A stretch of DNA of 64,000 nt from Pseudomonadota bacterium (GTDB taxonomy: Bacteria; Pseudomonadota; Alphaproteobacteria; Rhizobiales; JAKPQE01). The stretch lies in contig JAKPQE010000118.1 in the NCBI GenBank assembly GCA_029572955.1, forward strand, positions 1 to 64,000, in the 5' to 3' direction. Position numbers and translations under genes: made by a program. This document shows, in pieces, positions 1 to 64,000 of the stretch (within the stretch, counting starts at the first letter, position 1; each line of letters starts with the position of its first letter). The notes below the pieces were generated by a model. The model did no database searches. It saw nothing but the letters and a program-made list of their open reading frames with translations, and had not been told where the DNA came from.

Positions 1-1235
1 AGGTCGAGCAGCCGCTTGAGGCGGTTGTTCCGGTTGATGACGCGCCGGTAGAGGTCGTTGAGGTCGCTGGTCGCGAACCGGCCGCCGTCGAGCTGCACCA
101 TCGGGCGCAGCTCGGGTGGGATGACCGGGACGACGTCGAGGACCATCCACTCCGGGCGGTTGCCGCTGCGCAGGAAGGCCGAGACCACCTTGAGACGCTT
201 GACGGCGCGGGCCTGGCGCTGGCCTTTGGCCGTCTGGATGACCTCGCGCAGCTTCCCGGCCTCATCCTCGAGGTCGACGCCCTTGAGCAGCTCACGCACG
301 GCCTCCGCTCCGGTACCTCCCTTGAAGTACACGCCGAAGCTCTCGGGCTCGTAGCCCGGCTCGCGCCCGAACATGCGCTCCATCTGCTGGTACAGGGCCT
401 CGTCGTCGATGACGTCGCGCGGCGCGATCGTCTTGAACAGCTCCCACGCCGCGTCGATCTGCTCCTTGGCCTGGGCGACGTTCTTGAAGCCGCGATCGAT
501 GTAGTCGTCGCGCAGCTTGTCGACCTTGGCGCGTTGCAGTCTCAGCTCATCCGGCCCGAGACCCGCGGCGCTGTCGACGATGCGCCGGTACGACTCGTAG
601 ATGTCGAAGTAGTTGAAGTAGCCGAACTCGTCCTCGGGGTCGCTCTCGATGTGGAAGGTGTCGGCCTCGCGCTCGCCGCCCACGATCGCCGCGGCCTCGT
701 CGTGCATGGCCTCGATCGCCTCACGGCGCGCCTCCGCGTAGAGGTCGTACCGCGCCTTGATCTCGTCGATCTTCTCCTGCAGGAGCTGCAGGTCGTTGTC
801 ACGGCGCTCGGCGTCCACGGAGACGATGACGTAACTGCCGCCGAAATAGAGGACCTTCTCCAGCTCCTTGGGGGCGATGTCGAGCAGGTATCCCATGCGC
901 GACGGGACGCCCTTGAAGAGCCAGATGTGGCTGACCGGGGCCGCGAGCCGGATGTGGCCCATGCGCTCGCGCCGCACCTTGGCGCGCGTGACCTCGACCC
1001 CGCAGCGCTCGCAGATGATGCCCTTGTAGCGCACGCGCTTGTACTTGCCGCAGTAGCACTCCCAGTCCTTGGTCGGACCGAAGATGCGCTCGCAGAACAG
1101 ACCGTCGCGCTCGGGCTTGAGCGTGCGGTAGTTGATCGTCTCGGGCTTGGTGACCTCGCCTTTGGACCACGTCTCGATCTGCTTGGGCGAGGCCAGACCG
1201 ATCCGGATCGAGTCGAAGTTGTTGATGTCGATCAC
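1..1235 (-). CDS. rpoC: RNA polymerase beta' subunit (N-terminal part)
   Basis: Largest catalytic subunit of RNA polymerase; the window edge cuts it after about 411 residues. It starts at GTG (1235) with an AGGGAG Shine-Dalgarno just upstream. The N-terminal zinc ribbon is visible as C60-x-C62 and C75-x2-C78 (WECYCGKYK and CERCGVEV). The start [20 protein letters not shown] and the block around [19 protein letters not shown] resemble actinobacterial RpoC. It follows rpoB by 26 bp on the same strand, the usual rpoBC operon. The catalytic NADFDGD motif would lie beyond the window edge, so it cannot be checked. The family call is secure. Confidence 0.97.
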
Positions 1236-1261
1236 TGTGTGCTCCCTCTGCCTGGGCGGGG

Positions 1262-5011
<3,750 letters not shown>

Positions 5012-5055
5012 GCGAGTCTCCTCGGTCTACGCGGTGAACGGGAATAAAGAGCACA

Positions 5056-5079
5056 CCACACCGAGGTATCGAGGTGTGG
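5056..5079 (-). promoter_or_regulatory. Hairpin in the rpoB leader
   Basis: CCACACC at 5056-5062 pairs with GGTGTGG at 5073-5079 around a 10-nt loop, about 45 bp before the rpoB start codon. Read on the minus strand it is followed by a moderately T-rich stretch. It could be an attenuator, or the end of a transcript from the upstream response-regulator gene. No other gene lies in the gap 5012-5238. Function is a guess. Confidence 0.3.
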
Positions 5080-5238
5080 CCGCGGGTGACGCACGACCTC
5101 GTATATTACCACCGCTGTCCGCGCCGCGCAAGGGATGGGTGGATCGACACCCTGCCCGGGATTGACGGAGCCACCCGGCTCCCGCTCACCTCCCCGCGAG
5201 GTCGAACAACGGGGCGTCGAGCCGGCCCCGCCGCCCGC

Positions 5239-5637
5239 TCATTCGTTCGGGCAGAGCTCCCCGACCTTGGCGAGCAGCACGTCCGGGACGACGGGCTTCT
5301 CGACGAAGCGGTCGACGGGCAGCCAGGAGTCGTCCCTGTCCTTGTCGGAGAACGTGCCCGGGTAGATGCCGGCCTCGTTGACCGCGGTGAGCATCAGCAC
5401 GGGCAGGTCGCTCGTGCGCTCATCGGCCTTGAGCGCTCTCGCCATCTTGAACCCGGCGCCGCTGTCCTCGGGGAGCATCACGTCGAGGATGACGAGGTCG
5501 GCACTGAACGCGACGACGTTGTCGACCAGATCCTTGTCGTCGTTCTGCGCCCTCACCACGTAGCCTTTGCTCTCGAGGATCATCGCGATCGACTCCACGA
5601 TGGTCTGCTCGTCGTCCATCACGTAGACTCGCTTCAC
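5239..5637 (-). CDS. Stand-alone response regulator receiver protein
   Basis: A 132-residue single receiver domain with no output domain. The acidic pocket is D8/D9, the phosphoacceptor is D52 in LVILDVMLPED, the switch Thr is T84 in LMLTA, and the conserved Lys is K114 in FVEKP. An unusually long loop (about 88-108, GIYPGTFSDKDRDDSWLP) separates T84 from K114. It starts at GTG (5637) behind GGAGG. It is divergent from a soluble histidine kinase 72 bp away, so the two probably form a phosphorelay; with no DNA-binding domain, signalling would be by protein contact. A link to the nearby hydrogenase is inferred from position only. Confidence 0.88.
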   Translation of the reverse strand: MKRVYVMDDEQTIVESIAMILESKGYVVRAQNDDKDLVDNVVAFSADLVILDVMLPEDSGAGFKMARALKADERTSDLPVLMLTAVNEAGIYPGTFSDKDRDDSWLPVDRFVEKPVVPDVLLAKVGELCPNE

Positions 5638-5709
5638 GACCTACCTCCAGTCGGATGTCGGACCTCGAACCACATTGTACAGTCAGGGCAAAGCGGGGAA
5701 CAGGACGTC

Positions 5710-6729
5710 ATGGGGCATGATACGGCTTTGATCGTCGCCTTGGTGAGCACCGGAACGCAGGGACGGGAGATGCTCGGGACGCTGCGGCGTCTCCCGGATC
5801 TCGAGGTCCGCGACGTGACCGTCGACGACGACGGTCTTTCGAGCGCGGGCCGCGACGAGCTCGGCGCCCGACCGCCGGCCGACCTGGTCATCGAGACGAC
5901 CGGCCGCCCGGAGATCGTCGCGGCGGTCAAGGCCCACAGGCCTCCCGGCGCGCGCCTCATCGCCGGCGCGGAGGCGGGCCTCGTCTCCCGCCTGCTGGGC
6001 GAACTGGGATCCGCCGGTGAGCGCGAGGCCGTCGAGAGGGCGAGCTACCTCAGGAAGGCGTCGCACCAGGTGAAGTCGCCGCTGGCGTCGATCCAGACCT
6101 CCGTCAACGTGCTGCTCGGCGGATACGCGGGCGAGCTCCCGGACCGCGCGCGTGAGGTCGTGCAGAAGATCCACGCGCGCTGCGACGCCGGCCTCCGTGC
6201 CCTCGCCAAGAGGCGCATGCTGGCCGATCTGCGCCTGGCCGGCCGCGACGGGCTGGCGCCCTCCGTCGTCCCGCCCAACGAGCTGCTCGAGGAGGCCGTC
6301 CGCCCGCAGGCCGCGCTCGCCGACGCGCGCGGCGTGAGCGTGAGCATCGCGGCCGACCCCGGCGGCGGATCCGTGCACTGCGACCCGCAGAAGACGGCCG
6401 CGCTCCTCTCCGAGCTCATCGAGAACGCGGTGGTCTACTCCGCCGCCGGCGACCGGGTCGAGGTCGAGGTTGCAGCGACCGCCGCCGACCGGGTCGCGAT
6501 CTCCGTCCGCGACCACGGGATCGGCATCGCGGCGCGCTGCCTGCCGCGCGTCTTCGACGAGGACTATCGGGCGGATGCCGGGGCCGCCCACTACCCGGAC
6601 GGCGCCGGGCTCGGCCTGACCGTGGCCCGCGAGATCGCGGACCTGCAGGAGCTCGCGCTGACGGTGGAGAGCGAAGAGGGTCACGGCAGCGTCTTCACGC
6701 TCGTCCTGCCGTCGGCGCCGCCGGACTGA
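5710..6729 (+). CDS. Soluble sensor histidine kinase with Rossmann-like N-terminus
   Basis: 339 residues, no membrane segment. Residues 1-100 look like a small Rossmann-type fold: a beta strand ALIVALV, then STGTQG (matching x-x-G-x-x-G with Ser at the first Gly), and a later ADLVIETTG strand. A HisKA-type region follows with H119 in SHQVKSPLASIQ, then the ATPase domain with N box ELIENA (235-240), G1 DHGIGI (268-273) and G2 DGAGLGL (297-303). All catalytic boxes are present. I chose the ATG at 5710 because the frame upstream overlaps the divergent receiver gene. Binding of NAD(P) by the N-terminus is an inference from the motif; it would fit the neighbouring NAD(P)-linked hydrogenase. Confidence 0.85.
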   Translation: MGHDTALIVALVSTGTQGREMLGTLRRLPDLEVRDVTVDDDGLSSAGRDELGARPPADLVIETTGRPEIVAAVKAHRPPGARLIAGAEAGLVSRLLGELGSAGEREAVERASYLRKASHQVKSPLASIQTSVNVLLGGYAGELPDRAREVVQKIHARCDAGLRALAKRRMLADLRLAGRDGLAPSVVPPNELLEEAVRPQAALADARGVSVSIAADPGGGSVHCDPQKTAALLSELIENAVVYSAAGDRVEVEVAATAADRVAISVRDHGIGIAARCLPRVFDEDYRADAGAAHYPDGAGLGLTVAREIADLQELALTVESEEGHGSVFTLVLPSAPPD

Positions 6730-6764
6730 AGCAGCCGGTCGCCCCGGCCCCCGTCGTCGGCCGC

Positions 6765-7220
6765 TCACAACGCCGCCAGCCGCTCGACCGCCACCGCCGC
6801 GTACTCGGGCAGCCGCTCCCTCAGCGGCGCCGAGAGCGGCCTCCCCTCCGCTATCTCGCCCGGCTCGATACCCATGATCGCCAGCGGAGGGATCGGGAAT
6901 CCCGCCTCGCGCGCGAGCTCCAGCACCTTGAGGACGTCGCCTTCATGGGTGGTCAGACCACCGAGCTCCTTCCGCGTCTCCACCTGCTCCGGTGAGAAGA
7001 CGCGGAAGTCGCCCGGGGCCAGACCGAGGTGCGCGGCGTCGACCACCAGCACGGCCTCGGTGTCGTCGTCGAGGTACGCGACCAGGCTCACGGCGTCGGT
7101 CGACAGGTCGATCGCCTCCAGATCCTGGTCGAGGCCGTTCTCGAGCACGTAGTCGACGACCCTCGGGCCGACGCCGTCGTCGCCGGCCAGGTACCCGCCT
7201 ACGCCGACGAGGTACCGCAC
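6765..7220 (-). CDS. [NiFe] hydrogenase maturation endopeptidase
   Basis: 151-residue HycI/HoxW-family protease that trims the C-terminus of the large subunit after nickel insertion. Family marks: N-terminal VGVGGYLAGDDGVGPRVVD with the nickel-sensing acidic residue (GDDGVG), central VVDAAHLGLAPGDFR, and the late LAIMGIEPGEI block. The start is GTG (7220), 4 bp after the hydA stop, so it is the last gene of the hydrogenase operon and its substrate is almost certainly HydA. Confidence 0.93.
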   Translation of the reverse strand: MRYLVGVGGYLAGDDGVGPRVVDYVLENGLDQDLEAIDLSTDAVSLVAYLDDDTEAVLVVDAAHLGLAPGDFRVFSPEQVETRKELGGLTTHEGDVLKVLELAREAGFPIPPLAIMGIEPGEIAEGRPLSAPLRERLPEYAAVAVERLAAL

Positions 7221-7224
7221 CGGA

Positions 7225-8538
7225 TCAGCGCACGAACTTGACGTCGAGGTAGTGCGTCGAGCACGAGATGCAGGGGTCGTAGGCGCGGACCAGCATCTCG
7301 AGCGCCAGCTCCATCTCCTTCTCGCTCTTGTCCTGCTCGACCAGCTCGGGGACGAGCTTCTCGAAGTCGTACTGGATGTTGTTGTGGTTCTGGTTGGTCG
7401 GGATCACGCAGTCGCCGCCGAGGCACATGCCGTCGTCGTCGTAGGTGTACTCGTGGAACAGGACGCCGCGCGGCACCTCCGCCGCGCCGGCCCCGGTCCC
7501 GTATCTGGTCGGCTCCACCAGAGGCTCGAGCTCGACGCCGGTCTCGATGAGCTCGTCCAGCAGCCTGAGCGACTCGTGGATGTTGGAGACGATCTCGACG
7601 ACCTGGGCGACGGTGTTCATGTAGGGGTTGGTGCAGATGGGCTGGATACCGAGCGTCTCCGCCACCTTCTTGGCCTCGGGGTGGAGCATGTCGTAGTTGT
7701 TGTTGAAGCGTGCCAACGCGCACGCTGCGTAGGCCTCCAGCTTGTTCCTCGTGTACTTGGCGGTCGACTGGGGCACCACGAACTCGTTGGTCACCTGACG
7801 GTAGTCCGCCACCGGGTACCGCTGCTTGGTGCCGTCCGGGAGGAGCGACTGGATGTCGCCGTCGTAGAGGGCGTACCCCGTGTCGCTCGACAGCGCGATG
7901 TACTCGGTGGGCCGGTCGAAGTCCGGCACGCTGCCCGCCACCGACACGATGGTCGCCACGAACGCGTCCAGGTCGGGCAGGGCCGCGACGAGCTTCTCCC
8001 GGAGCTGCTCGAGCTCCTTCGTCGTCGGCACCGCGGCGAAGCCTCCCGGCACCACGCTCATGGGATGCGTCGTGCGTCCGCCGATCAGCGAGCCCCATTC
8101 GTGCATGAGACGCTTGAGACGCAGCGCCCGGGCCACCACCTCGCCGTGCGTGGCGACGAGCGGGAACACCGACGGGGCGCCGAGGAAGTCGGGCGCGGCC
8201 AGGAAGTTGACGTGGAGGATGTGCGAGTCGCAGTTCTCCGCGTACTTGAGCAGCTCGCGGAGCTTCCGGGTCTGCTCGCTGATCTCGATGCCGAGGGCGG
8301 CCTCCGTGGCCTTGACCGAGGAGAGGGTGTGCCCCACGGCGCAGATGCCGCAGATGCGGCTCGTGATGCGCCCGACCTCGGAGTAGTGGCGCCCACGGAT
8401 CATCGCCTCGAAGAAGCGCGGCGCCTCCGGCACCTGCCACTCGCACTTCTCGATCACGCCGTCGGTCACGTTGACCACGATGTTGCCGTGGCCCTCGACG
8501 CGGGTCAGATGATCGACGCGGATTCGGGCTGTGGTCAT
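7225..8538 (-). CDS. hydA: Group 3b [NiFe] hydrogenase large (alpha) subunit
   Basis: 437 residues carrying the NiFe active site. The proximal motif is RICGICAVGH at 61-70 (C63, C66) and the distal one DPCISCSTH at the C-terminus (C423, C426, H429). The eight residues after H429 (YLDVKFVR) would be the peptide removed by the protease encoded next. The subunit set around it (FeS beta, flavin gamma, small delta, large alpha) is that of soluble NAD(P)-linked hydrogenase/sulfhydrogenase, which moves electrons between H2 and NADP(H) in the cytoplasm. Its ATG overlaps the hydD stop by ATGA. The longer frame upstream is only the shadow of hydD. Confidence 0.95.
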   Translation of the reverse strand: MTTARIRVDHLTRVEGHGNIVVNVTDGVIEKCEWQVPEAPRFFEAMIRGRHYSEVGRITSRICGICAVGHTLSSVKATEAALGIEISEQTRKLRELLKYAENCDSHILHVNFLAAPDFLGAPSVFPLVATHGEVVARALRLKRLMHEWGSLIGGRTTHPMSVVPGGFAAVPTTKELEQLREKLVAALPDLDAFVATIVSVAGSVPDFDRPTEYIALSSDTGYALYDGDIQSLLPDGTKQRYPVADYRQVTNEFVVPQSTAKYTRNKLEAYAACALARFNNNYDMLHPEAKKVAETLGIQPICTNPYMNTVAQVVEIVSNIHESLRLLDELIETGVELEPLVEPTRYGTGAGAAEVPRGVLFHEYTYDDDGMCLGGDCVIPTNQNHNNIQYDFEKLVPELVEQDKSEKEMELALEMLVRAYDPCISCSTHYLDVKFVR

Positions 8539-9287
8539 GACGTGGCCTCCAGATCGACGGCGGTGAACATCAGAGCCTTCTCGGCGGCCCGCTTCTCCGA
8601 GAACCCTGCGCGCTCCTTGAGCACCTTCTCCAGGGCCGGCACGTTGGGATTGTCGACGAAGCCGCGACAAGCCTCGCAGGGGACGCCGTAGGCCGGGCAG
8701 GGGGCGCCGCAGCCGGCACGGGCCACCATCCCCATGCAGTGGTCGCCCTCGTCGTAGCGACAGACGGTCTCGCGGCGCTTGCACTCCACGCAGACCGGAT
8801 AGTTCGGGATCACCGGCTCCTTGCCGTGCAGGAGGTGCGAGATGATCTGCAGCACCTCGTACTTGTTGACCGGGCACCCGTAGGCGAAGTAGTCGACCTT
8901 GATCGCCGCCGAGACGGGCTGCGCCTTCTGCGAGTCCAGATGCGGCTGGTCTGCGTCCTCGCCGTAGACGAACTCGCTATAGTCGGACTGGTGGTTCTTG
9001 AGGCCGTTGATACCGCCGCCGGCCGCACACTGCCCGTAGGCGATCACGATGGCGGCACGCTCACGGATACGCTCGAGCCGGGCGCGGTCGGCCTCGCGCG
9101 TGAACCCTCCCTCGACGAAGGCGATGTCGATCGGGTCCGTCGTCGTCTCTGTCATGGCCTCGCGGAACTCGACGACGTCGACGTGCTTGATCAGCTCGAG
9201 GAACGCGTCGTCGCCGTAGTTGGTGAACTCGATCTGACAGCCCTCGCAGCCTGCGAAATCGAAGAACGCGACCTTCGGCTTGCCCAT
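8535..9287 (-). CDS. hydD: Group 3b [NiFe] hydrogenase small (delta) subunit
   Basis: 250 residues. The proximal FeS cluster motif is FDFAGCEGCQIEF (C14, C17), with further ligands in AYGQCAAGGG and YFAYGCPVNKYEV. Two more cysteine groups follow (CVECKRRETVC and CGAPCPAYGVPCEAC), expected for additional [4Fe-4S] clusters. There is no twin-arginine signal, so the enzyme is cytoplasmic. The ATG at 9287 overlaps the hydG stop by one base (TGATG), and its own stop overlaps hydA by ATGA, which implies translational coupling. Confidence 0.94.
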   Translation of the reverse strand: MGKPKVAFFDFAGCEGCQIEFTNYGDDAFLELIKHVDVVEFREAMTETTTDPIDIAFVEGGFTREADRARLERIRERAAIVIAYGQCAAGGGINGLKNHQSDYSEFVYGEDADQPHLDSQKAQPVSAAIKVDYFAYGCPVNKYEVLQIISHLLHGKEPVIPNYPVCVECKRRETVCRYDEGDHCMGMVARAGCGAPCPAYGVPCEACRGFVDNPNVPALEKVLKERAGFSEKRAAEKALMFTAVDLEATS

Positions 9288-10129
9288 CAGAACGCCTCCT
9301 CGAGATCCTGGACCTCGGCGAACGAGAACACCGGGCCGTCCACGCACACGTACTTGTCGTTGATCTGGCAGTGCCCGCACTTGCCGACGCCGCACTTCAT
9401 GCGGCGCTCGAGGTCGACGAAGACGTTCTCCCGGGGGACGCCGATGAGGTCGAGCTCGCGGACGACGAAGCGATAGAAGATCGGCGGGCCGCAGACGACG
9501 GCGCGCGTCTCGGGCGTGAGCTCGACCTTGGGGAACAAGGTCGTGATGACGCCGACGTTGCCCGTCCACGTGTCGTCGCCGACGTCGACCGTCTCGAAAT
9601 ACTCCACGTCGTCCGCCCCTCGCCAGCACGCAAGGTCGTCGCGGAACAGTTGCAGACACGGCTCTCGCGTACCGTAGAAGAGGATGAAGCGCCCGAACTC
9701 GTCACGACGGTCGAGGATGTACTGGATCAGACTCCGCGTCGGGCAGAGGCCGATGCCGCCGGCGACGATGAGCACGTCCTGGCCACGGAGCCCGGCGAGG
9801 TCGAAGCCGTGCCCGAGTGGGCCCCGCACCCAGACCGAGTCGCCCCCGGTCAGGCGGTTGATCGCCTTGGACACACGGCCCACCGAACGCACCACGAGGT
9901 CGAAGCTCTCGGTGCGCGTCGGCGAGCTGGCGAAGCCGATGGGGATCTCGCCGTAGCCGAAGAGGCCGAGCTCGACGATCTGGCCAGGCTGGAACTCCAT
10001 CGCGCGGCCGTCCTTCATGGCGAGCGTGAAGTGCTTCTCGGTGGGCGTCGCCTGCTCCGCCCGGACGATGGTCGCCTCACGGGGCATGAAGATGTTCTCG
10101 ACCTCCGTCCAGTGGCACTGATGGTTCAT
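9287..10129 (-). CDS. hydG: Hydrogenase gamma subunit, FAD/NAD(P)-binding diaphorase
   Basis: 280 residues, ferredoxin-NADP reductase fold with a C-terminal [2Fe-2S] site. An FAD-binding barrel (about 1-105) precedes an NAD(P)-binding part with VLIVAGGIGLCPTRSLI. The cluster ligands are C246, C251, C254 and C262 (MKCGVGKCGHCQ ... YVC). This subunit passes electrons between the FeS chain and NAD(P)H. I chose the ATG that gives MNHQCHWTE; an internal ATG (MPREATIV) is another possible start. Confidence 0.93.
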   Translation of the reverse strand: MNHQCHWTEVENIFMPREATIVRAEQATPTEKHFTLAMKDGRAMEFQPGQIVELGLFGYGEIPIGFASSPTRTESFDLVVRSVGRVSKAINRLTGGDSVWVRGPLGHGFDLAGLRGQDVLIVAGGIGLCPTRSLIQYILDRRDEFGRFILFYGTREPCLQLFRDDLACWRGADDVEYFETVDVGDDTWTGNVGVITTLFPKVELTPETRAVVCGPPIFYRFVVRELDLIGVPRENVFVDLERRMKCGVGKCGHCQINDKYVCVDGPVFSFAEVQDLEEAF

Positions 10130-10140
10130 CGCTGTGCTCC

Positions 10141-11169
10141 TCACGAGGCCATGATCCGATTGATGACCCGCACGGGGTCGGCGATGTCGGCCGTGCAGGC
10201 GGCCGAACAGCGGCCGCAGCCGACGCACGCAGGGCCACCCAGCTTGGGGTTCAGGTACACGGCCTTGCGCATGATGCGGTGGCGGAAACGCGCCCCCGGC
10301 GTCTCACGGAAGTTCTCGGTGGCGCCCTCGCCGAGCGAGACCTTGGCGAAGTCCTCGGTCAGGCAGGCGTCCCAGAACCGGGTGCGCTGCCCCGAGGCTT
10401 GGTCGACGTTCCAGGTGTCCTCGACGTCGAAGCAGTAGCAGGTCGGGCACACGGTGTTGCATGAGCCGCAGGAGAAGCAGTCCTTCGCCAGGTCGGACCA
10501 GAGGTCGTCGTCGCTGAAGGCGGCCCGGACCTTGGCGGCGATCTCGGCGGTGCCGTGTTCGAGCTTCTCCGGGCACCGCTCGAGCGCCGCCGCGTTCACC
10601 CGGGCCGCCTCGTCGATCTCAGCCTCCGTGGCGGGACGGAACGCGCCATACCCGAGCAACGCCTCGCCCCGTTCGGTCCGGGCCTCGAGCACGTAGCCGC
10701 CGTCGACCGCCGTGAGGAAGGCGTCATGCCCCTTGGGCCGCACCTCCGTGCCGACCGAGGCGAAGAACGCCCGACCCGAGACGTTCTGGATGTTCGCCGC
10801 GACGATCGTCGTCGTCTGGCGATGGGCCATGTAGTTGACGTCGTAGTTGCGCTCCGCGAACAGGACGTCGGTCTGGTCGATCGCCTTGACGTCGTAAAAG
10901 TGGACGCCGAAGAGGACCTTCTCGACCGGCTCCAGCGCCGCCGCCGGCCCAGCCTCGTCGAACCGGAGCAGGTCCTGCGCCGGAGAGAAAAAGAGCTTCC
11001 TCGGCGGCAGGATCGTGACGTCGTAGTCGAGACGCAGCTCCTCGGGGCTCTCCAGCCGGTCGAAGACGAAGCGCGAACGTTTGGCCACCGGCCCGTAGAC
11101 CGGCGTCGCCTCGAGCATGGCGGCCAGGAAAGCGGTGAGATCGTCACTCCGTATGAATGAGGTGGTCAT
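10141..11169 (-). CDS. hydB: Hydrogenase beta subunit, 4Fe-4S ferredoxin-type
   Basis: 342 residues, first gene of the hydBGDA-protease operon. The C-terminal half holds two [4Fe-4S] motifs: DCFSCGSCNTVCPTCYCFD and ACVGCGRCSAACTADIADP. The N-terminal half matches the sulfhydrogenase beta-subunit pattern (LPPRKLFFSPAQDLL, LFGVHFYDVKAIDQTD). In this family the subunit carries electrons and has been linked to sulfur reductase activity. It lies 11 bp before hydG. The operon promoter should be in 11170-11389; I could not identify clear -10/-35 boxes. Confidence 0.93.
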   Translation of the reverse strand: MTTSFIRSDDLTAFLAAMLEATPVYGPVAKRSRFVFDRLESPEELRLDYDVTILPPRKLFFSPAQDLLRFDEAGPAAALEPVEKVLFGVHFYDVKAIDQTDVLFAERNYDVNYMAHRQTTTIVAANIQNVSGRAFFASVGTEVRPKGHDAFLTAVDGGYVLEARTERGEALLGYGAFRPATEAEIDEAARVNAAALERCPEKLEHGTAEIAAKVRAAFSDDDLWSDLAKDCFSCGSCNTVCPTCYCFDVEDTWNVDQASGQRTRFWDACLTEDFAKVSLGEGATENFRETPGARFRHRIMRKAVYLNPKLGGPACVGCGRCSAACTADIADPVRVINRIMAS

Positions 11170-11389
11170 CGGACCTCGCTATCTCGGACACGTGCCCCGC
11201 AGCGCGGGTCAGAAACATGTCTTCAGATTAGCGGATTAGGAAGCCCGCCACAATGGCCGGACCCGGGCCACAACCGCGGGGCACGATCGTCAAGGCCGAT
11301 CGAGGCCGCGAGTGCCGACCGTTCGCGCAGCCCAGCCTTCGTCGCGCCTCCGTCCTGGACGCTCGTATCATTGTGAACCAGGTGAAGCG

Positions 11390-12628
11390 GTGGATGAGCG
11401 CGCACAGATCGGACGTCTTCGGCGGGTCGCGAGGGTCCTGGGCCTTCTGCCCGTCGTGGGCGTGGTGGCTCTGTCCGTGGGCTGCGGCGAGGGCCCACCC
11501 CGGGACAGCGAGGGCCGGACGCAGTCGGCCGCCGCGAGGACCGGGTCGGCCAAGCCGCAGACGGTGACCACGGGGACGAAGGCGGCCAAGCCGACCCCGA
11601 GCCCCGCGCGAAGCACGAAGGCCAAGCCGGCGCCCTCGACGACGGAGCGAGCGGCCGAGTCCGCCTCGCCCGCGGCGCTGATCGTCTTCGTGAACGTCGG
11701 CCAGGGCGACGCGATCCTTCTGAAGTCACGGTCGACGGAAGTGCTCTTCGACGGCGGCCCCGGCGGAGCTGCCGGAGCCGTCGAGGCCGCCATGCGCAAG
11801 GCCGGCATGCGCGACCTCGACTACGTCGTCGTCTCGCACATGCACAGCGACCACATCGGGTGCACGCCGACCATCGTCGCCCGCTACCATCCCGAGAGGG
11901 CCCTCATCGCCGGCCCCTGCGACCGCGACCTGCGCCGCGCCTTCGCCTCGGCGCGGACGCAGGTGCGCCAGGTACGCCGCGGAGCGTCGCTCAGCTTCGG
12001 CTCGGTCAAGGCGAGGGTGCTTAACCCCGGCGCCGTCTTGGGCGACGAGAACGCCGACAGCGTCGTCCTGCTGCTCGACGTGGCCGGTAGGCGCATCCTC
12101 CTCACGGGGGACTGCACGGGGCCGAACGAGTCCGTGGTCGCGAGCATCACCGCCCGGGGGCCGCCGCTCTACGTCCTCAAGGTGGCCCACCACGGTTCGC
12201 GCTACGCGACTTCCAGCAGCTTCCTCGCCGAGACCGACCCGAGGTTCGCCATCATCTCCGTCGGGCCGAACCCGTACGGTCACCCGACCCCCGAGACCGT
12301 CTCGCGCCTGCGCCATTCCGGCGCCCGCGTCTACACCACGCAGAGGAACGGGACGATCACCTTGACGATCAGGCCCAGCGGCTCGGTCACCTGGGCCTTC
12401 ACCAAATCACACAAGCCCTTGTCGAAGGTCGCAACCGCCGCCGCGAAGGCCGACGCAGCCAGCACGCGTGGGTCCGGCGGCGGGACCACCGTCTACGTCA
12501 CCGAGTCGGGCGAGTGCTACCACCGCACGGACTGCGGCTGCCTCTCCCATAGCCGCATCCCGATGAGCCTCGCCGAGACCAAGGCCCAGGGCTATCGCCC
12601 CTGCAGCGTCTGCGACCCACCGCGATAG
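11390..12628 (+). CDS. Secreted ComEC-type metallo-beta-lactamase-fold lipoprotein with Ada-like zinc domain
   Basis: 412 residues from a GTG start behind AGGTGA. A signal peptide ends at LSVGC (C32), probably lipidated, followed by a low-complexity Lys/Pro/Ser/Thr linker (about 35-95). The MBL domain shows VVSHMHSDHIGC (H150, H152, D154, H155), LLTGDCTG and VAHHGSR, as in the C-terminal domain of ComEC/Rec2. The last 44 residues hold an Ada-like zinc site (CYHRTDCGCL ... CSVC). Stand-alone proteins of this design are thought to act outside the membrane as hydrolases, perhaps on nucleic acid. No ComEC channel part is present. The substrate is unknown. Confidence 0.85.
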   Translation: MDERAQIGRLRRVARVLGLLPVVGVVALSVGCGEGPPRDSEGRTQSAAARTGSAKPQTVTTGTKAAKPTPSPARSTKAKPAPSTTERAAESASPAALIVFVNVGQGDAILLKSRSTEVLFDGGPGGAAGAVEAAMRKAGMRDLDYVVVSHMHSDHIGCTPTIVARYHPERALIAGPCDRDLRRAFASARTQVRQVRRGASLSFGSVKARVLNPGAVLGDENADSVVLLLDVAGRRILLTGDCTGPNESVVASITARGPPLYVLKVAHHGSRYATSSSFLAETDPRFAIISVGPNPYGHPTPETVSRLRHSGARVYTTQRNGTITLTIRPSGSVTWAFTKSHKPLSKVATAAAKADAASTRGSGGGTTVYVTESGECYHRTDCGCLSHSRIPMSLAETKAQGYRPCSVCDPPR

Positions 12629-12674
12629 CCGGCAGCCCGAGGGCCTGCCCGAAGCCCAACGGCCCGCCCGGCGG

Positions 12675-13184
12675 TCAGAGTCCCAAGTCGACGGCCCCGG
12701 TCTCTTCCGACCAGAAGTCCTTGACGATCAACTGCGCGCCCTTCACGGCTTGTTCGGGCACGTCGTACACGGCCACGACCTTTCTCGGCAGGTCGGGCTG
12801 GAGCTCCTGGAGGACAGCAAGAGCGTGGGGCACGACCACTCGACCGATGGCAGCGGTGCTGTACTTCTTTCCGTTCCCGCCCTTCAGACGCACACGGTCC
12901 TCACCGACGATGGCCGGCTTGTCCTTGCGGTTCGTGAGGGTCAGGTTGACGACGATGAAGACGCCGTCCGCCCTCTGCTTCAACGGCCCGGATCCGACCG
13001 TCGCCGACGTCCTGACTCTGGTGACTTTGAAGGTCGTGTCATAGAGGGTCAGGGTCTCGCCGACCTTGACGGTCTTGGTCACCTCCTGCCCGCCCTCTCC
13101 TCCACAACCGCTCGCCGGCAGCGCGATCGCGAGCATAGCCAGCACAAGCGTGACAGTGACAGACATGGATGCGAGCTTTCTCAT
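12675..13184 (-). CDS. DUF4352-like lipoprotein
   Basis: 169 residues from the ATG behind GGAGG; the longer frame is not needed. A signal peptide ends at LPASGC, a probable lipidation site. The rest resembles DUF4352/telokin-like immunoglobulin domains: VKVGETLTLYDTTFKVTRV, then FIVVNLTLTNRKDKPA, then a late VYDVPEQAVKGAQLIV strand. These domains sit on the outer face of the membrane in Gram-positive-type bacteria; their function is mostly unknown. Convergent with the MBL gene, with 46 bp between them. Confidence 0.75.
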   Translation of the reverse strand: MRKLASMSVTVTLVLAMLAIALPASGCGGEGGQEVTKTVKVGETLTLYDTTFKVTRVRTSATVGSGPLKQRADGVFIVVNLTLTNRKDKPAIVGEDRVRLKGGNGKKYSTAAIGRVVVPHALAVLQELQPDLPRKVVAVYDVPEQAVKGAQLIVKDFWSEETGAVDLGL

Positions 13185-13270
13185 CCTGCCTCCAGTCGTT
13201 CGGGACTCATGAGCGTCCGAAGAGCAGAGCGGCGGCGCCGCCGGTCGCACGGCATGGTAGGCTCGCCGAC

Positions 13271-14437
13271 ATGCGCATCACGCCCGTCATCAGGCCTGCT
13301 CTTGCCGCCTTTCGCATGTCGGCGCCGCGTATGTCGGCGCCGCGCATGTCGGCGGCGGCCGCAGGCAGTGCCGCCGCTCGCGTCAGGTCGAGCGGCGCCG
13401 CACTGCGCGTCGCGCGGGCCTTGTTCGCTGCGACCGCGCCCCGCTTGCTCGTCGTGGCGGCGGCCGCTCTGGTCGGCGCAGCGAGCGGCTGTGGAGGTGG
13501 GTCGGCGGACGGCACGGGCGCAAGCCCGCCCGCGTCGGCCGCCGCGCCGCTCGCCTCGGCGGGCGCGGCCGGCTTTCGCGCCTACGAGTTCGAGACGTGC
13601 TGGGGCTCGCGCGGCGCCGGACCCGGCCAGCTCTACTCGCCGAAGGGCGTCGCCGTGGACGGCGACGGCTTCGTCTACGTGGCCGACCGCGGCAACCACC
13701 GCGTCCAGAAGTTCACCGGCGACGGCGGACTCGTCGCGGTCTGGGGAAGCAAAGGGACGGGCGAGGGCCAGTTCCGCGTCCCGAGCCGTGTCGCCGTCGG
13801 TCCCGACGGGACGGTGTACGTGGCCGACACCCGGAACCATCGCGTGCAGGCGTTCGCCCCCGACGGCGCGTTCCTGCACGCCTGGGGCCATGAGGGCGAC
13901 GGCCCCGGCGCGTTCCTCCAGCCACGCGGCGTCGCCGTCGGCCCCGACGGGACGGTGTACGTGAGCGACGAGCGCGCCGCCCGTATCCAACGCTTCACAG
14001 CTGAGGGTCGCTTCGTTCGCGCCTGGGGGAAGCTGGGCGGCGGCGAGGGCCAGTTCCGGCATCCCAAAGACCTGGCGACAGCCTCCGACGGCCGCGTGTT
14101 CGTCGCCGACTCGGGCAACGAGCGCGTGCAGGTCTTCACCGCGGACGGCGAGTTCGTCGCCGCGTTCGGTGGCCACGGTGAAGGCGTCGGGGCGTTCCGC
14201 GGCCCGCGCGGCGTCGCCGTGACCGAGGACGGCGTCATACTCGTCAGCGAGTACCGCGGCCAGTGCATCGAGGAGTTCTCCCCCGACTACGCACCGCTCG
14301 GCGCGTGGGGCGCCGAGGGCGACGCTCCCGGACGGTTCGACGGACCACGCGCCATCGCCCTCGCCCCGGACGGTCGGTTGTACGTGGCCGACATGGCGAA
14401 CCACCGCATCCAGTGCTTCGTCCCCGTCGAAGAGTAG
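13271..14437 (+). CDS. NHL-repeat beta-propeller lipoprotein
   Basis: 388 residues. An Ala-rich leader with a hydrophobic stretch ends at GAASGCGGG, a likely lipobox. About six NHL repeats follow, each with the pattern P-x-G-V-A-V-x-x-D-G-x-V-Y-V-A-D-x-x-N-H-R-V-Q-x-F (for example GFVYVADRGNHRVQKF), making a six-bladed propeller. Such proteins bind partners or ligands outside the cell; no active site is visible. The N-terminus contains three tandem 15-bp repeats encoding RMSAP-like units that give several possible ATG starts, so the exact start is uncertain. Confidence 0.82.
   Translation: MRITPVIRPALAAFRMSAPRMSAPRMSAAAAGSAAARVRSSGAALRVARALFAATAPRLLVVAAAALVGAASGCGGGSADGTGASPPASAAAPLASAGAAGFRAYEFETCWGSRGAGPGQLYSPKGVAVDGDGFVYVADRGNHRVQKFTGDGGLVAVWGSKGTGEGQFRVPSRVAVGPDGTVYVADTRNHRVQAFAPDGAFLHAWGHEGDGPGAFLQPRGVAVGPDGTVYVSDERAARIQRFTAEGRFVRAWGKLGGGEGQFRHPKDLATASDGRVFVADSGNERVQVFTADGEFVAAFGGHGEGVGAFRGPRGVAVTEDGVILVSEYRGQCIEEFSPDYAPLGAWGAEGDAPGRFDGPRAIALAPDGRLYVADMANHRIQCFVPVEE
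13313..13357. repeat. Three tandem 15-bp repeats inside the NHL gene leader
   Basis: Units at 13313-13327, 13328-13342 and 13343-13357 share CG(C/T)ATGTCGGCG(C/G)CG. They encode RMSAP, RMSAP and RMSAA, and each contains an in-frame ATG. Copy-number change would alter the leader length without breaking the frame. Confidence 0.8.
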
Positions 14438-14513
14438 ACGGGGCCACCCTCAGGATGCCGTGCAGGGGCGGCGAAGCGCGCGTTGAATCGGTCAGCGAGC
14501 GCCGACGCGACCG

Positions 14514-15713
14514 ATGGGCGCGCCACGAAAGGAGCCCTCGCTGACGGAACAGCCTCCCGCGACGGAGCAATCCCGCGCCTTTTCCACGGCGCCTGACCCC
14601 GGTCCCGATCTTTCGCCGGACGACGGCCACGAACGCTGGCGGATCCCGTCATGGCTGCGCCTCGTCGGATCTTCGAGCTGGTACGCGATCGGGATCGTCA
14701 TCCTCATCGCCGCGTTCGCCTGGTTCGTCAAGACGACACAGGCGATCATCATCCCGTTCATCATCGCCGGTCTGCTGGCTCCGATGCTCTCCCCCCTCGC
14801 CAGCCGGCTCGAGCGTCACGGGATCAAGCGCTGGGTGGGCGCCCTGCTGGGAACGCTCCTCGTGATCGTCGCCGGCGTCGCCCTTGTCTTCCTCATCGTC
14901 GTCCAGGCCGCGAACCAGGCGGGCGAGATCGGTGACCAGATCGCGAAGGCGATCGGTGACGTGGCCGATTGGCTCGACAGGCAGGGCTGGGGCGGCACCG
15001 TCGTCTCCGCGGTCGGGACCGCCGTCCGCGAGAACTGGCAGACACTGGTCAAGGGGATCGTCCCCCGGGTGAGCGCCGGCCTGAGTTCCATTGTGACGAC
15101 GATCGTAGTCATCGTGCTCGCCATCAACATCCTCTTCTTCCTCATCAAGGACGGTCGCCGGATCGGCGGCTGGCTCAGCGGCCACCTCGGGGTGCCGCGC
15201 GCCATCGGCGCGCGCACACTGGCGCACAGCGCGAAGAGCATCCGCGGGTACTTCCTCGGCACGACCGTCGTGGGCATCGTCAATGCCTGCGTGGTGGGCA
15301 TCGGCGCCCTCCTGATGGACACGCCGCTGGCGTTCGTCATCGCGGTGGTCGTGCTCTTCACGAACTACGTGCCGTTCATCGGCGCGTTCATCGGCGGCGC
15401 GTTCGCGGTCCTCATCGCGTTCGCCGGCGGCGGGCCGTTCGACGCCCTCATCATGCTGATCCTGGTGCTCGCCGCCAACGGCCCCGCACAGTGGATCGTC
15501 CAACCCTTCGCGCTCAGCGCCACCCTCGACCTCCACCCGATCATCGTGATCTTCGTGACCATGGCCGGCGGCATCCTGGCCGGGCCGCTGGGGAGCGTCG
15601 TGGCGGCGCCGCTGACGGCGGTCGTCGTGGAGGCGGTGCGGCAGGTCCGCAGCGCGGGCCTGTTCAGCGAGGAAGAGGCAGCCGAGCCCACGGCCGAGCC
15701 GGGAGAGCCGTGA
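14514..15713 (+). CDS. AI-2E/PerM-family membrane transporter
   Basis: 399 residues. A Pro-rich cytoplasmic N-terminus (about 45 residues) is followed by a typical AI-2E family layout: two early helices (WYAIGIVILIAAFAWFV, AIIIPFIIAGLLAPML), a third, a soluble amphipathic stretch, then four or five helices ending in PLGSVVAAPLTAVVVEA. The conserved PFIGAFIGG block is present. Proteins of this family export small molecules or ions; the substrate here is unknown. The ATG at 14514 lacks a good ribosome site, whereas a strong AAAGGAG sits 6 nt before an in-frame CTG at 14541, so the true start may be that CTG. Confidence 0.88.
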   Translation: MGAPRKEPSLTEQPPATEQSRAFSTAPDPGPDLSPDDGHERWRIPSWLRLVGSSSWYAIGIVILIAAFAWFVKTTQAIIIPFIIAGLLAPMLSPLASRLERHGIKRWVGALLGTLLVIVAGVALVFLIVVQAANQAGEIGDQIAKAIGDVADWLDRQGWGGTVVSAVGTAVRENWQTLVKGIVPRVSAGLSSIVTTIVVIVLAINILFFLIKDGRRIGGWLSGHLGVPRAIGARTLAHSAKSIRGYFLGTTVVGIVNACVVGIGALLMDTPLAFVIAVVVLFTNYVPFIGAFIGGAFAVLIAFAGGGPFDALIMLILVLAANGPAQWIVQPFALSATLDLHPIIVIFVTMAGGILAGPLGSVVAAPLTAVVVEAVRQVRSAGLFSEEEAAEPTAEPGEP

Positions 15714-15732
15714 CGCCTTCGCCGGCGCCCGT

Positions 15733-16140
15733 TCAGCGGCGCCGCAGCTCTACTCCGTCAAGATAGCTGAGCACGCGGACGGCTTCGCCATCCCTCAGCG
15801 TCCAGACGTGAGCGAACGGCAGACGACAGAGGTCGAAGCTGCGCACCCCGCGTGGCCGGCAGCAGATGAGGCCCGTGACGACTACGCGACCCGCGCGCCC
15901 GCGGACAGTGCGTGTCTCGACACGCGTCACCTCCCAGTGGGGAGGGATGCCACCGAACAGGTCCTCAGCGACCACGTCACGCGCGCGTCCGCGCGCACCT
16001 GACACGATATCGACCACGGTCCAGACGGGACGCCGCCCCTCCCCCTGTCCGAACAGGCGCAGCATGCGATCGCCCACGCCCAGACCGACGCTCCGATAGG
16101 CCTCGAGCACCGTCTCGATGCCGCCCGCGCTCACGTTCAT
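15733..16140 (-). CDS. SnoaL/NTF2-like small protein
   Basis: 135 residues from the ATG at 16140, preceded by an AGGTCGGG ribosome site; the frame upstream is compositionally odd (Arg/Pro-rich) and probably not translated. The pattern of an N-terminal helix (IETVLEAYRSVGLGVGD), then ARDVVAEDLFGGIP, then paired strands ending FAHVWTLRDGEAVRVLSYLD is that of SnoaL-like NTF2-fold proteins. No catalytic residue can be assigned. Convergent with the AI-2E gene, 19 bp apart. Confidence 0.6.
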   Translation of the reverse strand: MNVSAGGIETVLEAYRSVGLGVGDRMLRLFGQGEGRRPVWTVVDIVSGARGRARDVVAEDLFGGIPPHWEVTRVETRTVRGRAGRVVVTGLICCRPRGVRSFDLCRLPFAHVWTLRDGEAVRVLSYLDGVELRRR

Positions 16141-16249
16141 CCCGACCTGCCGCGGCGGTCGCCGCCGGCGACTGTCCGTCGCAGGCCGCGGCCGGCGACC
16201 GCTACCAGCTCCTTGCCGACATGGTTCCCCGACCCGGAGCGGCGGGAAC

Positions 16250-16320
16250 GCGCGCCGCGGCCGGGCTTGGGCCGGAGGGGGCGCGCGCCGCGGCCGGGCT
16301 ACTGCCCGGCCGCGGCGCGC
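16250..16320. repeat. Very strong GC hairpin with an extra direct copy of its arm
   Basis: Positions 16283-16299 (17 bases) and 16304-16320 are perfect reverse complements around a 4-nt loop (TACT). A direct copy of the left arm lies at 16250-16266. The gap 16141-16431 between the SnoaL-like gene and tRNA-Val holds nothing else. It may be a bidirectional terminator or a REP-like element; no T-run follows on the plus strand. Confidence 0.75.
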
Positions 16321-16431
16321 GGGTTTCCGGCCCCCGTGCCTTCTGGTATCGTTGGCCCCCTCCATGATCGCCGACCGCCGGCCAGAGACCGACGGTCGTC
16401 GCCTGCGGAGGACCGGTTCGGGGCGGTTCAG

Positions 16432-16506
16432 GGGCGATTAGCTCAGTGGGAGAGCGCCCGCCTCACACGCGGGAGGTCGTTGGTTCAAATCCAACATCGC
16501 CCACCA
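16432..16506 (+). tRNA. tRNA-Val (anticodon CAC), CCA encoded
   Basis: Cloverleaf is clear: acceptor GGGCGAT (16432-16438) pairs with ATCGCCC (16496-16502), the D arm has AGCTCAGTGGGAGAGC, the anticodon stem CCCGC/GCGGG frames the loop CTCACAC with anticodon CAC, and the T loop is GGTTCAAATCC. Discriminator A at 16503 and an encoded CCA at 16504-16506. Confidence 0.97.
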
Positions 16507-17012
16507 TCCATGCATCCGTCCAACTCTCCCTCCCCCCGGCTCGCCCGTCACTGTCTCCGCCGTCTCGCCCGTCACCGTCTCCGCCGCCTCGCGCCTTCAC
16601 TGTGTCCGCCGTCCCGATCGTCACTGTCGCCGTCCCGATCGTCTCTGTCGCCGTCTCGATCGCGATCGTCTCGATCGCGATCGTCACTTCGCCTGCGTTC
16701 TGACGGTCACTCCCGCTCAGGCCACGTCCTTCCCTCGCCGTCCACCGGCGATCGGGTCGTTTGTCCGAAGTGATGAAACGCAGCCGCACAGGTTGAAGTG
16801 CGCCTGCGGAGGATGTAGCGTGGCCGCTTGGCCCGACCACGTGCACCCGGGCGACCGGACTCCCCGTCCGCTCTCCCGCCCGGTCCTGAAGGGTCCCCCT
16901 GCAGCCTCACGAGCGCAGGCCGCAGCGCGGAAACAGGGCGTCGACCGTCCCGGACGGACGACGCATCAGGCCAGAAGGCAACACGAACGACGGTTCACTG
17001 GAGGTGGACAGG
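16507..17012. other. 506-bp gap with low-complexity 21-bp repeats
   Basis: No convincing gene. A GTC/GCC/GATC-rich stretch (about 16540-16690) contains three tandem 21-bp units at 16608-16628, 16629-16649 and 16650-16670 (GCCGTCCCGATCGTC-type), then a further TCGATCGCGATCGTC copy at 16671-16685. Frames through it start inside the tRNA and have repeat-driven composition, so I do not call them. The acs promoter should be near the 3' end of this gap. Confidence 0.6.
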
Positions 17013-18977
17013 GTGGCAGACCAGCCGAAGTTGATCCCGCCGTCACCCGAGTACTCGAAGGGCGCCTATATCAAGAGCCTCGAGGAGTATGAGGCTCAGT
17101 ACAAGCGCTCCATCGAGGATCCGGAGGGCTACTGGGCCGAGCGCGCCGAAGACGCGCTGGTGTGGACGAAGAAGTGGGACAAGGTCCTCGACTGGAGCTT
17201 CGAGCCGGTCCCGTACGTCAAGTGGTTCCAGGGCGGCGAACTCAACGCCTCGTACAACTGCCTGGACCGTCACGTCGAAGCCGGCAAGGGTGACAAGCCG
17301 GCCTTGATCTTCGAGGGCGACCCGGGAGACACGAAGACCTGCACCTTCAAGGAGCTCCTCGACGAGGTCAGTAAGTTCGCCAACGTGCTCAAGAAGCACG
17401 GCGTCAAGAAGGGTGACCGCGTCGCGTTGTACATGCCGATGATCGCCGAGCTGCCGGTGGTCATGCTCGCCTGCGCCCGCATCGGCGCCATCCACATGAT
17501 GGTCTTCGGAGGCTTCTCCGCCGAGGCCCTCAAGGCGCGCATCGACAACTGCGGCGCCAAGGTGCTCATCTGCGCCGACAAAGGATACCGCGGCGCCAAG
17601 ACCACGGCCTCCAAGGCCAACGCCGACATCGCGATCAGCGGCGGGTCCACGGTCGAGACGGTCATCGTCGTCAAGCGTGTCGACGGCGACGTGAACATGC
17701 AGGAAGGCCGCGACGTCTGGTACCACGATGAGATGGCGGCCCCCGACATCACCGCCGACTGCCCGCCGGTCCCGGTCGACGCCGAGCATCCGCTCTTCAT
17801 TCTCTACACGTCCGGCTCCACGGGCGCGCCGAAGGGCGTCATCCACAGCACCGGGGGCTACCTGCTCCACGTGTACGACACGTGCAAGTACGTCTTCAAC
17901 CTGCACGACGACGATATCCACTTCTGCACGGCCGACATCGGGTGGATCACCGGCCACAGCTACATCGTCTACGGCCCGCTCAGCATGGGCGTGACCAGCG
18001 TCCTCTTCGAGGGCCTGCCCACCTACCCCGAACCGGACCGCTACTGGCAGGTCGTCGAGAAGCACAAGACGACCACCATCTACACGGCGCCGACCGTCAT
18101 CCGCAGCCTCATCGGCCAGGGCGACGAGTGGGTCGACAAGCACGACATGCCGACGCTGCGCCTGCTGGCGTCGGTCGGCGAGCCGATCGACCCGCAGAGC
18201 TGGCTCTGGTTCTACAACAAGGTCGGCAAGGGCCGCGTGCCGCTGGTCGACACGTGGTGGCAGACCGAGACGGGCGGCCACATGATCGCCCCGCTCCCGG
18301 GCGCCATGACGCTCAAGCCCGGCTCCGCCGGGCGCCCGTTCTTCGGCGTCCAGACCAAGGTCCTCAACGACAAGGGCGAAGAGGCCGCGATCGGCGAGGA
18401 TGGCCACCTTGTCATCACCCACCCTTGGCCGGGCATGATCCGCGGCACGTGGGGCGACGTCGACGGCAAGCGCTACAGGGACGTGTACTTCACGATGTTC
18501 CCTGGCGTGTTCACCACCGGCGACGGCTGCGCGATCGACGCCGACGGCGACCACTGGCTCAAGGGCCGCATCGACGACGTCCTCAACGTGTCCGGACACC
18601 GTATCGGCACGTCCGACGTCGAGGGCGCCCTGGTGAGCCACCCGGCCGTCGCCGAGGCTGCCGTCGTAGGCTACCCGCACCCCATCAAGGGCACGGGCAT
18701 CTACACGTACGTGGTGCTGAACGAGGGTGTCGAGCCGAGCGACGACCTCAAGAAGGAACTCGCCGTGCACGTCCGCAAGGTCGTCGGTCCCATCGCGACG
18801 CCCGACAAGATCCAGTTCGCCATGACCGGCCTGCCGAAGACCCGCTCGGGCAAGATCATGCGCCGCATCCTCAGGAAGATCGCCGAGGACAGCTTCGACA
18901 ATCTCGGCGACACCTCGACGCTCGCCGACCCGACGGTCGTCGACAACCTCATCGACAACCGCCAGAACAAGAAGTGA
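17013..18977 (+). CDS. acs: Acetyl-CoA synthetase (AMP-forming)
   Basis: 654 residues from the GTG at 17013, which has GGAGG 8 nt upstream; a GTG at 17004 would add three residues but overlaps that site. It activates acetate to acetyl-CoA through acetyl-AMP. Motifs: P-loop YTSGSTGAPKGV, the WWQTETGGHM block that sets the acetate pocket, GRIDDVLNVSGHRIGT, and the C-terminal PKTRSGKIMRR with K614, the catalytic lysine that is acetylated in well-studied members. Full length for the family. It is the last gene of the actinobacterial-type part. Confidence 0.97.
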   Translation: MADQPKLIPPSPEYSKGAYIKSLEEYEAQYKRSIEDPEGYWAERAEDALVWTKKWDKVLDWSFEPVPYVKWFQGGELNASYNCLDRHVEAGKGDKPALIFEGDPGDTKTCTFKELLDEVSKFANVLKKHGVKKGDRVALYMPMIAELPVVMLACARIGAIHMMVFGGFSAEALKARIDNCGAKVLICADKGYRGAKTTASKANADIAISGGSTVETVIVVKRVDGDVNMQEGRDVWYHDEMAAPDITADCPPVPVDAEHPLFILYTSGSTGAPKGVIHSTGGYLLHVYDTCKYVFNLHDDDIHFCTADIGWITGHSYIVYGPLSMGVTSVLFEGLPTYPEPDRYWQVVEKHKTTTIYTAPTVIRSLIGQGDEWVDKHDMPTLRLLASVGEPIDPQSWLWFYNKVGKGRVPLVDTWWQTETGGHMIAPLPGAMTLKPGSAGRPFFGVQTKVLNDKGEEAAIGEDGHLVITHPWPGMIRGTWGDVDGKRYRDVYFTMFPGVFTTGDGCAIDADGDHWLKGRIDDVLNVSGHRIGTSDVEGALVSHPAVAEAAVVGYPHPIKGTGIYTYVVLNEGVEPSDDLKKELAVHVRKVVGPIATPDKIQFAMTGLPKTRSGKIMRRILRKIAEDSFDNLGDTSTLADPTVVDNLIDNRQNKK

Positions 18978-18989
18978 TGGCGGCCTGAC

Positions 18990-19013
18990 CCCGGGAACCG
19001 CTTGGTCCGGGGA
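18990..19013 (+). terminator. First hairpin after acs
   Basis: CCCCGG at 18990-18995 pairs with CCGGGG at 19008-19013 around a 12-nt loop, starting 12 bp after the acs stop. No T-run follows, so alone it would be a weak terminator; it may work with the next hairpin. Confidence 0.4.
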
Positions 19014-19025
19014 CCGAAACGAGCG

Positions 19026-19062
19026 AAGGCGCGGCGCCGCAAGGCCCCGCGCCTTTCTCTTT
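19026..19062 (+). terminator. Rho-independent terminator after acs
   Basis: AAGGCGCGG (19026-19034) pairs with CCGCGCCTT (19047-19055), 12-nt loop, followed by TCTCTTT. It ends acs transcription. Confidence 0.7.
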
Positions 19063-19153
19063 GGCGCGCCCGGCGCATGGTTGCGAGGCGGGCGCCGATC
19101 GGTTAAGCCGCGACGAACTCCGACCCGCCCGAACGACCAGCCGGAGAGCAGAC

Positions 19154-19666
19154 ATGCCTGCCAGCCGCGACGACCTCCTGCGCTTCCTCGCCGATCTCGG
19201 CATAAAGACCGCGACGGTCGACCATCCCGCGCTCTTCACCGTGGAACAGTCGCAGGAGCTGCGCGGCGAGATCGCCGGGGCGCATTCCAAGAACCTCTTC
19301 CTCAAGGACAAGAAGGACCGGATCTGGCTGGTGGTCGCCGAGGAGGAGACGCCGATCGACCTCAAGCGCCTGCACGAGACGATCGGCTCGGCGCGGGTGT
19401 CGTTCGGCCGGGCCGAGCTGATGGACGAGGTGCTCGGCGTGTCGCCGGGCTCGGTCACGCCGTTCGGCGTGATCAACGACACGGGGGCCCGAGTGACCGT
19501 GGTGCTCGACGCCCGCCTGATGGCGCACGAGGTTCTGAACTTCCACCCGCTCGTCAATACGGCGACGACGACGATCGGGCGCGACGACCTCGTCCGGTTC
19601 CTGCGGGCGACCGGCCACGAGCCGCTGATCCGCGACCTGCCGGTCCCGCCGGGCACAAGCGCCTGA
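19154..19666 (+). CDS. Prolyl-tRNA editing (YbaK/ProX) protein
   Basis: 170 residues, ATG behind GGAGAG. YbaK/aminoacyl-tRNA-deacylase fold that hydrolyses mischarged tRNA(Pro) in trans. Family marks: FLADLGIKTATVDHPALFTVEQ near the start, the catalytic-lysine region HSKNLFLKDKKDR, and SVTPFGVINDTG. The sequence is closest in style to the PrdX/ProXp group of alphaproteobacteria. First gene of the second part; thioredoxin follows. Confidence 0.9.
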   Translation: MPASRDDLLRFLADLGIKTATVDHPALFTVEQSQELRGEIAGAHSKNLFLKDKKDRIWLVVAEEETPIDLKRLHETIGSARVSFGRAELMDEVLGVSPGSVTPFGVINDTGARVTVVLDARLMAHEVLNFHPLVNTATTTIGRDDLVRFLRATGHEPLIRDLPVPPGTSA

Positions 19667-19777
19667 GGCGGGGCGTTTGCCTTTGTGTTATATGAGTCCC
19701 ATCTTATGAACGAAATTCAGCGCGCGGGCCCGGGCCGCCAAGGGCGGGTGCCGCGCGCGACAATACGGGGATGCCTG

Positions 19778-20692
19778 ATGGAAACGATTATCGGAGCTTC
19801 CGGCGGCGCGCCTGCCGGCAAGGCGGAGGCCGTGATCGACACGACGACCGAAACTTTCATGGCCGATGTGATCGATGCCTCCAAGGACCGGCCGGTGCTC
19901 GTCGATTTCTGGGCCGAATGGTGCGGTCCGTGCCGGCAGCTCGCGCCGGTGCTCGAAAAGGTCGTCGCGGCATCGAAGGGCCGGGTCAAGCTGGTCAAGA
20001 TGAACATCGACCACTATCCGGAGATCGCCGGCCAGCTCGGCATCCGCTCGATCCCGGCGGTCGTCGCCTTCAAGGGCGGCCAGCCGGTCGATGCCTTCAT
20101 GGGAGCCGTGCCGGAGAGCAAGATCGTCGCCTTCATCGAAAAGCTCGCCGGTCCGGCCGGGCCGAGCGTTGCCGACGAATTGCTCGGCGCCGCCGAAGCG
20201 GCGATGGAAGCCGGCGACTATCCGGCCGCTGCCGAGGCCTTCGCGGCGATGCTCGCCGAGGATGCGGCGGATGTGCGCGCCATTGCCGGCCTTGCCGAGT
20301 GCTATATCGCGGCCGGCGAGCTCGAACATGCCGAGCAGACGCTGGCGATGGTGCCGGTCAACAAGCAGAACGATGCCGCGGTGGCGCGGGCCAAGGCGAA
20401 GCTCGAACTCGCCCGCAATGCCGGCTCGCTCGGCGACGCGCTCGAACTCGAGGCGCGGCTCGAAAGCAACCCGGACGACCATCAGGCACGCTTCGATCTG
20501 GCGCTGCTGCTCAACGCCCACGACAAGCGGGAAGCGGCGGTCGACGCGCTGATCGAGATCGTGCGGCGCGACCGGACCTGGAACGAGGACGGCGCGCGCA
20601 AGCAGCTCGTCACCTTCTTCGACGCCTGGGGCGCCAAGGACCCGCTGACGGTCGCCGGCCGGCGCAAGCTGTCGGCGGTGCTGTTCCGCTAG
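19778..20692 (+). CDS. Thioredoxin with TPR tail (co-chaperone YbbN/CnoX type)
   Basis: 304 residues. An N-terminal thioredoxin domain (about 20-130) has the redox site W48-C-G-P-C52 and cis-Pro in RSIPAV. The C-terminal half is helical with TPR-like repeats (ADELLGAAEAAMEAGDYPAA, LAECYIAAGELEHAE). This is the YbbN/CnoX layout, a holdase cooperating with chaperones. I chose the ATG at 19778 because the residues before it are not conserved in style; a start at 19685 is possible. Confidence 0.92.
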   Translation: METIIGASGGAPAGKAEAVIDTTTETFMADVIDASKDRPVLVDFWAEWCGPCRQLAPVLEKVVAASKGRVKLVKMNIDHYPEIAGQLGIRSIPAVVAFKGGQPVDAFMGAVPESKIVAFIEKLAGPAGPSVADELLGAAEAAMEAGDYPAAAEAFAAMLAEDAADVRAIAGLAECYIAAGELEHAEQTLAMVPVNKQNDAAVARAKAKLELARNAGSLGDALELEARLESNPDDHQARFDLALLLNAHDKREAAVDALIEIVRRDRTWNEDGARKQLVTFFDAWGAKDPLTVAGRRKLSAVLFR

Positions 20693-20834
20693 GGCGCTTT
20701 CTCGGGCCGCGGGCAACCGGTCTTTCCGAGAACGCGCGACGAAAGACGCGACGAGCCGGTCGCCGCTCTCCACGGAGGCGGGCCGGCTCGCGAAGAACGC
20801 GGCGGAACATCGCCGCATTCGAGGAGAAACCGCC

Positions 20835-21527
20835 ATGGCCGCCAATCGCAAGTATCAGGGGCCACAGGACCTGCCGCCGGTCATTCCGGTGTTTCCGCTG
20901 CCGGCGGCGCTGCTGCTGCCGCGCGGCCAGCTGCCGCTCAACATCTTCGAGCCGCGCTATGTCGCCATGATCGACGACGCGCTTTCCGGCGATCGGATAA
21001 TCGGCATGGTGCAGCCGGCGCTCAAGCGGGCCGGGGACGATGCCGCGGCCGCGACCAGGGAGGCGCCCAAACTCGCCAGGGTGGGCTGCGCCGGGCGCCT
21101 CACCTCGTTCACCGAGACCAATGACGGGCGCTATCTCATCACGCTCAACGGCGTCAGCCGCTTCCACATCGTCGAGGAAATCGAGACCGACAAGCCGTAC
21201 CGGCTGTGCCGGATCGACACCGAGCCGTTCGGCAGCGATTTCGTGCCCGGCTTCGGCGAGGAGGCGGTCGATCGCGACGCGCTGCTGGCCGCGTTCCGCG
21301 CCTATCTCGATACCAACGACATGGAAGCCGACTGGGACAATGTCGCGCAGGTGTCGAACGAAGTCCTCGTCAACACGCTGTCGATGATGAGCCCCTACGG
21401 CCCGGCCGAAAAGCAGGCGCTGCTCGAGGCGCCCGACCTCGTCACCCGTGCCGAGACGCTGATCGCGGTGACCGAGATCGCGCTTGCCCGCGCCAATGCC
21501 CCCGAAGAGCCTTCCTCGCTGCAGTAA
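20835..21527 (+). CDS. LON N-terminal (substrate-binding) domain protein
   Basis: 230 residues, ATG behind GAGGAG. It has only the Lon substrate-binding domain ([32 protein letters not shown] split over residues 15-47) and no ATPase or protease part. The start [10 protein letters not shown] and central [20 protein letters not shown] are typical of the LON-domain family found next to thioredoxin and Trm112 genes in Rhizobiales. Biochemical role unknown. Confidence 0.9.
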
Positions 21528-21543
21528 ACCAAGGATCGCATCC

Positions 21544-21747
21544 GTGACCGAAGAAACGGCAAGCAGGGCCGGCGGCACCATCGACCGCAAGCTCCTCGAA
21601 ATCCTCGTCTGTCCGTTGACCAAGACGACGCTCGAATACGACGCCAAGGCGCAGGAGCTGATCAGCCGGGCGGCGAAGCTCGCCTATCCGATCCGCGACG
21701 GCATTCCGATCATGCTCGCCGAAGAGGCCCGCCCGCTCGGCGAGTGA
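21544..21747 (+). CDS. Trm112-family protein
   Basis: 67 residues from a GTG start, 16 bp after the LON gene. Matches the YcaR/Trm112 group: [18 protein letters not shown], then [13 protein letters not shown]. Only one Cys of the usual zinc pairs is kept, as is common in bacterial members. Eukaryotic and archaeal Trm112 activates methyltransferases; bacterial roles are unclear. Confidence 0.88.
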
Positions 21748-21905
21748 GCGGCCGCCGGCTCCGCCGACCGATCCCGTTTCGACAGATATCCCGTCGCAGC
21801 GCCGTCGCTTCGCCGCGCGGCGGTCGATGGCCGTTGTCCGGACCGCCGGGCCGGTTTCCCCTTCGCCCGGAAACGCTTTAGGATCGGCCGCAGGAGGATT
21901 GGGAG

Positions 21906-22367
21906 ATGCGATCGATCCGCACCATCGCGTTGGCCATTGCCGCGATCGCGGCCGGCGCCGGTCTCAGTCTCGGCGATCCCGCCGTCGGCGCGGAGTACCG
22001 GCCGGGCGAGACCTTCCAGCACAATCACTTCATCACCGCCAACCAGTGCGATCTCGAGATCTACAAGGTCACCAAGCACTGGTCGAGCAGCGGCGGCGTC
22101 ATCGAGCGGGCCGAGAACTGGGCCGGCAAGGGCGACGACTGGAAGATGACGGATTATGCCGCGAACCGGCCGATCGGCCATTTCACCTACAACACCAGCT
22201 ACAAGCTGCGCAAAGGCCGGCAGGTCGCGGCGCGCATCGCCTTCCAGACGCGGATCGGACGGGTCGGGCAGGTGACGACGACGGTGGTCTTCTACTATCG
22301 CGGCGCCTGCGTCGGGCCGGGCGGCAAGGCCCAGACCTCGAGCACCGAGACCTCGATCGTGCGCTGA
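21906..22367 (+). CDS. Secreted protein of unknown function
   Basis: 153 residues, ATG behind AGGAG. A signal peptide (MRSIRTIALAIAAIAAGAG) with probable cleavage after VGA is followed by a mature part rich in aromatic and polar residues (FQHNHFITANQCDLEIY, TYNTSYKLRKGRQ). Two cysteines (C48, C136) could form a disulfide in the periplasm. I do not recognise the family. Confidence 0.65.
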   Translation: MRSIRTIALAIAAIAAGAGLSLGDPAVGAEYRPGETFQHNHFITANQCDLEIYKVTKHWSSSGGVIERAENWAGKGDDWKMTDYAANRPIGHFTYNTSYKLRKGRQVAARIAFQTRIGRVGQVTTTVVFYYRGACVGPGGKAQTSSTETSIVR

Positions 22368-22380
22368 CGGCGGATGCCGC

Positions 22381-23625
22381 TCAGAGCGCCTCGCCGCGCA
22401 AGAGGCGCGGCAGGTTGCCGTTGATGCCGGCGGCTTCCTCGATGAAGAACCGCTTCAGCACCGGCAGGCGGTCGACGAGGCCGAGGCCGACGTCGCGGGC
22501 GATGCGCAGGAAGTCGTTGTCGTTGGAAAACAGGCGATTGATGACGTCGGTGACGGCGCCCATCTGCACCGTGTCGAAGCGGCGCCAGCGCTCGTAACGT
22601 TCGAGCACGGCGAGCGAGCCCGGATCGAGGCCGATGCGGCGGGCGTCGACGACGACCTCGGCCAGTGCCGCGACATCGCGGAAACCCATGTTGAGACCCT
22701 GGCCGGCGATCGGGTGGATGCCGTGGGCGGCGTCGCCGGCAAGGGCGAAGCGCGGCTTGACGAAGCTGCGCGCGATCTGCAGGCGCAGCGGGAAGGCATG
22801 GCGCGGGCCGGCGATCTCGAGCGTGCCGAGATGATGGCCGAAGCGGCGCTCGAGTTCGAGGCGGAAGGTCAGGTCGTCGCCCTCGACGAGGCGGCGGGCG
22901 CGGTCGTGCGGCTCGGTCCAGACGAGCGAGGAGCGATTGCCGGTCAACGGCAGGATGGCGAACGGGCCGGCGGGCAGGAAATGCTCCTCGGCGCGGCCAT
23001 TGTGCGGGCGCTCGTGGGCGACGGTGGTGACGATGCCCGACTGGCCGTAGTCCCAGCCGACGGTGCGGATGCCGGCAAGATCGCGCAGGCGCGAGCGCAC
23101 GCCGTCGGCGGCAACGAGCAGGGAAGCGCCGATGCGCCGCTCCGATCCGAGTTCGATCGTCACCGAATCGGCATCGACGTCGAAGCCGGTCACGGTGTCG
23201 GGGGCGACGAAGTCGACCCCGGCGGCGATCGCGCGGTCGCGCAGGGCCTTCACCATCACCGCGTTCGGGACCATGTAGGCGAAGGGCTGGCCGGGCTCGA
23301 CCTCGCCGGCGAAGGTCAGGAACACCGGCCGGGCGACGTCGCCGGTGCGCGAATCGGTGATCACCATGTCGAGGATCGGCTGGGCCTGCGGCTCGATCTC
23401 GTGCCACACGTCGAGCTGTTCGAGCATCTTGGCGGCCGCCGAAGCAATGGCCGAGGCACGCGGGTCGCGGTCGGCGACCTCGACCGGGCGGGCGTCGACG
23501 ACGGCGACGCGGCAGGCCGGGTCGGCATCCTTGACCGCAAGCGCCAGGGCGAGGCCGACATAGTTTCCGCCGGCGACGAGAACGTCGACGCGCTCGTCCG
23601 CCTGTTGCTGCCGATCCCTGGTCAT
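22381..23625 (-). CDS. UbiH/UbiF/VisC-family FAD hydroxylase
   Basis: 414 residues, flavoprotein monooxygenase that hydroxylates the ubiquinone ring. FAD dinucleotide motif VLVAGGNYVGLALA (about 15-28), mid motif LLVAADGVRSRLR, and the second FAD motif GDAAHGIHPIAGQGLNMGF, which is the family signature. The ATG at 23625 fits the family start; an upstream in-frame extension exists but reaches towards divergent tesB. Which ring carbon it acts on cannot be told. Confidence 0.92.
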   Translation of the reverse strand: MTRDRQQQADERVDVLVAGGNYVGLALALAVKDADPACRVAVVDARPVEVADRDPRASAIASAAAKMLEQLDVWHEIEPQAQPILDMVITDSRTGDVARPVFLTFAGEVEPGQPFAYMVPNAVMVKALRDRAIAAGVDFVAPDTVTGFDVDADSVTIELGSERRIGASLLVAADGVRSRLRDLAGIRTVGWDYGQSGIVTTVAHERPHNGRAEEHFLPAGPFAILPLTGNRSSLVWTEPHDRARRLVEGDDLTFRLELERRFGHHLGTLEIAGPRHAFPLRLQIARSFVKPRFALAGDAAHGIHPIAGQGLNMGFRDVAALAEVVVDARRIGLDPGSLAVLERYERWRRFDTVQMGAVTDVINRLFSNDNDFLRIARDVGLGLVDRLPVLKRFFIEEAAGINGNLPRLLRGEAL

Positions 23626-23757
23626 TCGCGTCACTCCGATCACGCTTGACTTACCTTCGGGCGCCTGCTGCAAACAGGGAACCCGCGAAGTCCGGTATTC
23701 GCGCCGGCGCATCCGGCCGCCCGCGTTCGACAGTCTTTATAGGAAAGATCGCGACCG

Positions 23758-24618
23758 ATGTCCTCTGCCGTCGAAAACCTGCTCGGCATCCTCGACCTCG
23801 AACCGCTCGAGCACAATCTCTTCCGTGGCAACAGCCCGCAGGTCGGCTGGCAGCGGGTGTTCGGCGGACAGGTGATCGGCCAGGCGCTGGTCGCCGCCGC
23901 GCGCACCGTCGAGGGCCGCGAGATCCATTCGCTGCACGGCTATTTCCTCAGGCCGGGCGATCCCAAGGTGCCGATCATCTACGAGGTCGACCGGATCCGC
24001 GACGGCAAGAGCTTCACCACCCGGCGGGTCGTCGGCATCCAGCACGGTCACGCCATCTTCTCCATGGGTGCCTCGTTCCAGATCCCGGAGGAGGGCCTCG
24101 AGCACCAGTTCGAGATGCCCGAGGTGCCGCCGCCGGAAAAGCTGCCGAGCGAGGCCGACCTGAAGAAGATGTTCATGCACATGGTGCCCGAGCAGGTGAA
24201 GCGCTACTGGGAGCGCGAGCGGCCGATCGAGTTCCGGCCGGTCGACCTTCTGCAGCGCTATGCCAGCCGCGAGAAGCGCCCGCCTTTCCAGAACGTCTGG
24301 TTCAAGGCGACGGAGCGGCTGCCGGACGATCCGCGCATCCATCAGTGCGTGCTCGCCTACGCCTCGGACATGACGCTGCTCGACACCTCGCTGATCGCCC
24401 ATGGCCGCACCGTGTTCGACAAGGACCTGCAGCTCGCCAGCCTCGATCATGCGCTCTGGTACTATCGGCCGTTCCGGGCCGACGACTGGCTGCTCTACGT
24501 GCAGGACAGCCCGGTGTCGGGCGGCGCGCGCTCGTTCAATCGGGGCAACATCTTCACCCGCGAGGGCGTTCTCGTCGCGAGCGTCGTGCAGGAAGGCCTG
24601 ATCCGCGTGCGCGACTGA
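23758..24618 (+). CDS. tesB: Acyl-CoA thioesterase II
   Basis: 286 residues, double-hotdog thioesterase that hydrolyses acyl-CoA. Conserved blocks: FRGNSPQVGWQRVFGGQVIG, EIHSLHGYFLRPGD, VLAYASDMTLLDTSL (catalytic Asp), LDHALWYYRPFRADDW and the final RGNIFTREGVLVASVVQEGL. Full length for TesB. Divergent from the ubiH-like gene. Confidence 0.95.
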   Translation: MSSAVENLLGILDLEPLEHNLFRGNSPQVGWQRVFGGQVIGQALVAAARTVEGREIHSLHGYFLRPGDPKVPIIYEVDRIRDGKSFTTRRVVGIQHGHAIFSMGASFQIPEEGLEHQFEMPEVPPPEKLPSEADLKKMFMHMVPEQVKRYWERERPIEFRPVDLLQRYASREKRPPFQNVWFKATERLPDDPRIHQCVLAYASDMTLLDTSLIAHGRTVFDKDLQLASLDHALWYYRPFRADDWLLYVQDSPVSGGARSFNRGNIFTREGVLVASVVQEGLIRVRD

Positions 24619-24684
24619 TTTCGCGCTCATCCCACTTCGATCGGCGCCCGGCAGAGGCGGCCGCCCGCCAGCCTCGGGTGCTTC

Positions 24685-25593
24685 ATGCAGGGACCGTCCC
24701 GGACCACCGCCACGCTGATCGGCATCACCGCGGTGCCGATCTGGTCGACGCTCGCCATGCTGGCGGCCGTTGCCGGCAAGATTCCGCCGTTCCAGCTCAA
24801 TGCGATGGCGTTCCTCGTTGCCGGGCTGATCGGCGCGGCGTCGTGGCTGCGCCGGCCCCATGCGATGCGGGCGCTCATCCAGCCGATCGGCGCCTGGGCG
24901 ACGGGGATTGCCGGCCTTTTCGGCTATCACTTTCTCTATTTCACGGCGCTGCAGGGGGCGCCGCCGATCCCGGCGAGCCTCATCAACTACCTCTGGCCGC
25001 TGCTGATCGTCGTCTTCTCGGCGCTGCTGCCGGGCGAGAAGCTCGGCTGGCACCACATGCTCGGCGCGGCGATGGGGCTCGCTGGCACGGTGGTGGTGGT
25101 GACCGGCGGCGGCGGCGTCGCCATCGCGCCCGAACACGTTCCGGGCTATCTCGCGGCGTTCGGGGCGGCGCTGTTCTGGTCGAGCTATTCGGTGCTGTCG
25201 CGGCGCTTTTCGGCGGTGCCGACCGATGCGGTCACCGGCTTCTGCCTGGCGACGGCGCTCCTCAGCCTCGTCTCGCATCTGGCGCTCGAGACGACGGTCT
25301 GGCCCGAGACATGGGCGCAATGGGCGGCGGTCTTCGGCCTCGGTCTTGGTCCGGTCGGCGGCGCGTTCTATTTCTGGGACTACGGCCTCAAGCGCGGCGA
25401 CATCCAGGTGATGGGCGTTTCGGCCTATGGCGCGCCGCTGCTGTCGACGCTGCTCCTCATCGTCTTCGGCTATGGCGCGTTCACGCTGCCGGTGGCGCTC
25501 GCGGCGCTGCTGATCACCGGCGGCGCGCTGATCGCGGCCAAGGACATGCTGTTCAGGAAGCGCCGGCTCAGAAGTGGTCCTTCCGCGACCTGA
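24685..25593 (+). CDS. EamA/DMT-family transporter
   Basis: 302 residues with about ten predicted helices in two EamA repeats (for example SLINYLWPLLIVVFSALLPGEKLG and FYFWDYGLKRGDIQVMGVSAY). Members export amino acids or other metabolites; substrate not predictable. Its last 26 bp overlap the convergent gloB gene. Confidence 0.9.
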   Translation: MQGPSRTTATLIGITAVPIWSTLAMLAAVAGKIPPFQLNAMAFLVAGLIGAASWLRRPHAMRALIQPIGAWATGIAGLFGYHFLYFTALQGAPPIPASLINYLWPLLIVVFSALLPGEKLGWHHMLGAAMGLAGTVVVVTGGGGVAIAPEHVPGYLAAFGAALFWSSYSVLSRRFSAVPTDAVTGFCLATALLSLVSHLALETTVWPETWAQWAAVFGLGLGPVGGAFYFWDYGLKRGDIQVMGVSAYGAPLLSTLLLIVFGYGAFTLPVALAALLITGGALIAAKDMLFRKRRLRSGPSAT

Positions 25594-26341
25594 TCTCGGC
25601 AAAGACCTCCCAATCCTTCGCCGCCTCGAGGCCGAGCGCCTTGCGGATGCCGGCGTCGCGGGCGCGCAGGAACGGATTGGTCGCCTTCTCCTGCGCCATC
25701 GTCGTCGGCAGGGTCGGATGGCCCTCGCGGCGCAGCTCGACGACGCGTTCGAGCCGCGATCGGAGCACCGGGTTGTCGGGGTCGACGGTGACCGCGAACT
25801 TGGCGTTGGAGAGCGTGTATTCGTGGCCGCAATAGACCAGCGTGTCGTCGGGCAGGGTCTCTTGCAGCCTGTCGAGGCTCTGCCACATCATTTCGGGCGT
25901 GCCCTCGAAGACGCGGCCGCAACCCATGGCAAAGAGCGTGTCGCCGACAAAGGCGACGCCGCCCCCGGGGCACCACCAGGCGAGGTGGCCGAGGGTGTGG
26001 CCCGGTACGGCGATCGCCCGGAGCGCGGCCTGGCCGAGGGCGAAGTCGTCACCGTCGGCGACAGCCTCGTCGAGGCCCTCGATGCGGTGGGCATCGCTCG
26101 CCGCGCCGACGACGCGGCAGCCGGTTTCGGCCTTCAGCTTCGGGATGCCGCCGATATGGTCCCAGTGGTGGTGGGTGACGATGACGTGGCTGAGGCCCCA
26201 GCCGGTCTCGGCGACGGCGGCGAGCACCGCGTCGGCATCGGGCGCGTCGATCGAGGCGGTCGCGCCCGAGACCGGATCGTGGACGAGGACCCCGTAATTG
26301 TCCGAGAGACAGGGGAACATGTGGACGTCGAGCACGGACAT
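25568..26341 (-). CDS. gloB: Hydroxyacylglutathione hydrolase (glyoxalase II)
   Basis: 257 residues, metallo-beta-lactamase fold. The metal motif is THHHWDHIGG (H57, H59, D61, H62), with further ligands in VPGHTLGHLAWW and FVGDTLFAMGCGR, and YCGHEYTLSNAKFA. The C-terminal glutathione-binding region ends with NPFLRARD. It hydrolyses S-lactoylglutathione to lactate and glutathione. Confidence 0.96.
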   Translation of the reverse strand: MSVLDVHMFPCLSDNYGVLVHDPVSGATASIDAPDADAVLAAVAETGWGLSHVIVTHHHWDHIGGIPKLKAETGCRVVGAASDAHRIEGLDEAVADGDDFALGQAALRAIAVPGHTLGHLAWWCPGGGVAFVGDTLFAMGCGRVFEGTPEMMWQSLDRLQETLPDDTLVYCGHEYTLSNAKFAVTVDPDNPVLRSRLERVVELRREGHPTLPTTMAQEKATNPFLRARDAGIRKALGLEAAKDWEVFAEIRSRKDHF

Positions 26342-26516
26342 ATGGGTCTCCCGGCGTTTGGGCGTTGTCCTGCCAGGTTAGCGCGATCCGCGCGGCCCCG
26401 CACCCCCGAGGCGGGGGCGGTCGGGGCGCCGATTCGCCTTTGCCCCTTCCGCCGCTTGCATCCCGGTCATATCTCCGCGTTATGATCACCGGGCCGCCAA
26501 GGGATTTCCCGCCGCC

Positions 26517-27254
26517 ATGCATCTCGACGTCATCGATCTCAGGAATTTCTACGCCGGGCCGCTCGGCGCCATGGCACGGCGCGCCCTCGGCGAACGGCTC
26601 GTCGCGCATTGGGGCGACGTTACCGGCATGGCGGTGCTCGGCGTCGGCTATGCGACGCCCTATCTGCCGGCGCTCTCCGACGGTGCCGAGCGGGTGATCG
26701 CCTTCATGCCGGCAACACAGGGCGTCGTCGGCTGGCCGGTGCTCGGGCCGAACGCCTCGGCGCTCGTCGACGAGACGGCGCTGCCGCTCAACGATGCGAC
26801 GATCGACCGGGCGCTCGTCGTGCACGGGCTCGAAATGTCGGAATCGCCGCGGCTTTTCCTGCGTGAGCTGTGGCGCGTGCTGGCGCCGGGCGGGCGGGTG
26901 TTGATCGTCGTGCCGAACCGGCGCGGCCTCTGGGCCCATACCGACAAGACGCCGTTCGGCCACGGCAGGCCGTTCACCCGGTCGCAGCTCACCGATTTCC
27001 TGCGCGAGGCGATGCTCTCGCCGAGCGCCTGGTCGGATGCGCTGCACATGGTGCCCGCCGCCAACCGCACGCTGATCGGCTCGGCCGGCCTCTTCGACCG
27101 GATCGGCCGCGTCGCCTGGGCGAGCTTCGGCGGCGTCATCATCGTCGAGGCGACGAAGCAGGTCTATCGCGCCCTGCCGGCCGGCGAGAAGGCGCGCGGA
27201 CGCCTGGCGCTGCGCCCGGTGCTGGCGCCGCCGGCCGCGCCGCGTCGTCCCTGA
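26517..27254 (+). CDS. SAM-dependent methyltransferase
   Basis: 245 residues, class I methyltransferase. SAM-binding motif I is VLGVGYATPYLP (about 40-51); the post-I acidic position is less clear. A later ALVVHGLEMSESPRLFLRELWRVLAPGGRVLIV block is typical of Methyltransf_11. Two divergent features with gloB and gene order next to chorismate mutase are common in Rhizobiales. Substrate unknown. Confidence 0.85.
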   Translation: MHLDVIDLRNFYAGPLGAMARRALGERLVAHWGDVTGMAVLGVGYATPYLPALSDGAERVIAFMPATQGVVGWPVLGPNASALVDETALPLNDATIDRALVVHGLEMSESPRLFLRELWRVLAPGGRVLIVVPNRRGLWAHTDKTPFGHGRPFTRSQLTDFLREAMLSPSAWSDALHMVPAANRTLIGSAGLFDRIGRVAWASFGGVIIVEATKQVYRALPAGEKARGRLALRPVLAPPAAPRRP

Positions 27255-27384
27255 GCGCGGTCCCGGGGCGATTTCGCGGTTTCCTTTTGATTTCGGCGCG
27301 TGCCTTTCCTATGAATACGCGCCCGCGGCGCCGCGCCATCGCGTCCGGACCCGCGGCACAAGGACCTTTGACGGCACGAACGAC

Positions 27385-28221
27385 ATGGCTTCCGAGACGC
27401 CGAAGACCGAACGCAGCCTCGACGACCTGCGCCGGGAGATCGACAGGATCGATGCGGACATGCATCGCCTGCTGATCTCGCGCGGCGAGATCATCGACGA
27501 GCTCATCGCGGTCAAGAAATCGAGCGAGACGGGCTCGGCCTTCCGGCCGGCGCGCGAGGCCTCGATGCTGCGCCGGATCGCCGAGCGCCATCACGGCATC
27601 CTGCCGCTCGACACGGTCGAGAGCATCTGGCGGGTCATCATCTCGACCTTCACCTATGTGCAGGCGCCCTATTCGGTGCATGTGGCGACAGACGGGCCGG
27701 AGATGCGCGACGTCGCCCGGTTCCATTTCGGCTTCACGGTGCCGCTCGTCGTCCATGCCGACGCCAACGAGGCGATCGCCGCGGTGATCGCGGCCAAGGG
27801 CGACCTCGGCCTCATCCATGCCGGCGAGCACAACGACGATCCCTGGTGGGACGGCCTCGCCGACGCGGCGGCGCCGAAGGTCATCGCCCGGCTGCCCTTC
27901 GTCGAGCGGGCCGATCATCCGGCCGGACGGCAGGTGTTCGTCGTGGCGCGGGCGGCGGCGGACGCGGCGGCGACCGATGTGGTGCTTTTCGCCGTCCATG
28001 GCGACGGCGTCCGCCGCGATGCGGCGGCCCTCGCCGCGGCCGGGTTCGAACTCGTCGACTGGTCGGACGCCGGCGCGGCGGCATCGCTGCTCGTCGCGGC
28101 GAGCGGTTCGCTCGCCACCGACCAATCCGCCCGCCGTCTCGGCGAACATTTCGGCGCGGGCGCGCGCGTTGCCCTCGTCGGCAGCCACGCGGCGCCGTTC
28201 CGCGTCGGCGCCACCGGCTGA
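27385..28221 (+). CDS. Chorismate mutase (AroQ type) with C-terminal extension
   Basis: 278 residues. Residues about 10-95 are an AroQ chorismate mutase: LRREIDRIDADMHRLLISR, EIIDELIAVKKS and LPLDTVESIWRVII. It converts chorismate to prephenate. The remaining 180 residues do not show prephenate dehydratase motifs; they have two alpha/beta-like halves and may regulate the enzyme. It heads a cluster with hisC and tyrA, so it supplies prephenate to TyrA. Confidence 0.9.
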   Translation: MASETPKTERSLDDLRREIDRIDADMHRLLISRGEIIDELIAVKKSSETGSAFRPAREASMLRRIAERHHGILPLDTVESIWRVIISTFTYVQAPYSVHVATDGPEMRDVARFHFGFTVPLVVHADANEAIAAVIAAKGDLGLIHAGEHNDDPWWDGLADAAAPKVIARLPFVERADHPAGRQVFVVARAAADAAATDVVLFAVHGDGVRRDAAALAAAGFELVDWSDAGAAASLLVAASGSLATDQSARRLGEHFGAGARVALVGSHAAPFRVGATG

Positions 28222-28251
28222 TCGAACATTTTCCAAGAACGGATGAGATCC

Positions 28252-29361
28252 ATGACCGCCAGCAAGACCCGTCCCGAGCCCCATCCCGGCGTGCTGAAGA
28301 TCGCCGCCTACGTGCCCGGAAAATCGACCGCCACGGGCGGCAGCAAGCTGCACAAGCTGTCGTCGAACGAGACGCCGCTCGGCGCGAGCGCGGCGGCGCG
28401 GACGGCGTTCGGTTCGGTCGTCGATCACCTCGAACTCTATCCCGACGGTTCCTCGACGGCGTTGCGCGAGGCGATCGGCGAGGTGCTCGGCCTCAACCCG
28501 GCGCGGCTCGTCTGCGGCGCCGGTTCCGACGAGCTGCTGCACCTGATCGCGCAGGCCTATATCGGCCCCGGCGACGAGGGCATCTTCACCGAGCACGGTT
28601 TCCTCGTCTATCGCATCGCGATCCTCGCCGCCGGTGGCGAGCCCGTGGTGGTGCCGGAGAAGAACCTCACCGCCGACGTCGATGCGATTCTCGCCGCCGT
28701 CACCGAGCGCACGCGCGTCGTGTTCCTCGCCAATCCGAACAATCCGACCGGCACCTATCTGCCGATGGAAGAGGTGCGGCGGCTGCATGCCGGCCTGCCG
28801 GGCAACGTGCTCCTCGTGCTCGACGCGGCCTATGCCGAATATGTGCGGCGGAACGACTACGAGAGCGGCATCGAGCTCGTCGCGACCAGCGACAACGTGG
28901 TGATGACCCGCACCTTCTCGAAGATCCACGGCCTTGCCAATCTGCGCCTCGGCTGGACCTACGCGCCGGATCACATCGCCGATGCGCTGAACCGCATCCG
29001 CGGTCCGTTCAACGTCTCGGGTGCGGCGATCGCGGCCGGTGTCGCGGCGATCCGCGACCGCGCCTTCGTCGCCTCGGCGGTCGATCACAACGAGCGCTGG
29101 CTGCCGTGGCTCACCGCCGAGCTCGAGAAGCTCGGCCTCAGCGTCACGCCGAGCGTCGGCAATTTCATCCTCATCCACTTCCCGGACGAGGCGGGCAAGC
29201 GCTCGGCCGATGCCGATGCTTTCCTGCTCGATCGCGGCCTCGTCCTGCGCCGGGTCGACAATTACGGCCTGCCGCGGGCGCTGCGCGCCTCGATCGGCAG
29301 CGAGGAAGCGAATCGCGACCTCGTCGCGGCGCTCGGCGAATTCATGGGCAAGGGCAAATGA
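28252..29361 (+). CDS. hisC: Histidinol-phosphate (aromatic) aminotransferase
   Basis: 369 residues, fold-type I PLP enzyme. Substrate/PLP marks: [10 protein letters not shown] near 30-40, [25 protein letters not shown], and the PLP lysine K224 in [15 protein letters not shown]. Two ATGs are possible, 28243 and 28252; I prefer the second ([10 protein letters not shown]). Between chorismate mutase and tyrA it may act on prephenate or phenylpyruvate as well as histidinol phosphate. Stop overlaps the tyrA start by ATGA. Confidence 0.93.
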
Positions 29362-30308
29362 CCGACGACAAACCGCTCATCGGGCGCCTCGCGCTCGTCG
29401 GCATCGGCCTCATCGGTTCCTCGATCGCGCGGGCGGCGCGGGTCAACGGCCTTGCCGGCCACATCGCGATCTCGACACGGCGGCAGGAGACGCTCGACCG
29501 GGCGGCCGAGCTCGGCCTCGGCGACAGCTATCATCTCGACGCGGCCGAGGCGGCCAAGGACGCCGATCTCGTCATCGTCTCGGTGCCGGTCGGCTCGAGC
29601 GGCGCCGTCGCCGAGGCGATCGGGCCGGTGCTGAAGGCCGGGGCGATCGTCTCCGACGTCGGCTCGGTGAAGGCCTCGGTGGTGCGCCAGATGCAGCCGT
29701 ACCTGCCCTCGCACGTCAATTTCATCCCGGCCCATCCGGTCGCGGGCACCGAGCATTCCGGTCCCGACGCCGGCTTTGCCGAGCTCTTCCAGAACCGCTG
29801 GTGCATCCTGACGCCGGTGCCGGAGGCCGATCCGGAAGCGATCGACCGTCTCGCCGCGTTCTGGCGCGGCATGGGCGCCAATGTCGAGACGATGACGCCG
29901 GAGCACCACGACCTCGTGCTCGCCGTGACGAGCCACGTGCCGCATCTCATCGCCTACAACATCGTCGGCACCGCCGACGACCTCGAGGCGGTGACGCAGT
30001 CGGAAGTGATGAAGTTCTCGGCCGGCGGCTTTCGCGACTTCACCCGCATCGCGGCCTCCGATCCGACCATGTGGCGCGATGTCTTCCTCCACAACAAGGA
30101 GGCGGTGATCGAGATCCTCGGCCGGTTCACCGAGGATCTCATCGCGCTGCAGCGGGCGATCCGCTGGGAGCAGGGCGACATCCTCTTCGACCTGTTCACC
30201 CGCACGAGGGCGATCCGGCGCGGCATCATCGAGGCCGGCCAGGAAACGGCGGCGCCGGACTTCGGCCGACCGCACGGCAAGCCGGCCGAGGGCGACAAGA
30301 GTGCCTAG
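29358..30308 (+). CDS. tyrA: Prephenate/arogenate dehydrogenase
   Basis: 316 residues. NAD-binding motif G15-I-G17-L-I-G20, then [23 protein letters not shown], the substrate His in [17 protein letters not shown], and [13 protein letters not shown]. It oxidises and decarboxylates prephenate or arogenate in tyrosine synthesis. No ACT domain. The ATG overlaps the hisC stop. The open frame running upstream of this ATG is a shadow. Confidence 0.94.
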
Positions 30309-30329
30309 CGCCCGCCTCGGGATCGGGTC

Positions 30330-31361
30330 TCAGTAGAGCGGCGGCAGCTCGGAAATCGTGAGCGGTCCGAGGTTCACCCGGCCGGCGTCGAAGCGCAGCT
30401 TGGCCGCGCGGGCCGGGCGGCCTTCGAGTTCGCTCGCCGGGCCGAGCAGGGCCGTGCCGAGGGTCGCGAGGATATTGCCGTTGCCGCCGAGCAGTTTCTC
30501 GATGCCGGCGATATTGGCATCGATGTTGCCGACGAGGCGTCCCGATCCGTCGAGGCGCAGGCGGCCGGTGCCGGCGGCGAGGAATCCCGAACCGACGGCA
30601 AGGCGCGCCGCGACGATCTCGAGGGCGCCGTCGGCGGCCTGCCAGCGCTTCAGGAAATCGCTCTGGCGGCGGGCGCCGATCGCGGCGCCGAGGACGTTGC
30701 GGGCGGTGGTGTCGGCCGAGAGGGCGAGCGGCGGCAGGTCGTGGCCGGCGCCGTCGGAAAGGACCAGTTCCTCGGCGGTGAGGGCGAGATCGACATCCTC
30801 GGGTCCGGCATCGGGGCCGGCCGCCGGGCGGCCATGGAATTCGAGATGGCGGGCCGCGAGGCGCGCCGGGCGCTCGACGCCGCTCTCGGCGATGGCGAGA
30901 TCGTCGAAGACGGCCGAGGCGCGGTCGATGTTGAGGGTCGCAAAGCCGATGCTGCCCTCGGTCGCGGTCCAGGTCGCGTCGTAAAGGGCGCCGGTCGCCG
31001 GATCGCGCAGGGTCGCCGGGCCGTCGAGGAAGGAGACGAGCTTCAGCGGCTGCCAGATCATGCCGACGAGGCGCAGGCGCTCGGCGGCGAACTCGATGTC
31101 GCCGGCGCGGGCGACGACGAGACGGGGCTTTGCGCAATCGACCTCGAAGCGGAACGGATAGCCGGCGATGCTGCGCTCGGCGCAGGTGAAGACCGTGCCG
31201 TGTTCGGCGAGACGGGCGAGATGGCGCTGCAGGCGCGCGTCGGCGCGGCCGGCAAGGAAGTTCCAGGCGACGGTCCAGCCGACCGCGACGGCGACGAGGA
31301 GCGCGGCCAGAACGACATAGCGCATCGTCGCGTTGCGGGGCGCGGGGCGGGTCTCGGACAT
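30330..31361 (-). CDS. DUF2125 protein
   Basis: 343 residues from an ATG behind GAGGAG. One N-terminal membrane anchor (YVVLAALLVAVAVGWTVAWNFLA), then a periplasmic beta-rich part beginning RADARLQRHLARLAEHGTVFTCAERSIAGYPF, the pattern of alphaproteobacterial DUF2125. The function is unknown. Convergent with tyrA. Confidence 0.85.
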   Translation of the reverse strand: MSETRPAPRNATMRYVVLAALLVAVAVGWTVAWNFLAGRADARLQRHLARLAEHGTVFTCAERSIAGYPFRFEVDCAKPRLVVARAGDIEFAAERLRLVGMIWQPLKLVSFLDGPATLRDPATGALYDATWTATEGSIGFATLNIDRASAVFDDLAIAESGVERPARLAARHLEFHGRPAAGPDAGPEDVDLALTAEELVLSDGAGHDLPPLALSADTTARNVLGAAIGARRQSDFLKRWQAADGALEIVAARLAVGSGFLAAGTGRLRLDGSGRLVGNIDANIAGIEKLLGGNGNILATLGTALLGPASELEGRPARAAKLRFDAGRVNLGPLTISELPPLY

Positions 31362-31519
31362 CGTCGGCTCCTCGAATCGGGGGTCGCGGGCGCTTGCGCG
31401 GCGCTGGGTTCTTGCCGGCGCCGGTGGCTCCTGATAGGCGCTTTCCCTGTCCGACGGCAAGCGCCTCGAGGCACGGCGCCATCGGCGCGATCGACACGCG
31501 AAGGATCGGGACACGGGAA

Positions 31520-32050
31520 ATGGGCGATTTGTGGGTGTTCGGCTACGGCTCGCTGATGTGGCGGCCGGGTTTCGCCTTCGAGGCGGCGGTGCCGGCGCTG
31601 CTGCACGGTGCGCATCGGTCGCTCTGCGTCTACAGCCACGTCCATCGCGGCACGCCGGAGCGGCCGGGGCTGGTGCTCGGTCTCGACGCCGGAGGCTCGT
31701 GCCGCGGCGTCGCTTTCCGCGTCGCCGACGGGCAGGCGGACGAGACGGTCGCCTATCTGAGGGCGCGCGAGCAGGTGACGATGATCTATCGCGAGGCGGT
31801 GCGGCCGGTGCGGCTCGCCGACGGCAGCCGCGAACGGGTGGCGGCGCTCACCTATCTCGTCGATCCGACGCATCGGCAATATGCCGGCGTGTTGTCGCTC
31901 GAGGCGCAGCTTGCCCATGTCGCCGAAAGTGCCGGGCAGTCGGGTCCGAACCGCGACTACGTGCTGAATACCGTTGCCCATCTCGAGGAGATGGGCATCC
32001 ACGACAGCAGTCTCACGCGGATCGCCGAGCGACTGAAAAACGGGGCTTGA
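31520..32050 (+). CDS. ChaC-type gamma-glutamylcyclotransferase
   Basis: 176 residues from ATG 31520. Opens with the glutamyl-cyclotransferase loop WVFGYGSLMWRPGF, then GVAFRVADGQADETVAYLRA and EQVTMIYREAVRPV, whose first Glu is the expected catalytic residue. ChaC enzymes split glutathione to 5-oxoproline and Cys-Gly. Full length; convergent with the next gene. Confidence 0.93.
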   Translation: MGDLWVFGYGSLMWRPGFAFEAAVPALLHGAHRSLCVYSHVHRGTPERPGLVLGLDAGGSCRGVAFRVADGQADETVAYLRAREQVTMIYREAVRPVRLADGSRERVAALTYLVDPTHRQYAGVLSLEAQLAHVAESAGQSGPNRDYVLNTVAHLEEMGIHDSSLTRIAERLKNGA

Positions 32051-32080
32051 GCGGCGGCAAGATCGGAATCGGGCGGCGAA

Positions 32081-32428
32081 TCAGGCGGCGGAAATGTCGT
32101 CGATGACGCGGCGACGTTCCTCGCGGCTTTCGGCGAGGAGATGGATATGGGCGTCGGCGGCGCGGCGCATCCAGCTCTCGAAGGCGCGGCGGGCGCGCTC
32201 GGCATCGTTGGGCTCGCCGTCGAGGGCGCCGACCCAGATGATCTGGCGGGTACCGGACCCGCTCTTCTCGGAAAGAACGACGACCACGTCGCGGAAGGTC
32301 GGCAGATCGTCGAGGTCGACCGAACTGAAGAGATAACGCCGACCGGACGCGCCCTTGAGGTAACGGAACTTGTCGCCGAGGCCGGTGGCTTCGATCGTCG
32401 GGGGCGTGTCGAGGTCGATGGTCGTCAT
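32081..32428 (-). CDS. Small protein of unknown function, probable SOS gene
   Basis: 115 residues, ATG behind GGAG. Soluble, mixed alpha/beta: GLGDKFRYLKGASGRRYLFS, then FRDVVVVLSEK, IIWVGALDGEPNDAERARRA, ending in a charged helix (LLAESREERRRVIDDI). I do not recognise the family, although it looks like a conserved alphaproteobacterial protein. It is a single-gene unit (convergent with chaC, plsC ends 200 bp upstream). Its start is 21 bp downstream of a LexA-type box, so it may be induced by DNA damage. Confidence 0.75.
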   Translation of the reverse strand: MTTIDLDTPPTIEATGLGDKFRYLKGASGRRYLFSSVDLDDLPTFRDVVVVLSEKSGSGTRQIIWVGALDGEPNDAERARRAFESWMRRAADAHIHLLAESREERRRVIDDISAA

Positions 32429-32448
32429 GTCGTGCTCCGTTCCAGTGA

Positions 32449-32474
32449 GAACAAAAGTAGAACAACTTTTGTTC
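32449..32474 (-). promoter_or_regulatory. LexA-type box within a 10-bp inverted repeat
   Basis: On the minus strand the sequence is GTTC-TACTTTT-GTTC (32449-32463), matching the alphaproteobacterial LexA consensus GTTC-N7-GTTC. It is part of a longer perfect inverted repeat: GAACAAAAGT (32449-32458) and ACTTTTGTTC (32465-32474), spacer 6. It lies just upstream of the 115-residue gene. The rest of the 201-bp gap to plsC (32429-32629) shows nothing else. Confidence 0.65.
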
Positions 32475-32629
32475 CGGCGCAACTGGAAAACGTCTCACTT
32501 CCGATATGGCTTCCAAGCCCCGATTCTTGAAGGCAAATTGTGTTCAAATTTCCGTCAGGGGAAGGTGAGGCGGCATCGTCCGGCCTGTGGAAAGCCTGTG
32601 GACAATACGGGACTCGCGTGTGGCCGGCA

Positions 32630-33397
32630 CTATTTCGCGGCGCGGTTCTTCATGATCTCGACGGCCAGCGGCGGCGGGTTCGGCGCGGCGGCGGCCTCGG
32701 CGATCAGCCGGTCGGAGGCGGTCTCGATGCGTTCCTGGAGCGTTGCCAGGAACTCGTCGGTGGAAAGGCCCGGGCCGATCGGTTCGAGGAACTCCATGAC
32801 GACGGTGCCGGGATAGCGCAGGAACTTGCGGCGCGGCCAGAACAGGCCGGAATTGAGGGCGACCGGGACGACCGTCGCGCCGGTCTCGCGATAGAGGTGG
32901 GCGACGCCGTATTTGTAGGCGGGCTCGGCACCGGCCGGGCGGCGGGTGCCTTCCGGGAAGATCATGATCTGGCGGCCGCCGGCGATCTCCGCGACGGCCC
33001 GCTGGGTCATCGCCTTCAGCGCCACCGAGCGCTTGCCGCGATTGACCGGAATCTGGCGCATCTTCTTCAGATACCAGCCGAAACCCGGGATCCACATCAG
33101 CTCGCGCTTGAGGATGTAGGTCGGATCGGGAAACAGCGGCACCAGCGCGAAGGTCTCGAAGAAGGACTGGTGCTTGGCCGCGACGATATAGCCGCCGTCG
33201 GGAATGTGCTCGCGGCCGCGGATCTCGTAGCCGGTGCCGGCCAGCACCTTCTGCAGCCAGAGCGAGGAGCGGCACCAGCCGTGGATCCCGTTCCAGGCGA
33301 TCGAGCGCGGCACCAGGAGCGTCGGCAGGAGCACGATGATCCAGAAGGCGAGGTTCACGTAGAACGCCACGTTGAAGAGGATCGAGCGGAGAATCAT
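32630..33397 (-). CDS. plsC: 1-acyl-sn-glycerol-3-phosphate acyltransferase
   Basis: 255 residues. An N-terminal hydrophobic helix (ILFNVAFYVNLAFWIIVLLP) anchors it to the inner membrane. Acyltransferase motifs: AKHQSFFET (HX4D variant with Glu) at about 75-83, then IPVNRGK and IMIFPEGTRRPAG. It adds the second acyl chain in phosphatidate synthesis. Start ATG 33397. Confidence 0.93.
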   Translation of the reverse strand: MILRSILFNVAFYVNLAFWIIVLLPTLLVPRSIAWNGIHGWCRSSLWLQKVLAGTGYEIRGREHIPDGGYIVAAKHQSFFETFALVPLFPDPTYILKRELMWIPGFGWYLKKMRQIPVNRGKRSVALKAMTQRAVAEIAGGRQIMIFPEGTRRPAGAEPAYKYGVAHLYRETGATVVPVALNSGLFWPRRKFLRYPGTVVMEFLEPIGPGLSTDEFLATLQERIETASDRLIAEAAAAPNPPPLAVEIMKNRAAK

Positions 33398-33429
33398 CGA
33401 TCTTTGCGACACCAGACGAGAATTGGAAT

Positions 33430-34122
33430 TCAACGGGCGGCGGCAGCCGTGACCATTGCCGGAGCCTCGCGGGCCTCGAGGACGACGCGCAGGCGGGCGG
33501 CAATATACTTGAGGTACTCGGCGAAAAGAAGCTTGGCGGTCGCCGGTTTCTGCCACCAGCGATCGAGCCGCAGGCTGTCGACGACGACCGGGTAAGGCAC
33601 GAGATCGGCCGCCGGCATGACACGGCGGAATTCGGCGAGCGAGCGGGGCATGTGATAGGCGCTGGTCACGACGATCAGCGAATCGTAGCCGCGGACGCGG
33701 AGCCATCGCGCGGTCTCGTCGGCATTGCCGGCGGTGTCGAGGGCGCGATGGTCGAGATCGATGCAGCAGTCGACGAGCGAGGGCGCGGCGCCGCTGAGGC
33801 GGGCGATGGTGCGGGCGCTGGTGCGCGGATGGACGCCGGAGATGAGCAGGCGATGGGCCCTACCCTCGGCGAGCAGGCGCACCGCTTCGTCGATACGCTC
33901 CGAGCCGCCGGTCAGGGCGACGGCGGCATCGGCGGCAGCGGCCGGGTCCGGCTCCATCGTCGAGATCTGATGGGCAAAGACGAGGAAGCCGAAAACGAGG
34001 AAAAGCGCCACCGCGAGAGCGACCGCCGCGACGCCGAGCGCCATCTGGCGGAGAACCCGCCCGATGTGCAATTGCGGTCCGGTCAACTCGACCGGGCCCG
34101 GCATGTCGGTTTCGGCGATCAT
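33430..34122 (-). CDS. YdcF-like (DUF218) protein
   Basis: 230 residues from ATG 34122. One membrane helix (MALGVAAVALAVALFLVFGFLVF), then a DUF218 alpha/beta domain: DAAVALTGGSERIDEAVRLLAEGRAHRLLISG, ALDTAGNADETARWL and LIVVTSAYHMPRSLAEF. Related E. coli proteins (YdcF, ElyC/SanA) act in envelope biogenesis. It lies between plsC and ftsX on the same strand. Confidence 0.9.
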   Translation of the reverse strand: MIAETDMPGPVELTGPQLHIGRVLRQMALGVAAVALAVALFLVFGFLVFAHQISTMEPDPAAAADAAVALTGGSERIDEAVRLLAEGRAHRLLISGVHPRTSARTIARLSGAAPSLVDCCIDLDHRALDTAGNADETARWLRVRGYDSLIVVTSAYHMPRSLAEFRRVMPAADLVPYPVVVDSLRLDRWWQKPATAKLLFAEYLKYIAARLRVVLEAREAPAMVTAAAAR

Positions 34123-34261
34123 CGTCTGCGGCGTTCCGATCCTTGCGCGCGTCTTGCGGGAGCCGGCCGGCTTCCCGTCGCTGGAAAGTCCAGTTTGGCC
34201 AATTTCGACGAGGAATGCGACAAGCTCAAGGCCTGCCGCGGCGGCCAAGCGTGGCATGGCG

Positions 34262-35260
34262 TCACGACAGGTCGGCAAGATGGCGCTGCACCGTGAAGCG
34301 GGAGGTCGCGGCGGTCAGCACGGCGATCAGGAAGATGACACCGAGGGCGCCGAAATAGCCGATGGCGCCGACCGAAAAGCCGCCGAAAAGGGCGTTGACC
34401 TGGGCGGCGCCGGGCGAGCCGAGAGTCTCGCCCGAGAGCCAGTTGCCGAGGGCGAAGAGCAGCATGGCGATGCCGCCGCCGGCAACGCCGCCCTTGAGGC
34501 CGAGCAGCATGAAATGACGCTGGAACTCGCCGGCGATGAAGCCGTCCTCGGCGCCGACGAGATGCAGCACCTCGATGACGTCGCGGTTGCCGGCCATGGC
34601 GCCGCGGGTGGCGAAGATGACGCTGAGGACGGTCGCGGTCAGCACGAGGCTGAAGACGCCGATGCCGATGAAGACGGTGGTGCGGGCCATCGAGGCGAGC
34701 CGGTCGGTCCAGACCCGGTGGTCGTCGAGGCTGGCGCCGCGGACGTCGGCAAGGGCGTTGCGCAGGGCGGTGAAGTCGACGGCGCGCGGGTCCGCGACCG
34801 CGATCACGACGAGGCGCGGCACCGGCAGGCCGGCGATGTCGAGACCGGCGCCGAGCCAGGGTTCGAGCAGCTTGTTGGTCTCGTCGGCCGAAACGATGCG
34901 GGCGCTGTCGATGCCCGGCGCGGCGCGGGCGATCTCGGCGGCGCGGGCAAGCTCGGCCTCGATGTCGATGCCCTCGATCGGGCGGACCTGGATGGTCACT
35001 TCGCGGGCGATGTCGCTCTGCCAGTCGCTCGCGGCGTCGCGCACGATCGAGACGGCGCCGACCGTGAGGCAGGCAAGGAAGCTCATGATGGCGACGACCA
35101 GCATCAGCGCGTTGCCGGCGATCGATTTCGGCGGGACGATCGCGACCGGCCCACGGCCATGGAGTTCCGGTCCGGCGATCTCCGGCGCCGGCGTCGCATC
35201 GGCCTCGGCCTTGCGGTCGCGGCGCCCGTTCATCGCTGCCTTTTTCCTGCCCTTCACCAT
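34262..35260 (-). CDS. ftsX: Cell division protein FtsX
   Basis: 332 residues, four-helix membrane partner of FtsE. N-terminal cytoplasmic part, first helix ALMLVVAIMSFLACLTVGAVS, a periplasmic domain (about 70-190), then three helices typical of the FtsX permease end. The ATG at 35260 is 7 bp after the ftsE stop. The FtsEX complex controls septal peptidoglycan hydrolases. Confidence 0.94.
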   Translation of the reverse strand: MVKGRKKAAMNGRRDRKAEADATPAPEIAGPELHGRGPVAIVPPKSIAGNALMLVVAIMSFLACLTVGAVSIVRDAASDWQSDIAREVTIQVRPIEGIDIEAELARAAEIARAAPGIDSARIVSADETNKLLEPWLGAGLDIAGLPVPRLVVIAVADPRAVDFTALRNALADVRGASLDDHRVWTDRLASMARTTVFIGIGVFSLVLTATVLSVIFATRGAMAGNRDVIEVLHLVGAEDGFIAGEFQRHFMLLGLKGGVAGGGIAMLLFALGNWLSGETLGSPGAAQVNALFGGFSVGAIGYFGALGVIFLIAVLTAATSRFTVQRHLADLS

Positions 35261-35267
35261 CGCCGGC

Positions 35268-35945
35268 TCAATCGTAGATCTCGTGGATGTGGATCTGGCC
35301 GTCGTCGAGCACGAGGCGCCGGGCCTCGTAGCGGTCGAGCAGCGACAGGTCGTGGGTGGCGATGACGACGGCCGTGCCGGTCTTGTGCAGCTCGATGAAC
35401 AGCCGCAGCAGGCGCTGGGCGAGCTGGGCGTCGACATTGCCGGTCGGCTCGTCGGCGAGCAGCAGCTCGGGCTGGCCGATGACGGCGCGGGCGATCGCGG
35501 CGCGCTGTTTCTCGCCGCCCGAGAGCACCGGCGGCAGCACGTGCATGCGCTCGCCGAGGCCGACCCATTCGAGCAGCTCCTTGACGTCGGCGCGGTAGGT
35601 GGTCTCGTCCTTGCCCTGGACGCGCAGCGGCAGGGCGACGTTCTCGAAGGTGGTCAGGTGGTCGAGCAGGCGGAAATCCTGGAACACCATGCCGATACGC
35701 CGGCGCAGGGCGGGCAGATCGCCCTTCGGCAGGGTCTGGGTGTCGCGGCCGAAGGCGGTGATGAGGCCGCGGCTCGGCTTCAGCGACAGGAAGAACAGGC
35801 GCAGCAGCGTCGTCTTGCCGGCGCCGGACGGTCCGGTCAGGTACTGGAACGAGCCCGGGGCGATATGGAAACTGAGATCGCGCAGGATCTCCGGACCCAT
35901 GCCGTAGCGATGCCCGACATTCTCGAACCGGATCACCTTTTCCAC
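35268..35945 (-). CDS. ftsE: Cell division ATP-binding protein FtsE
   Basis: 225 residues, ABC ATPase. Walker A GPSGAGKTT (38-46, K44), Q loop VFQDFRLL, signature LSGGEKQR, Walker B LLLADEPTGN, H loop IATHD. First gene of an ftsE-ftsX unit; two CtrA-type boxes lie in its upstream region. Confidence 0.97.
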   Translation of the reverse strand: MEKVIRFENVGHRYGMGPEILRDLSFHIAPGSFQYLTGPSGAGKTTLLRLFFLSLKPSRGLITAFGRDTQTLPKGDLPALRRRIGMVFQDFRLLDHLTTFENVALPLRVQGKDETTYRADVKELLEWVGLGERMHVLPPVLSGGEKQRAAIARAVIGQPELLLADEPTGNVDAQLAQRLLRLFIELHKTGTAVVIATHDLSLLDRYEARRLVLDDGQIHIHEIYD

Positions 35946-35985
35946 CTCTCCATGGCTTCTGGCGGCCAGATTGCGCGGGTGCGCG

Positions 35986-36001
35986 TTAACGCCTCATTAA
36001 C
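35986..36001. promoter_or_regulatory. CtrA-type box, perfect match
   Basis: TTAA-CGCCTCA-TTAAC fits the full CtrA consensus TTAA-N7-TTAAC. It is 41 bp upstream of the ftsE start codon and 115 bp upstream of the divergent zinc-ribbon gene. Confidence 0.6.
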
Positions 36002-36040
36002 GCTGACCGCCCCGGCGCGCCTGCATGAATCCCGATCCGG

Positions 36041-36056
36041 TTATCAATCCGTTAAC
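36041..36056. promoter_or_regulatory. CtrA-type box, one mismatch
   Basis: TTAT-CAATCCG-TTAAC differs from the CtrA consensus by one base in the first half. It lies 60 bp before the zinc-ribbon gene start and 55 bp from the perfect site, in the same ftsE / zinc-ribbon gap (35946-36115). Confidence 0.5.
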
Positions 36057-36115
36057 GTGTCGGGCAATAGTTTCGGCTGGTCCTTATCCGGAAGCGACGA
36101 CGGCCGATTCGTTCC

Positions 36116-36961
36116 ATGAAGATAACCTGTCCGGAGTGCCAGACCTCCTATGCGCTGCCCGAAGACGCCATCGGCGAGGATGGGCGGCGGGTGCAGTGCG
36201 CTTCCTGCGGCACCAAATGGCTGGCCTTTCCCGATCCCGAGGCCGAGGCGCCGGAGGCAGAGGACGCCTTCGAGGCGGCCGGGGCGGATGCCGATCCCTT
36301 CGCCGAGTTCGACCTGGCGGGCGAGGATGGCGACCCAGCCGAGGACGAGCCGCACGACGATTTCCACGAAGCGCTGAGCGAGCGGGACGAGGCCCCGACG
36401 ATCGACGGCGAGCATGCCCATCTCGACGTCGACCGGCCGGGCGAGGACATCGAGTCGCTGGCGCGCGGCAAGAAGCGACGCTTCGGCAGACCCTCGGCGG
36501 TCGCCGCCGGCCTGAAGGGCCGCGGCGCGCGCATCGGCCTTGCCGCCGCCGCGGCGCTGCTCGTTCTCGCCGTGCCGCTGCGCGAGCAGATCGTCACGGT
36601 CGTGCCCGATCTTGCCGGGCTTTTCGAAGTCGTCGGCCTCGACGTCAATCTGCGCGGCCTCGCCTTCGACAATGTGAAGACGACGCAGGGCTACGAAAAC
36701 GGCGTTCCCTTCCTCCTCGTCGAGGGCGAGATCGAGAACGTCACCGGCAAGGCCGTCGCGGTGCCGTCGATGCGGTTCGCGATCCGCACGGTCGACCGGC
36801 GCGAGATCTATGCCTGGACCATGCCCTCGAAGAAGGGCCTCCTGGCGGAAGGCGAACGCACCCCGTTCCGCACCCGCGTGGCCGCTCCGCCGGCCGGCGG
36901 CGTCGACGTGCAGGTCCGCTTCACCGATACCGACCGGCGCCAGGCGAGCCTCAGCCAATGA
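36116..36961 (+). CDS. MJ0042-type zinc-ribbon membrane protein (DUF3426-like)
   Basis: 281 residues. N-terminal zinc ribbon CPECQTSYALP ... VQCASCGTKW (C5, C8, C28, C31). A long acidic stretch (about 40-110) leads to one membrane helix (IGLAAAAALLVLAVPL), then a DUF3426-like beta domain: GYENGVPFLLVEGEIENVTGKAVAVP and FRTRVAAPPAGGVDVQVRF. Function unknown; conserved next to ftsE in Rhizobiales. Stop overlaps hpt by ATGA. Confidence 0.88.
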   Translation: MKITCPECQTSYALPEDAIGEDGRRVQCASCGTKWLAFPDPEAEAPEAEDAFEAAGADADPFAEFDLAGEDGDPAEDEPHDDFHEALSERDEAPTIDGEHAHLDVDRPGEDIESLARGKKRRFGRPSAVAAGLKGRGARIGLAAAAALLVLAVPLREQIVTVVPDLAGLFEVVGLDVNLRGLAFDNVKTTQGYENGVPFLLVEGEIENVTGKAVAVPSMRFAIRTVDRREIYAWTMPSKKGLLAEGERTPFRTRVAAPPAGGVDVQVRFTDTDRRQASLSQ

Positions 36962-37512
36962 GCCAGACCCTCGAGACATCGATCCGCATGCTCTACGACG
37001 GTTCGGCGATCGCCGACCGGGTCGACCGGCTCGCCGCGGCGATCGCCGCCAATCACACGCGCGACCGGCTGATCGTCGCGATCCTCAAGGGCAGCTTCGT
37101 CTTCGCCGCCGATCTGATGCGCGCGCTGATGCGGTCCGGGGTCGATGCCGACATCGATTTCCTGCGCCTGTCGAGCTACGGCCAGGGTATCGAGTCGAGC
37201 GGCACGGTGACCGTGCTCTGCGACGTCGCGACCGACGTCGCGGGTCGCGACATCGTCATTCTCGACGATATTCTCGATACCGGCCGCACGCTCGCCTTCG
37301 CCCGCGACCATCTGCTCGCCCGCGGCGCCCGCTCGATCGAGACGGTGGCGCTGATCGACAAGCCCGGCCGGCGGCAGGTGCACGTCCATGCCGACCATGT
37401 CGGCTTTCGCTGCGAGGACGTCTTCGTCGTCGGCTACGGCATCGACATGGGCCAGCGCTATCGCGGCTTGCCATTCATCGGCCATGTCGTCGAAGATGCG
37501 GCCAGGAGCTGA
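36958..37512 (+). CDS. hpt: Hypoxanthine phosphoribosyltransferase
   Basis: 184 residues, type I PRTase of purine salvage. PRPP motif DIVILDDILDTGRTL; early LIVAILKGSFVFAADLMR gives the PPi loop; GYGIDMGQRYRGLPFIG is the C-terminal base-binding region. ATG overlaps the upstream stop, so it is cotranscribed with the zinc-ribbon gene, and cpdR follows by about 40 bp. Confidence 0.95.
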   Translation: MSQTLETSIRMLYDGSAIADRVDRLAAAIAANHTRDRLIVAILKGSFVFAADLMRALMRSGVDADIDFLRLSSYGQGIESSGTVTVLCDVATDVAGRDIVILDDILDTGRTLAFARDHLLARGARSIETVALIDKPGRRQVHVHADHVGFRCEDVFVVGYGIDMGQRYRGLPFIGHVVEDAARS

Positions 37513-37554
37513 GGGCGCATGCGCCGAGCCGAAGAAGGGAACGGAACGGGACGG

Positions 37555-37944
37555 ATGGGGCGGATACTCTTGACCGAGGACGATGCGTCCGTTCGCGCCT
37601 TCGTCGAGCGCGCGCTGCAGATGGACGGTCACGAGGTGCTGACCGCCGAGGACGGCGCGGAAGGCCTCGAAATCCTCACCCGTGAGGCCGGGCGCTTCGA
37701 CCTGCTGCTCACCGACATCAAGATGCCGGTGATGGACGGCATCGCGCTCGCCCTCTCCGCGGCGCGCGACTTCCCGAAGCTGACGATCCTGCTGATGACC
37801 GGCTATGCCGACCAGCGCGAACGGGCTTCCGGCCTCGAGGCGCTGATCCACGACGTGGTGACGAAGCCCTTCACCCTCGCCGACATCCGAGCGGCGGTCG
37901 CCGATGCGCTCGCGGCCGGCACCTCGCCCGCCGCCGCCAACTAG
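37555..37944 (+). CDS. cpdR: CpdR single-domain response regulator
   Basis: 129 residues. Receiver domain with D9/D10, phosphoacceptor D54 in LLLTDIKMPVMDG, T82 and K104 in VVTKPFTLADI. The sequence MGRILLTEDDASVRAFVERAL and ILLMTGYADQRERASGL is characteristic of CpdR, which in its unphosphorylated form recruits ClpXP for cell-cycle proteolysis, including CtrA in Caulobacter. I chose the ATG at 37555 (family start); an ATG at 37519 would add 12 residues. Its TAG stop shares CTAG with the convergent gene. Confidence 0.92.
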   Translation: MGRILLTEDDASVRAFVERALQMDGHEVLTAEDGAEGLEILTREAGRFDLLLTDIKMPVMDGIALALSAARDFPKLTILLMTGYADQRERASGLEALIHDVVTKPFTLADIRAAVADALAAGTSPAAAN

Positions 37945-40460
37945 TTCCGGCGCAGCAGCCGTTCCAGATAATCGCGCTCGGGTTCGGGCCGGGCCGGCTG
38001 GCCGAGACGGCGGCGGATTTCCTCCAGAATCTGGCGGGCCCGGGCGGCATCGATCTCGTCGGGCACCTCGACGCTGTCGCCGAAGGTCGGCCCCTGCGCG
38101 CGGTCGGGCCGGCCGAGCGGATCCTCGCGGCCGAACGGCCGTCCGGGGCGGCTGCCCATGCCCTGCCGGCGCTGGCGCATGGCCTCGGCGAGACTGCCGG
38201 CGCCCTGGCGCAACAGGTCGAGGGCGTCGCTCTCGTTCTCGATGGCGCGCCCGGTGCGGCCGCGGCGCAGATTGCTGCCGGCGTTGCCCATTTCCTCGCC
38301 GGCCCGGTCGAGTGCCTCGGTCTCGCCGGCGCCGAGCTGGCGCAGGCGCTGCGCGAGCTGGTCGAGCGCCTCGCGGAGCTGCTCCTGCTCACTGGCGATT
38401 TCACCCGACTGGCGCCGCCGCTCCGCTTCGGCCTGGCGGTCGGCGGGTCCGCCGCTTTCGGCCTCCTGCTTCTGCCGGTCGAGCTCGAAGGTGCGGTCGA
38501 GCAGCTCGTTCTGACGGCGAACGAGGTCGCCGAGTTCCTGCATCGCCCGGTTCATCTCCTCGCCGACCGGATCATTGCCGCGGGCATCGCCGGTCTCGAG
38601 GTTCTCCATCATCCGCTGCAGCTCGGACAGCATCTGCCGGGCGGCGTCGCGGGCGCCGCTCCTGGCGAGGTCTTCCATCTGCTTCAGCATGCGGTCGAGG
38701 TCGTCGGGACTGACCATCCGGGCATTCGGGTCGATCGGGGCCGAGGTGTCCGGCTGGCGCTTGGCGAGCGCTTCGGCGAGCTTGGCGAGGGCCTGGCGCA
38801 GCTCCTCGGTGAGGCGGGCGATCTCCTCGTCCGAGGCGCCGTTCTCGAGCGCCTGCATCAGCCGCTCGGCGGCGTCGCGGGCGGCGTCGACCTCGAGCGA
38901 GACGCCGTCGTCCTCGATGCCGAGGGCGATCTGCCACAGGAGGTCGACGATACCGCGCAGGGCATCGTCGGTCTCGGCGGCGAGCAGGCGGGAGCGGGCA
39001 ACGGTGAGGGCGAGGTAGAGGCCCTTGTCCGGCATGAACCGGTCCGGCGCGATCATCAGGGCATCGAGCGCCTCGGCGACGCGATGCGCGGCATTGGCGT
39101 CGAGCGCCAGCCGGCGGCGCTGCTCGACGAGGACCTTGGCGAGGGGATCCTTGAAGCGGCGGGCCGGCAAGTCCATCGCGATCTCGTCGCTCACCCCCTC
39201 CTGGCCGGCCTCGTCGCGGGCGACGAGCGTCATCAGCGCCCGGGCGCCGGCCCAGGGGTGGCTGGTCAGATTGCGGATCGTCTCGGCGCGGGCGGAGCGG
39301 ACGCGGGCCTGCGGCAGGCGCAGGGCAAAGGCGGGCGCCTCGTAGAGCGGCCGCGCACCGGTCGTCCCGCTCGCGTCGGGCGGCAGGCGGAAACGCGCCG
39401 CGGCGGCGACGACGCCGTAGTCGTCCTCGACGCGGTATTTCAGGACGAGTGCGCCGCTCAGCGTTGCCGATGGTTGGTCGAGAACGAGGATCGAGGGGTC
39501 GGCATCGGCGGCAATGGCGAACGACCAGTCGCGCAGTTCGTCACCGTCGCCGGTGACCGTGACGCGGGCGTCGGTGCCGAGCAGGATGCGGTATTCGGCG
39601 AGCGCGGATCCGGCCTTTCCGGTGACCGCGGCCGGTTGCGGCGCGGTGGGTTCCGGCGCGACGGGCCGGGGTCGGCCGTCGGTCGCGAGCGCGACCTCGA
39701 GCGCCATGTCGGCGGGCGCGCGAATGGCGACGAGGCTGCTTTCGGGCGCGGCGATCGGTGCGGCGCCCGCCTCGCCCGGGCCGAGAAGCAGCGGCGCCCG
39801 CCCGGTATAGGCGGGCGGGTTGAGCCAGGCGTCGATCCGCGCCTCGGGGTGCGGCGCGCCGGCGGCGAGGCGAAAGGCGTCGGCGACGAGCGGCCCGTGG
39901 GCACCATCGGCCCGGATCGCCGCGACGACGAGCACGAGAAGGAGAAGGGCGCGCAGCGAATAGGGATCGGTGCGGTCGGCGCGCGGCGAGGGCAGGCCGG
40001 GGCCGAGCCGGCCGACGCTGCCCGCGAGGCGCCGGCGATGGGCGCGCCAGAGCGCGACCGTGCCGCTGTCGGCATCGTTGGAGAGGTGGTCCTCGAGGGT
40101 CGCGAGCGGCCGGCCGACGAGGCCGTTGACGGTTTCGAGGCGGGACAGCGCCTCGTGCCGGCGAGGCCAGCCGAGGCGGCCGAGAGGCGCAAGCGCGGCG
40201 AGCGCGGCAACGACGAAGCCGGCAACGAGGCCGAGGCGCAACAGATCGGGAAGCGCGGCCCAGACGCCGAACCAGGACAGGACGAGGAAGCTGCCGAGAA
40301 CCGTGACGAGCGGCGTCGCGGCGCGCCACAGGCGCTCCCAGAACAGCGCGAGGCCGGCGAAGAAAAGCGTTCGTTCGAGCGCGGCGAGAGGGCGTCCGCC
40401 GCCGCTTCTCGTCCCTTGCTCGCCGGGGTCCGCCGGTTCCATGCCGTCGCCGATCTCCAC
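37941..40460 (-). CDS. TIGR02302/DUF4175 membrane protein
   Basis: 839 residues, typical length for TIGR02302. Two or three N-terminal helices (ATPLVTVLGSFLVLSWFGVW, LLRLGLVAGFVVAALAALA) and one more near 165-185; a large beta-rich periplasmic middle; then a long Gln/Arg/Glu-rich coiled-coil tail from about 560 with repeats such as LAEALAKRQ and MQELGDLVRRQNELL. An alphaproteobacterial protein of unknown function. Start could be residue 7 (MEPADPGEQG). Confidence 0.9.
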   Translation of the reverse strand: MEIGDGMEPADPGEQGTRSGGGRPLAALERTLFFAGLALFWERLWRAATPLVTVLGSFLVLSWFGVWAALPDLLRLGLVAGFVVAALAALAPLGRLGWPRRHEALSRLETVNGLVGRPLATLEDHLSNDADSGTVALWRAHRRRLAGSVGRLGPGLPSPRADRTDPYSLRALLLLVLVVAAIRADGAHGPLVADAFRLAAGAPHPEARIDAWLNPPAYTGRAPLLLGPGEAGAAPIAAPESSLVAIRAPADMALEVALATDGRPRPVAPEPTAPQPAAVTGKAGSALAEYRILLGTDARVTVTGDGDELRDWSFAIAADADPSILVLDQPSATLSGALVLKYRVEDDYGVVAAAARFRLPPDASGTTGARPLYEAPAFALRLPQARVRSARAETIRNLTSHPWAGARALMTLVARDEAGQEGVSDEIAMDLPARRFKDPLAKVLVEQRRRLALDANAAHRVAEALDALMIAPDRFMPDKGLYLALTVARSRLLAAETDDALRGIVDLLWQIALGIEDDGVSLEVDAARDAAERLMQALENGASDEEIARLTEELRQALAKLAEALAKRQPDTSAPIDPNARMVSPDDLDRMLKQMEDLARSGARDAARQMLSELQRMMENLETGDARGNDPVGEEMNRAMQELGDLVRRQNELLDRTFELDRQKQEAESGGPADRQAEAERRRQSGEIASEQEQLREALDQLAQRLRQLGAGETEALDRAGEEMGNAGSNLRRGRTGRAIENESDALDLLRQGAGSLAEAMRQRRQGMGSRPGRPFGREDPLGRPDRAQGPTFGDSVEVPDEIDAARARQILEEIRRRLGQPARPEPERDYLERLLRRN

Positions 40461-40552
40461 TCCGGGCGGCGACAGCCGCAGCCCGATCCGTGCCGACGAT
40501 ACTTAGCACGGAACTGCGGCGAGACGAGGACGGCTGCGCAGCCGCCGGGGGC

Positions 40553-40876
40553 TCACACCCGCATGTCGACGAGGGTGCCGAGGCCTTCGGTCGGCCGTCC
40601 GGTCGGGGCGGCGCTCGCGGTCGAACCGGCGACCGCGAGCTTGGCTTCCATGGGCAATGTCTCGCCGCTGTCGCCGGCCATCGGGTTCTTCACGGGCTCC
40701 GGCTTCTTGGCAGCTTCGAGGGCCTCGCGGGAGAATTCGAGGCCGGTCGCGTGACCTTCGCGCTGGCCGGCCGCGGCGGTCGTGACGTCGGGTGTCGCCG
40801 GCGGTGCGGTGGCCGCGGACGTGCGCATCATCGCACTCGTCGGCATCATCGGGCTCGCTACGCTGTTGATGGTCAT
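40553..40876 (-). CDS. Small hypothetical protein
   Basis: 107 residues, ATG behind GAGGAAG. Met/Thr/Ala-rich N-terminus and a short helical centre (GLEFSREALEAAKKPEP). No domain recognised and no signal peptide. The ribosome site and composition make it likelier to be real than the overlapping frames on either strand. Confidence 0.5.
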   Translation of the reverse strand: MTINSVASPMMPTSAMMRTSAATAPPATPDVTTAAAGQREGHATGLEFSREALEAAKKPEPVKNPMAGDSGETLPMEAKLAVAGSTASAAPTGRPTEGLGTLVDMRV

Positions 40877-41050
40877 CGTGGCTTCCTCCGATCGCTGATC
40901 TGCGATCCATTCGCAGATTATGCGCCGGGCGCCTTATCAGGCCCTTCGGAAAACCGTTAAACTTTTAGAATTTCTCGGTTTTTTGCCGCGATTCCCGGTT
41001 TGTTAAAACGTCTCCGCTAGCCTTCTGCCAAATCGAGAGGATCAAGGCCC

Positions 41051-42226
41051 GTGAAAGGGCCGGCGAGACGACAGGGGACCGGCGTGATGCGTTTTGCCGA
41101 GGACGGCAGCTATTCCTTTTCCGTATTCGATGGCTTCGAGGACATTCGCGAGACCTGGGCGGGCCTTTCGGTCGCGGCCGTTCCGGCGCCGCTGACGAGC
41201 GTCACCCTGCTCGAGGGCTGGTGGGAGACGGTCGGCCGGGCGCGCCACGAGGCGATGCGGATCGTGCTCGTCGCCGATGCGACCGGGCCGCTCGCCGTCT
41301 TTCCCTTCGTGCTCGGGCGTTACCACACCGTGCGCTATGTCGAATGGATGGGCGCTGCCGGCCAGCCCGGGCGCGGGCCGCTGGTTGCCGCCGATGTGCT
41401 CGCCGGCCTCACGCCGGAGCGCGCGCTGGCGCTGCTCGACGGCGCGGCGGCGGCGCTCGACGAACCGGTCGACGCGATGCTGCTGCGCGACATGCCGGCC
41501 GAGCTCGGCGGTTTCGCCAATCCGTTTCTCGGGCCCGAGGCGGTGGCGGCCGGCACCGGGCACCGCCGCCATCATCTGCGCGCGGCCGACCGGCGACCGG
41601 CGCTTGCCGGCGCGGACCTTCGCGTCGGCACCGACCGGCTCGCCGCGTTCGGGCCGCTCGTCTTCGAGACGGCCCAGTCGGTGCAGGAACGCGCCTATCT
41701 CGCCGCGATTCTCGTCGATCAGCTCGCCGCGGCGTCCGCTGTCGATCCGGTCGAGGAAGACCGGCTCGCCTGTCTTCATCACCTCGCCATGACCGATCCC
41801 GCCGACACGATCGACGGTGCCGGTACGGTCATCGGCGGCCTTTTCGCCGGCGACCGGGCGGTGGCGGTCGTTCTCGTCGCGACCCATGGCGACTATGCGG
41901 CGACCCTCGCCGTCTCGGGCAGCGGCGCGGCCGACCTTGCCGGCATTGCGAGCGCGCGGCTCGCCGCCGCCCATGCCCGGGACTGGTTCGCCGATGCGGG
42001 GTTCGCGGTGCTCGATACGCCGCTGTCGGCGGCGCCCGAGACGGAGACCGAAAGCGGTGCCGTCGTCGTGCCGCACGCCCATCTCTTCCGCCAGAAGACG
42101 ACGCTCGGCTATCTCCTTTGCGCCGGCGAGCGGACGCTTGCCCGGGTCAAGGCGAGCTATCACGAGCCGGCGACGGGCGAAGCCGCCGGGCGGATGGAAA
42201 ACAAGCGGAAGAGCGCGGCGGCCTGA
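41051..42226 (+). CDS. GNAT-fold (BioF2/CelD-like) protein
   Basis: 391 residues from GTG 41051; an ATG at 41087 is the other candidate. The first half begins with the FDGFEDIRETWAGLSVAA pattern and SVTLLEGWWETVGRARHEAMRIVLV, like the cellulose-biosynthesis CelD / GNAT group; the second half has HLFRQKTTLGYLLCAGERTLARVKASYHEP. Substrate unknown. The 174-bp gap before it (40877-41050) is AT-rich near its end, as a promoter would be. Confidence 0.65.
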   Translation: MKGPARRQGTGVMRFAEDGSYSFSVFDGFEDIRETWAGLSVAAVPAPLTSVTLLEGWWETVGRARHEAMRIVLVADATGPLAVFPFVLGRYHTVRYVEWMGAAGQPGRGPLVAADVLAGLTPERALALLDGAAAALDEPVDAMLLRDMPAELGGFANPFLGPEAVAAGTGHRRHHLRAADRRPALAGADLRVGTDRLAAFGPLVFETAQSVQERAYLAAILVDQLAAASAVDPVEEDRLACLHHLAMTDPADTIDGAGTVIGGLFAGDRAVAVVLVATHGDYAATLAVSGSGAADLAGIASARLAAAHARDWFADAGFAVLDTPLSAAPETETESGAVVVPHAHLFRQKTTLGYLLCAGERTLARVKASYHEPATGEAAGRMENKRKSAAA

Positions 42227-42247
42227 CGCCGCCATGCCGGCCCCGGC

Positions 42248-43828
42248 TCAGGCGATGCCGTCCGAGAGGCTGCGGCGCATGACCTTGCCGCTCTGGGTGC
42301 GCGGCAGCACCTTCACCCGCACGAAGCGGCGCGGCCGCTTGTAGGCGGCGAGGCGCTCGGCGCACCAGGCCTCGAGTTCGCCTTCGTCGAGCGCCGCACC
42401 GTCGTGGACGACGACGAAGGCGGCGATGATGCGCACCATGTCGTCGACGCGCACGTCGGTGACCGCGACATCGGCGACGGCCGGGTGGGTGGCGATCGCC
42501 GCCTCGACCTCCTGCGGCGCGACGCGATAGCCGAAGGTGTTCATCAGATCGTCGGAGCGGCCTTCGAACCAGAGATAGCCGTCGTCGTCGAGGCGGGCGA
42601 GGTCGCCGGTGACGAACCAGTCGCCGCGAAAGACGGCGGCGGTGTCCTCCGGCCGGTTCCAGTAGCCGAGCATCAGCCCCGGATCGGATCTGTCGACGGC
42701 GATGACGCCGGTCTCGCCGGGGCCGAGCGGCTCGGTGCCGCCCTCGGCCGGCAGGATCGCGACGCGGCGGCCGGGCTGCGGCCGGCCCGGGCTACCGGGC
42801 CGGGTCGGTGTCCCGGGCGAGGACGAGATGTAGGTCGAGATCTCGCTCATGCCGAGCGCCTCGAAGAGCGGGCGGCCGCTGCGGGTCATCCACTCGGCAT
42901 GCAGCGCCGGGTGCAGCGCCTCGCCGGCGGTCAGGCCGTGGCGCAGGGTCGGCATGCGGTCCGGCGCGATCTCGGCATATTTCAGGATCTGGCGATAAAG
43001 GCTCGGCACGGCGGCAAAGAGCGTCGCGCCATAGGCCTCGACGAGGCGCGGCCAGATCGTCGGGTCCTTGTCGCCGGCATAGACGATGCTCGTCGCGCCG
43101 AGGCTCCAGGGGTCCATCAGGCCGGCGCCGAGGGTGTAGGTCCAGTTGAACGCGCCGGCATGGAGGAGGATGTCGCTCTCGCCAAGGCCATACCAGCCGG
43201 CGTGCATCGGCCGGCGGCCGAGGATGACGCGCTGGGCGTGGAGCACGCCCTTCGGCCGGCCCGAGGTGCCGGAGGTATAGACGAGGAAGGCCGGGTCGTC
43301 GGCGCGGGTGTCGGCATAGGCGATCGGCGCGGCATGCTCGACGTCGGCGACCTCGGCGGCGTGGAGCACGATGACGCCCGGCGTGTCGTGCGGCAGGAGG
43401 GCCGGGTCGCGGGCAACGACGAGGCGGGCGCCGGAATCGGCGAGCACGACGTCGGCCTCGGCGCGGGTCAGCATGGTCGAGGTCGGGATCGGCACGAAGC
43501 CGCCGGCGATGGCGCCGAAGAAGAACAGCGGGAAGTCGGAGGTGTTGCCGAGGCGCAGGAGCACCCGGTCGCCGCGGTCGAGGCCGAGGCGGGCAAGGCC
43601 GCCGGCAACCTTCAGCACCGCCTCCTCGAGGCGGGCGAAGGTCCAGGTCTCGGCCGGCACCCCGGACGCATCGGTGGCGACGTAGAGCGCAGCCTTGTCC
43701 GGCAGCCGACCGGCCGTTTCGGCAAGGCAATGACGGGCGAGATTGAAGCCGGAGTGCCGAGCCTCGGGCATCGGGGCAGCCGCGGTCCCGGTCGGGACCG
43801 CCCTTTCAGTTCCGGAAAGCCGGGACAT
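42248..43828 (-). CDS. AMP-dependent acyl-CoA (benzoate-CoA-type) ligase
   Basis: 526 residues, ANL superfamily. P-loop FLVYTSGTSGRPKGV, aromatic-pocket region GAFNWTYTLGAGLMDPW, EALGMSEISTYISSSPG, adenylation hinge WFVTGDLARLDDDGYLWFEGRSDDLMN split over the core, and the final RTQSGKVMRR lysine. The HAGAFNWTYTLG block resembles benzoate-CoA ligase-like members. The gene beside it encodes 3-hydroxybutyryl-CoA dehydrogenase, so it probably feeds a CoA-ester breakdown route. Confidence 0.87.
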   Translation of the reverse strand: MSRLSGTERAVPTGTAAAPMPEARHSGFNLARHCLAETAGRLPDKAALYVATDASGVPAETWTFARLEEAVLKVAGGLARLGLDRGDRVLLRLGNTSDFPLFFFGAIAGGFVPIPTSTMLTRAEADVVLADSGARLVVARDPALLPHDTPGVIVLHAAEVADVEHAAPIAYADTRADDPAFLVYTSGTSGRPKGVLHAQRVILGRRPMHAGWYGLGESDILLHAGAFNWTYTLGAGLMDPWSLGATSIVYAGDKDPTIWPRLVEAYGATLFAAVPSLYRQILKYAEIAPDRMPTLRHGLTAGEALHPALHAEWMTRSGRPLFEALGMSEISTYISSSPGTPTRPGSPGRPQPGRRVAILPAEGGTEPLGPGETGVIAVDRSDPGLMLGYWNRPEDTAAVFRGDWFVTGDLARLDDDGYLWFEGRSDDLMNTFGYRVAPQEVEAAIATHPAVADVAVTDVRVDDMVRIIAAFVVVHDGAALDEGELEAWCAERLAAYKRPRRFVRVKVLPRTQSGKVMRRSLSDGIA

Positions 43829-43855
43829 TCGTCCCGGCGGGGGCGACGAGCGGGA

Positions 43856-44737
43856 TCAGCGGGTCGGGACCGGCTTCTCGCCGCGATAGTCGTAGAAGCC
43901 GCGATTGGTCTTGCGGCCGAGCCAGCCGGCCTCGACGTATTTCACGAGAAGCGGGCAGGGCCGGTACTTGGAATCGGCGAGGCCCTCGTAGAGCACCTGC
44001 ATGACGGCAAGGCAGGTGTCGAGGCCGATGAAGTCGGCGAGCTGCAGCGGACCCATCGGGTGATGGGCGCCGAGGCGCATGGCGGTATCGATCGCCTCGA
44101 CCGAGCCGACGCCCTCGTAGAGCGTGTAGACCGCCTCGTTGATCATCGGCAGCAGGATGCGGTTGACCATGAAGGCCGGGAAGTCCTCGGCGATGGCGCT
44201 GATCTTGCCGACCCGGTCGACGAACTGGCGCGCGACATCGAAGGTCTCGTCGTCGGTGGCGATGCCGCGGATGAGCTCGACGAGCTCCATCACCGGCACC
44301 GGGTTCATGAAGTGGATGCCGACGAAACGCTCCGGGCGATCGGTGATCGAGGCAAGGCGGGTGATCGAGATCGACGAAGTGTTGGACGCGAGCACCGTCT
44401 CCGGGCGCAGGTTCGGCACCAGCGCGGTGAAGATCTTGCGCTTGACGGCCTCGTCCTCGGTCGCCGACTCGATGACGAGATCGGCCGGCCGGAGATCGGC
44501 GAGTTCGAGCGCCGGCATGACGTGGGCGAGGGCGGCGGCCTTCTCGGCTTCCGTGATCTTGCCCGAGCCGACCTGGCGGGTGAGGTTCTTGCCGATCGCG
44601 GCAAGGCCTGCCTCGATGCGGTCCTTGCTGATGTCGTTGAGGAGGACGTCATAGCCGGCAAGGGCACAGACATGGGCGATGCCGTTGCCCATCTGGCCGG
44701 CACCCACAATTCCGACAGTCTTGATTTCGAACGACAT
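43856..44737 (-). CDS. hbd: 3-hydroxybutyryl-CoA dehydrogenase
   Basis: 293 residues, family length. NAD motif [23 protein letters not shown], then the catalytic His/Glu region [19 protein letters not shown] and the C-terminal [18 protein letters not shown]. It oxidises 3-hydroxyacyl-CoA with NAD. I chose the ATG giving [14 protein letters not shown]; the frame stays open upstream only as a shadow of etfA. The first 433 bp are also read in another frame by the extended etfA. Confidence 0.95.
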
Positions 44738-45768
44738 ATTCGGTTCCGTTCCGCTCCGGCGGTCAGCCGCCTGTTGCTCCGTGTCCTTTTGCGCCGACCG
44801 CAGGCAGCCGGCCGGCGGCCCGCCGGACAGCCGATCTTGGCCAGCTCCGCCTCGAGCTCGGGCAGGATCTTGAAGAGATCGCCGACGAGGCCGTAGTCGG
44901 CGACCTGGAAGATCGGCGCCTCCTCGTCCTTGTTGATGGCGACGATGACCTTGGAATCCTTCATGCCGGCGAGATGCTGGATCGCGCCGGAGATGCCGCA
45001 AGCGACGTAGAGTTCGGGGGCGACCACCTTGCCGGTCTGGCCGACCTGCCAGTCGTTCGGGGCATAGCCCGCATCGACGGCGGCGCGGCTGGCGCCGACG
45101 GCGGCGCCGAGCTTGTCGGCGACCGGGATGATGACCTTCTCGAAATTCTCCTTGGAGCCGACGCCGCGGCCGCCCGAGACGATGATGCGGGCGGCGGTGA
45201 GCTCCGGCCGGTCGCTCTCGGAAAGGGCTTCGCCGACGAAGGCGGAGAGGGCCGGATCGGCCGGGGCGGCGACGGCCTCGACCGGGCTGGCCGCGCCGGT
45301 GCCGGCGGCGGCGAAAGAGGCGGTGCGGATGGTCGCGACCTTCTTTGCGTCCTTCGACTTGACCGTCTGGACGGCGTTGCCGGCGTAGATCGGCCGCTCG
45401 AAGGTGTCGGGCGCGACGACCTTGGTGATCTCGGAGATCTGCATCACGTCGAGCAGGGCGGCGACGCGCGGCAACACGTTCTTGGCCGTCGTGGTCGCCG
45501 GGGCGACGATCGCGTCGTAGCTGCCGGCGAGCGAGACGAGGAGTGCGGCGAGCGGCTCGGCAAGGCCGTGGCCGAGGCTCGCATCGTCGGCGAGCAGCAC
45601 CTTGGCGACGCCGTCGAGCCCGGCGGCTTCGTCGGCGACGGCGGCGCAGCCGCTGCCGGCAACGAGGGCGTGGACGTCACCGCCGAAGGCGATGGCGGCG
45701 GTCAGGGCCTTGGCGGTCTGGCCGGAAAGGGCGGCGTTGTCGTGTTCGACGAGGAGAAGGGTGGTCAT
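44305..45768 (-). CDS. etfA: Electron transfer flavoprotein alpha subunit, stop apparently lost
   Basis: The frame is 487 residues, but EtfA is normally about 310-320. The true protein looks complete at residue 313 ([12 protein letters not shown]). FAD-binding motifs are intact: [54 protein letters not shown] split over the domain, and [15 protein letters not shown]. The codon at 44829-44827 is TGT; a TGA there would end the protein as expected. Without a stop the frame runs 433 bp into hbd. This may be a stop-loss mutation or a sequence error. EtfA with EtfB moves electrons from acyl-CoA dehydrogenases to ETF:quinone oxidoreductase. Confidence 0.88.
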
Positions 45769-45784
45769 CTTTGCAGTCTCCTCT

Positions 45785-46534
45785 TCAGAGCACGCCGGCT
45801 TCGTCTTTGAGCTTGGCGACGAGTTCGGCCGCCGAGGCGACCTTGACGCCGGCCTCGCGGCCCTTCGGCTCGGCGGTGCCGAGCACTTCGAGGCGCGGCG
45901 CGATGTCGACGCCGTAATCGGCCGTCGACTTCATGTCGATCGGCTTCTTCTTCGCCTTCATGATGTTCGGCAGCGAGGCGTAGCGCGGCTCGTTGAGGCG
46001 CAGATCGGTGGTCACGACCGCCGGCATCTGCAGCTTCACGGTCTGCAGGCCGCCGTCGATCTCGCGGGTGACGTCGACGGTGCCGTCGCCGAGATCGACC
46101 TTGGAGGCGAAAGTGCCCTGGCTCCAGCCGAGCAGGGCGGCGAGCATCTGGCCGGTCTGGTTGCTGTCGTCGTCGATCGCCTGCTTGCCGAGGACGACGA
46201 GGCCGGGCGCTTCGGCGCCGACGACTTCCTTCAGCAGCTTGGCGACGCCGAGCGGCTCGACGGTGCCTTCGGCCTGAATGAGGATGCCGCGGTCGGCGCC
46301 CATGGCGAGGGCGGTGCGGATGGTCTCCTGGGCCTGCGAGGGGCCGATCGAGACGACGACGATCTCGCTCGCCTTGCCGGCCTCCTTGAGGCGGATCGCC
46401 TCTTCGACGGCGATCTCGTCGAAGGGGTTCATGGACATCTTGACGTTCGCGAGCTCGACGCCGGAACCGTCCGCCTTGACGCGGACCTTGACGTTGTAAT
46501 CCACCACCCTTTTGACGGGCACCAGTACTTTCAT
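45785..46534 (-). CDS. etfB: Electron transfer flavoprotein beta subunit
   Basis: 249 residues from ATG 46534. Marks: [48 protein letters not shown]-like [34 protein letters not shown], and the signature [13 protein letters not shown]. Partner of EtfA, 16 bp upstream in the same operon. Confidence 0.96.
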
Positions 46535-46844
46535 GTGATCGGCCTCCGGAGCCTCTAGAACGTCGTCGCTCTGGCGCCGCAGCGGGCGCCTCGACCAACG
46601 GTGTTGCTGCATGATCCCTTGCCGAAACCGGATCGTCGCAAGCGGCTCATGCCTTTCTGAGATCGTGCAGGGCCCGGCGATCGCGATCTCTCCGGGCAGC
46701 TGTCGGCCGGATGGCCGTCGCCGAGCGGAGAATCGGCGGATATCCGCCCGATCCCCGAGCCTGCAGCAGGGGTTGTCGCGACCGTAATGGTGGTCCGGCG
46801 GGGTGTCAACGCTTCGCTTTTCGCAGTGCAGCGAAGTAATGAGA
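46535..46844. other. 310-bp gap upstream of etfB
   Basis: Between the etfB start and the rhomboid stop. I see no gene. It should hold the etfBA-hbd promoter on the minus strand; no clear box was found. GC drops near 46790-46850. Confidence 0.5.
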
Positions 46845-47537
46845 TCAAGGTTGACGGTCGAACAGCGGAACGCCCGGCCGACGCATCACGACGACGAGGG
46901 CGGCACCGGTCAGGAGGCCGCCGATATGGGCCCACCAGGCGATCTGGTCGTCCGGCGCGGCGGTGAGAAGGCTGAAGAGCTGGAAGGCGATCCAGGCGCC
47001 GAGAACCCACACGGCGCGGATGCGCAGCGGGATCCGGCCGAGGGCGAGGATCCACACCTTCACGTCGGGATGCAGCATCAGATAGGCGGCGATGATGCCG
47101 GCGGCGGCGCCCGAGGCGCCGATCAGCGGGGCCTCGGAGGCCGGCGCCATCAGGATGTGGGTGAGCGCCGCGCCGGCGGCCGACAGGAGATAGAAGACGA
47201 GGAATTTCAGGTGGCCGAGGGCATCCTCGACATTGTCGCCGAACACCCAGACGAACAGCATGTTGCCGATCAGGTGCATCCAGTCGCCATGCAGGAAGGC
47301 GTAGGTGAAGAGCGTTGCCGAGCCGGGAATGACGTCGAGTTCGGTCGGCAGCGCCGCTTCGCGGGTCAGCACCGCCGGCACGACGCCGAAGGCGAGCGCG
47401 CTGGCGTTGAGGGCGTCGATGACGATGCCGCTCTGGAAGAGGACGAAGACGAGCGTGGTGACGACGACGATGGCGGTCGTCATGTACGGGAAGCGCACGA
47501 AGCGCAGCGGATTGCCGTCGTGAAGTGGGATGAACAC
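46845..47537 (-). CDS. Rhomboid family intramembrane serine protease
   Basis: 230 residues from a GTG start giving [12 protein letters not shown]. Six or so helices. Family marks: [23 protein letters not shown], the catalytic Ser in GASGAAAG, and the catalytic His in [13 protein letters not shown]. It cleaves membrane proteins within the bilayer; substrates unknown. Confidence 0.93.
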
Positions 47538-47610
47538 GGGATCCGCGGCCTCGCTGATGGTTCGTTCGCGCTTCTTGCCTTGCCCGATTTCTCGTGATCT
47601 GGACCGCCGT

Positions 47611-48189
47611 TCAGCGGCTCGCGCCAGGCACCCAGAGGACGTCGCCGGTGCGCCTCGCATTGGCATGGCGGGCGGCCACGAAGAAGAAGTCCGACAGGCG
47701 GTTGAGGTAGCGCAGCGCGGCCGGATTGACCTTCTCGCCGTCGCTGGCGGCGAGTTCGGCGGTGACGCGCTCGGCGCGCCGCGACACGGTGCGGCAGACA
47801 TGGAGATGCGCGGCCGCCGGCGTGCCGCCGGGCAGCACGAAGGAGCGCAGCGCGTCGAGGTTCTCGTTGAGAAGGTCGATTTCGGCCTCGAGGCGGGTCA
47901 CCTGGGATTCGACGATGCGCAGCGGCTCCGGCCCGCCGGGCGGCGGGTCTTCCGGATTGGCGAGATCGGCGCCGAGATCGAAAAGATCGTTCTGGATGCG
48001 GCCGAGCATGGCGTCGAGTTCGGCATCGCCGACGGTCAGGAGGCGGGCGACGCCGACCTGGGCGTTGGTCTCGTCGACGGTGCCATAGGCCTCGACGCGC
48101 AGGTCGTGCTTGGGTCGGCGCGCGCCGCCGACGAGTGCGGTCGAGCCGTCGTCGCCGGTGCGGGTATAGATCTTGTTGAGAACGACCAT
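47611..48189 (-). CDS. ATP:cob(I)alamin adenosyltransferase, PduO type
   Basis: 192 residues. N-terminal ATP motif KIYTRTGDDGSTALVGGAR, VEAYGTVDETNAQVGVARL, and the C-terminal LSDFFFVAARHAN. It makes adenosylcobalamin. The aerobic cobaltochelatase genes cobS and cobT are 8-12 kb away. Confidence 0.95.
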   Translation of the reverse strand: MVVLNKIYTRTGDDGSTALVGGARRPKHDLRVEAYGTVDETNAQVGVARLLTVGDAELDAMLGRIQNDLFDLGADLANPEDPPPGGPEPLRIVESQVTRLEAEIDLLNENLDALRSFVLPGGTPAAAHLHVCRTVSRRAERVTAELAASDGEKVNPAALRYLNRLSDFFFVAARHANARRTGDVLWVPGASR

Positions 48190-48421
48190 CGGGGCATCTT
48201 CCTCAGCCTGTCGCGGCGAGCATGGACCAAGCAGCGACGGTCCGGCAATCGTTTATTCGGTTCGGGGGCCCGCCGGCGCGGCGGCCGACGGTGCCGTGGA
48301 CGGGTGCCGGCGGGAGGAGCGGCCACCCGTCTGTCGGGACGCTGACGGCATCGGTCAGCGGCCCGCCAGCCGCCCGGTGGCAGGCTGCGGCCATCGACGC
48401 TCGACAACAGGGAGACAGCAA

Positions 48422-48697
48422 ATGCGCGGTATGGCTTTGGCGCTGGTGACGGCATGGTTCGGGGCGTTCGCGACGCCGGCAGCGGCGACGGAACAGATCT
48501 GTCCGCTGGTTCCGAGCGAGAACTGGATGGCAATGAGTGCGGCCGAGCAGATCGGCCGGGATCTCGGCTACGACGTCGCGTTCGTGCAGCCGGATGGCGG
48601 CTGCTGGACGGTCTACGGCCGCAAGGACGGCGTGCAGTTCGAAATCTTCCTCAATCCGCAGACCGGCGAGGTGGTGCGCGTCGAGCGCGGCTCGTGA
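48422..48697 (+). CDS. Small secreted PepSY-like protein
   Basis: 91 residues, ATG behind GGGAGA. Signal peptide with cleavage near TPAAA; the mature part IGRDLGYDVAFVQPDGGCWTVYGRKDGVQFEIFLNPQTGEVV (split) resembles the PepSY/YpeB fold, which is thought to bind or inhibit proteases. Two cysteines may form a disulfide. Confidence 0.75.
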   Translation: MRGMALALVTAWFGAFATPAAATEQICPLVPSENWMAMSAAEQIGRDLGYDVAFVQPDGGCWTVYGRKDGVQFEIFLNPQTGEVVRVERGS

Positions 48698-48734
48698 CGG
48701 CGCGGGCCCGCCGCCGGGCGGCCCGCCATGGCGT

Positions 48735-48926
48735 TCAACGGCCGATGAGATAGATCGTCAGCATGGCGAGCACGACGGCCAGCGCCTGCAGGACGACGCG
48801 CCAGCGCATCAGCGTCTGGGAACGGGCGGGATCGCCGCCGCGGGCCATGTTGGCAAGGCCCATGAAAAGGACGATCGCGACCGCGGCGATGGCGAGAGGC
48901 ATGACGATGAAGAGTATCACGTTCAT
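48735..48926 (-). CDS. Twin-transmembrane (HIG1-like) protein
   Basis: 63 residues with two helices (ILFIVMPLAIAAVAIVLFMG and LQALAVVLAMLTIYLI) separated by NMARGGDPARSQTLMRWRV, the pattern of the hypoxia-induced-protein (HIG1) domain found next to cobalamin adenosyltransferase and ETF genes in alphaproteobacteria. Eukaryotic homologues assist respiratory supercomplexes. Confidence 0.85.
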   Translation of the reverse strand: MNVILFIVMPLAIAAVAIVLFMGLANMARGGDPARSQTLMRWRVVLQALAVVLAMLTIYLIGR

Positions 48927-49020
48927 GGATGTTCGTCCCGGGGCCGGCAGCGATCGGCGGCGCTACCCGGGAAGATAGTCCCGCGTGTGCCTGCCAGCAA
49001 TGCGCAAGGCGCTTCCGCGG

Positions 49021-49965
49021 TCAGCCGCGCTCGTCGGCGAGCGGATGGTGGTCCTCGACGAGGCGGCGCAGGCGCTCCTCCAGCACGTGGGTGTAGATCT
49101 GGGTCGTCGAGATGTCGGCATGACCGAGCAGCGCCTGGACGACGCGCAGGTCGGCGCCGTTCTGCAGCAGGTGGCTGGCGAAGGCGTGGCGCAGGACATG
49201 AGGCGAGAGCTGCGCCGGGCCGAGGCCGATGGCGGCGCCGACCGCCTTCAGGTCGCGGGCGAAGGCCTGGCGGGTGAGATGGCCGCTCGCCGAGGCGGCG
49301 GGAAAGAGCCAGGGCGAGGTGTCCCTTCGGCTCGCGTCGAGGGCGGCGAGCCAGCCGCGCATTGCTTCCTGCGCCCGGGCGCTCAGGGGGACGAGGCGCT
49401 CGCGGCCGCCCTTGCCCTTGACGATGATGAAGCGATGGTCGCGGCGCCCGGCCGAAGCCGGCAGGGCGACGAGTTCGGATACCCGCAGCCCGGTCGCGTA
49501 GAGCACTTCGACGAGGGCGTAGAGGCGGAGCGCCCTGAGGCGGGCGGCCGGGGAAAGGTCCTCGGCGGCGGTCGCCTCGCGCGCCGTTTCGACGAGGCGG
49601 CCGGCGTCTTCCTCGGAAAGGACCTTCGGCAGCGGCCGGCGTTTCCGCGGGCTCGAGATCGGCCCGGTCGGATCGTCGCCGCGCAGGCCCTCGGCATAGA
49701 GGAACTTGTGGAACTGGCGGATCGCCGAAAGGCGGCGCCCGGCCGAACTCGCCTTGAAACCGCGCAGCTCCAGATCGTCGAGATAGGCCCTGAGGTCGTC
49801 GCTCGTCGCGCCGTCGAGCGGACGGCGGCGATCGGCAAGGAAGGTCGAGAAATCCTCGAGGTCGCGGCGATAGGAAGCGAGCGTGGTGGCGGCGGCGCCG
49901 CGCTCGGCGGCGAGCATTTCGAGGAAGGCCTCGAGGTGGCGTGAGCTCGGTCCGGCGCCCGCCAT
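49021..49965 (-). CDS. xerD: Site-specific tyrosine recombinase XerD
   Basis: 314 residues. N-terminal SAM-like core-binding domain (about 8-100), catalytic domain with the first Arg in [11 protein letters not shown], Lys in [13 protein letters not shown], HxxR in [28 protein letters not shown] with nucleophile Y291. It resolves chromosome dimers at dif with XerC. Its place upstream of aroK/aroB matches the Rhizobiales order, so this is the housekeeping gene. Confidence 0.95.
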
Positions 49966-49975
49966 GGTCGCGATC

Positions 49976-50149
49976 CTATTCCCCGGCGGAGAGGTCTTCG
50001 GGCGCCGCGGTGCGCAGCTTCGCTTTCGGCACGGCGATCGTCATGTCGCGCGGCTGCGGCTCGACGAAGATGGCGAGCGCGGTCAGGCCGGCGAAGACGA
50101 GGCCGGCGATGACGGCGACGACGGTCAGGAAACGAAACAGCGTCGGCAT
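49976..50149 (-). CDS. Small one-helix membrane protein between xerD and aroK
   Basis: 57 residues: [20 protein letters not shown] as a membrane helix, a short link ([18 protein letters not shown]) and a polar tail. Starts at ATG 50149, ends with TAG, 10 bp upstream of xerD. The length, helix and EPQPRDMT-type motif match a conserved small protein found at this position in many Rhizobiales. Function unknown. Confidence 0.75.
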
Positions 50150-50318
50150 CGGGTCCGTCTTTTCTCTCTCTCCCGGGCGGCGTCGGCGGCAGAGCGGACG
50201 CCGCCCTTTTTCCGATACCGGCCGCCCCTTGGCAAGCCTTGCGCGCGCCAGATGCCTTGACAGGCGGGCGCTTCGGTCCGATCAACGCCGGGAGAGAGGC
50301 GAAAACGCGGAGGACGGG

Positions 50319-50942
50319 TTGACGGAGGCGGTGCCAGGGGCAGGGGCGAGCGGCGCGTTGGAGGCATCCATCCGCGCCCGGCTCGGCGGGCGCTCGGTCG
50401 TGCTCGTCGGCATCATGGGCGCCGGCAAGAGCAGCGTCGGGCGCCGGCTGGCGCAGCGGCTCGGCATGGACTTCGTCGATGCCGACGACGAGATCGAGGC
50501 GGCGGCCAAGCTCACCATCGCCGAGATTTTCGAGAGCTTCGGCGAGGCCTATTTCCGCGACGGCGAGCGGCGGGTCATCGCCCGGCTGCTGGCCGAGGGC
50601 CCGCATGTGCTGGCGACCGGCGGCGGCGCCTATATGAACGCCGAGACGCGCGAGGCGATTGGGCGGAACGGCGTTTCGGTCTGGCTGAAGGCCGATTTCG
50701 ACGTGGTGATGAACCGGGTGCGGCGGCGCAGCCACCGGCCGCTGCTGCAGAAGGCGGATCCGGAGGGCGTGATGCGCGAGCTGATCGCGACGCGCTATCC
50801 GCTCTATGCGCTCGCCGATCTCACGGTCCAGTCGCGCGACGTGCCGCACGAGACCATCGTCGAGGAGGTGCTGGCGGCGCTCGATGCCATGCTGCCGGTG
50901 CCCGATGCGAGCGATATTGCAAGGAAGGACGAGGCCGAATGA
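50319..50942 (+). CDS. aroK: Shikimate kinase
   Basis: 207 residues from a TTG behind GGAGG; it is the best supported start. Walker A GIMGAGKS (31-38), shikimate site DFVDADDEIE, GGGAYMNAETR, and RRRSHRPLLQ lid. It phosphorylates shikimate. Stop overlaps aroB by ATGA. Confidence 0.94.
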   Translation: MTEAVPGAGASGALEASIRARLGGRSVVLVGIMGAGKSSVGRRLAQRLGMDFVDADDEIEAAAKLTIAEIFESFGEAYFRDGERRVIARLLAEGPHVLATGGGAYMNAETREAIGRNGVSVWLKADFDVVMNRVRRRSHRPLLQKADPEGVMRELIATRYPLYALADLTVQSRDVPHETIVEEVLAALDAMLPVPDASDIARKDEAE

Positions 50943-52081
50943 GCGCCAGCCAAGCCACGCCGGACGCGGCCGCCGAGAAGACGACGGTCAGGGTCGAGCT
51001 CGGCGAGCGATCCTACGACATCCTGATCGGTCCGGGCCTCATCGCCGAGACCGGGCCGGCGCTCGCCGCGCTCCATCCCGGCATCCGCGTCGCCGTCGTC
51101 ACCGACGAGACGGTCGCCGGGATCCATCTGCCGGCGCTCCGGCAAAGCCTCGAGGCGGCCGGCATCGACCATGTCGTCTCGGTGGTCGCACCCGGTGAAG
51201 GGGCCAAGAGCTTCGGCAATTTCGAGCGGCTCTGCGACGAGGTGCTGGCGGCGCGGCTCGAACGCGGCGACGCGGTGGTGGCGCTCGGCGGCGGCGTCGT
51301 CGGCGATCTTTCCGGCTTCGTCTCGGGCGTCGTCCGGCGCGGCATGCGCTTCGTCCAGGTACCGACGACGCTGCTCTCGCAGGTCGATTCCTCGGTCGGC
51401 GGCAAGACCGGCATCAACTGCCGGCACGGCAAGAACCTCATCGGCGTGTTCCAGCAGCCGCGCCTCGTCGTCGCCGATACCGCGACGCTCGACACGCTGT
51501 CGAAGCGCGAGTTCCGCGCCGGCTATGCCGAAGTCGCCAAGTACGGGCTCATCGACGATTTCGACTTCTTCTCCTGGCTCGAGGCAAGCTGGGGCGAGGT
51601 CTTTGCCGGCGGCGCGGCGCGGACGCGGGCGATCGCGGCGAGCTGCCGGGCCAAGGCGGCGGTGGTTGCCGGCGACGAGCGCGAGACCGGGCGGCGGGCG
51701 CTGCTCAATCTCGGCCACACCTTCGGCCACGCGCTCGAGGCGGCGACCGGTTTCTCGCAGCGCCTCGTCCATGGCGAGGGCGTCGCCATCGGCATGGTGC
51801 TCGCCTTCCGTTTCTCGGCGCGGCTCGGCCTTGCCAACGGCCAGGACGCCGAGCGGGTGCGGGCGCATCTGGCCGCGGTTGGATTGCCGACCGAGATTTC
51901 CCATATCGAGGGCACCATTTCCGGTGCCGACGAGCTGATGGCCCATATCGCGCAGGACAAGAAGGTGAAGCGCGGCAAGCTCACCTTCATCCTGGCGCGC
52001 GGCATCGGCCAGTCGTTCATTGCCGACGATGTCGCGCCGGACGCGGTCCGGGCCTTCCTCGAGGACGAACTGAAAAGATGA
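50939..52081 (+). CDS. aroB: 3-dehydroquinate synthase
   Basis: 380 residues. NAD motif VALGGGVVGDLSGF, VPTTLLSQVDSSVGGKTGIN, metal ligands in NLGHTFGHALEAATGF and the Glu/His of HGEGVAIGMVLAF. It closes DAHP to dehydroquinate. Operon aroK-aroB-HlyC, with ATGA overlaps. Confidence 0.97.
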   Translation: MSASQATPDAAAEKTTVRVELGERSYDILIGPGLIAETGPALAALHPGIRVAVVTDETVAGIHLPALRQSLEAAGIDHVVSVVAPGEGAKSFGNFERLCDEVLAARLERGDAVVALGGGVVGDLSGFVSGVVRRGMRFVQVPTTLLSQVDSSVGGKTGINCRHGKNLIGVFQQPRLVVADTATLDTLSKREFRAGYAEVAKYGLIDDFDFFSWLEASWGEVFAGGAARTRAIAASCRAKAAVVAGDERETGRRALLNLGHTFGHALEAATGFSQRLVHGEGVAIGMVLAFRFSARLGLANGQDAERVRAHLAAVGLPTEISHIEGTISGADELMAHIAQDKKVKRGKLTFILARGIGQSFIADDVAPDAVRAFLEDELKR

Positions 52082-53376
52082 CCACCACGCTCTGGATCAC
52101 CATCGGCCTGATCCTCCTGCTCATTGTCATGTCGGCCTTTTTCTCGGGTTCCGAGACGGCGCTGACGGCGGCCTCGCGGGCGCGCATGCTGCAGCTGGAA
52201 AAGACGGGCACCTTGCGCGCCGGCCTCGTCGGCCGGCTGATTTCGGCGCGCGAACGACTGATCGGGGCGCTGCTGCTCGGCAACAACCTCGTCAACATTC
52301 TCGCCTCGGCGCTGGCGACGAGCCTGTTCCTCGAGGTTTTCGGCGACGCCGGCGTGGTCTATGCCACCCTCGTCATGACGGCGGTCGTGCTGATCTTCGC
52401 CGAGGTGCTGCCGAAGACCTGGGCGATCGGCGACCCGGACCGGTTCGCGCTCGCCGTGGCGCCGATCGTGCGGCTGGTGGTGGCGCTGTTCGGCCCGGTG
52501 ACGCTGGCGGTCGAGGCGATCGTCAACCGGATCCTGAGGCTCGTCGGCGTGCGGGTGATCGAGGGCCGCTCGGTGCTGTCGGCGAGCGACGAGCTGCGCG
52601 GCCAGCTCGACCTGCTGCATCTCGAAGGCAATGTCGTCAAGGACGACCGCGATCGTCTCGGCGGCCTGCTCGACCTTGCCGAACTCGAGGTCTCGGACGT
52701 GATGATCCACCGCACCAAGGTGGTGTCGATCAATGCCGGCGATCCGCCGGAGAAGATCGTCGCCGACACGCTGGCCTCGGCCTATACGCGGCTGCCGCTG
52801 TGGCGCGGCGAGCCGGAGAACATCATCGGCATCCTGCACGCCAAGGACCTGTTGCGCACCATCAACGCGCTCGACGGCGATCTCGACCGGCTCGACATCA
52901 CCTCGGTGGCGACGGCGCCGTGGTTCGTGCCGGACACGACGAGCCTCAAGAACCAGCTCAACGCCTTCCTCAAGCGCAAGGCGCACATCGCCCTCGTCGT
53001 CGACGAGTATGGCGAGGTGATGGGCCTCGTGACGCTCGAGGACATTCTCGAGGAAATCGTCGGCGAGATCGCCGACGAGCACGACATCGAGGTGCAGGGC
53101 GTGCGCATCCAGCCGGACGGCTCGGTGGTGGTCGACGGCGCGGTGCCGATCCGCGACCTCAATCGCGCGGTCGACTGGGAGCTGCCGGACGAGGAGGCGA
53201 CGACGGTCGCCGGTCTCGTCATCCACGAGGCGCGGACGATCCCGGAGCAGGGCCAGACCTTCACCTTCCACGGCTGCCGCTTCCAGGTGCTGCGCAAGCA
53301 GCGCAATCGCATCACCCTCCTGAAGGTGACGCCGATCGAAGTGATCGAACGGCGCGAGGCGGCGGCAAAGGCCTGA
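52078..53376 (+). CDS. CNNM/CorC (HlyC-type) membrane protein with CBS domains
   Basis: 432 residues. DUF21/CNNM membrane domain (about 1-190; LWITIGLILLLIVMSAFFSGSETAL), two CBS motifs (about 205-330; VSDVMIHRTKVVSINAG, FLKRKAHIALVVDEYGEVMGLVTLEDILEEIVGEI split) and a C-terminal CorC_HlyC domain. Probably Mg2+/Co2+ transport. Not a haemolysin despite the usual name. ATG overlaps the aroB stop. Confidence 0.92.
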   Translation: MTTTLWITIGLILLLIVMSAFFSGSETALTAASRARMLQLEKTGTLRAGLVGRLISARERLIGALLLGNNLVNILASALATSLFLEVFGDAGVVYATLVMTAVVLIFAEVLPKTWAIGDPDRFALAVAPIVRLVVALFGPVTLAVEAIVNRILRLVGVRVIEGRSVLSASDELRGQLDLLHLEGNVVKDDRDRLGGLLDLAELEVSDVMIHRTKVVSINAGDPPEKIVADTLASAYTRLPLWRGEPENIIGILHAKDLLRTINALDGDLDRLDITSVATAPWFVPDTTSLKNQLNAFLKRKAHIALVVDEYGEVMGLVTLEDILEEIVGEIADEHDIEVQGVRIQPDGSVVVDGAVPIRDLNRAVDWELPDEEATTVAGLVIHEARTIPEQGQTFTFHGCRFQVLRKQRNRITLLKVTPIEVIERREAAAKA

Positions 53377-53388
53377 TCGGGCCGGCCA

Positions 53389-53826
53389 CTATTCGGGCTT
53401 TTCCTTCAGGGCGGCGATCACCGTCTGCATGTCGCCGAGAAACGCTTCGGCGCGGGCCGGGTCGAGGCCGGCGAGCGCGTGCCCGTTGACGGCGCGGGCG
53501 GCTTCGGTCGCCGGACCCTCGAGGGCGCGCGCCTTCGGGGTCACGTGGATCGTGCGGGCGCGGGCGTCGCCGGCGACGCTCCTTCGCACGATGAGGTCGT
53601 CACGCTCCATGCGGGCGAGCGTGTTGGCGAGCGTCGCCTGCTCGATGTCGAGCAGGCCGACGAGCTCGCGCTGGGTGAGGCCGTCGCGGCGCCACAGCTC
53701 GATCAGCGTCATGAACTGCGCCGGCGCGAGGCCGAGCGGCCGGATCGCCTCGGCGAGACGCTGGGCGAAGAGGCGCGCCATGTGATTGGCGAGATAGCCG
53801 GCGGACCGGTGCTTGTCGAAGGTCAT
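53389..53826 (-). CDS. MarR-family transcriptional regulator
   Basis: 145 residues, winged helix: LGLAPAQFMTLIELWRRDGLTQRELVGLLDIEQATLANTLARMERDDLIVRR (split) is the helix-turn-helix and wing. It is divergent from a membrane protein gene, with a double palindrome in between, the usual MarR layout of self- and neighbour-repression. The effector is unknown. Confidence 0.93.
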   Translation of the reverse strand: MTFDKHRSAGYLANHMARLFAQRLAEAIRPLGLAPAQFMTLIELWRRDGLTQRELVGLLDIEQATLANTLARMERDDLIVRRSVAGDARARTIHVTPKARALEGPATEAARAVNGHALAGLDPARAEAFLGDMQTVIAALKEKPE

Positions 53827-53845
53827 GGCGGAGACTAGACATCGG

Positions 53846-53879
53846 ATAGCATGCTATGCAATTATACATAGCATGCTAT
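53846..53879. promoter_or_regulatory. Double-palindrome operator of the MarR regulator
   Basis: ATAGCATGCTAT occurs twice (53846-53857 and 53868-53879), each copy a perfect palindrome; together they form a 13-bp perfect inverted repeat. Centres are 22 bp apart, about two helical turns. A TATAAT on the minus strand (53861-53866) lies between them and is a likely -10 of the marR gene. Confidence 0.8.
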
Positions 53880-53901
53880 TTTTATCCGGTGGAGATGTGC
53901 C

Positions 53902-54345
53902 ATGACGGCAATGGTGAAAGTACACGCGGCGGCGGGCGGGCTCGCGCTGGCGATGATCGCGACATTCATGACGGCGAGCCTCGTTGCCGAAATCGGCCTT
54001 GGTCCCGAGGGGATCGCGGCGGTGAAGCGGGGCATCCTCTGGGCGATCCCGCTGCTCGTCGTCGCGCTCGCGACCGCCGGGGCGAGCGGCTTCCGGCTCG
54101 GCCGCGGCTGGCGCTCGCCGACGGTCGCGGCGAAACGGCGGCGCATGCCGTTCATCGCGGCGAACGGGCTCGTCGTCCTCGTTCCCGCCGCGGTGTTCCT
54201 CGCGGCGCGTGCCGAAGCGGGGGTGTTGGACGGCGCCTTCTATCTGGTGCAGGCGGTCGAGATCGTCGCCGGGGCGATCAATATCGTGCTTCTCGGCCGC
54301 AATTTCCGCGACGGGCTGAAGCTCGGGCGGCGCGGCCGGGCCTGA
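53902..54345 (+). CDS. Membrane protein divergent from marR
   Basis: 147 residues with four predicted helices: LALAMIATFMTASLVAEI, ILWAIPLLVVALATAGA, FIAANGLVVLVPAAVFLAA and IVAGAINIVLLG. Family not recognised. Its promoter region overlaps the operator, so it is the probable MarR target. Confidence 0.75.
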   Translation: MTAMVKVHAAAGGLALAMIATFMTASLVAEIGLGPEGIAAVKRGILWAIPLLVVALATAGASGFRLGRGWRSPTVAAKRRRMPFIAANGLVVLVPAAVFLAARAEAGVLDGAFYLVQAVEIVAGAINIVLLGRNFRDGLKLGRRGRA

Positions 54346-54427
54346 TCGACGGCGCGCCCATCTGCTTGCCACATTTACCGGGTCTCTTTCGCGGCACGAC
54401 CGGAGAACGACCATCGGAGAACGGGCG

Positions 54428-55570
54428 ATGCGCGACCAGCATGACTTCGACCTTGCGATCATCGGGGCGAGCTTTGCCGGCCTCGTCGCGGCGCGCACGG
54501 CGGCGCGGCGCGGCCTCCGGGTCGCCGTCGTCGAGGCGAAGGCCGATGTCGGCGCCCGGGTGCACACCACCGGCATCCTGGTGAAAGAGGCGGCGGAAGA
54601 GGTCGACATCCCGCACGACCTGACGCGCCGCGTGCACGGGGTCCGGCTCTACGGGCCGCGCCTCGAGCCGATCGATCTCTTCGCGCCGGGCTATTTCTTC
54701 CTGACGACGCGGACGGCCGATCTCCTGCGCCATCTCGCCGAGGAGGCGCAGCGCGCCGGGGCGGTGCTCTTCACCGGCACGCGCTTTGCCGGCGCGGAAC
54801 GCCACGGCGCGGTCTTTCGTCTCAAGGCGCCGGCGATCGAGGCCCGCTTCGTGATCGGTGCGGACGGCGCCCGCTCGCGGGTGGCGGAGTGCTTCGGGCT
54901 CGGCCGCAACGAGAAGTTCCTGACCGGCATCGAGGCGGAATACGAGACGGTCGAGGATCTCGACCCGCGTTTCCTCCATTGCTTCCTCGATTCGCGGCTC
55001 GCTCCGGGCTATCTCGCCTGGGCCGCGGCGGGGCCGACGGTGGTCCAGCTCGGTCTGGCGACGAACGGCTCGGGCAAGCCAGACCTTGCGGCCTTCCTCG
55101 ACAGGACGGCGCGGCTTTTCCGCCCGGTCGGCGATCCGGTGGAGCGGCGCAGCGGCGTCATTCCGTGCGGCGGGCTGGTGCGGAACTTCCACGCACCCGG
55201 CGTGCTGCTGGTCGGCGACGCGGCCGGGATGGTGTCGCCGATGACCGGCGGCGGCATCCGCCTCGCTTTCCACTACGGCCGGCGGGCGGGACATCTCGTC
55301 GCCGACCACCTGAAGGATCTCGGTCCCGAGCCCGGTTCGGCGCTTGCCCGCGAGCTGCCGAATTTCGCCGTGAAGCAGGTGCTGCGCCGGGCGCTCGACC
55401 TTGCACCCTCGAACGGGCTGATCGATCTGGCGATCGGCCTTGCGCCGATGCGGGCGCTCGCCCGCCGGGTCTATTTCCATCGGCGCGGGGCGCCGGGCAT
55501 CTCGTTCGCCGAGTTCGAGCGGCGCCTCGCGGCGACCGGCGGCGCGGGTGCGGCGCTGCCGGCACGATGA
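54428..55570 (+). CDS. FAD-dependent oxidoreductase (geranylgeranyl reductase family)
   Basis: 380 residues. FAD motif DLAIIGASFAGLVAARTAAR (about 8-27) and acidic E in VVEAK, RVHTTGILVKE, FVIGADGARSRVAE, and the late GVLLVGDAAGMVSPMTGGGIR block. Resembles GGR-type FAD reductases that reduce isoprenoid or lipid double bonds. Substrate unknown. Confidence 0.85.
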   Translation: MRDQHDFDLAIIGASFAGLVAARTAARRGLRVAVVEAKADVGARVHTTGILVKEAAEEVDIPHDLTRRVHGVRLYGPRLEPIDLFAPGYFFLTTRTADLLRHLAEEAQRAGAVLFTGTRFAGAERHGAVFRLKAPAIEARFVIGADGARSRVAECFGLGRNEKFLTGIEAEYETVEDLDPRFLHCFLDSRLAPGYLAWAAAGPTVVQLGLATNGSGKPDLAAFLDRTARLFRPVGDPVERRSGVIPCGGLVRNFHAPGVLLVGDAAGMVSPMTGGGIRLAFHYGRRAGHLVADHLKDLGPEPGSALARELPNFAVKQVLRRALDLAPSNGLIDLAIGLAPMRALARRVYFHRRGAPGISFAEFERRLAATGGAGAALPAR

Positions 55571-55690
55571 CGGCAGGCCCCGGGCCACAGCGCCGGGCCG
55601 TTCATTCCTTCACGGAATCGACCAACGGCGCCTCGTTTGTCGGTCGCGTTTGCGGACGGCGAACCGGTGTCCGCCTCGCCTCGAAAGGCT

Positions 55691-55969
55691 TCAGGCGCCC
55701 GTCGCCTCGTCGGGGGCGAAGGCTTTCAGCGCGAAGGCATGGATGCGGCCGGCGAGTTCCTCGGCGAGCACGGTATTGACCATGCGGTGGCGCTCGACGC
55801 GCGACTTGCCGGAAAAGGCGGGTGCGACGATCTCGACGCGGAAATGCGATTCGCCGTCCGGATGATGACCGGCATGGCCGGCATGGCGATGCGACTCGTC
55901 GATGATCTCGAGACGGAGAGGTTCGAAAGCCTCTGTTAATTTGCGTTTGATCGTATCCTTGACGCTCAT
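55691..55969 (-). CDS. BolA family protein
   Basis: 92 residues from ATG 55969. BolA fold: IKRKLTEAFEPLRLEIIDES, HFRVEIVAPAFSGKSRVERHRMV (split) and a final RIHAFALKAFAPDE. The invariant His is in ERHRMV. It works with monothiol glutaredoxins in FeS or iron handling. The HRHAGHAGHHPDG stretch adds extra histidines. Divergent from the J-domain gene. Confidence 0.94.
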   Translation of the reverse strand: MSVKDTIKRKLTEAFEPLRLEIIDESHRHAGHAGHHPDGESHFRVEIVAPAFSGKSRVERHRMVNTVLAEELAGRIHAFALKAFAPDEATGA

Positions 55970-56044
55970 TTCCTGCCTTTCATGGTCGGTCACGGGCGAA
56001 GCCGCAGCTTGTTCGTCGCAGGCTCAGTTACCATAATCAGGCCG

Positions 56045-56644
56045 ATGAAACTCGACTCCAAATTTTTCGATCGGATCCGGATCAAGCCCGACCAGGAGAC
56101 GATCGAGGCGGGTGCCTTTCCCCGCTGCGAATGGGCAGGCTGCGAGCACCCGGCACCGCACCGGGCGCCGAAGGGACGCCTGCGCGAGGGCCAGTACTAC
56201 AATTTCTGCCTCGATCACGTGCGCATTTACAACAAGTCCTACAACTACTTCGCCGGCATGGACGACGGTTCGATCGCCGATTTCCAGAAATCGTCGCTGA
56301 CCGGTCACCGGCCTACCTGGCGCATGGGAACCGGCGGTCAAGCCACAGAGCACGAGCCGCAGGACTATTCCCAGTACGACCCGTTCTCGTTCTTCTCCGG
56401 GGCGCGGCGCCAGCAGCAGCGCCGGCCCGAGCAGCCGAAACGGCGGCTGCAGAAGGTGGCGCGGCGCAGTTTCGAGACCCTGGCCCTTGCCGAGGACGCC
56501 ACCGGGCCCGAAATTAAGGCGCGCTACAAGGAACTCGTCAAACGGCTGCATCCGGATGCCAATGGCGGCGACCGCAAGTTCGAGGACCGGCTCCGGGAAA
56601 TCATCCAGGCCTACAATCAATTGAAAAGCGCCGGCTACTGCTGA
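56045..56644 (+). CDS. J-domain (DnaJ-like) protein
   Basis: 199 residues from ATG 56045. The N-terminal part has a CEWAGCEHPAPHRAP segment and QYYNFCLDHVRIYNKSYNYF, then a Gln/Arg linker, and a C-terminal J domain (about 135-195) with HPD in LVKRLHPDANGGD. It should stimulate a DnaK. Found before cobS in many alphaproteobacteria; whether it helps CobST is unknown. Confidence 0.92.
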   Translation: MKLDSKFFDRIRIKPDQETIEAGAFPRCEWAGCEHPAPHRAPKGRLREGQYYNFCLDHVRIYNKSYNYFAGMDDGSIADFQKSSLTGHRPTWRMGTGGQATEHEPQDYSQYDPFSFFSGARRQQQRRPEQPKRRLQKVARRSFETLALAEDATGPEIKARYKELVKRLHPDANGGDRKFEDRLREIIQAYNQLKSAGYC

Positions 56645-56744
56645 ACTTGCGGCAGTGCGGCGATGGTGCCGCCGGGCAAGGGTGTGCTAAGAGCCATTCG
56701 AGGGTGCCGCCGCGGGCGGCGCCGCATTCGAGTACGGAGGATTC

Positions 56745-57731
56745 ATGACGGCGCAGACCCCACAGATCGCCGGATTGCCCGACCGCAAGATCAGCGTCCG
56801 GGAAGTGTTCGGCATCGACAGCAACATGGAAGTCCGGGGTTATTCCGAGCGCGACGAACACGTGCCCGATTTCGATCCGGACTACCTGTTCGATCACGAC
56901 ACGACGCTCGCGATCCTCGCCGGCTTCGCCTTCAACCGGCGCGTTCTCGTGCAGGGCTACCACGGCACCGGCAAGTCGACCCATATCGAGCAGGTGGCGG
57001 CGCGGCTCAACTGGCCGTGCGTGCGTATCAACCTCGACAGCCACATCAGCCGTATCGACCTCATCGGCAAGGACGCGATCGTGCTGCGCGACGGGGTGCA
57101 GGTCACCGAATTCCGCGACGGCATCCTGCCCTGGGCGCTGCAGACCAACACGGCGCTGGTCTTCGACGAGTACGACGCCGGCCGTCCGGACGTGATGTTC
57201 GTCATCCAGCGCGTGCTCGAGGTCTCGGGCCGGCTGACGCTGCTCGACCAGAACAAGGTGATCCGGCCGCATCCGGCCTTCCGCCTGTTCGCGACGGCCA
57301 ACACCATCGGCCTCGGCGACACCTCGGGCCTCTATCACGGCACGCAGCAGATCAACCAGGGCCAGATGGACCGCTGGTCGATCGTGACGACGCTCAACTA
57401 CCTGCCGCACGACCGCGAGGTCGACATCGTGGTGGCCAAGGCCAAGCACTATGCCGACAAGTCGGGCCAGGACATCGTCGACAAGATGGTCCGCGTCGCC
57501 GACCTCACCCGCAACGCCTTCGTCAATGGCGACCTCTCCACGGTGATGAGCCCGCGCACGGTGATCACCTGGGCCGAGAACGCCGAGATCTTCGGCGATG
57601 TCGGCTTTGCCTTCCGCGTCACCTTCCTCAACAAGTGCGACGAGCTCGAGCGGCCGCTGGTCGCCGAGTTCTACCAGCGCTCGTTCGGCAAGGAGCTGCC
57701 GGAATCGGCGGTCAACGTCGCCCTGTCCTGA
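56745..57731 (+). CDS. cobS: Cobaltochelatase subunit CobS
   Basis: 328 residues, family length, ATG behind GGAGG. AAA+ ATPase: Walker [14 protein letters not shown], Walker [11 protein letters not shown], sensor 1 [11 protein letters not shown]. It powers cobalt insertion into hydrogenobyrinic acid a,c-diamide with CobN and CobT in aerobic B12 synthesis. 33 bp before cobT. Confidence 0.96.
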
Positions 57732-57764
57732 TCCGCCGAAAGGACCGGTCGCGGCCGGGATGTC

Positions 57765-59663
57765 ATGAAGAAGCCGAGCAACCGCCATCCGGAGAAGAGT
57801 TCGGGCGCGCCGGCCGAGCCGTTCAAGCGGGCGGTGACGGTGGCGATGCGCGCGATCGCCAGGAAGCGGGACCTCGAGGTCACCTTCGGCACCGACCGGC
57901 CGAGCCTTGCCGGCGACCGGGCGCGGATGCCCGAGCCGCCGCGCCATCCGACGGTATCCGACATCGCGGTGACCCGCGGCATCGGCGATGCCATCGCGCT
58001 GCGCATCGCCTGCCACGACCACAAGATCCACCAGCACTACGTGCCGGTCGGCTCGAAGGCTCGGGCGATCTTCGATTCCGCCGAGCAGGCCCGGGTCGAG
58101 GCGATCGGCTCGCGCCGCATGGCCGGCGTGAAGCGCAATCTGGCGGCAATGCTCGAGGACCGCTATCGCCGCTCGCCGCTGCAGGACGGGGCGTCGCGCG
58201 ACGACACGCCGATGGAAGACGCGGTGGCGCTGATGGTGCGCGAGCGCATCTCCGGCATGCGGCCGCCGGCGAGTGCCCTGAAACTCGTCGAGATGTGGCG
58301 TCCCTGGATCGAGGAAAAGGCCGGTGCGGCGCTCGACCGGCTCGGTACCCGGGTCGAGGACCAGCGTGACTTCGCGCTGGCCATGCGCGACCTGATTTCG
58401 GCCCTCGACATGTCCGACGAGCTCGGCGGCGAGCCGGAAGAGGACGATTCGGACGAGGGCGAGGCCGGCGAGACCGAGAATCCGGAGACCGGGGCCGAGG
58501 AAGAGAGCGGCGAGGGCGACGCGTCCTCCGAGACCGAGGAGGTCGAGGAGGAAGGCGAGGATGCCGAGGGCGCCGAGACCGAGACCCGGGACGGCCGGCC
58601 GCAGGATTTCGGCGACGACATGCAGGGCGAGGAGCTGCCCGACGAGCACAAGCACTGGCGGCCGAACTCGGCCGACGGGCCGAAGGTGCCGCAGTTCGAA
58701 TACCGCGCCTTCACGCGCCAGTTCGACGAGATGGTGACGGCCGAGGAACTCTGCGACACGGCGGAGCTCGATCGGCTGCGCGGCATTCTCGACAAGCAGC
58801 TCGAACATCTCTCCGGCGTCGTCGCCCGGCTCGCCAACCGGCTGCAGCGCCGGCTGCTCGCCCAGCAGAACCGCGCCTGGGACTTCGATCTCGAGGAGGG
58901 CCTGCTCGACACCGCGCGGCTCACCCGCGTCGTCATCGACCCGATGCATCCCCTGTCGTTCAAGCGCGAGCGCGACACCGATTTCCGCGACACGGTGGTG
59001 ACGCTGCTCATCGACAATTCCGGCTCGATGCGCGGCCGGCCGATCACGGTGGCGGCGACCTGCGCCGACATTCTGGCGCGCACGCTGGAGCGCTGCGCGG
59101 TCAAGGTCGAGATCCTCGGCTTCACCACGCGGGCCTGGAAGGGCGGCCAGTCGCGCGAGTCCTGGCTGACCGCCGGCAAGCCGGAAAGTCCGGGCCGCCT
59201 CAACGACTTGCGCCACATCGTCTACAAGTCCGCCGATGCGCCCTGGCGGCGCTCGCGGCGCAATCTCGGGCTGATGATGCGCGAGGGGCTGCTGAAGGAA
59301 AACATCGACGGCGAAGCCCTCGACTGGGCGCATCAGCGGCTGCTCGCCCGGCCCGAGCAGCGCCGCATCCTGATGATGATCTCGGACGGCGCGCCGGTCG
59401 ACGATTAGACGCTTTCGGCCAATCCGGGCAACTATCTGGAGCGCCATCTGCGCCAGGTCATCGAGGAGATCGAGACGCGCTCGCCGGTGCAGCTTCTCGC
59501 CATCGGCATCGGCCACGACGTGACGCGCTACTATCGCCGGGCGGTGACGATCGTCGATGCCGACGAACTCGCCGGCGCGATCACCGAGGAGCTGGCGGAG
59601 CTGTTCGAGACCGACACCGCGGCGGGCGAGCGCCGTCGCGGATCCCGGCGGCGGGTGGCATGA
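57765..59663 (+). pseudogene. cobT: Cobaltochelatase subunit CobT, interrupted by an in-frame amber codon
   Basis: The full frame is 633 codons (57765-59663), matching normal CobT size, but codon 548 (59406-59408) is TAG. The early part reads to [12 protein letters not shown] at 59405, a conserved end of the VWA core, and the rest ([14 protein letters not shown] ... [14 protein letters not shown]) continues in the same frame to a TGA at 59661 that overlaps the next gene by ATGA. An acidic low-complexity linker (about 220-285) and the MIDAS DxSxS (D417, S419, S421) are intact. A TCG or similar Ser codon at 548 would restore it. Either a real nonsense mutation or a sequencing error. Confidence 0.9.
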
Positions 59664-60709
59664 GGCGGGCCCTCGCGGCGGCGGCTCTTGCCGGTCTCAT
59701 CGCGCCGGGCGCGCGGGCCGAGGCGCCGAAGCCGGTGACCGTTGCCTGCTACGAAATCCCGTCCTTCCGCATCGGCCGCGCCGGCGAGACCGAATTTGGT
59801 CCGTTCCGCTGGCTCGGCGGCATCGAGATCGAGGCCGACACACGCGACTTCGGCGGCTTCTCGGCGCTCGCCTTTGCCGGCGACAGGCTCGTCTCGGTGA
59901 GCGACAACGCGCTCTGGCTGACGGCGAAGCTCGATGCCGACGCCGACGGCCGGCCGCGCTGCCTCGCCGAGCCGCAGCTCGGCGCGATGGTCGGCACGGA
60001 GGGCGAGGGCCTCTTCGGCAAGGACGATTCGGACACCGAATCGATGGCGCTCGGCGTTCTCGACGGCACGCCGGTCGCCTATATCGGCTTCGAAGGCCAT
60101 GCCCGCATCCTCGCCTATCCGCTCGACGCGGCGTCCGGGCCGGGCCGGCCGCAGGCGGTCGCGGTGCCGTTCGATCGTCACGATCTGCGCTTCAGCAAGG
60201 GGCTCGAGGCGCTGGCGCTGGCCCCGCAAGGCCATCCGCTGGCCGGCAGCCTCATTGCCATCGCCGAGCGCACGCTCGACGACAAGGGGGATTTCAGGGC
60301 CTGGATCATCGGCGGGCCCCGGCCGGGCGCCTTCACGATCGAGCGCCGCGACGATTTCGACGTCACCGACGCCGCCTTTCTGCCGGATGGCGATCTTCTC
60401 GTCCTCGAACGGCGCTTCCGGCCCTCCGACGGCGTTGCCATGCGGATCGGCCGGGTGCGGCCGGACCAGCTGGTCGCGGGGGCGCGGGTCGTCGCCGAGA
60501 TGCTGATCGACGCCGACATGCGCTACCAGATCGACAACATGGAGGGGCTGGCGGTGTCGGAAGGGCCTGCCGGCGAGACGATCGTCACCCTCGTCTCGGA
60601 CGACAATCACAGCATCTTCCAGCGCAATCTGCTCCTGCGCTTCGTCTATGCCGGGCGGGGAGATGCGGCGCTGGCGGTCAGGCCGCCGGCAGCGGCTGCG
60701 GCGCAATGA
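59660..60709 (+). CDS. Esterase-like activity of phytase family protein
   Basis: 349 residues with a signal peptide ([20 protein letters not shown]). The body reads as a beta-propeller: [37 protein letters not shown], and [17 protein letters not shown] at the end, a pattern of the phytase-like esterase family (PF13449). Conserved next to cobT in Rhizobiales. Starts by ATGA overlap with cobT, which supports the full cobT frame. Its last 32 bp overlap the convergent yhhQ-type gene. Confidence 0.82.
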
Positions 60710-61289
60710 GCCGGCCGAGGGCCCGATAGGGGCCGAGGGCGACGAGCGCCAGCGTGATCTTCACCAGGAAATCGCAGACCGCCCAGACGGTCCAGACCGG
60801 CAGCACCGCCTCGCCGAAACCGAGCGAATAGGTCGAAAGCGGGATCTCCGGATCGCCGGCGAAGGCCAGCGTGAAGAACAGCATGGTGTCGAGGGCCGAG
60901 CCGATCAGCGAGGAGACGAGCGGGGCACGCCACCAGTTGCCGCGGCGCAGGCGGTCGAAGACGGTCACGTCGGCGAGCTGGCCGACGAGGAACGCCGTGC
61001 CGGAGGCAATCGCGATGCGCGGCGTCGCCAGCGCGATCGACAGCACGACGGCGAGGGCGAAGCCGACATAGACGACGGTCCGCGCCCGGGCGACGCCGAA
61101 GCGGCGGTTGGTCAGATCGGTGACGAGGAAGGAAAACGGGTAGGAAAAGGCGCCCCAGGTCAGATAGTCCGCCAGGCCGAACGGCTCGAACGGATGCTGG
61201 ACCAGGATGTTGGAGCCAACGACGACAGCACACATCGCCGCGATCGCGAGGGCGAGCGCGGCGGTCGACGTAACCGGTCGTGCAGTCAT
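60678..61289 (-). CDS. Queuosine precursor transporter (YhhQ/QueT-like)
   Basis: 203 residues, six helices. VGSNILVQHPFEP, LTWGAFSYPFSFLVTDLTNRRFG and VRSSLIGSALDTMLFF-like (APLVSSLIGSALDTMLFF) match the YhhQ vitamin-uptake family, which imports preQ0/preQ1. Only 38 bp separate it from rpmB upstream on the same strand, so a preQ1 riboswitch would not fit. Confidence 0.93.
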   Translation of the reverse strand: MTARPVTSTAALALAIAAMCAVVVGSNILVQHPFEPFGLADYLTWGAFSYPFSFLVTDLTNRRFGVARARTVVYVGFALAVVLSIALATPRIAIASGTAFLVGQLADVTVFDRLRRGNWWRAPLVSSLIGSALDTMLFFTLAFAGDPEIPLSTYSLGFGEAVLPVWTVWAVCDFLVKITLALVALGPYRALGRLIAPQPLPAA

Positions 61290-61327
61290 TGAAGCGCCTC
61301 GTGCCGCACCGGGCCGGCGCCGCTCCG

Positions 61328-61615
61328 TTAGGAGACGGCGACCGCCTTGGTGATGCGGGTCTTGAGCTCGCGGGCACGCGGCGAAAGCTCGCCGTCACGC
61401 GCCTTCATCAGGAAGGCGTCGAGGCCACCACGATGCTCGACAGAGCGCAGGGCGTTGGCGCTGATGCGCAGCTTCACCGAACGGCCGAGCGTCTCGCTGA
61501 GCAGCGTGACGTTGCACAGGTTCGGCAGAAAACGCCGGCGGCTCCTGTTGTTGGCGTGGCTGACGTTGTTTCCGGACATTACAGCCTTGCCGGTCAACTC
61601 GCAGCGTCGGGCCAT
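61328..61615 (-). CDS. rpmB: 50S ribosomal protein L28
   Basis: 95 residues. [57 protein letters not shown]. Complete. C-terminal extension typical of alphaproteobacteria. Confidence 0.97.
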
Positions 61616-61752
61616 TGGAACATTCCTCTTTGCGGGCCGGCCGTGGGACGGGGCGACCCCAATTGTCCTGATACCTTGCGGAAAAGTCGCTCTCTAATAA
61701 TGAGCGCGCCCGGCCGCGTCAAGCGCTAGACTCGGATCGCGAGAGATCGAGG

Positions 61753-61797
61753 CGATTTCGACCGCCGGCGGGGTTCAACACAGAATGGTCGAAATCG
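61753..61797. repeat. 11-bp inverted repeat upstream of the DUF3108 gene
   Basis: CGATTTCGACC (61753-61763) and GGTCGAAATCG (61787-61797) are perfect arms around 23 nt. No T-run follows, so an operator is more likely than a terminator. Rest of the gap 61616-61902 shows no gene. Confidence 0.55.
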
Positions 61798-61902
61798 GCA
61801 CTTAGCGATACGTCCCGGTGCGGCCGATCGACGGCCGGAGGGCAAGACCAGCGGGGCGGCGGGGGCCGCGTCCGCATCTCAAACGATCGAGGAGGACCGC
61901 CG

Positions 61903-62787
61903 ATGGCATCGACGGCACGACCGACCGCCCTTACCGGCCCGCACCCGAAGACCCGCGCCTTCGCCGGGTCCCGCCTTTCCGCCCGCGTCAAACCGGCGCT
62001 CGCCGGCGCCGTTCTCGCCGCCGGCCTTTTCGGCGCGACCGCGCCGGCCGCCGCCGACGGCATCAGCCTTGCCGCCTTCTATCGCGTCCAGCTCTCGGGC
62101 GTCGCCATCGGCAAGGCCGGCCTCAACGCCGACGTCGGCGGGGCCGCCTATCACGTCAAGGGCTGGGGCAAGCTCTCCGGCATGACGGCGATGTTCTCCA
62201 ATGCCATCGGTGCGGCGGCGAGCGACGGTGCCGTCGAGGCCGGAAGCCTCACCCCGGCGCGCTACGATTTCGACCTCAAGGACGACAGCGAGGCGAGCCG
62301 GGTGGCGATCGGTTTTGCCGCCGGCCGGGTCGACCAGGTGACGATCACGCCGCCCGAGCCGGAGCGGCCGGACCGGGTGCCGCTCGGCGAGGCGCATCGC
62401 CAGGGCGCGTTCGACCCGATGTCGGCGCTGATCGTGCGCCATGCCCCGGGCGCCGATGGCGCGACGATCTGCAATCGCACGGTTCCGGTGTTCGAGGGGC
62501 TGCAGCGCTTCGACTTGCCGCTCGTCTACAAGAAGACGGTCAAGGTGAGGAGCGAGGACGGCGCGTTCAAGGGCCTCGCCCATGTCTGCAAGGCGCGCTA
62601 CCAGCCGCTCGCCGGCCACCGGCCGCAGCGCTGGGTGATCCGCTACATGATGGAGAACAAGGACCTCGAGGTCTGGCTGGTGCCGATCGGCGCCTCCGGC
62701 TACTCGGTGCCCTGGCGCATCTCGATCGGCACGACGCTCGGCCCGGCGGTCATCGAGGCCGAGAGCTTCACCTATTCGGGCGCCTAA
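61903..62787 (+). CDS. DUF3108 protein
   Basis: 294 residues. A long N-terminal region with a hydrophobic export segment (AGAVLAAGLFGATAPAAA, about 40-57) precedes the DUF3108 beta domain: ISLAAFYRVQLSGVAIGKAG, YDFDLKDDSEASRVAIGF, and WVIRYMMENKDLEVWLVPIG. Envelope-located by prediction; function unknown. Conserved between rpmB and the helicase in Rhizobiales. Confidence 0.88.
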   Translation: MASTARPTALTGPHPKTRAFAGSRLSARVKPALAGAVLAAGLFGATAPAAADGISLAAFYRVQLSGVAIGKAGLNADVGGAAYHVKGWGKLSGMTAMFSNAIGAAASDGAVEAGSLTPARYDFDLKDDSEASRVAIGFAAGRVDQVTITPPEPERPDRVPLGEAHRQGAFDPMSALIVRHAPGADGATICNRTVPVFEGLQRFDLPLVYKKTVKVRSEDGAFKGLAHVCKARYQPLAGHRPQRWVIRYMMENKDLEVWLVPIGASGYSVPWRISIGTTLGPAVIEAESFTYSGA

Positions 62788-63423
62788 GGACGGCGGGCGA
62801 ACGATGTCCCGTTTCGGAACAGGAAGGTTAACGGTGCCGGCCGTCCGACGTCGTGCGCCGTCGCCGAACGGGGGTCGATCCGCCGGAGAGGCCCGCCGGG
62901 CACCAGATTTCGTGGGGACCAGAGGCGGAACATCGGCGACGAAGTGATTCGTCGACGATTCGTTCGCGCTACGGCCGAATGGTTAACGGCGCGGTCCAAA
63001 ACCGCCCCGGCCGAGGCTACCGAACGTTAACCATGTTCGAAGATCGCCGAGCCCCGCAACGGGGTTCACGATCCCGAGACAGGGCTGTGGCAAAGGTTAA
63101 CGGCAGAGCTCGAAATCGCCGGGCGCCAACGGTCGCCGATTCAACATGCGGTGGCCGAAAGGTCAGTGCGTGCAATATGTTGTGGCGAACAGAGTCCGAA
63201 TATCGGGCGAGTCAGTGATTCGGACAGGCTTTGTTCCGACTCTGTTCGAAAGGTAAAAAACCCGCGCGCCGGGCGTGTCTCTATGATACAGACGGAGCGC
63301 ATCGAGGCTTTCGGCAAGCGCCGAAACGGCAGCCGCCACCCCGGCGAAGACGGCAGGATCCCCGGCGTCTTCCCATGAGTTCCGCGCCCCCGGAATTGCG
63401 CGCAGCGAACATCCAGCGTCCCC
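62788..63423. other. 636-bp gap with repeated motifs before the helicase
   Basis: No gene supported. Four GTTAAC sites (62827, 62982, 63026, 63096), seven GANTC sites (62946, 62957, 63138, 63192, 63209, 63217, 63238), and nested inverted repeats at 63187-63248, including GTCCGAAT (63194-63201) and ATTCGGAC (63218-63225). GTTC-CGACTCT-GTTC (63233-63247) fits a LexA-type box. A short hairpin with an A-run (about 63257-63275) could be a terminator for the minus strand. Confidence 0.6.
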
Positions 63424-64000
63424 ATGTCCGTTTCCGATCCATCAGTCCGGGCCCGCAACGTCACCGCCGTTCTCGGGCCGACCAACACCGGCAAGACGCA
63501 TCTGGCGATCGAGCGGATGCTCGCCCACCATTCGGGCGTCATCGGCCTGCCGCTGCGCCTCCTCGCGCGTGAGGTCTATGGCCGCATCGTCGCCCGGGTC
63601 GGGGCCGACCAGGTGGCGCTCGTCACCGGCGAGGAAAAGATCAAGCCGGCCAACGCCCGCTACTATGTCTGCACCGTCGAGGCGATGCCGCGCGAGACGG
63701 TCGCCGACTTCGCCGCGGTCGACGAGATCCAGATCGCGACGGATCTCGAGCGCGGCCACGTCTTCACCGACCGGATCCTGCATCTGCGCGGCCGCCAGGA
63801 AACGCTGCTGCTCGGCGCGGCGACCATGCGGCCGCTGATCGAGAAGCTGATGCCGGGGGTGAGCGTCGTCACCCGGCCGCGCATGTCGCAGCTCTCCTAT
63901 GCCGGCCAGAAAAAGATTACCCGGCTGCCGCGGCGCTCGGCTATCGTCGCCTTCTCGTCCGACGAGGTCTACGCGATCGCCGAGCTGATCCGGCGCCAGC
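63424..64000 (+). CDS. Suv3-type RNA helicase (N-terminal part)
   Basis: 192 codons to the window edge; no stop. Walker A GPTNTGKTHLAIERM (about 18-32), PLRLLAREVY, VTGEEKIKP, and motif II variant DEIQIATDLERGHVFTDRIL, the pattern of the Suv3/MgpS helicases of alphaproteobacteria. Start ATG 63424 (MSVSDPSVRA). Role: RNA unwinding, probably with the degradosome. Confidence 0.9.
   Translation, partial: MSVSDPSVRARNVTAVLGPTNTGKTHLAIERMLAHHSGVIGLPLRLLAREVYGRIVARVGADQVALVTGEEKIKPANARYYVCTVEAMPRETVADFAAVDEIQIATDLERGHVFTDRILHLRGRQETLLLGAATMRPLIEKLMPGVSVVTRPRMSQLSYAGQKKITRLPRRSAIVAFSSDEVYAIAELIRRQ

Follow-up and report, generated by a model that had tools for sequence, protein, structure and literature searches.

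Does a contig that carries housekeeping genes of two phyla record a transfer between bacteria, or two genomes put together by mistake? The question is raised by the window analysed here, which covers bases 1-64000 of contig C33 (66,370 bp) in a draft genome (G000) of 182 contigs and 3.76 Mb with 98.7% completeness and 3.6% contamination. The original prediction, made from the sequence, had placed rpoB/rpoC, a group 3b hydrogenase, acs and tRNA-Val of actinobacterial type to the left of a gap and a conserved alphaproteobacterial chromosomal order to the right of it, with housekeeping genes on both sides. A false join was its preferred reading, and a 45-kb transferred core block its alternative.

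Two Blocks in One Contig

The description of the two sides was borne out: gene calling recovered housekeeping genes on either side of the gap, the hydrogenase, tRNA-Val and acs on the left matched Actinomycetota metagenome-assembled genomes (MAGs) at 78-99% DNA identity, and the gene order on the right is common to Rhizobiaceae records. By homology and composition, window 1-18,977 is actinobacterial and Thermoleophilia-like, and the sequence from about 19,154 to 64,000 is alphaproteobacterial, like the remainder of the genome (Table 1). The GC content of the two sides is nearly the same.

The first genes to the right of the gap encode a ProRS-associated (YbaK-type) protein, from 19154, followed by thioredoxin/YbbN-type, LON-domain, Trm112-type, ubiH-type and tesB genes; ftsE, xerD, aroB, cobS and cobT are among those further along. 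The ProRS-associated/thioredoxin/LON/Trm112/ubiH/tesB order is the one found in Rhizobiaceae, and it is partly shared by genomes of the same order. In actinobacterial genomes this block was not found beyond short conserved pieces, mostly around ftsE. A lost native left neighbour for the ProRS-associated gene was sought in 12 relatives; the upstream order is not conserved among them and no gene could be named.

The genome has a native rpoBC locus of its own on contig C154, arranged nusG-rplK-rplJ-rpoB-rpoC-rpsG and alphaproteobacterial in type. The best solved match of its rpoB is 7ye1, which we take to be the Caulobacter enzyme, at 2304 bits versus 1760 for that of E. coli. On another contig (G000:C84:18723-19982, L246) it also encodes a native NiFe hydrogenase large subunit of the sulfhydrogenase type, which shares 38% identity with the foreign subunit.

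Table 1. Features of the window, with strand and the evidence for each assignment
Feature	Coordinates	Strand	Evidence or remark
Actinobacterial rpoC, 5' part, cut by the contig start	3..1235	-	NCBIfam rpoC; 411/411 aa identical to G041:C280
Actinobacterial rpoB, the second rpoB of G000	1262..5011	-	NCBIfam rpoB; 1249/1249 aa identical to G041:C280
Sensor histidine kinase	5074..6729	+	99.6% aa identity to G041:C280
Hydrogenase maturation protease	6765..7220	-	TIGR00072
NiFe hydrogenase alpha (large) subunit, sulfhydrogenase type, group 3b-like	7225..8529	-	NF040828
Hydrogenase delta (small) subunit	8535..9476	-	NF040836/NF040831
Hydrogenase gamma subunit; ORF start probably too long	9287..10228	-	
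Hydrogenase beta subunit	10141..11169	-	NF040829
NHL-repeat-type protein and AI-2E family transporter	13169..15713	+	Same order in G054:C61
tRNA-Val(cac)	16432..16506	+	91-99% identity to the tRNA-Val that precedes acs in actinobacterial relatives
Actinobacterial acs	17004..18977	+	83-88% DNA identity to actinobacterial relatives
Interval of the almost certainly false join	18978..19153	.	Terminator-like hairpin 19041-19055; no repeat, no N
Alphaproteobacterial chromosomal block, native to G000	19154..64000	.	Gene order, homology, 5-mers

The Left Block

The closest relative of the left end is contig C280 (8253 bp) of the MAG Actinomycetota bacterium AS06rmzACSIP_249 (JAAYBE01; G041), which matches window 1-6711 end-to-end over 6711 bp at 99.55% identity. 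There are 30 mismatches, 26 of them coding, and 25 of these 26 fall at third codon positions; this pattern, together with the identical RpoB and RpoC' proteins, indicates that C280 and this part of the window come from two wild strains of the same species. Among solved structures, 8dy7 and 6bzo match the window rpoB best; these are presumably the Streptomyces and Mycobacterium tuberculosis polymerases, respectively.

Upstream of rpoB the arrangement differs among the actinobacterial genomes. In three sister genomes another conserved block begins about 90 bp upstream of the gene; in the window (5099-5250) and in C280, the sensor kinase and then the hydrogenase stand in its place. The sensor kinase adjoins the hydrogenase in actinobacterial relatives too. 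Since two strains 0.45% apart have it, the arrangement upstream of rpoB looks like a lineage-specific rearrangement, as far as the compared sequences tell, although an assembly error common to both could also have produced it.

The region with the hydrogenase and its protease (6750-11196) is 91.8% identical at the DNA level to another contig of AS06rmzACSIP_249 and 78-80% identical to other actinobacterial MAGs, two of which are named Thermoleophilia. All residues of the alpha subunit (434/434, 100%) were matched in JAAYBE010000084.1, an Actinomycetota MAG contig (L060). None of 40 genomes of the same order as G000 has a close hydrogenase, the best reaching 41% aa identity. Between the hydrogenase and the NHL/AI-2E/acs blocks, window 11200-13600 gave scattered weak matches only, and this stretch is apparently variable within the actinobacterial group. 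Further along, G054:C61 keeps the NHL protein, the AI-2E transporter and acs in the order of the window, and in actinobacterial relatives tRNA-Val and acs follow each other in the same order and with similar spacing. An alphaproteobacterial acs was considered, given that its DNA identity to same-order genomes reaches 74%, and was rejected because actinobacterial relatives reach 83-88% and have tRNA-Val placed alike. By these matches, and by the gene order conserved across actinobacterial MAGs, most of the left block is ordinary chromosome of a Thermoleophilia-type lineage.

The likeness to AS06rmzACSIP_249 is uneven: C280 resembles window 1-6711 at 99.55%, but the hydrogenase contig (C436) reaches 92% and the acs contig (C74) only 85%. 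From this fall in identity among the three contigs it appears that the MAG probably mixes two related species, C280 being the odd contig and most of the bin belonging to a sister species. Anaerobic digester reactors are the source of other MAGs in the AS06rmzACSIP set (PMC8092238, PMC11346949), and it is plausible that mixed digester communities make joins of the kind considered here.

The Join Interval

Homology of acs to its relatives reaches 18,974, three bases short of the end of the stop codon, and the right block opens at 19,154. The switch, which had been put at about 19.06 kb, does lie in the gap region, but it is only bounded to 18,974-19,154. The original prediction had also proposed comparing the composition of the two sides, and the comparison gave an abrupt change, much larger than chance would produce: the 5-mer log-likelihood ratio runs from -13 to -59 bits/kb (actinobacterial) in all 19 left kilobases and from +28 to +81 bits/kb (like the rest of the genome) in all 45 right kilobases, with a composition changepoint at 18.7-19.05 kb. 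Codon usage switches at the gap as well, the left block still resembling the donor. Within the 176-base gap the k-mer score is near zero, and placing the switch at base level by k-mers was dropped for too little signal. The eight other contigs of the genome that were sampled all have the same alphaproteobacterial k-mer character as the right block.

GC-rich terminator-like inverted repeats of the type seen in the gap also come after acs in actinobacteria. No meaningful match to 18,960-19,165 was obtained elsewhere in G000 or among the actinobacterial genomes, and no k-mer or repeat shared at the join was found in the compared sequences, which exclude the donor's own post-acs DNA. Among the genes called near the join there is no integrase or transposase, and no att site or flanking repeat was found there, in agreement with what had been stated of the switch with regard to integrase, transposase and repeats; of the recombinases seen, a chromosomal XerD at 49 kb lies closest. 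Recurrence of the join in other genomes had been named as evidence against a false join, and the 40 same-order genomes contain no such join, their matches to the acs side and to the right block lying in different places.

Missing Continuations of the Foreign Piece

The contig begins inside rpoC, so that the left end of the foreign block coincides with the contig end, and the remainder of the gene is absent from the genome. A 1.5-kb query from C280 that covers the missing part of the foreign rpoC hit nothing in the genome but the native gene on C154, at no more than 80% identity. A 19-kb actinobacterial rpoBC region compared with G000 matched only C33:3-5095 and C154, the matches of the foreign remainder on C154 being at 68-81% identity; the foreign operon therefore stops at the contig end without continuation elsewhere in the bin. 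At the other end of the block the actinobacterial gene order breaks off. Where close sister genomes extend far enough past acs, the gene is succeeded by recurring kinase-like, large CoA-ligase-like and third-family genes in partly overlapping combinations (the kinase-like and CoA-ligase-like names were read off the sequences, not taken from a family search). This post-acs block is absent from the window, and a close copy of it is absent from the genome. The foreign piece is an arbitrary fragment, with conserved order interrupted on either side, by the join and by the contig end.

Origin of the Join

What was observed comprises the separate origins of the two blocks, a native rpoBC on another contig, a foreign operon whose remainder is missing, and an actinobacterial gene order that breaks off. 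The near-identity of the left end to an Actinomycetota contig, the intact native rpoBC, the truncated foreign rpoC and the broken post-acs order together make it almost certain that assembly produced a chimera, in which a Thermoleophilia-type piece was wrongly joined to an alphaproteobacterial contig, and we infer that the join is a product of computation and did not arise in a cell. An assembler would have joined window 1 to about 18,977, from an uncultured Thermoleophilia-type actinobacterium, onto an alphaproteobacterial contig (about 19,154 on); as binning acts on whole contigs and the GC content is nearly the same, the foreign 19 kb would then have been carried into the alphaproteobacterial genome. 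The original preference for a false join was upheld by the same lines of evidence, namely the C280 match, the C154 locus, the cut rpoC and the disrupted order. Its alternative of a 45-kb transferred core block had the direction wrong: it is the 19 kb on the left that are foreign, since the other sampled contigs of the genome are alphaproteobacterial. Two points speak against a chimera. The join is intergenic, as a natural insertion might be, and the assembler's reason for making it is not explained by any k-mer or repeat in the compared sequences, the donor's post-acs DNA not being among these.

A real and very recent horizontal transfer would place at least 19 kb of actinobacterial chromosome, with a second rpoB/rpoC, a group 3b-type hydrogenase and acs, in an alphaproteobacterium. 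Such a transfer would fit a piece that runs directly into host sequence within the contig, with the junction between genes, and hydrogenases of group 3b type are found in phyla far apart; however, the join shows neither a mobility gene nor an att site or repeat, the foreign rpoC stops at the contig end with its remainder missing from the genome, and no relative examined shares the piece. Moreover, RpoB and RpoC' identical to those of an Actinomycetota MAG contig would need extreme recency, and we consider a transfer very improbable. The opposite assignment, in which the bin is really an actinobacterium and the 45-kb alphaproteobacterial part the contaminant, has nothing in its favour among the results and is contradicted by the sampled contigs, which score alphaproteobacterial in eight cases out of eight, and by the full rpoBC locus on C154, alphaproteobacterial as well; its probability is practically negligible.

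Within the reading as an assembly chimera, the join may have been made by scaffolding or by merging of assemblies rather than by the contig assembler, with the same outcome. An intergenic join without a shared repeat would suit this origin, but the absence of an N gap tells against it, and it seems an unlikely sub-case. Scaffolding across an N gap is ruled out, as the window contains no N bases.

The GUNC paper (PMC8201837) gives a definition of chimeric contigs that arise in MAGs by misassembly, and describes misassembly as rarer than mis-binning. The contig studied here resembles the chimeric contigs of that paper in having two distant lineages in one contig of an otherwise well-scoring genome, and nothing essential differs.

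Consequences for Use of the Genome

The matter is one of quality control: although this species-level entry scores well for completeness, a single contig supplies it with acs, a hydrogenase and a second rpoB/rpoC that belong to a different phylum. Trees built on rpoB, lists of hydrogenase hosts and surveys of gene transfer would be in error if they drew on this contig. The remedy is to cut the contig at about 18,978-19,153 and to discard the left 19 kb before the genome is used.

Follow-up and report, generated by a model that had tools for sequence, protein, structure and literature searches.

Within the window, by which we mean the whole 64,000-nucleotide stretch of DNA analysed here, a pattern search places a LexA-type operator, GTTC-TACTTTT-GTTC (GTTCTACTTTTGTTC; 32463-32449, minus strand), ahead of a 115-residue protein gene on the same strand (32084..32428), an open reading frame with an ATG start that is backed by matches in relatives and by fold models. 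Both the box and the gene had been claimed from the sequence alone and are present as claimed; only the spacing needs correcting, the distance from the box to the ATG at 32428 being 20 bp rather than 21 bp. A probable ribosome-binding site, GGAG (32435..32438, minus strand), can be read 6 nt upstream of the ATG. The operator contains a predicted -10 element, TACTTT (32454..32459, minus strand), placed by an alignment of 41 promoters together with the sequence itself, and a predicted -35 element, TTGCGC (32477..32482, minus strand), stands 17 bp from it, with its TTG conserved across loci. Downstream lies a convergent ChaC-like gamma-glutamylcyclotransferase gene (31520..32047, plus strand; Pfam PF04752), and upstream, on the same strand as the gene, lies that of a PlsC-type acyltransferase (32630..33397, minus strand; Pfam PF01553). 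Rfam gave no match between 31900 and 33500 at the gathering threshold.

Taken by itself, the bare GTTC-N7-GTTC pattern is weak evidence, since its count in the window is not above chance: two occurrences against 1.55 expected, with two or more in 51 of 100 shuffles. The second occurrence, GTTCCGACTCTGTTC at 63233-63247 (plus strand), scores 8.1 on a matrix derived from orthologous boxes and is probably a chance match, as this lies below the ten top sites of the genome (all at 13.7 or more). The sequence-only reading had further presented the box as embedded in a perfect inverted repeat. A repeat search does find one at 32449..32474, its 10-bp arms GAACAAAAGT and ACTTTTGTTC separated by 6 nt in a 26-bp stretch; it is, however, peculiar to the window's own box (1 of the 41 forward boxes compared), the arm positions around those boxes pairing at a median of 3 in 10, and it adds nothing to the case. 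As a general feature, the inverted repeat is thus rejected as a second operator. Six further positions of the window also hold perfect inverted repeats with 10-bp arms. We note an inverted repeat with perfect 10-bp arms and an AT-rich centre at 53848-53877 (AGCATGCTATGCAATTATACATAGCATGCT), which could be an operator or a terminator, and two GC-rich perfect inverted repeats, at 16287-16316 and 16657-16683, that are possibly terminators.

The protein was found by sequence search in 29 of 61 genomes (its own and 60 relatives), and a profile search of the order recovered the family in 229 of 397 genomes, its own included. Across 387 genomes drawn from the class, the family profile matched nine. 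Three of these belong to the order, one of them the window's own genome, and six lie outside it; four of the six are bridge proteins to which we return below, and the other two are in G677 and G748. For the comparison of upstream regions, all 29 loci of the 61-genome search were combined with 34 others, one per further genus, taken from the best matches listed in the 397-genome search to the exclusion of weaker ones, giving 63 loci from 60 genera with the window locus included. Another collection supplied 14 loci, of which no fewer than five duplicate records in the set of 63; the 14 come from Stappia, a Rhodobiaceae MAG, Afifella, Prosthecomicrobium, Bauldia and other Hyphomicrobiales, along with a MAG named only as Alphaproteobacteria, and it is on their account that the order is called Hyphomicrobiales here. 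Across the 63 loci a chaC-like frame is convergent and downstream of the gene in 42, an NrdJ-type ribonucleotide reductase frame lies upstream in 25 and an acyltransferase-like frame upstream in 23, these being counts of BLAST clusters of open frames, in part overlapped by false frames, whose names were tested in the window (chaC, acyltransferase) and in L111 (NrdJ) only. This recurrent chromosomal place suggests that the gene has been inherited vertically.

A search for the same box upstream of orthologues, which the sequence-only reading had proposed as its check, finds it kept: an exact box in either orientation lies no more than 250 bp ahead of the protein match in 42 of the 63 loci (the window's included), and 40 of those 42 boxes are forward. 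Outside that upstream stretch these loci contain 12 sites over 222,432 bp, or 0.0135 per 250 bp, and the binomial tail for 42 of 63 is 6e-63, a figure that ignores shared descent. Widening the distance to 300 bp gives forward boxes at 41 of the 63 loci. In the other collection a forward box lies within 250 bp upstream at 12 of 14 loci; none lies within that distance in L137 (Stappia sp.) or L148 (Afifella marina). Cultured species with a box at the locus include Stappia sediminis (L139), Hongsoonwoonella zoysiae (L143) and Prosthecomicrobium hirschii (L147). It is this comparative evidence across orthologous loci that makes the box more than a chance occurrence. In one locus, L103, a second box (GTTCCTATTTTGTTC) lies 1372 bp ahead of the protein match.

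At the remaining 22 of the 63 loci a forward box within 300 bp is absent, and the gene can therefore exist without LexA-type control. Two of these 22 have reversed sites, one weak (L019, scoring 5.1) and one fair (L123, 18.2); furthermore, a near match at L092 scores 12.9, where the 41 forward boxes have a median of 26.6. Absence of the box clusters on the tree, with 12 label changes as against 23.6 when labels are shuffled, on a tree in which many forks are unresolved. Indeed, the box is missing from every member of one clade, which comprises seven f2 genera together with one f19 genome, and it is also absent from scattered loci elsewhere; within the clade the family may have a role that is independent of damage. 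The box-free loci of this clade that keep the gene are L014, L023, L094, L096, L099, L101, L102 and L113.

Alignment of the 41 forward boxes yields the consensus tGTTCTAtnTTTGTTCtc, often with an ATG next and with little else conserved beyond a TTGac that begins 19 bases before the box. That the flanks vary outside the TTGac, the box and the nearby ATG argues against simple shared DNA. A TTG stands at the -35 position (-21 to -17 from the box) in 37 of the 41 loci, compared with 17 of 246 control windows, and from this fixed position it follows that the box covers the -10 element of a promoter with a 17-bp spacer, of the form TTGac-N17-TAtnTT. In 21 of the 41 loci the first in-frame start codon comes only 1-2 bp after the box, which suggests leaderless transcripts for those orthologues; the window gene differs from them in having its GGAG ahead of the ATG.

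Elsewhere in the 3.76-Mb genome, GTTC-N7-GTTC occurs 74 times, against 35 for the pattern read backwards. The genome also encodes LexA itself, with lexA at C182:8283-8984 (minus strand) and a box at C182:9052. With a scoring matrix to which the other orthologous loci contributed their 40 forward boxes, the window box being left out, the window site ranks first of the 74 (24.0; median 2.7), a rank that is favoured by the matrix having been built from orthologues of the same gene. The ranking of classic SOS genes directly after it does not depend on the origin of the matrix: the next nine sites belong to uvrA/ssb (two sites), imuA, a PA0069-family radical SAM gene, parE, a DNA methyltransferase gene, lexA, a YifB/ComM-type ATPase gene (comM) and recA, as named by NCBIfam, with ImuA and the methyltransferase matching only below their cut-offs. 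The high-scoring boxes before the radical SAM gene (L129; G000 contig C87, site 151) and before the DNA methyltransferase gene (L132; C150, site 35890) make it possible that these two are further SOS genes of this genome.

On this comparative and genomic evidence, we consider it very probable that the gene is under LexA control. In the proposed mechanism, LexA bound to an operator lying over the -10 element of a sigma-70-type promoter would block RNA polymerase, and such a block of initiation is to be expected precisely because the operator overlies the -10. In response to DNA damage, RecA triggers the self-cleavage of LexA, releasing repression. Damage would then lead through LexA cleavage to the opening of this promoter and the making of a small soluble protein. 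For this gene, both the binding of LexA and the induction by damage are what we infer.

What that protein might do is less readily read from its sequence. Neither Pfam nor NCBIfam contains a family that the window protein matches, PADLOC and PHROGs returned nothing for it, and the other family members gave one-off weak matches only in these four resources; PF01541, the GIY-YIG family, was absent from the matches of the window protein and of the 63 family members scanned. Searched against the sequences of solved structures it reached a best E of 0.75, and phage records and plasmid records held no match. AlphaFold models (pLDDT 87.5 and 88.9) predict the elements E48-55, E61-69, H76-89, E92-96 and H102-114, in an order that fits the beta-beta-alpha-beta-alpha core of GIY-YIG proteins. 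VIA-align puts 1yd6, the GIY-YIG domain of UvrC, in first place for both models (Z 3.9, rmsd 3.3 over 66 residues; for the second model Z 4.1, rmsd 2.6 over 60 residues), a place that counts as tied because its lead over unrelated second rows (3.4 and 3.5) is less than 1 Z. For one model the same search also lists 1zg2 (UPF0213, a GIY-YIG protein) at Z 2.0, with the remaining rows similarly low, and Foldseek found no match below E 0.001 among PDB and viral models.

The link to GIY-YIG nucleases comes instead through nine bridge proteins, two of them near-identical (L185 and L186), that connect the two sides in profile comparison. The family-to-bridge profile score is 139.7 over 91 columns, where the highest of 60 shuffled decoys reaches 14.1 and the reversed control 18.2; between bridge and GIY-YIG the score is 35.0 across 20 columns, with decoys no higher than 15.4 and a reversed control of 11.6. 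Compared directly, family and GIY-YIG score 14.45, inside the decoy range (maximum 17.1) and not significant, so that homology to GIY-YIG depends on the bridge and, within it, on 20 columns only. One bridge is a relative from a Bradyrhizobium plasmid whose record is named 'GIY-YIG nuclease family protein'; its annotated start falls after the hairpin, and the in-frame reading extended upstream (P0001) shows the hairpin typical of the family followed by the GIY-YIG motifs. In most other bridges the hairpin lies inside their own open frames. The plasmid bridge protein had no match in viral contigs. As for its setting, bridge gene L151 (3046-3360) on the conjugative Bradyrhizobium barranii plasmid pCC829_3 is flanked by transposase genes and lies close to an integrase gene.

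It could be argued that the box is a LexA site and the likeness to GIY-YIG merely convergent, the fold being one not yet described; the non-significant direct comparison and the lack of significant Foldseek matches would both agree with this. The bridges, however, combine the family hairpin with GIY, YIG, Arg and Glu motifs, and in the family scan PF01541 is the top match for L182, L185, L186 and L194, and P0001 matches two GIY-YIG models, all below cut-off (L183, L188 and L190 gave no family match, and L189 and L192 weakly matched other families only). We accordingly regard convergence as unlikely and descent of the family from a GIY-YIG nuclease, as judged from these profiles, as probable. 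With the protein linked to a GIY-YIG domain through bridges, the gene is no longer wholly unknown: of the original description, which paired a LexA-type operator with a downstream gene whose function was unknown, the operator stands and the second part needs amending. All ten bridge-type loci lack a box within 350 bp, which indicates that the box goes with the eroded lineage; an eleventh row beside them, L187, belongs to the family itself and carries a reversed site.

The proposed erosion concerns the catalytic residues. An active GIY-YIG nuclease has the GIY and YIG motifs, a central Arg and a C-terminal Glu, according to the portions of PMC1564403 available to us. In a joint alignment the bridges hold the YIG Tyr in 8 of 9, the Arg in 8 of 9, the Glu in 5 of 9 and all three in 5 of 9. 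In the family, by comparison, the Tyr is present in a single row of 63, the Glu in 18 and an Arg at any position of the six-column block in 17, and no row of the 63 has all three. An active classical GIY-YIG nuclease is set aside on this last count. The family keeps, on the other hand, an N-terminal hairpin motif W-x-G-x-S-G-x-x-Y (W in 57, S in 61, G in 62 and Y in 62 of 63, with Leu replacing W in the window protein), the second His of an HxH strand (H96 column, 61 of 63 against 4 of 9 bridges) and a final Asp (D111 column, 62 of 63). Polar conservation of this kind would be unusual in a passive scaffold, and perhaps H96, D111 and the hairpin form a new nucleic-acid active site, making the product a LexA-controlled, GIY-YIG-derived protein that is nonetheless an enzyme. 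Given that the classical trio is never complete in the family and that fold and family searches gave no enzyme with such a residue set, we hold this to be improbable.

The reading that we prefer is of a LexA-regulon member of the Hyphomicrobiales that encodes an eroded GIY-YIG protein acting as a non-cutting accessory; taken as a whole, we give it about an even chance of being right. The protein would be a GIY-YIG descendant that has lost its cutting residues and retains the hairpin, the HxH strand and the final Asp, and it would work without cutting, by binding DNA or a repair complex as an SOS accessory, DNA binding and accessory role alike being what we infer. More speculatively, and with the chances against it, the product may be a new SOS effector in which the lost cutting site has been replaced by the conserved site (hairpin, H96, D111); a similarly tentative suggestion is that, across much of the Hyphomicrobiales, its targets are damaged or branched DNA, which it would either act upon or shield from the excision nuclease. 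Less plausible still is a LexA-controlled inhibitor of growth or division resembling SidA of Caulobacter, which a small single gene with a LexA-type box might bring to mind; we set it aside because hydropathy finds no membrane span (best 19-residue mean 0.82), and both the GIY-YIG link and the recurrent chromosomal neighbours speak against it. Finally, it is hardly credible that an AT-rich stretch matches the pattern by chance and that the gene lies outside the SOS regulon: the pattern is expected some 1.5 times in the window and 22 loci do without a forward box, but 42 of 63 carry a box at a fixed promoter geometry and the site has the top rank in its genome.

If the preferred reading is true, a widely kept and unrecognised SOS member exists in a large order that includes nitrogen-fixing symbionts, its breadth given by a family found in 229 of 397 order genomes and a box in about two thirds of the sampled loci. 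It would mean, furthermore, that a DNA-repair nuclease fold has been kept under damage control after its cutting residues were lost, and it would offer a direct test of whether nuclease relics act as scaffolds or regulators. Laboratory species can be chosen straight away with the help of this set of boxes and its fixed promoter geometry. The LexA regulon itself is known; what would be new is the eroded GIY-YIG lineage. We found no earlier description of the gene in the papers searched, figure tables aside. Erill et al. in 2004 (cited in PMC6473078) reportedly made a comparative study of LexA regulons in proteobacteria, and an earlier prediction of the window gene is possible, for example in that comparison or in figure tables. 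The gene is not named in the portions available to us of PMC12700426, PMC6473078, PMC8565304, PMC1564403, PMC5521853, PMC7835731, PMC7674921 or PMC3323433. Small and unnamed, it may well be, to judge by its sequence, a component of the DNA-damage response that has been overlooked.

Among known systems, SidA and DidA are membrane proteins, unlike the window protein with its lack of a membrane span, and Cho is an SOS-induced protein that cuts DNA. In the parts of the sources available to us, SidA is described as an SOS-induced division inhibitor (PMC12700426) and DidA as a division inhibitor induced after DNA damage (PMC4211646); the likeness to the window protein lies in small size and, on their side, in induction after DNA damage. 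Cho of E. coli, a UvrC homologue (PMC5521853, in part), resembles it as a GIY-YIG protein tied to DNA damage, whereas Cho has a C4 region and a C-terminal domain of its own (PMC1564403, in part) and the window protein is a single eroded domain. A further parallel, from the available portion of PMC8565304, is a GIY-YIG exonuclease of Bacteroidetes with a LexA-type motif, homologous to the proofreading subunit of DNA polymerase III; a GIY-YIG domain under predicted LexA-type control is common to both, and the phylum, the motif and the polymerase III homology set the two apart. With the GIY-YIG superfamily at large (UvrC N-domain, PF01541) the family has in common a predicted order of strands and helices, the link through the bridges and a UvrC domain as the first, though tied, VIA row, and it differs in never having the complete catalytic trio, in its extra N-terminal hairpin and in a direct profile match that is not significant. 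As to the alphaproteobacterial LexA regulon, the window gene falls outside the core named in section 7 of PMC3323433 (lexA, recA, dinB/polB, uvrA, imuA-imuB-dnaE2). It nonetheless carries the same direct-repeat operator, GTTC-N7-GTTC, that the available portions of two sources describe for alphaproteobacteria (PMC3323433) and for Caulobacter (PMC12700426), and that in this genome also stands before lexA, recA, uvrA/ssb, imuA, parE and comM.
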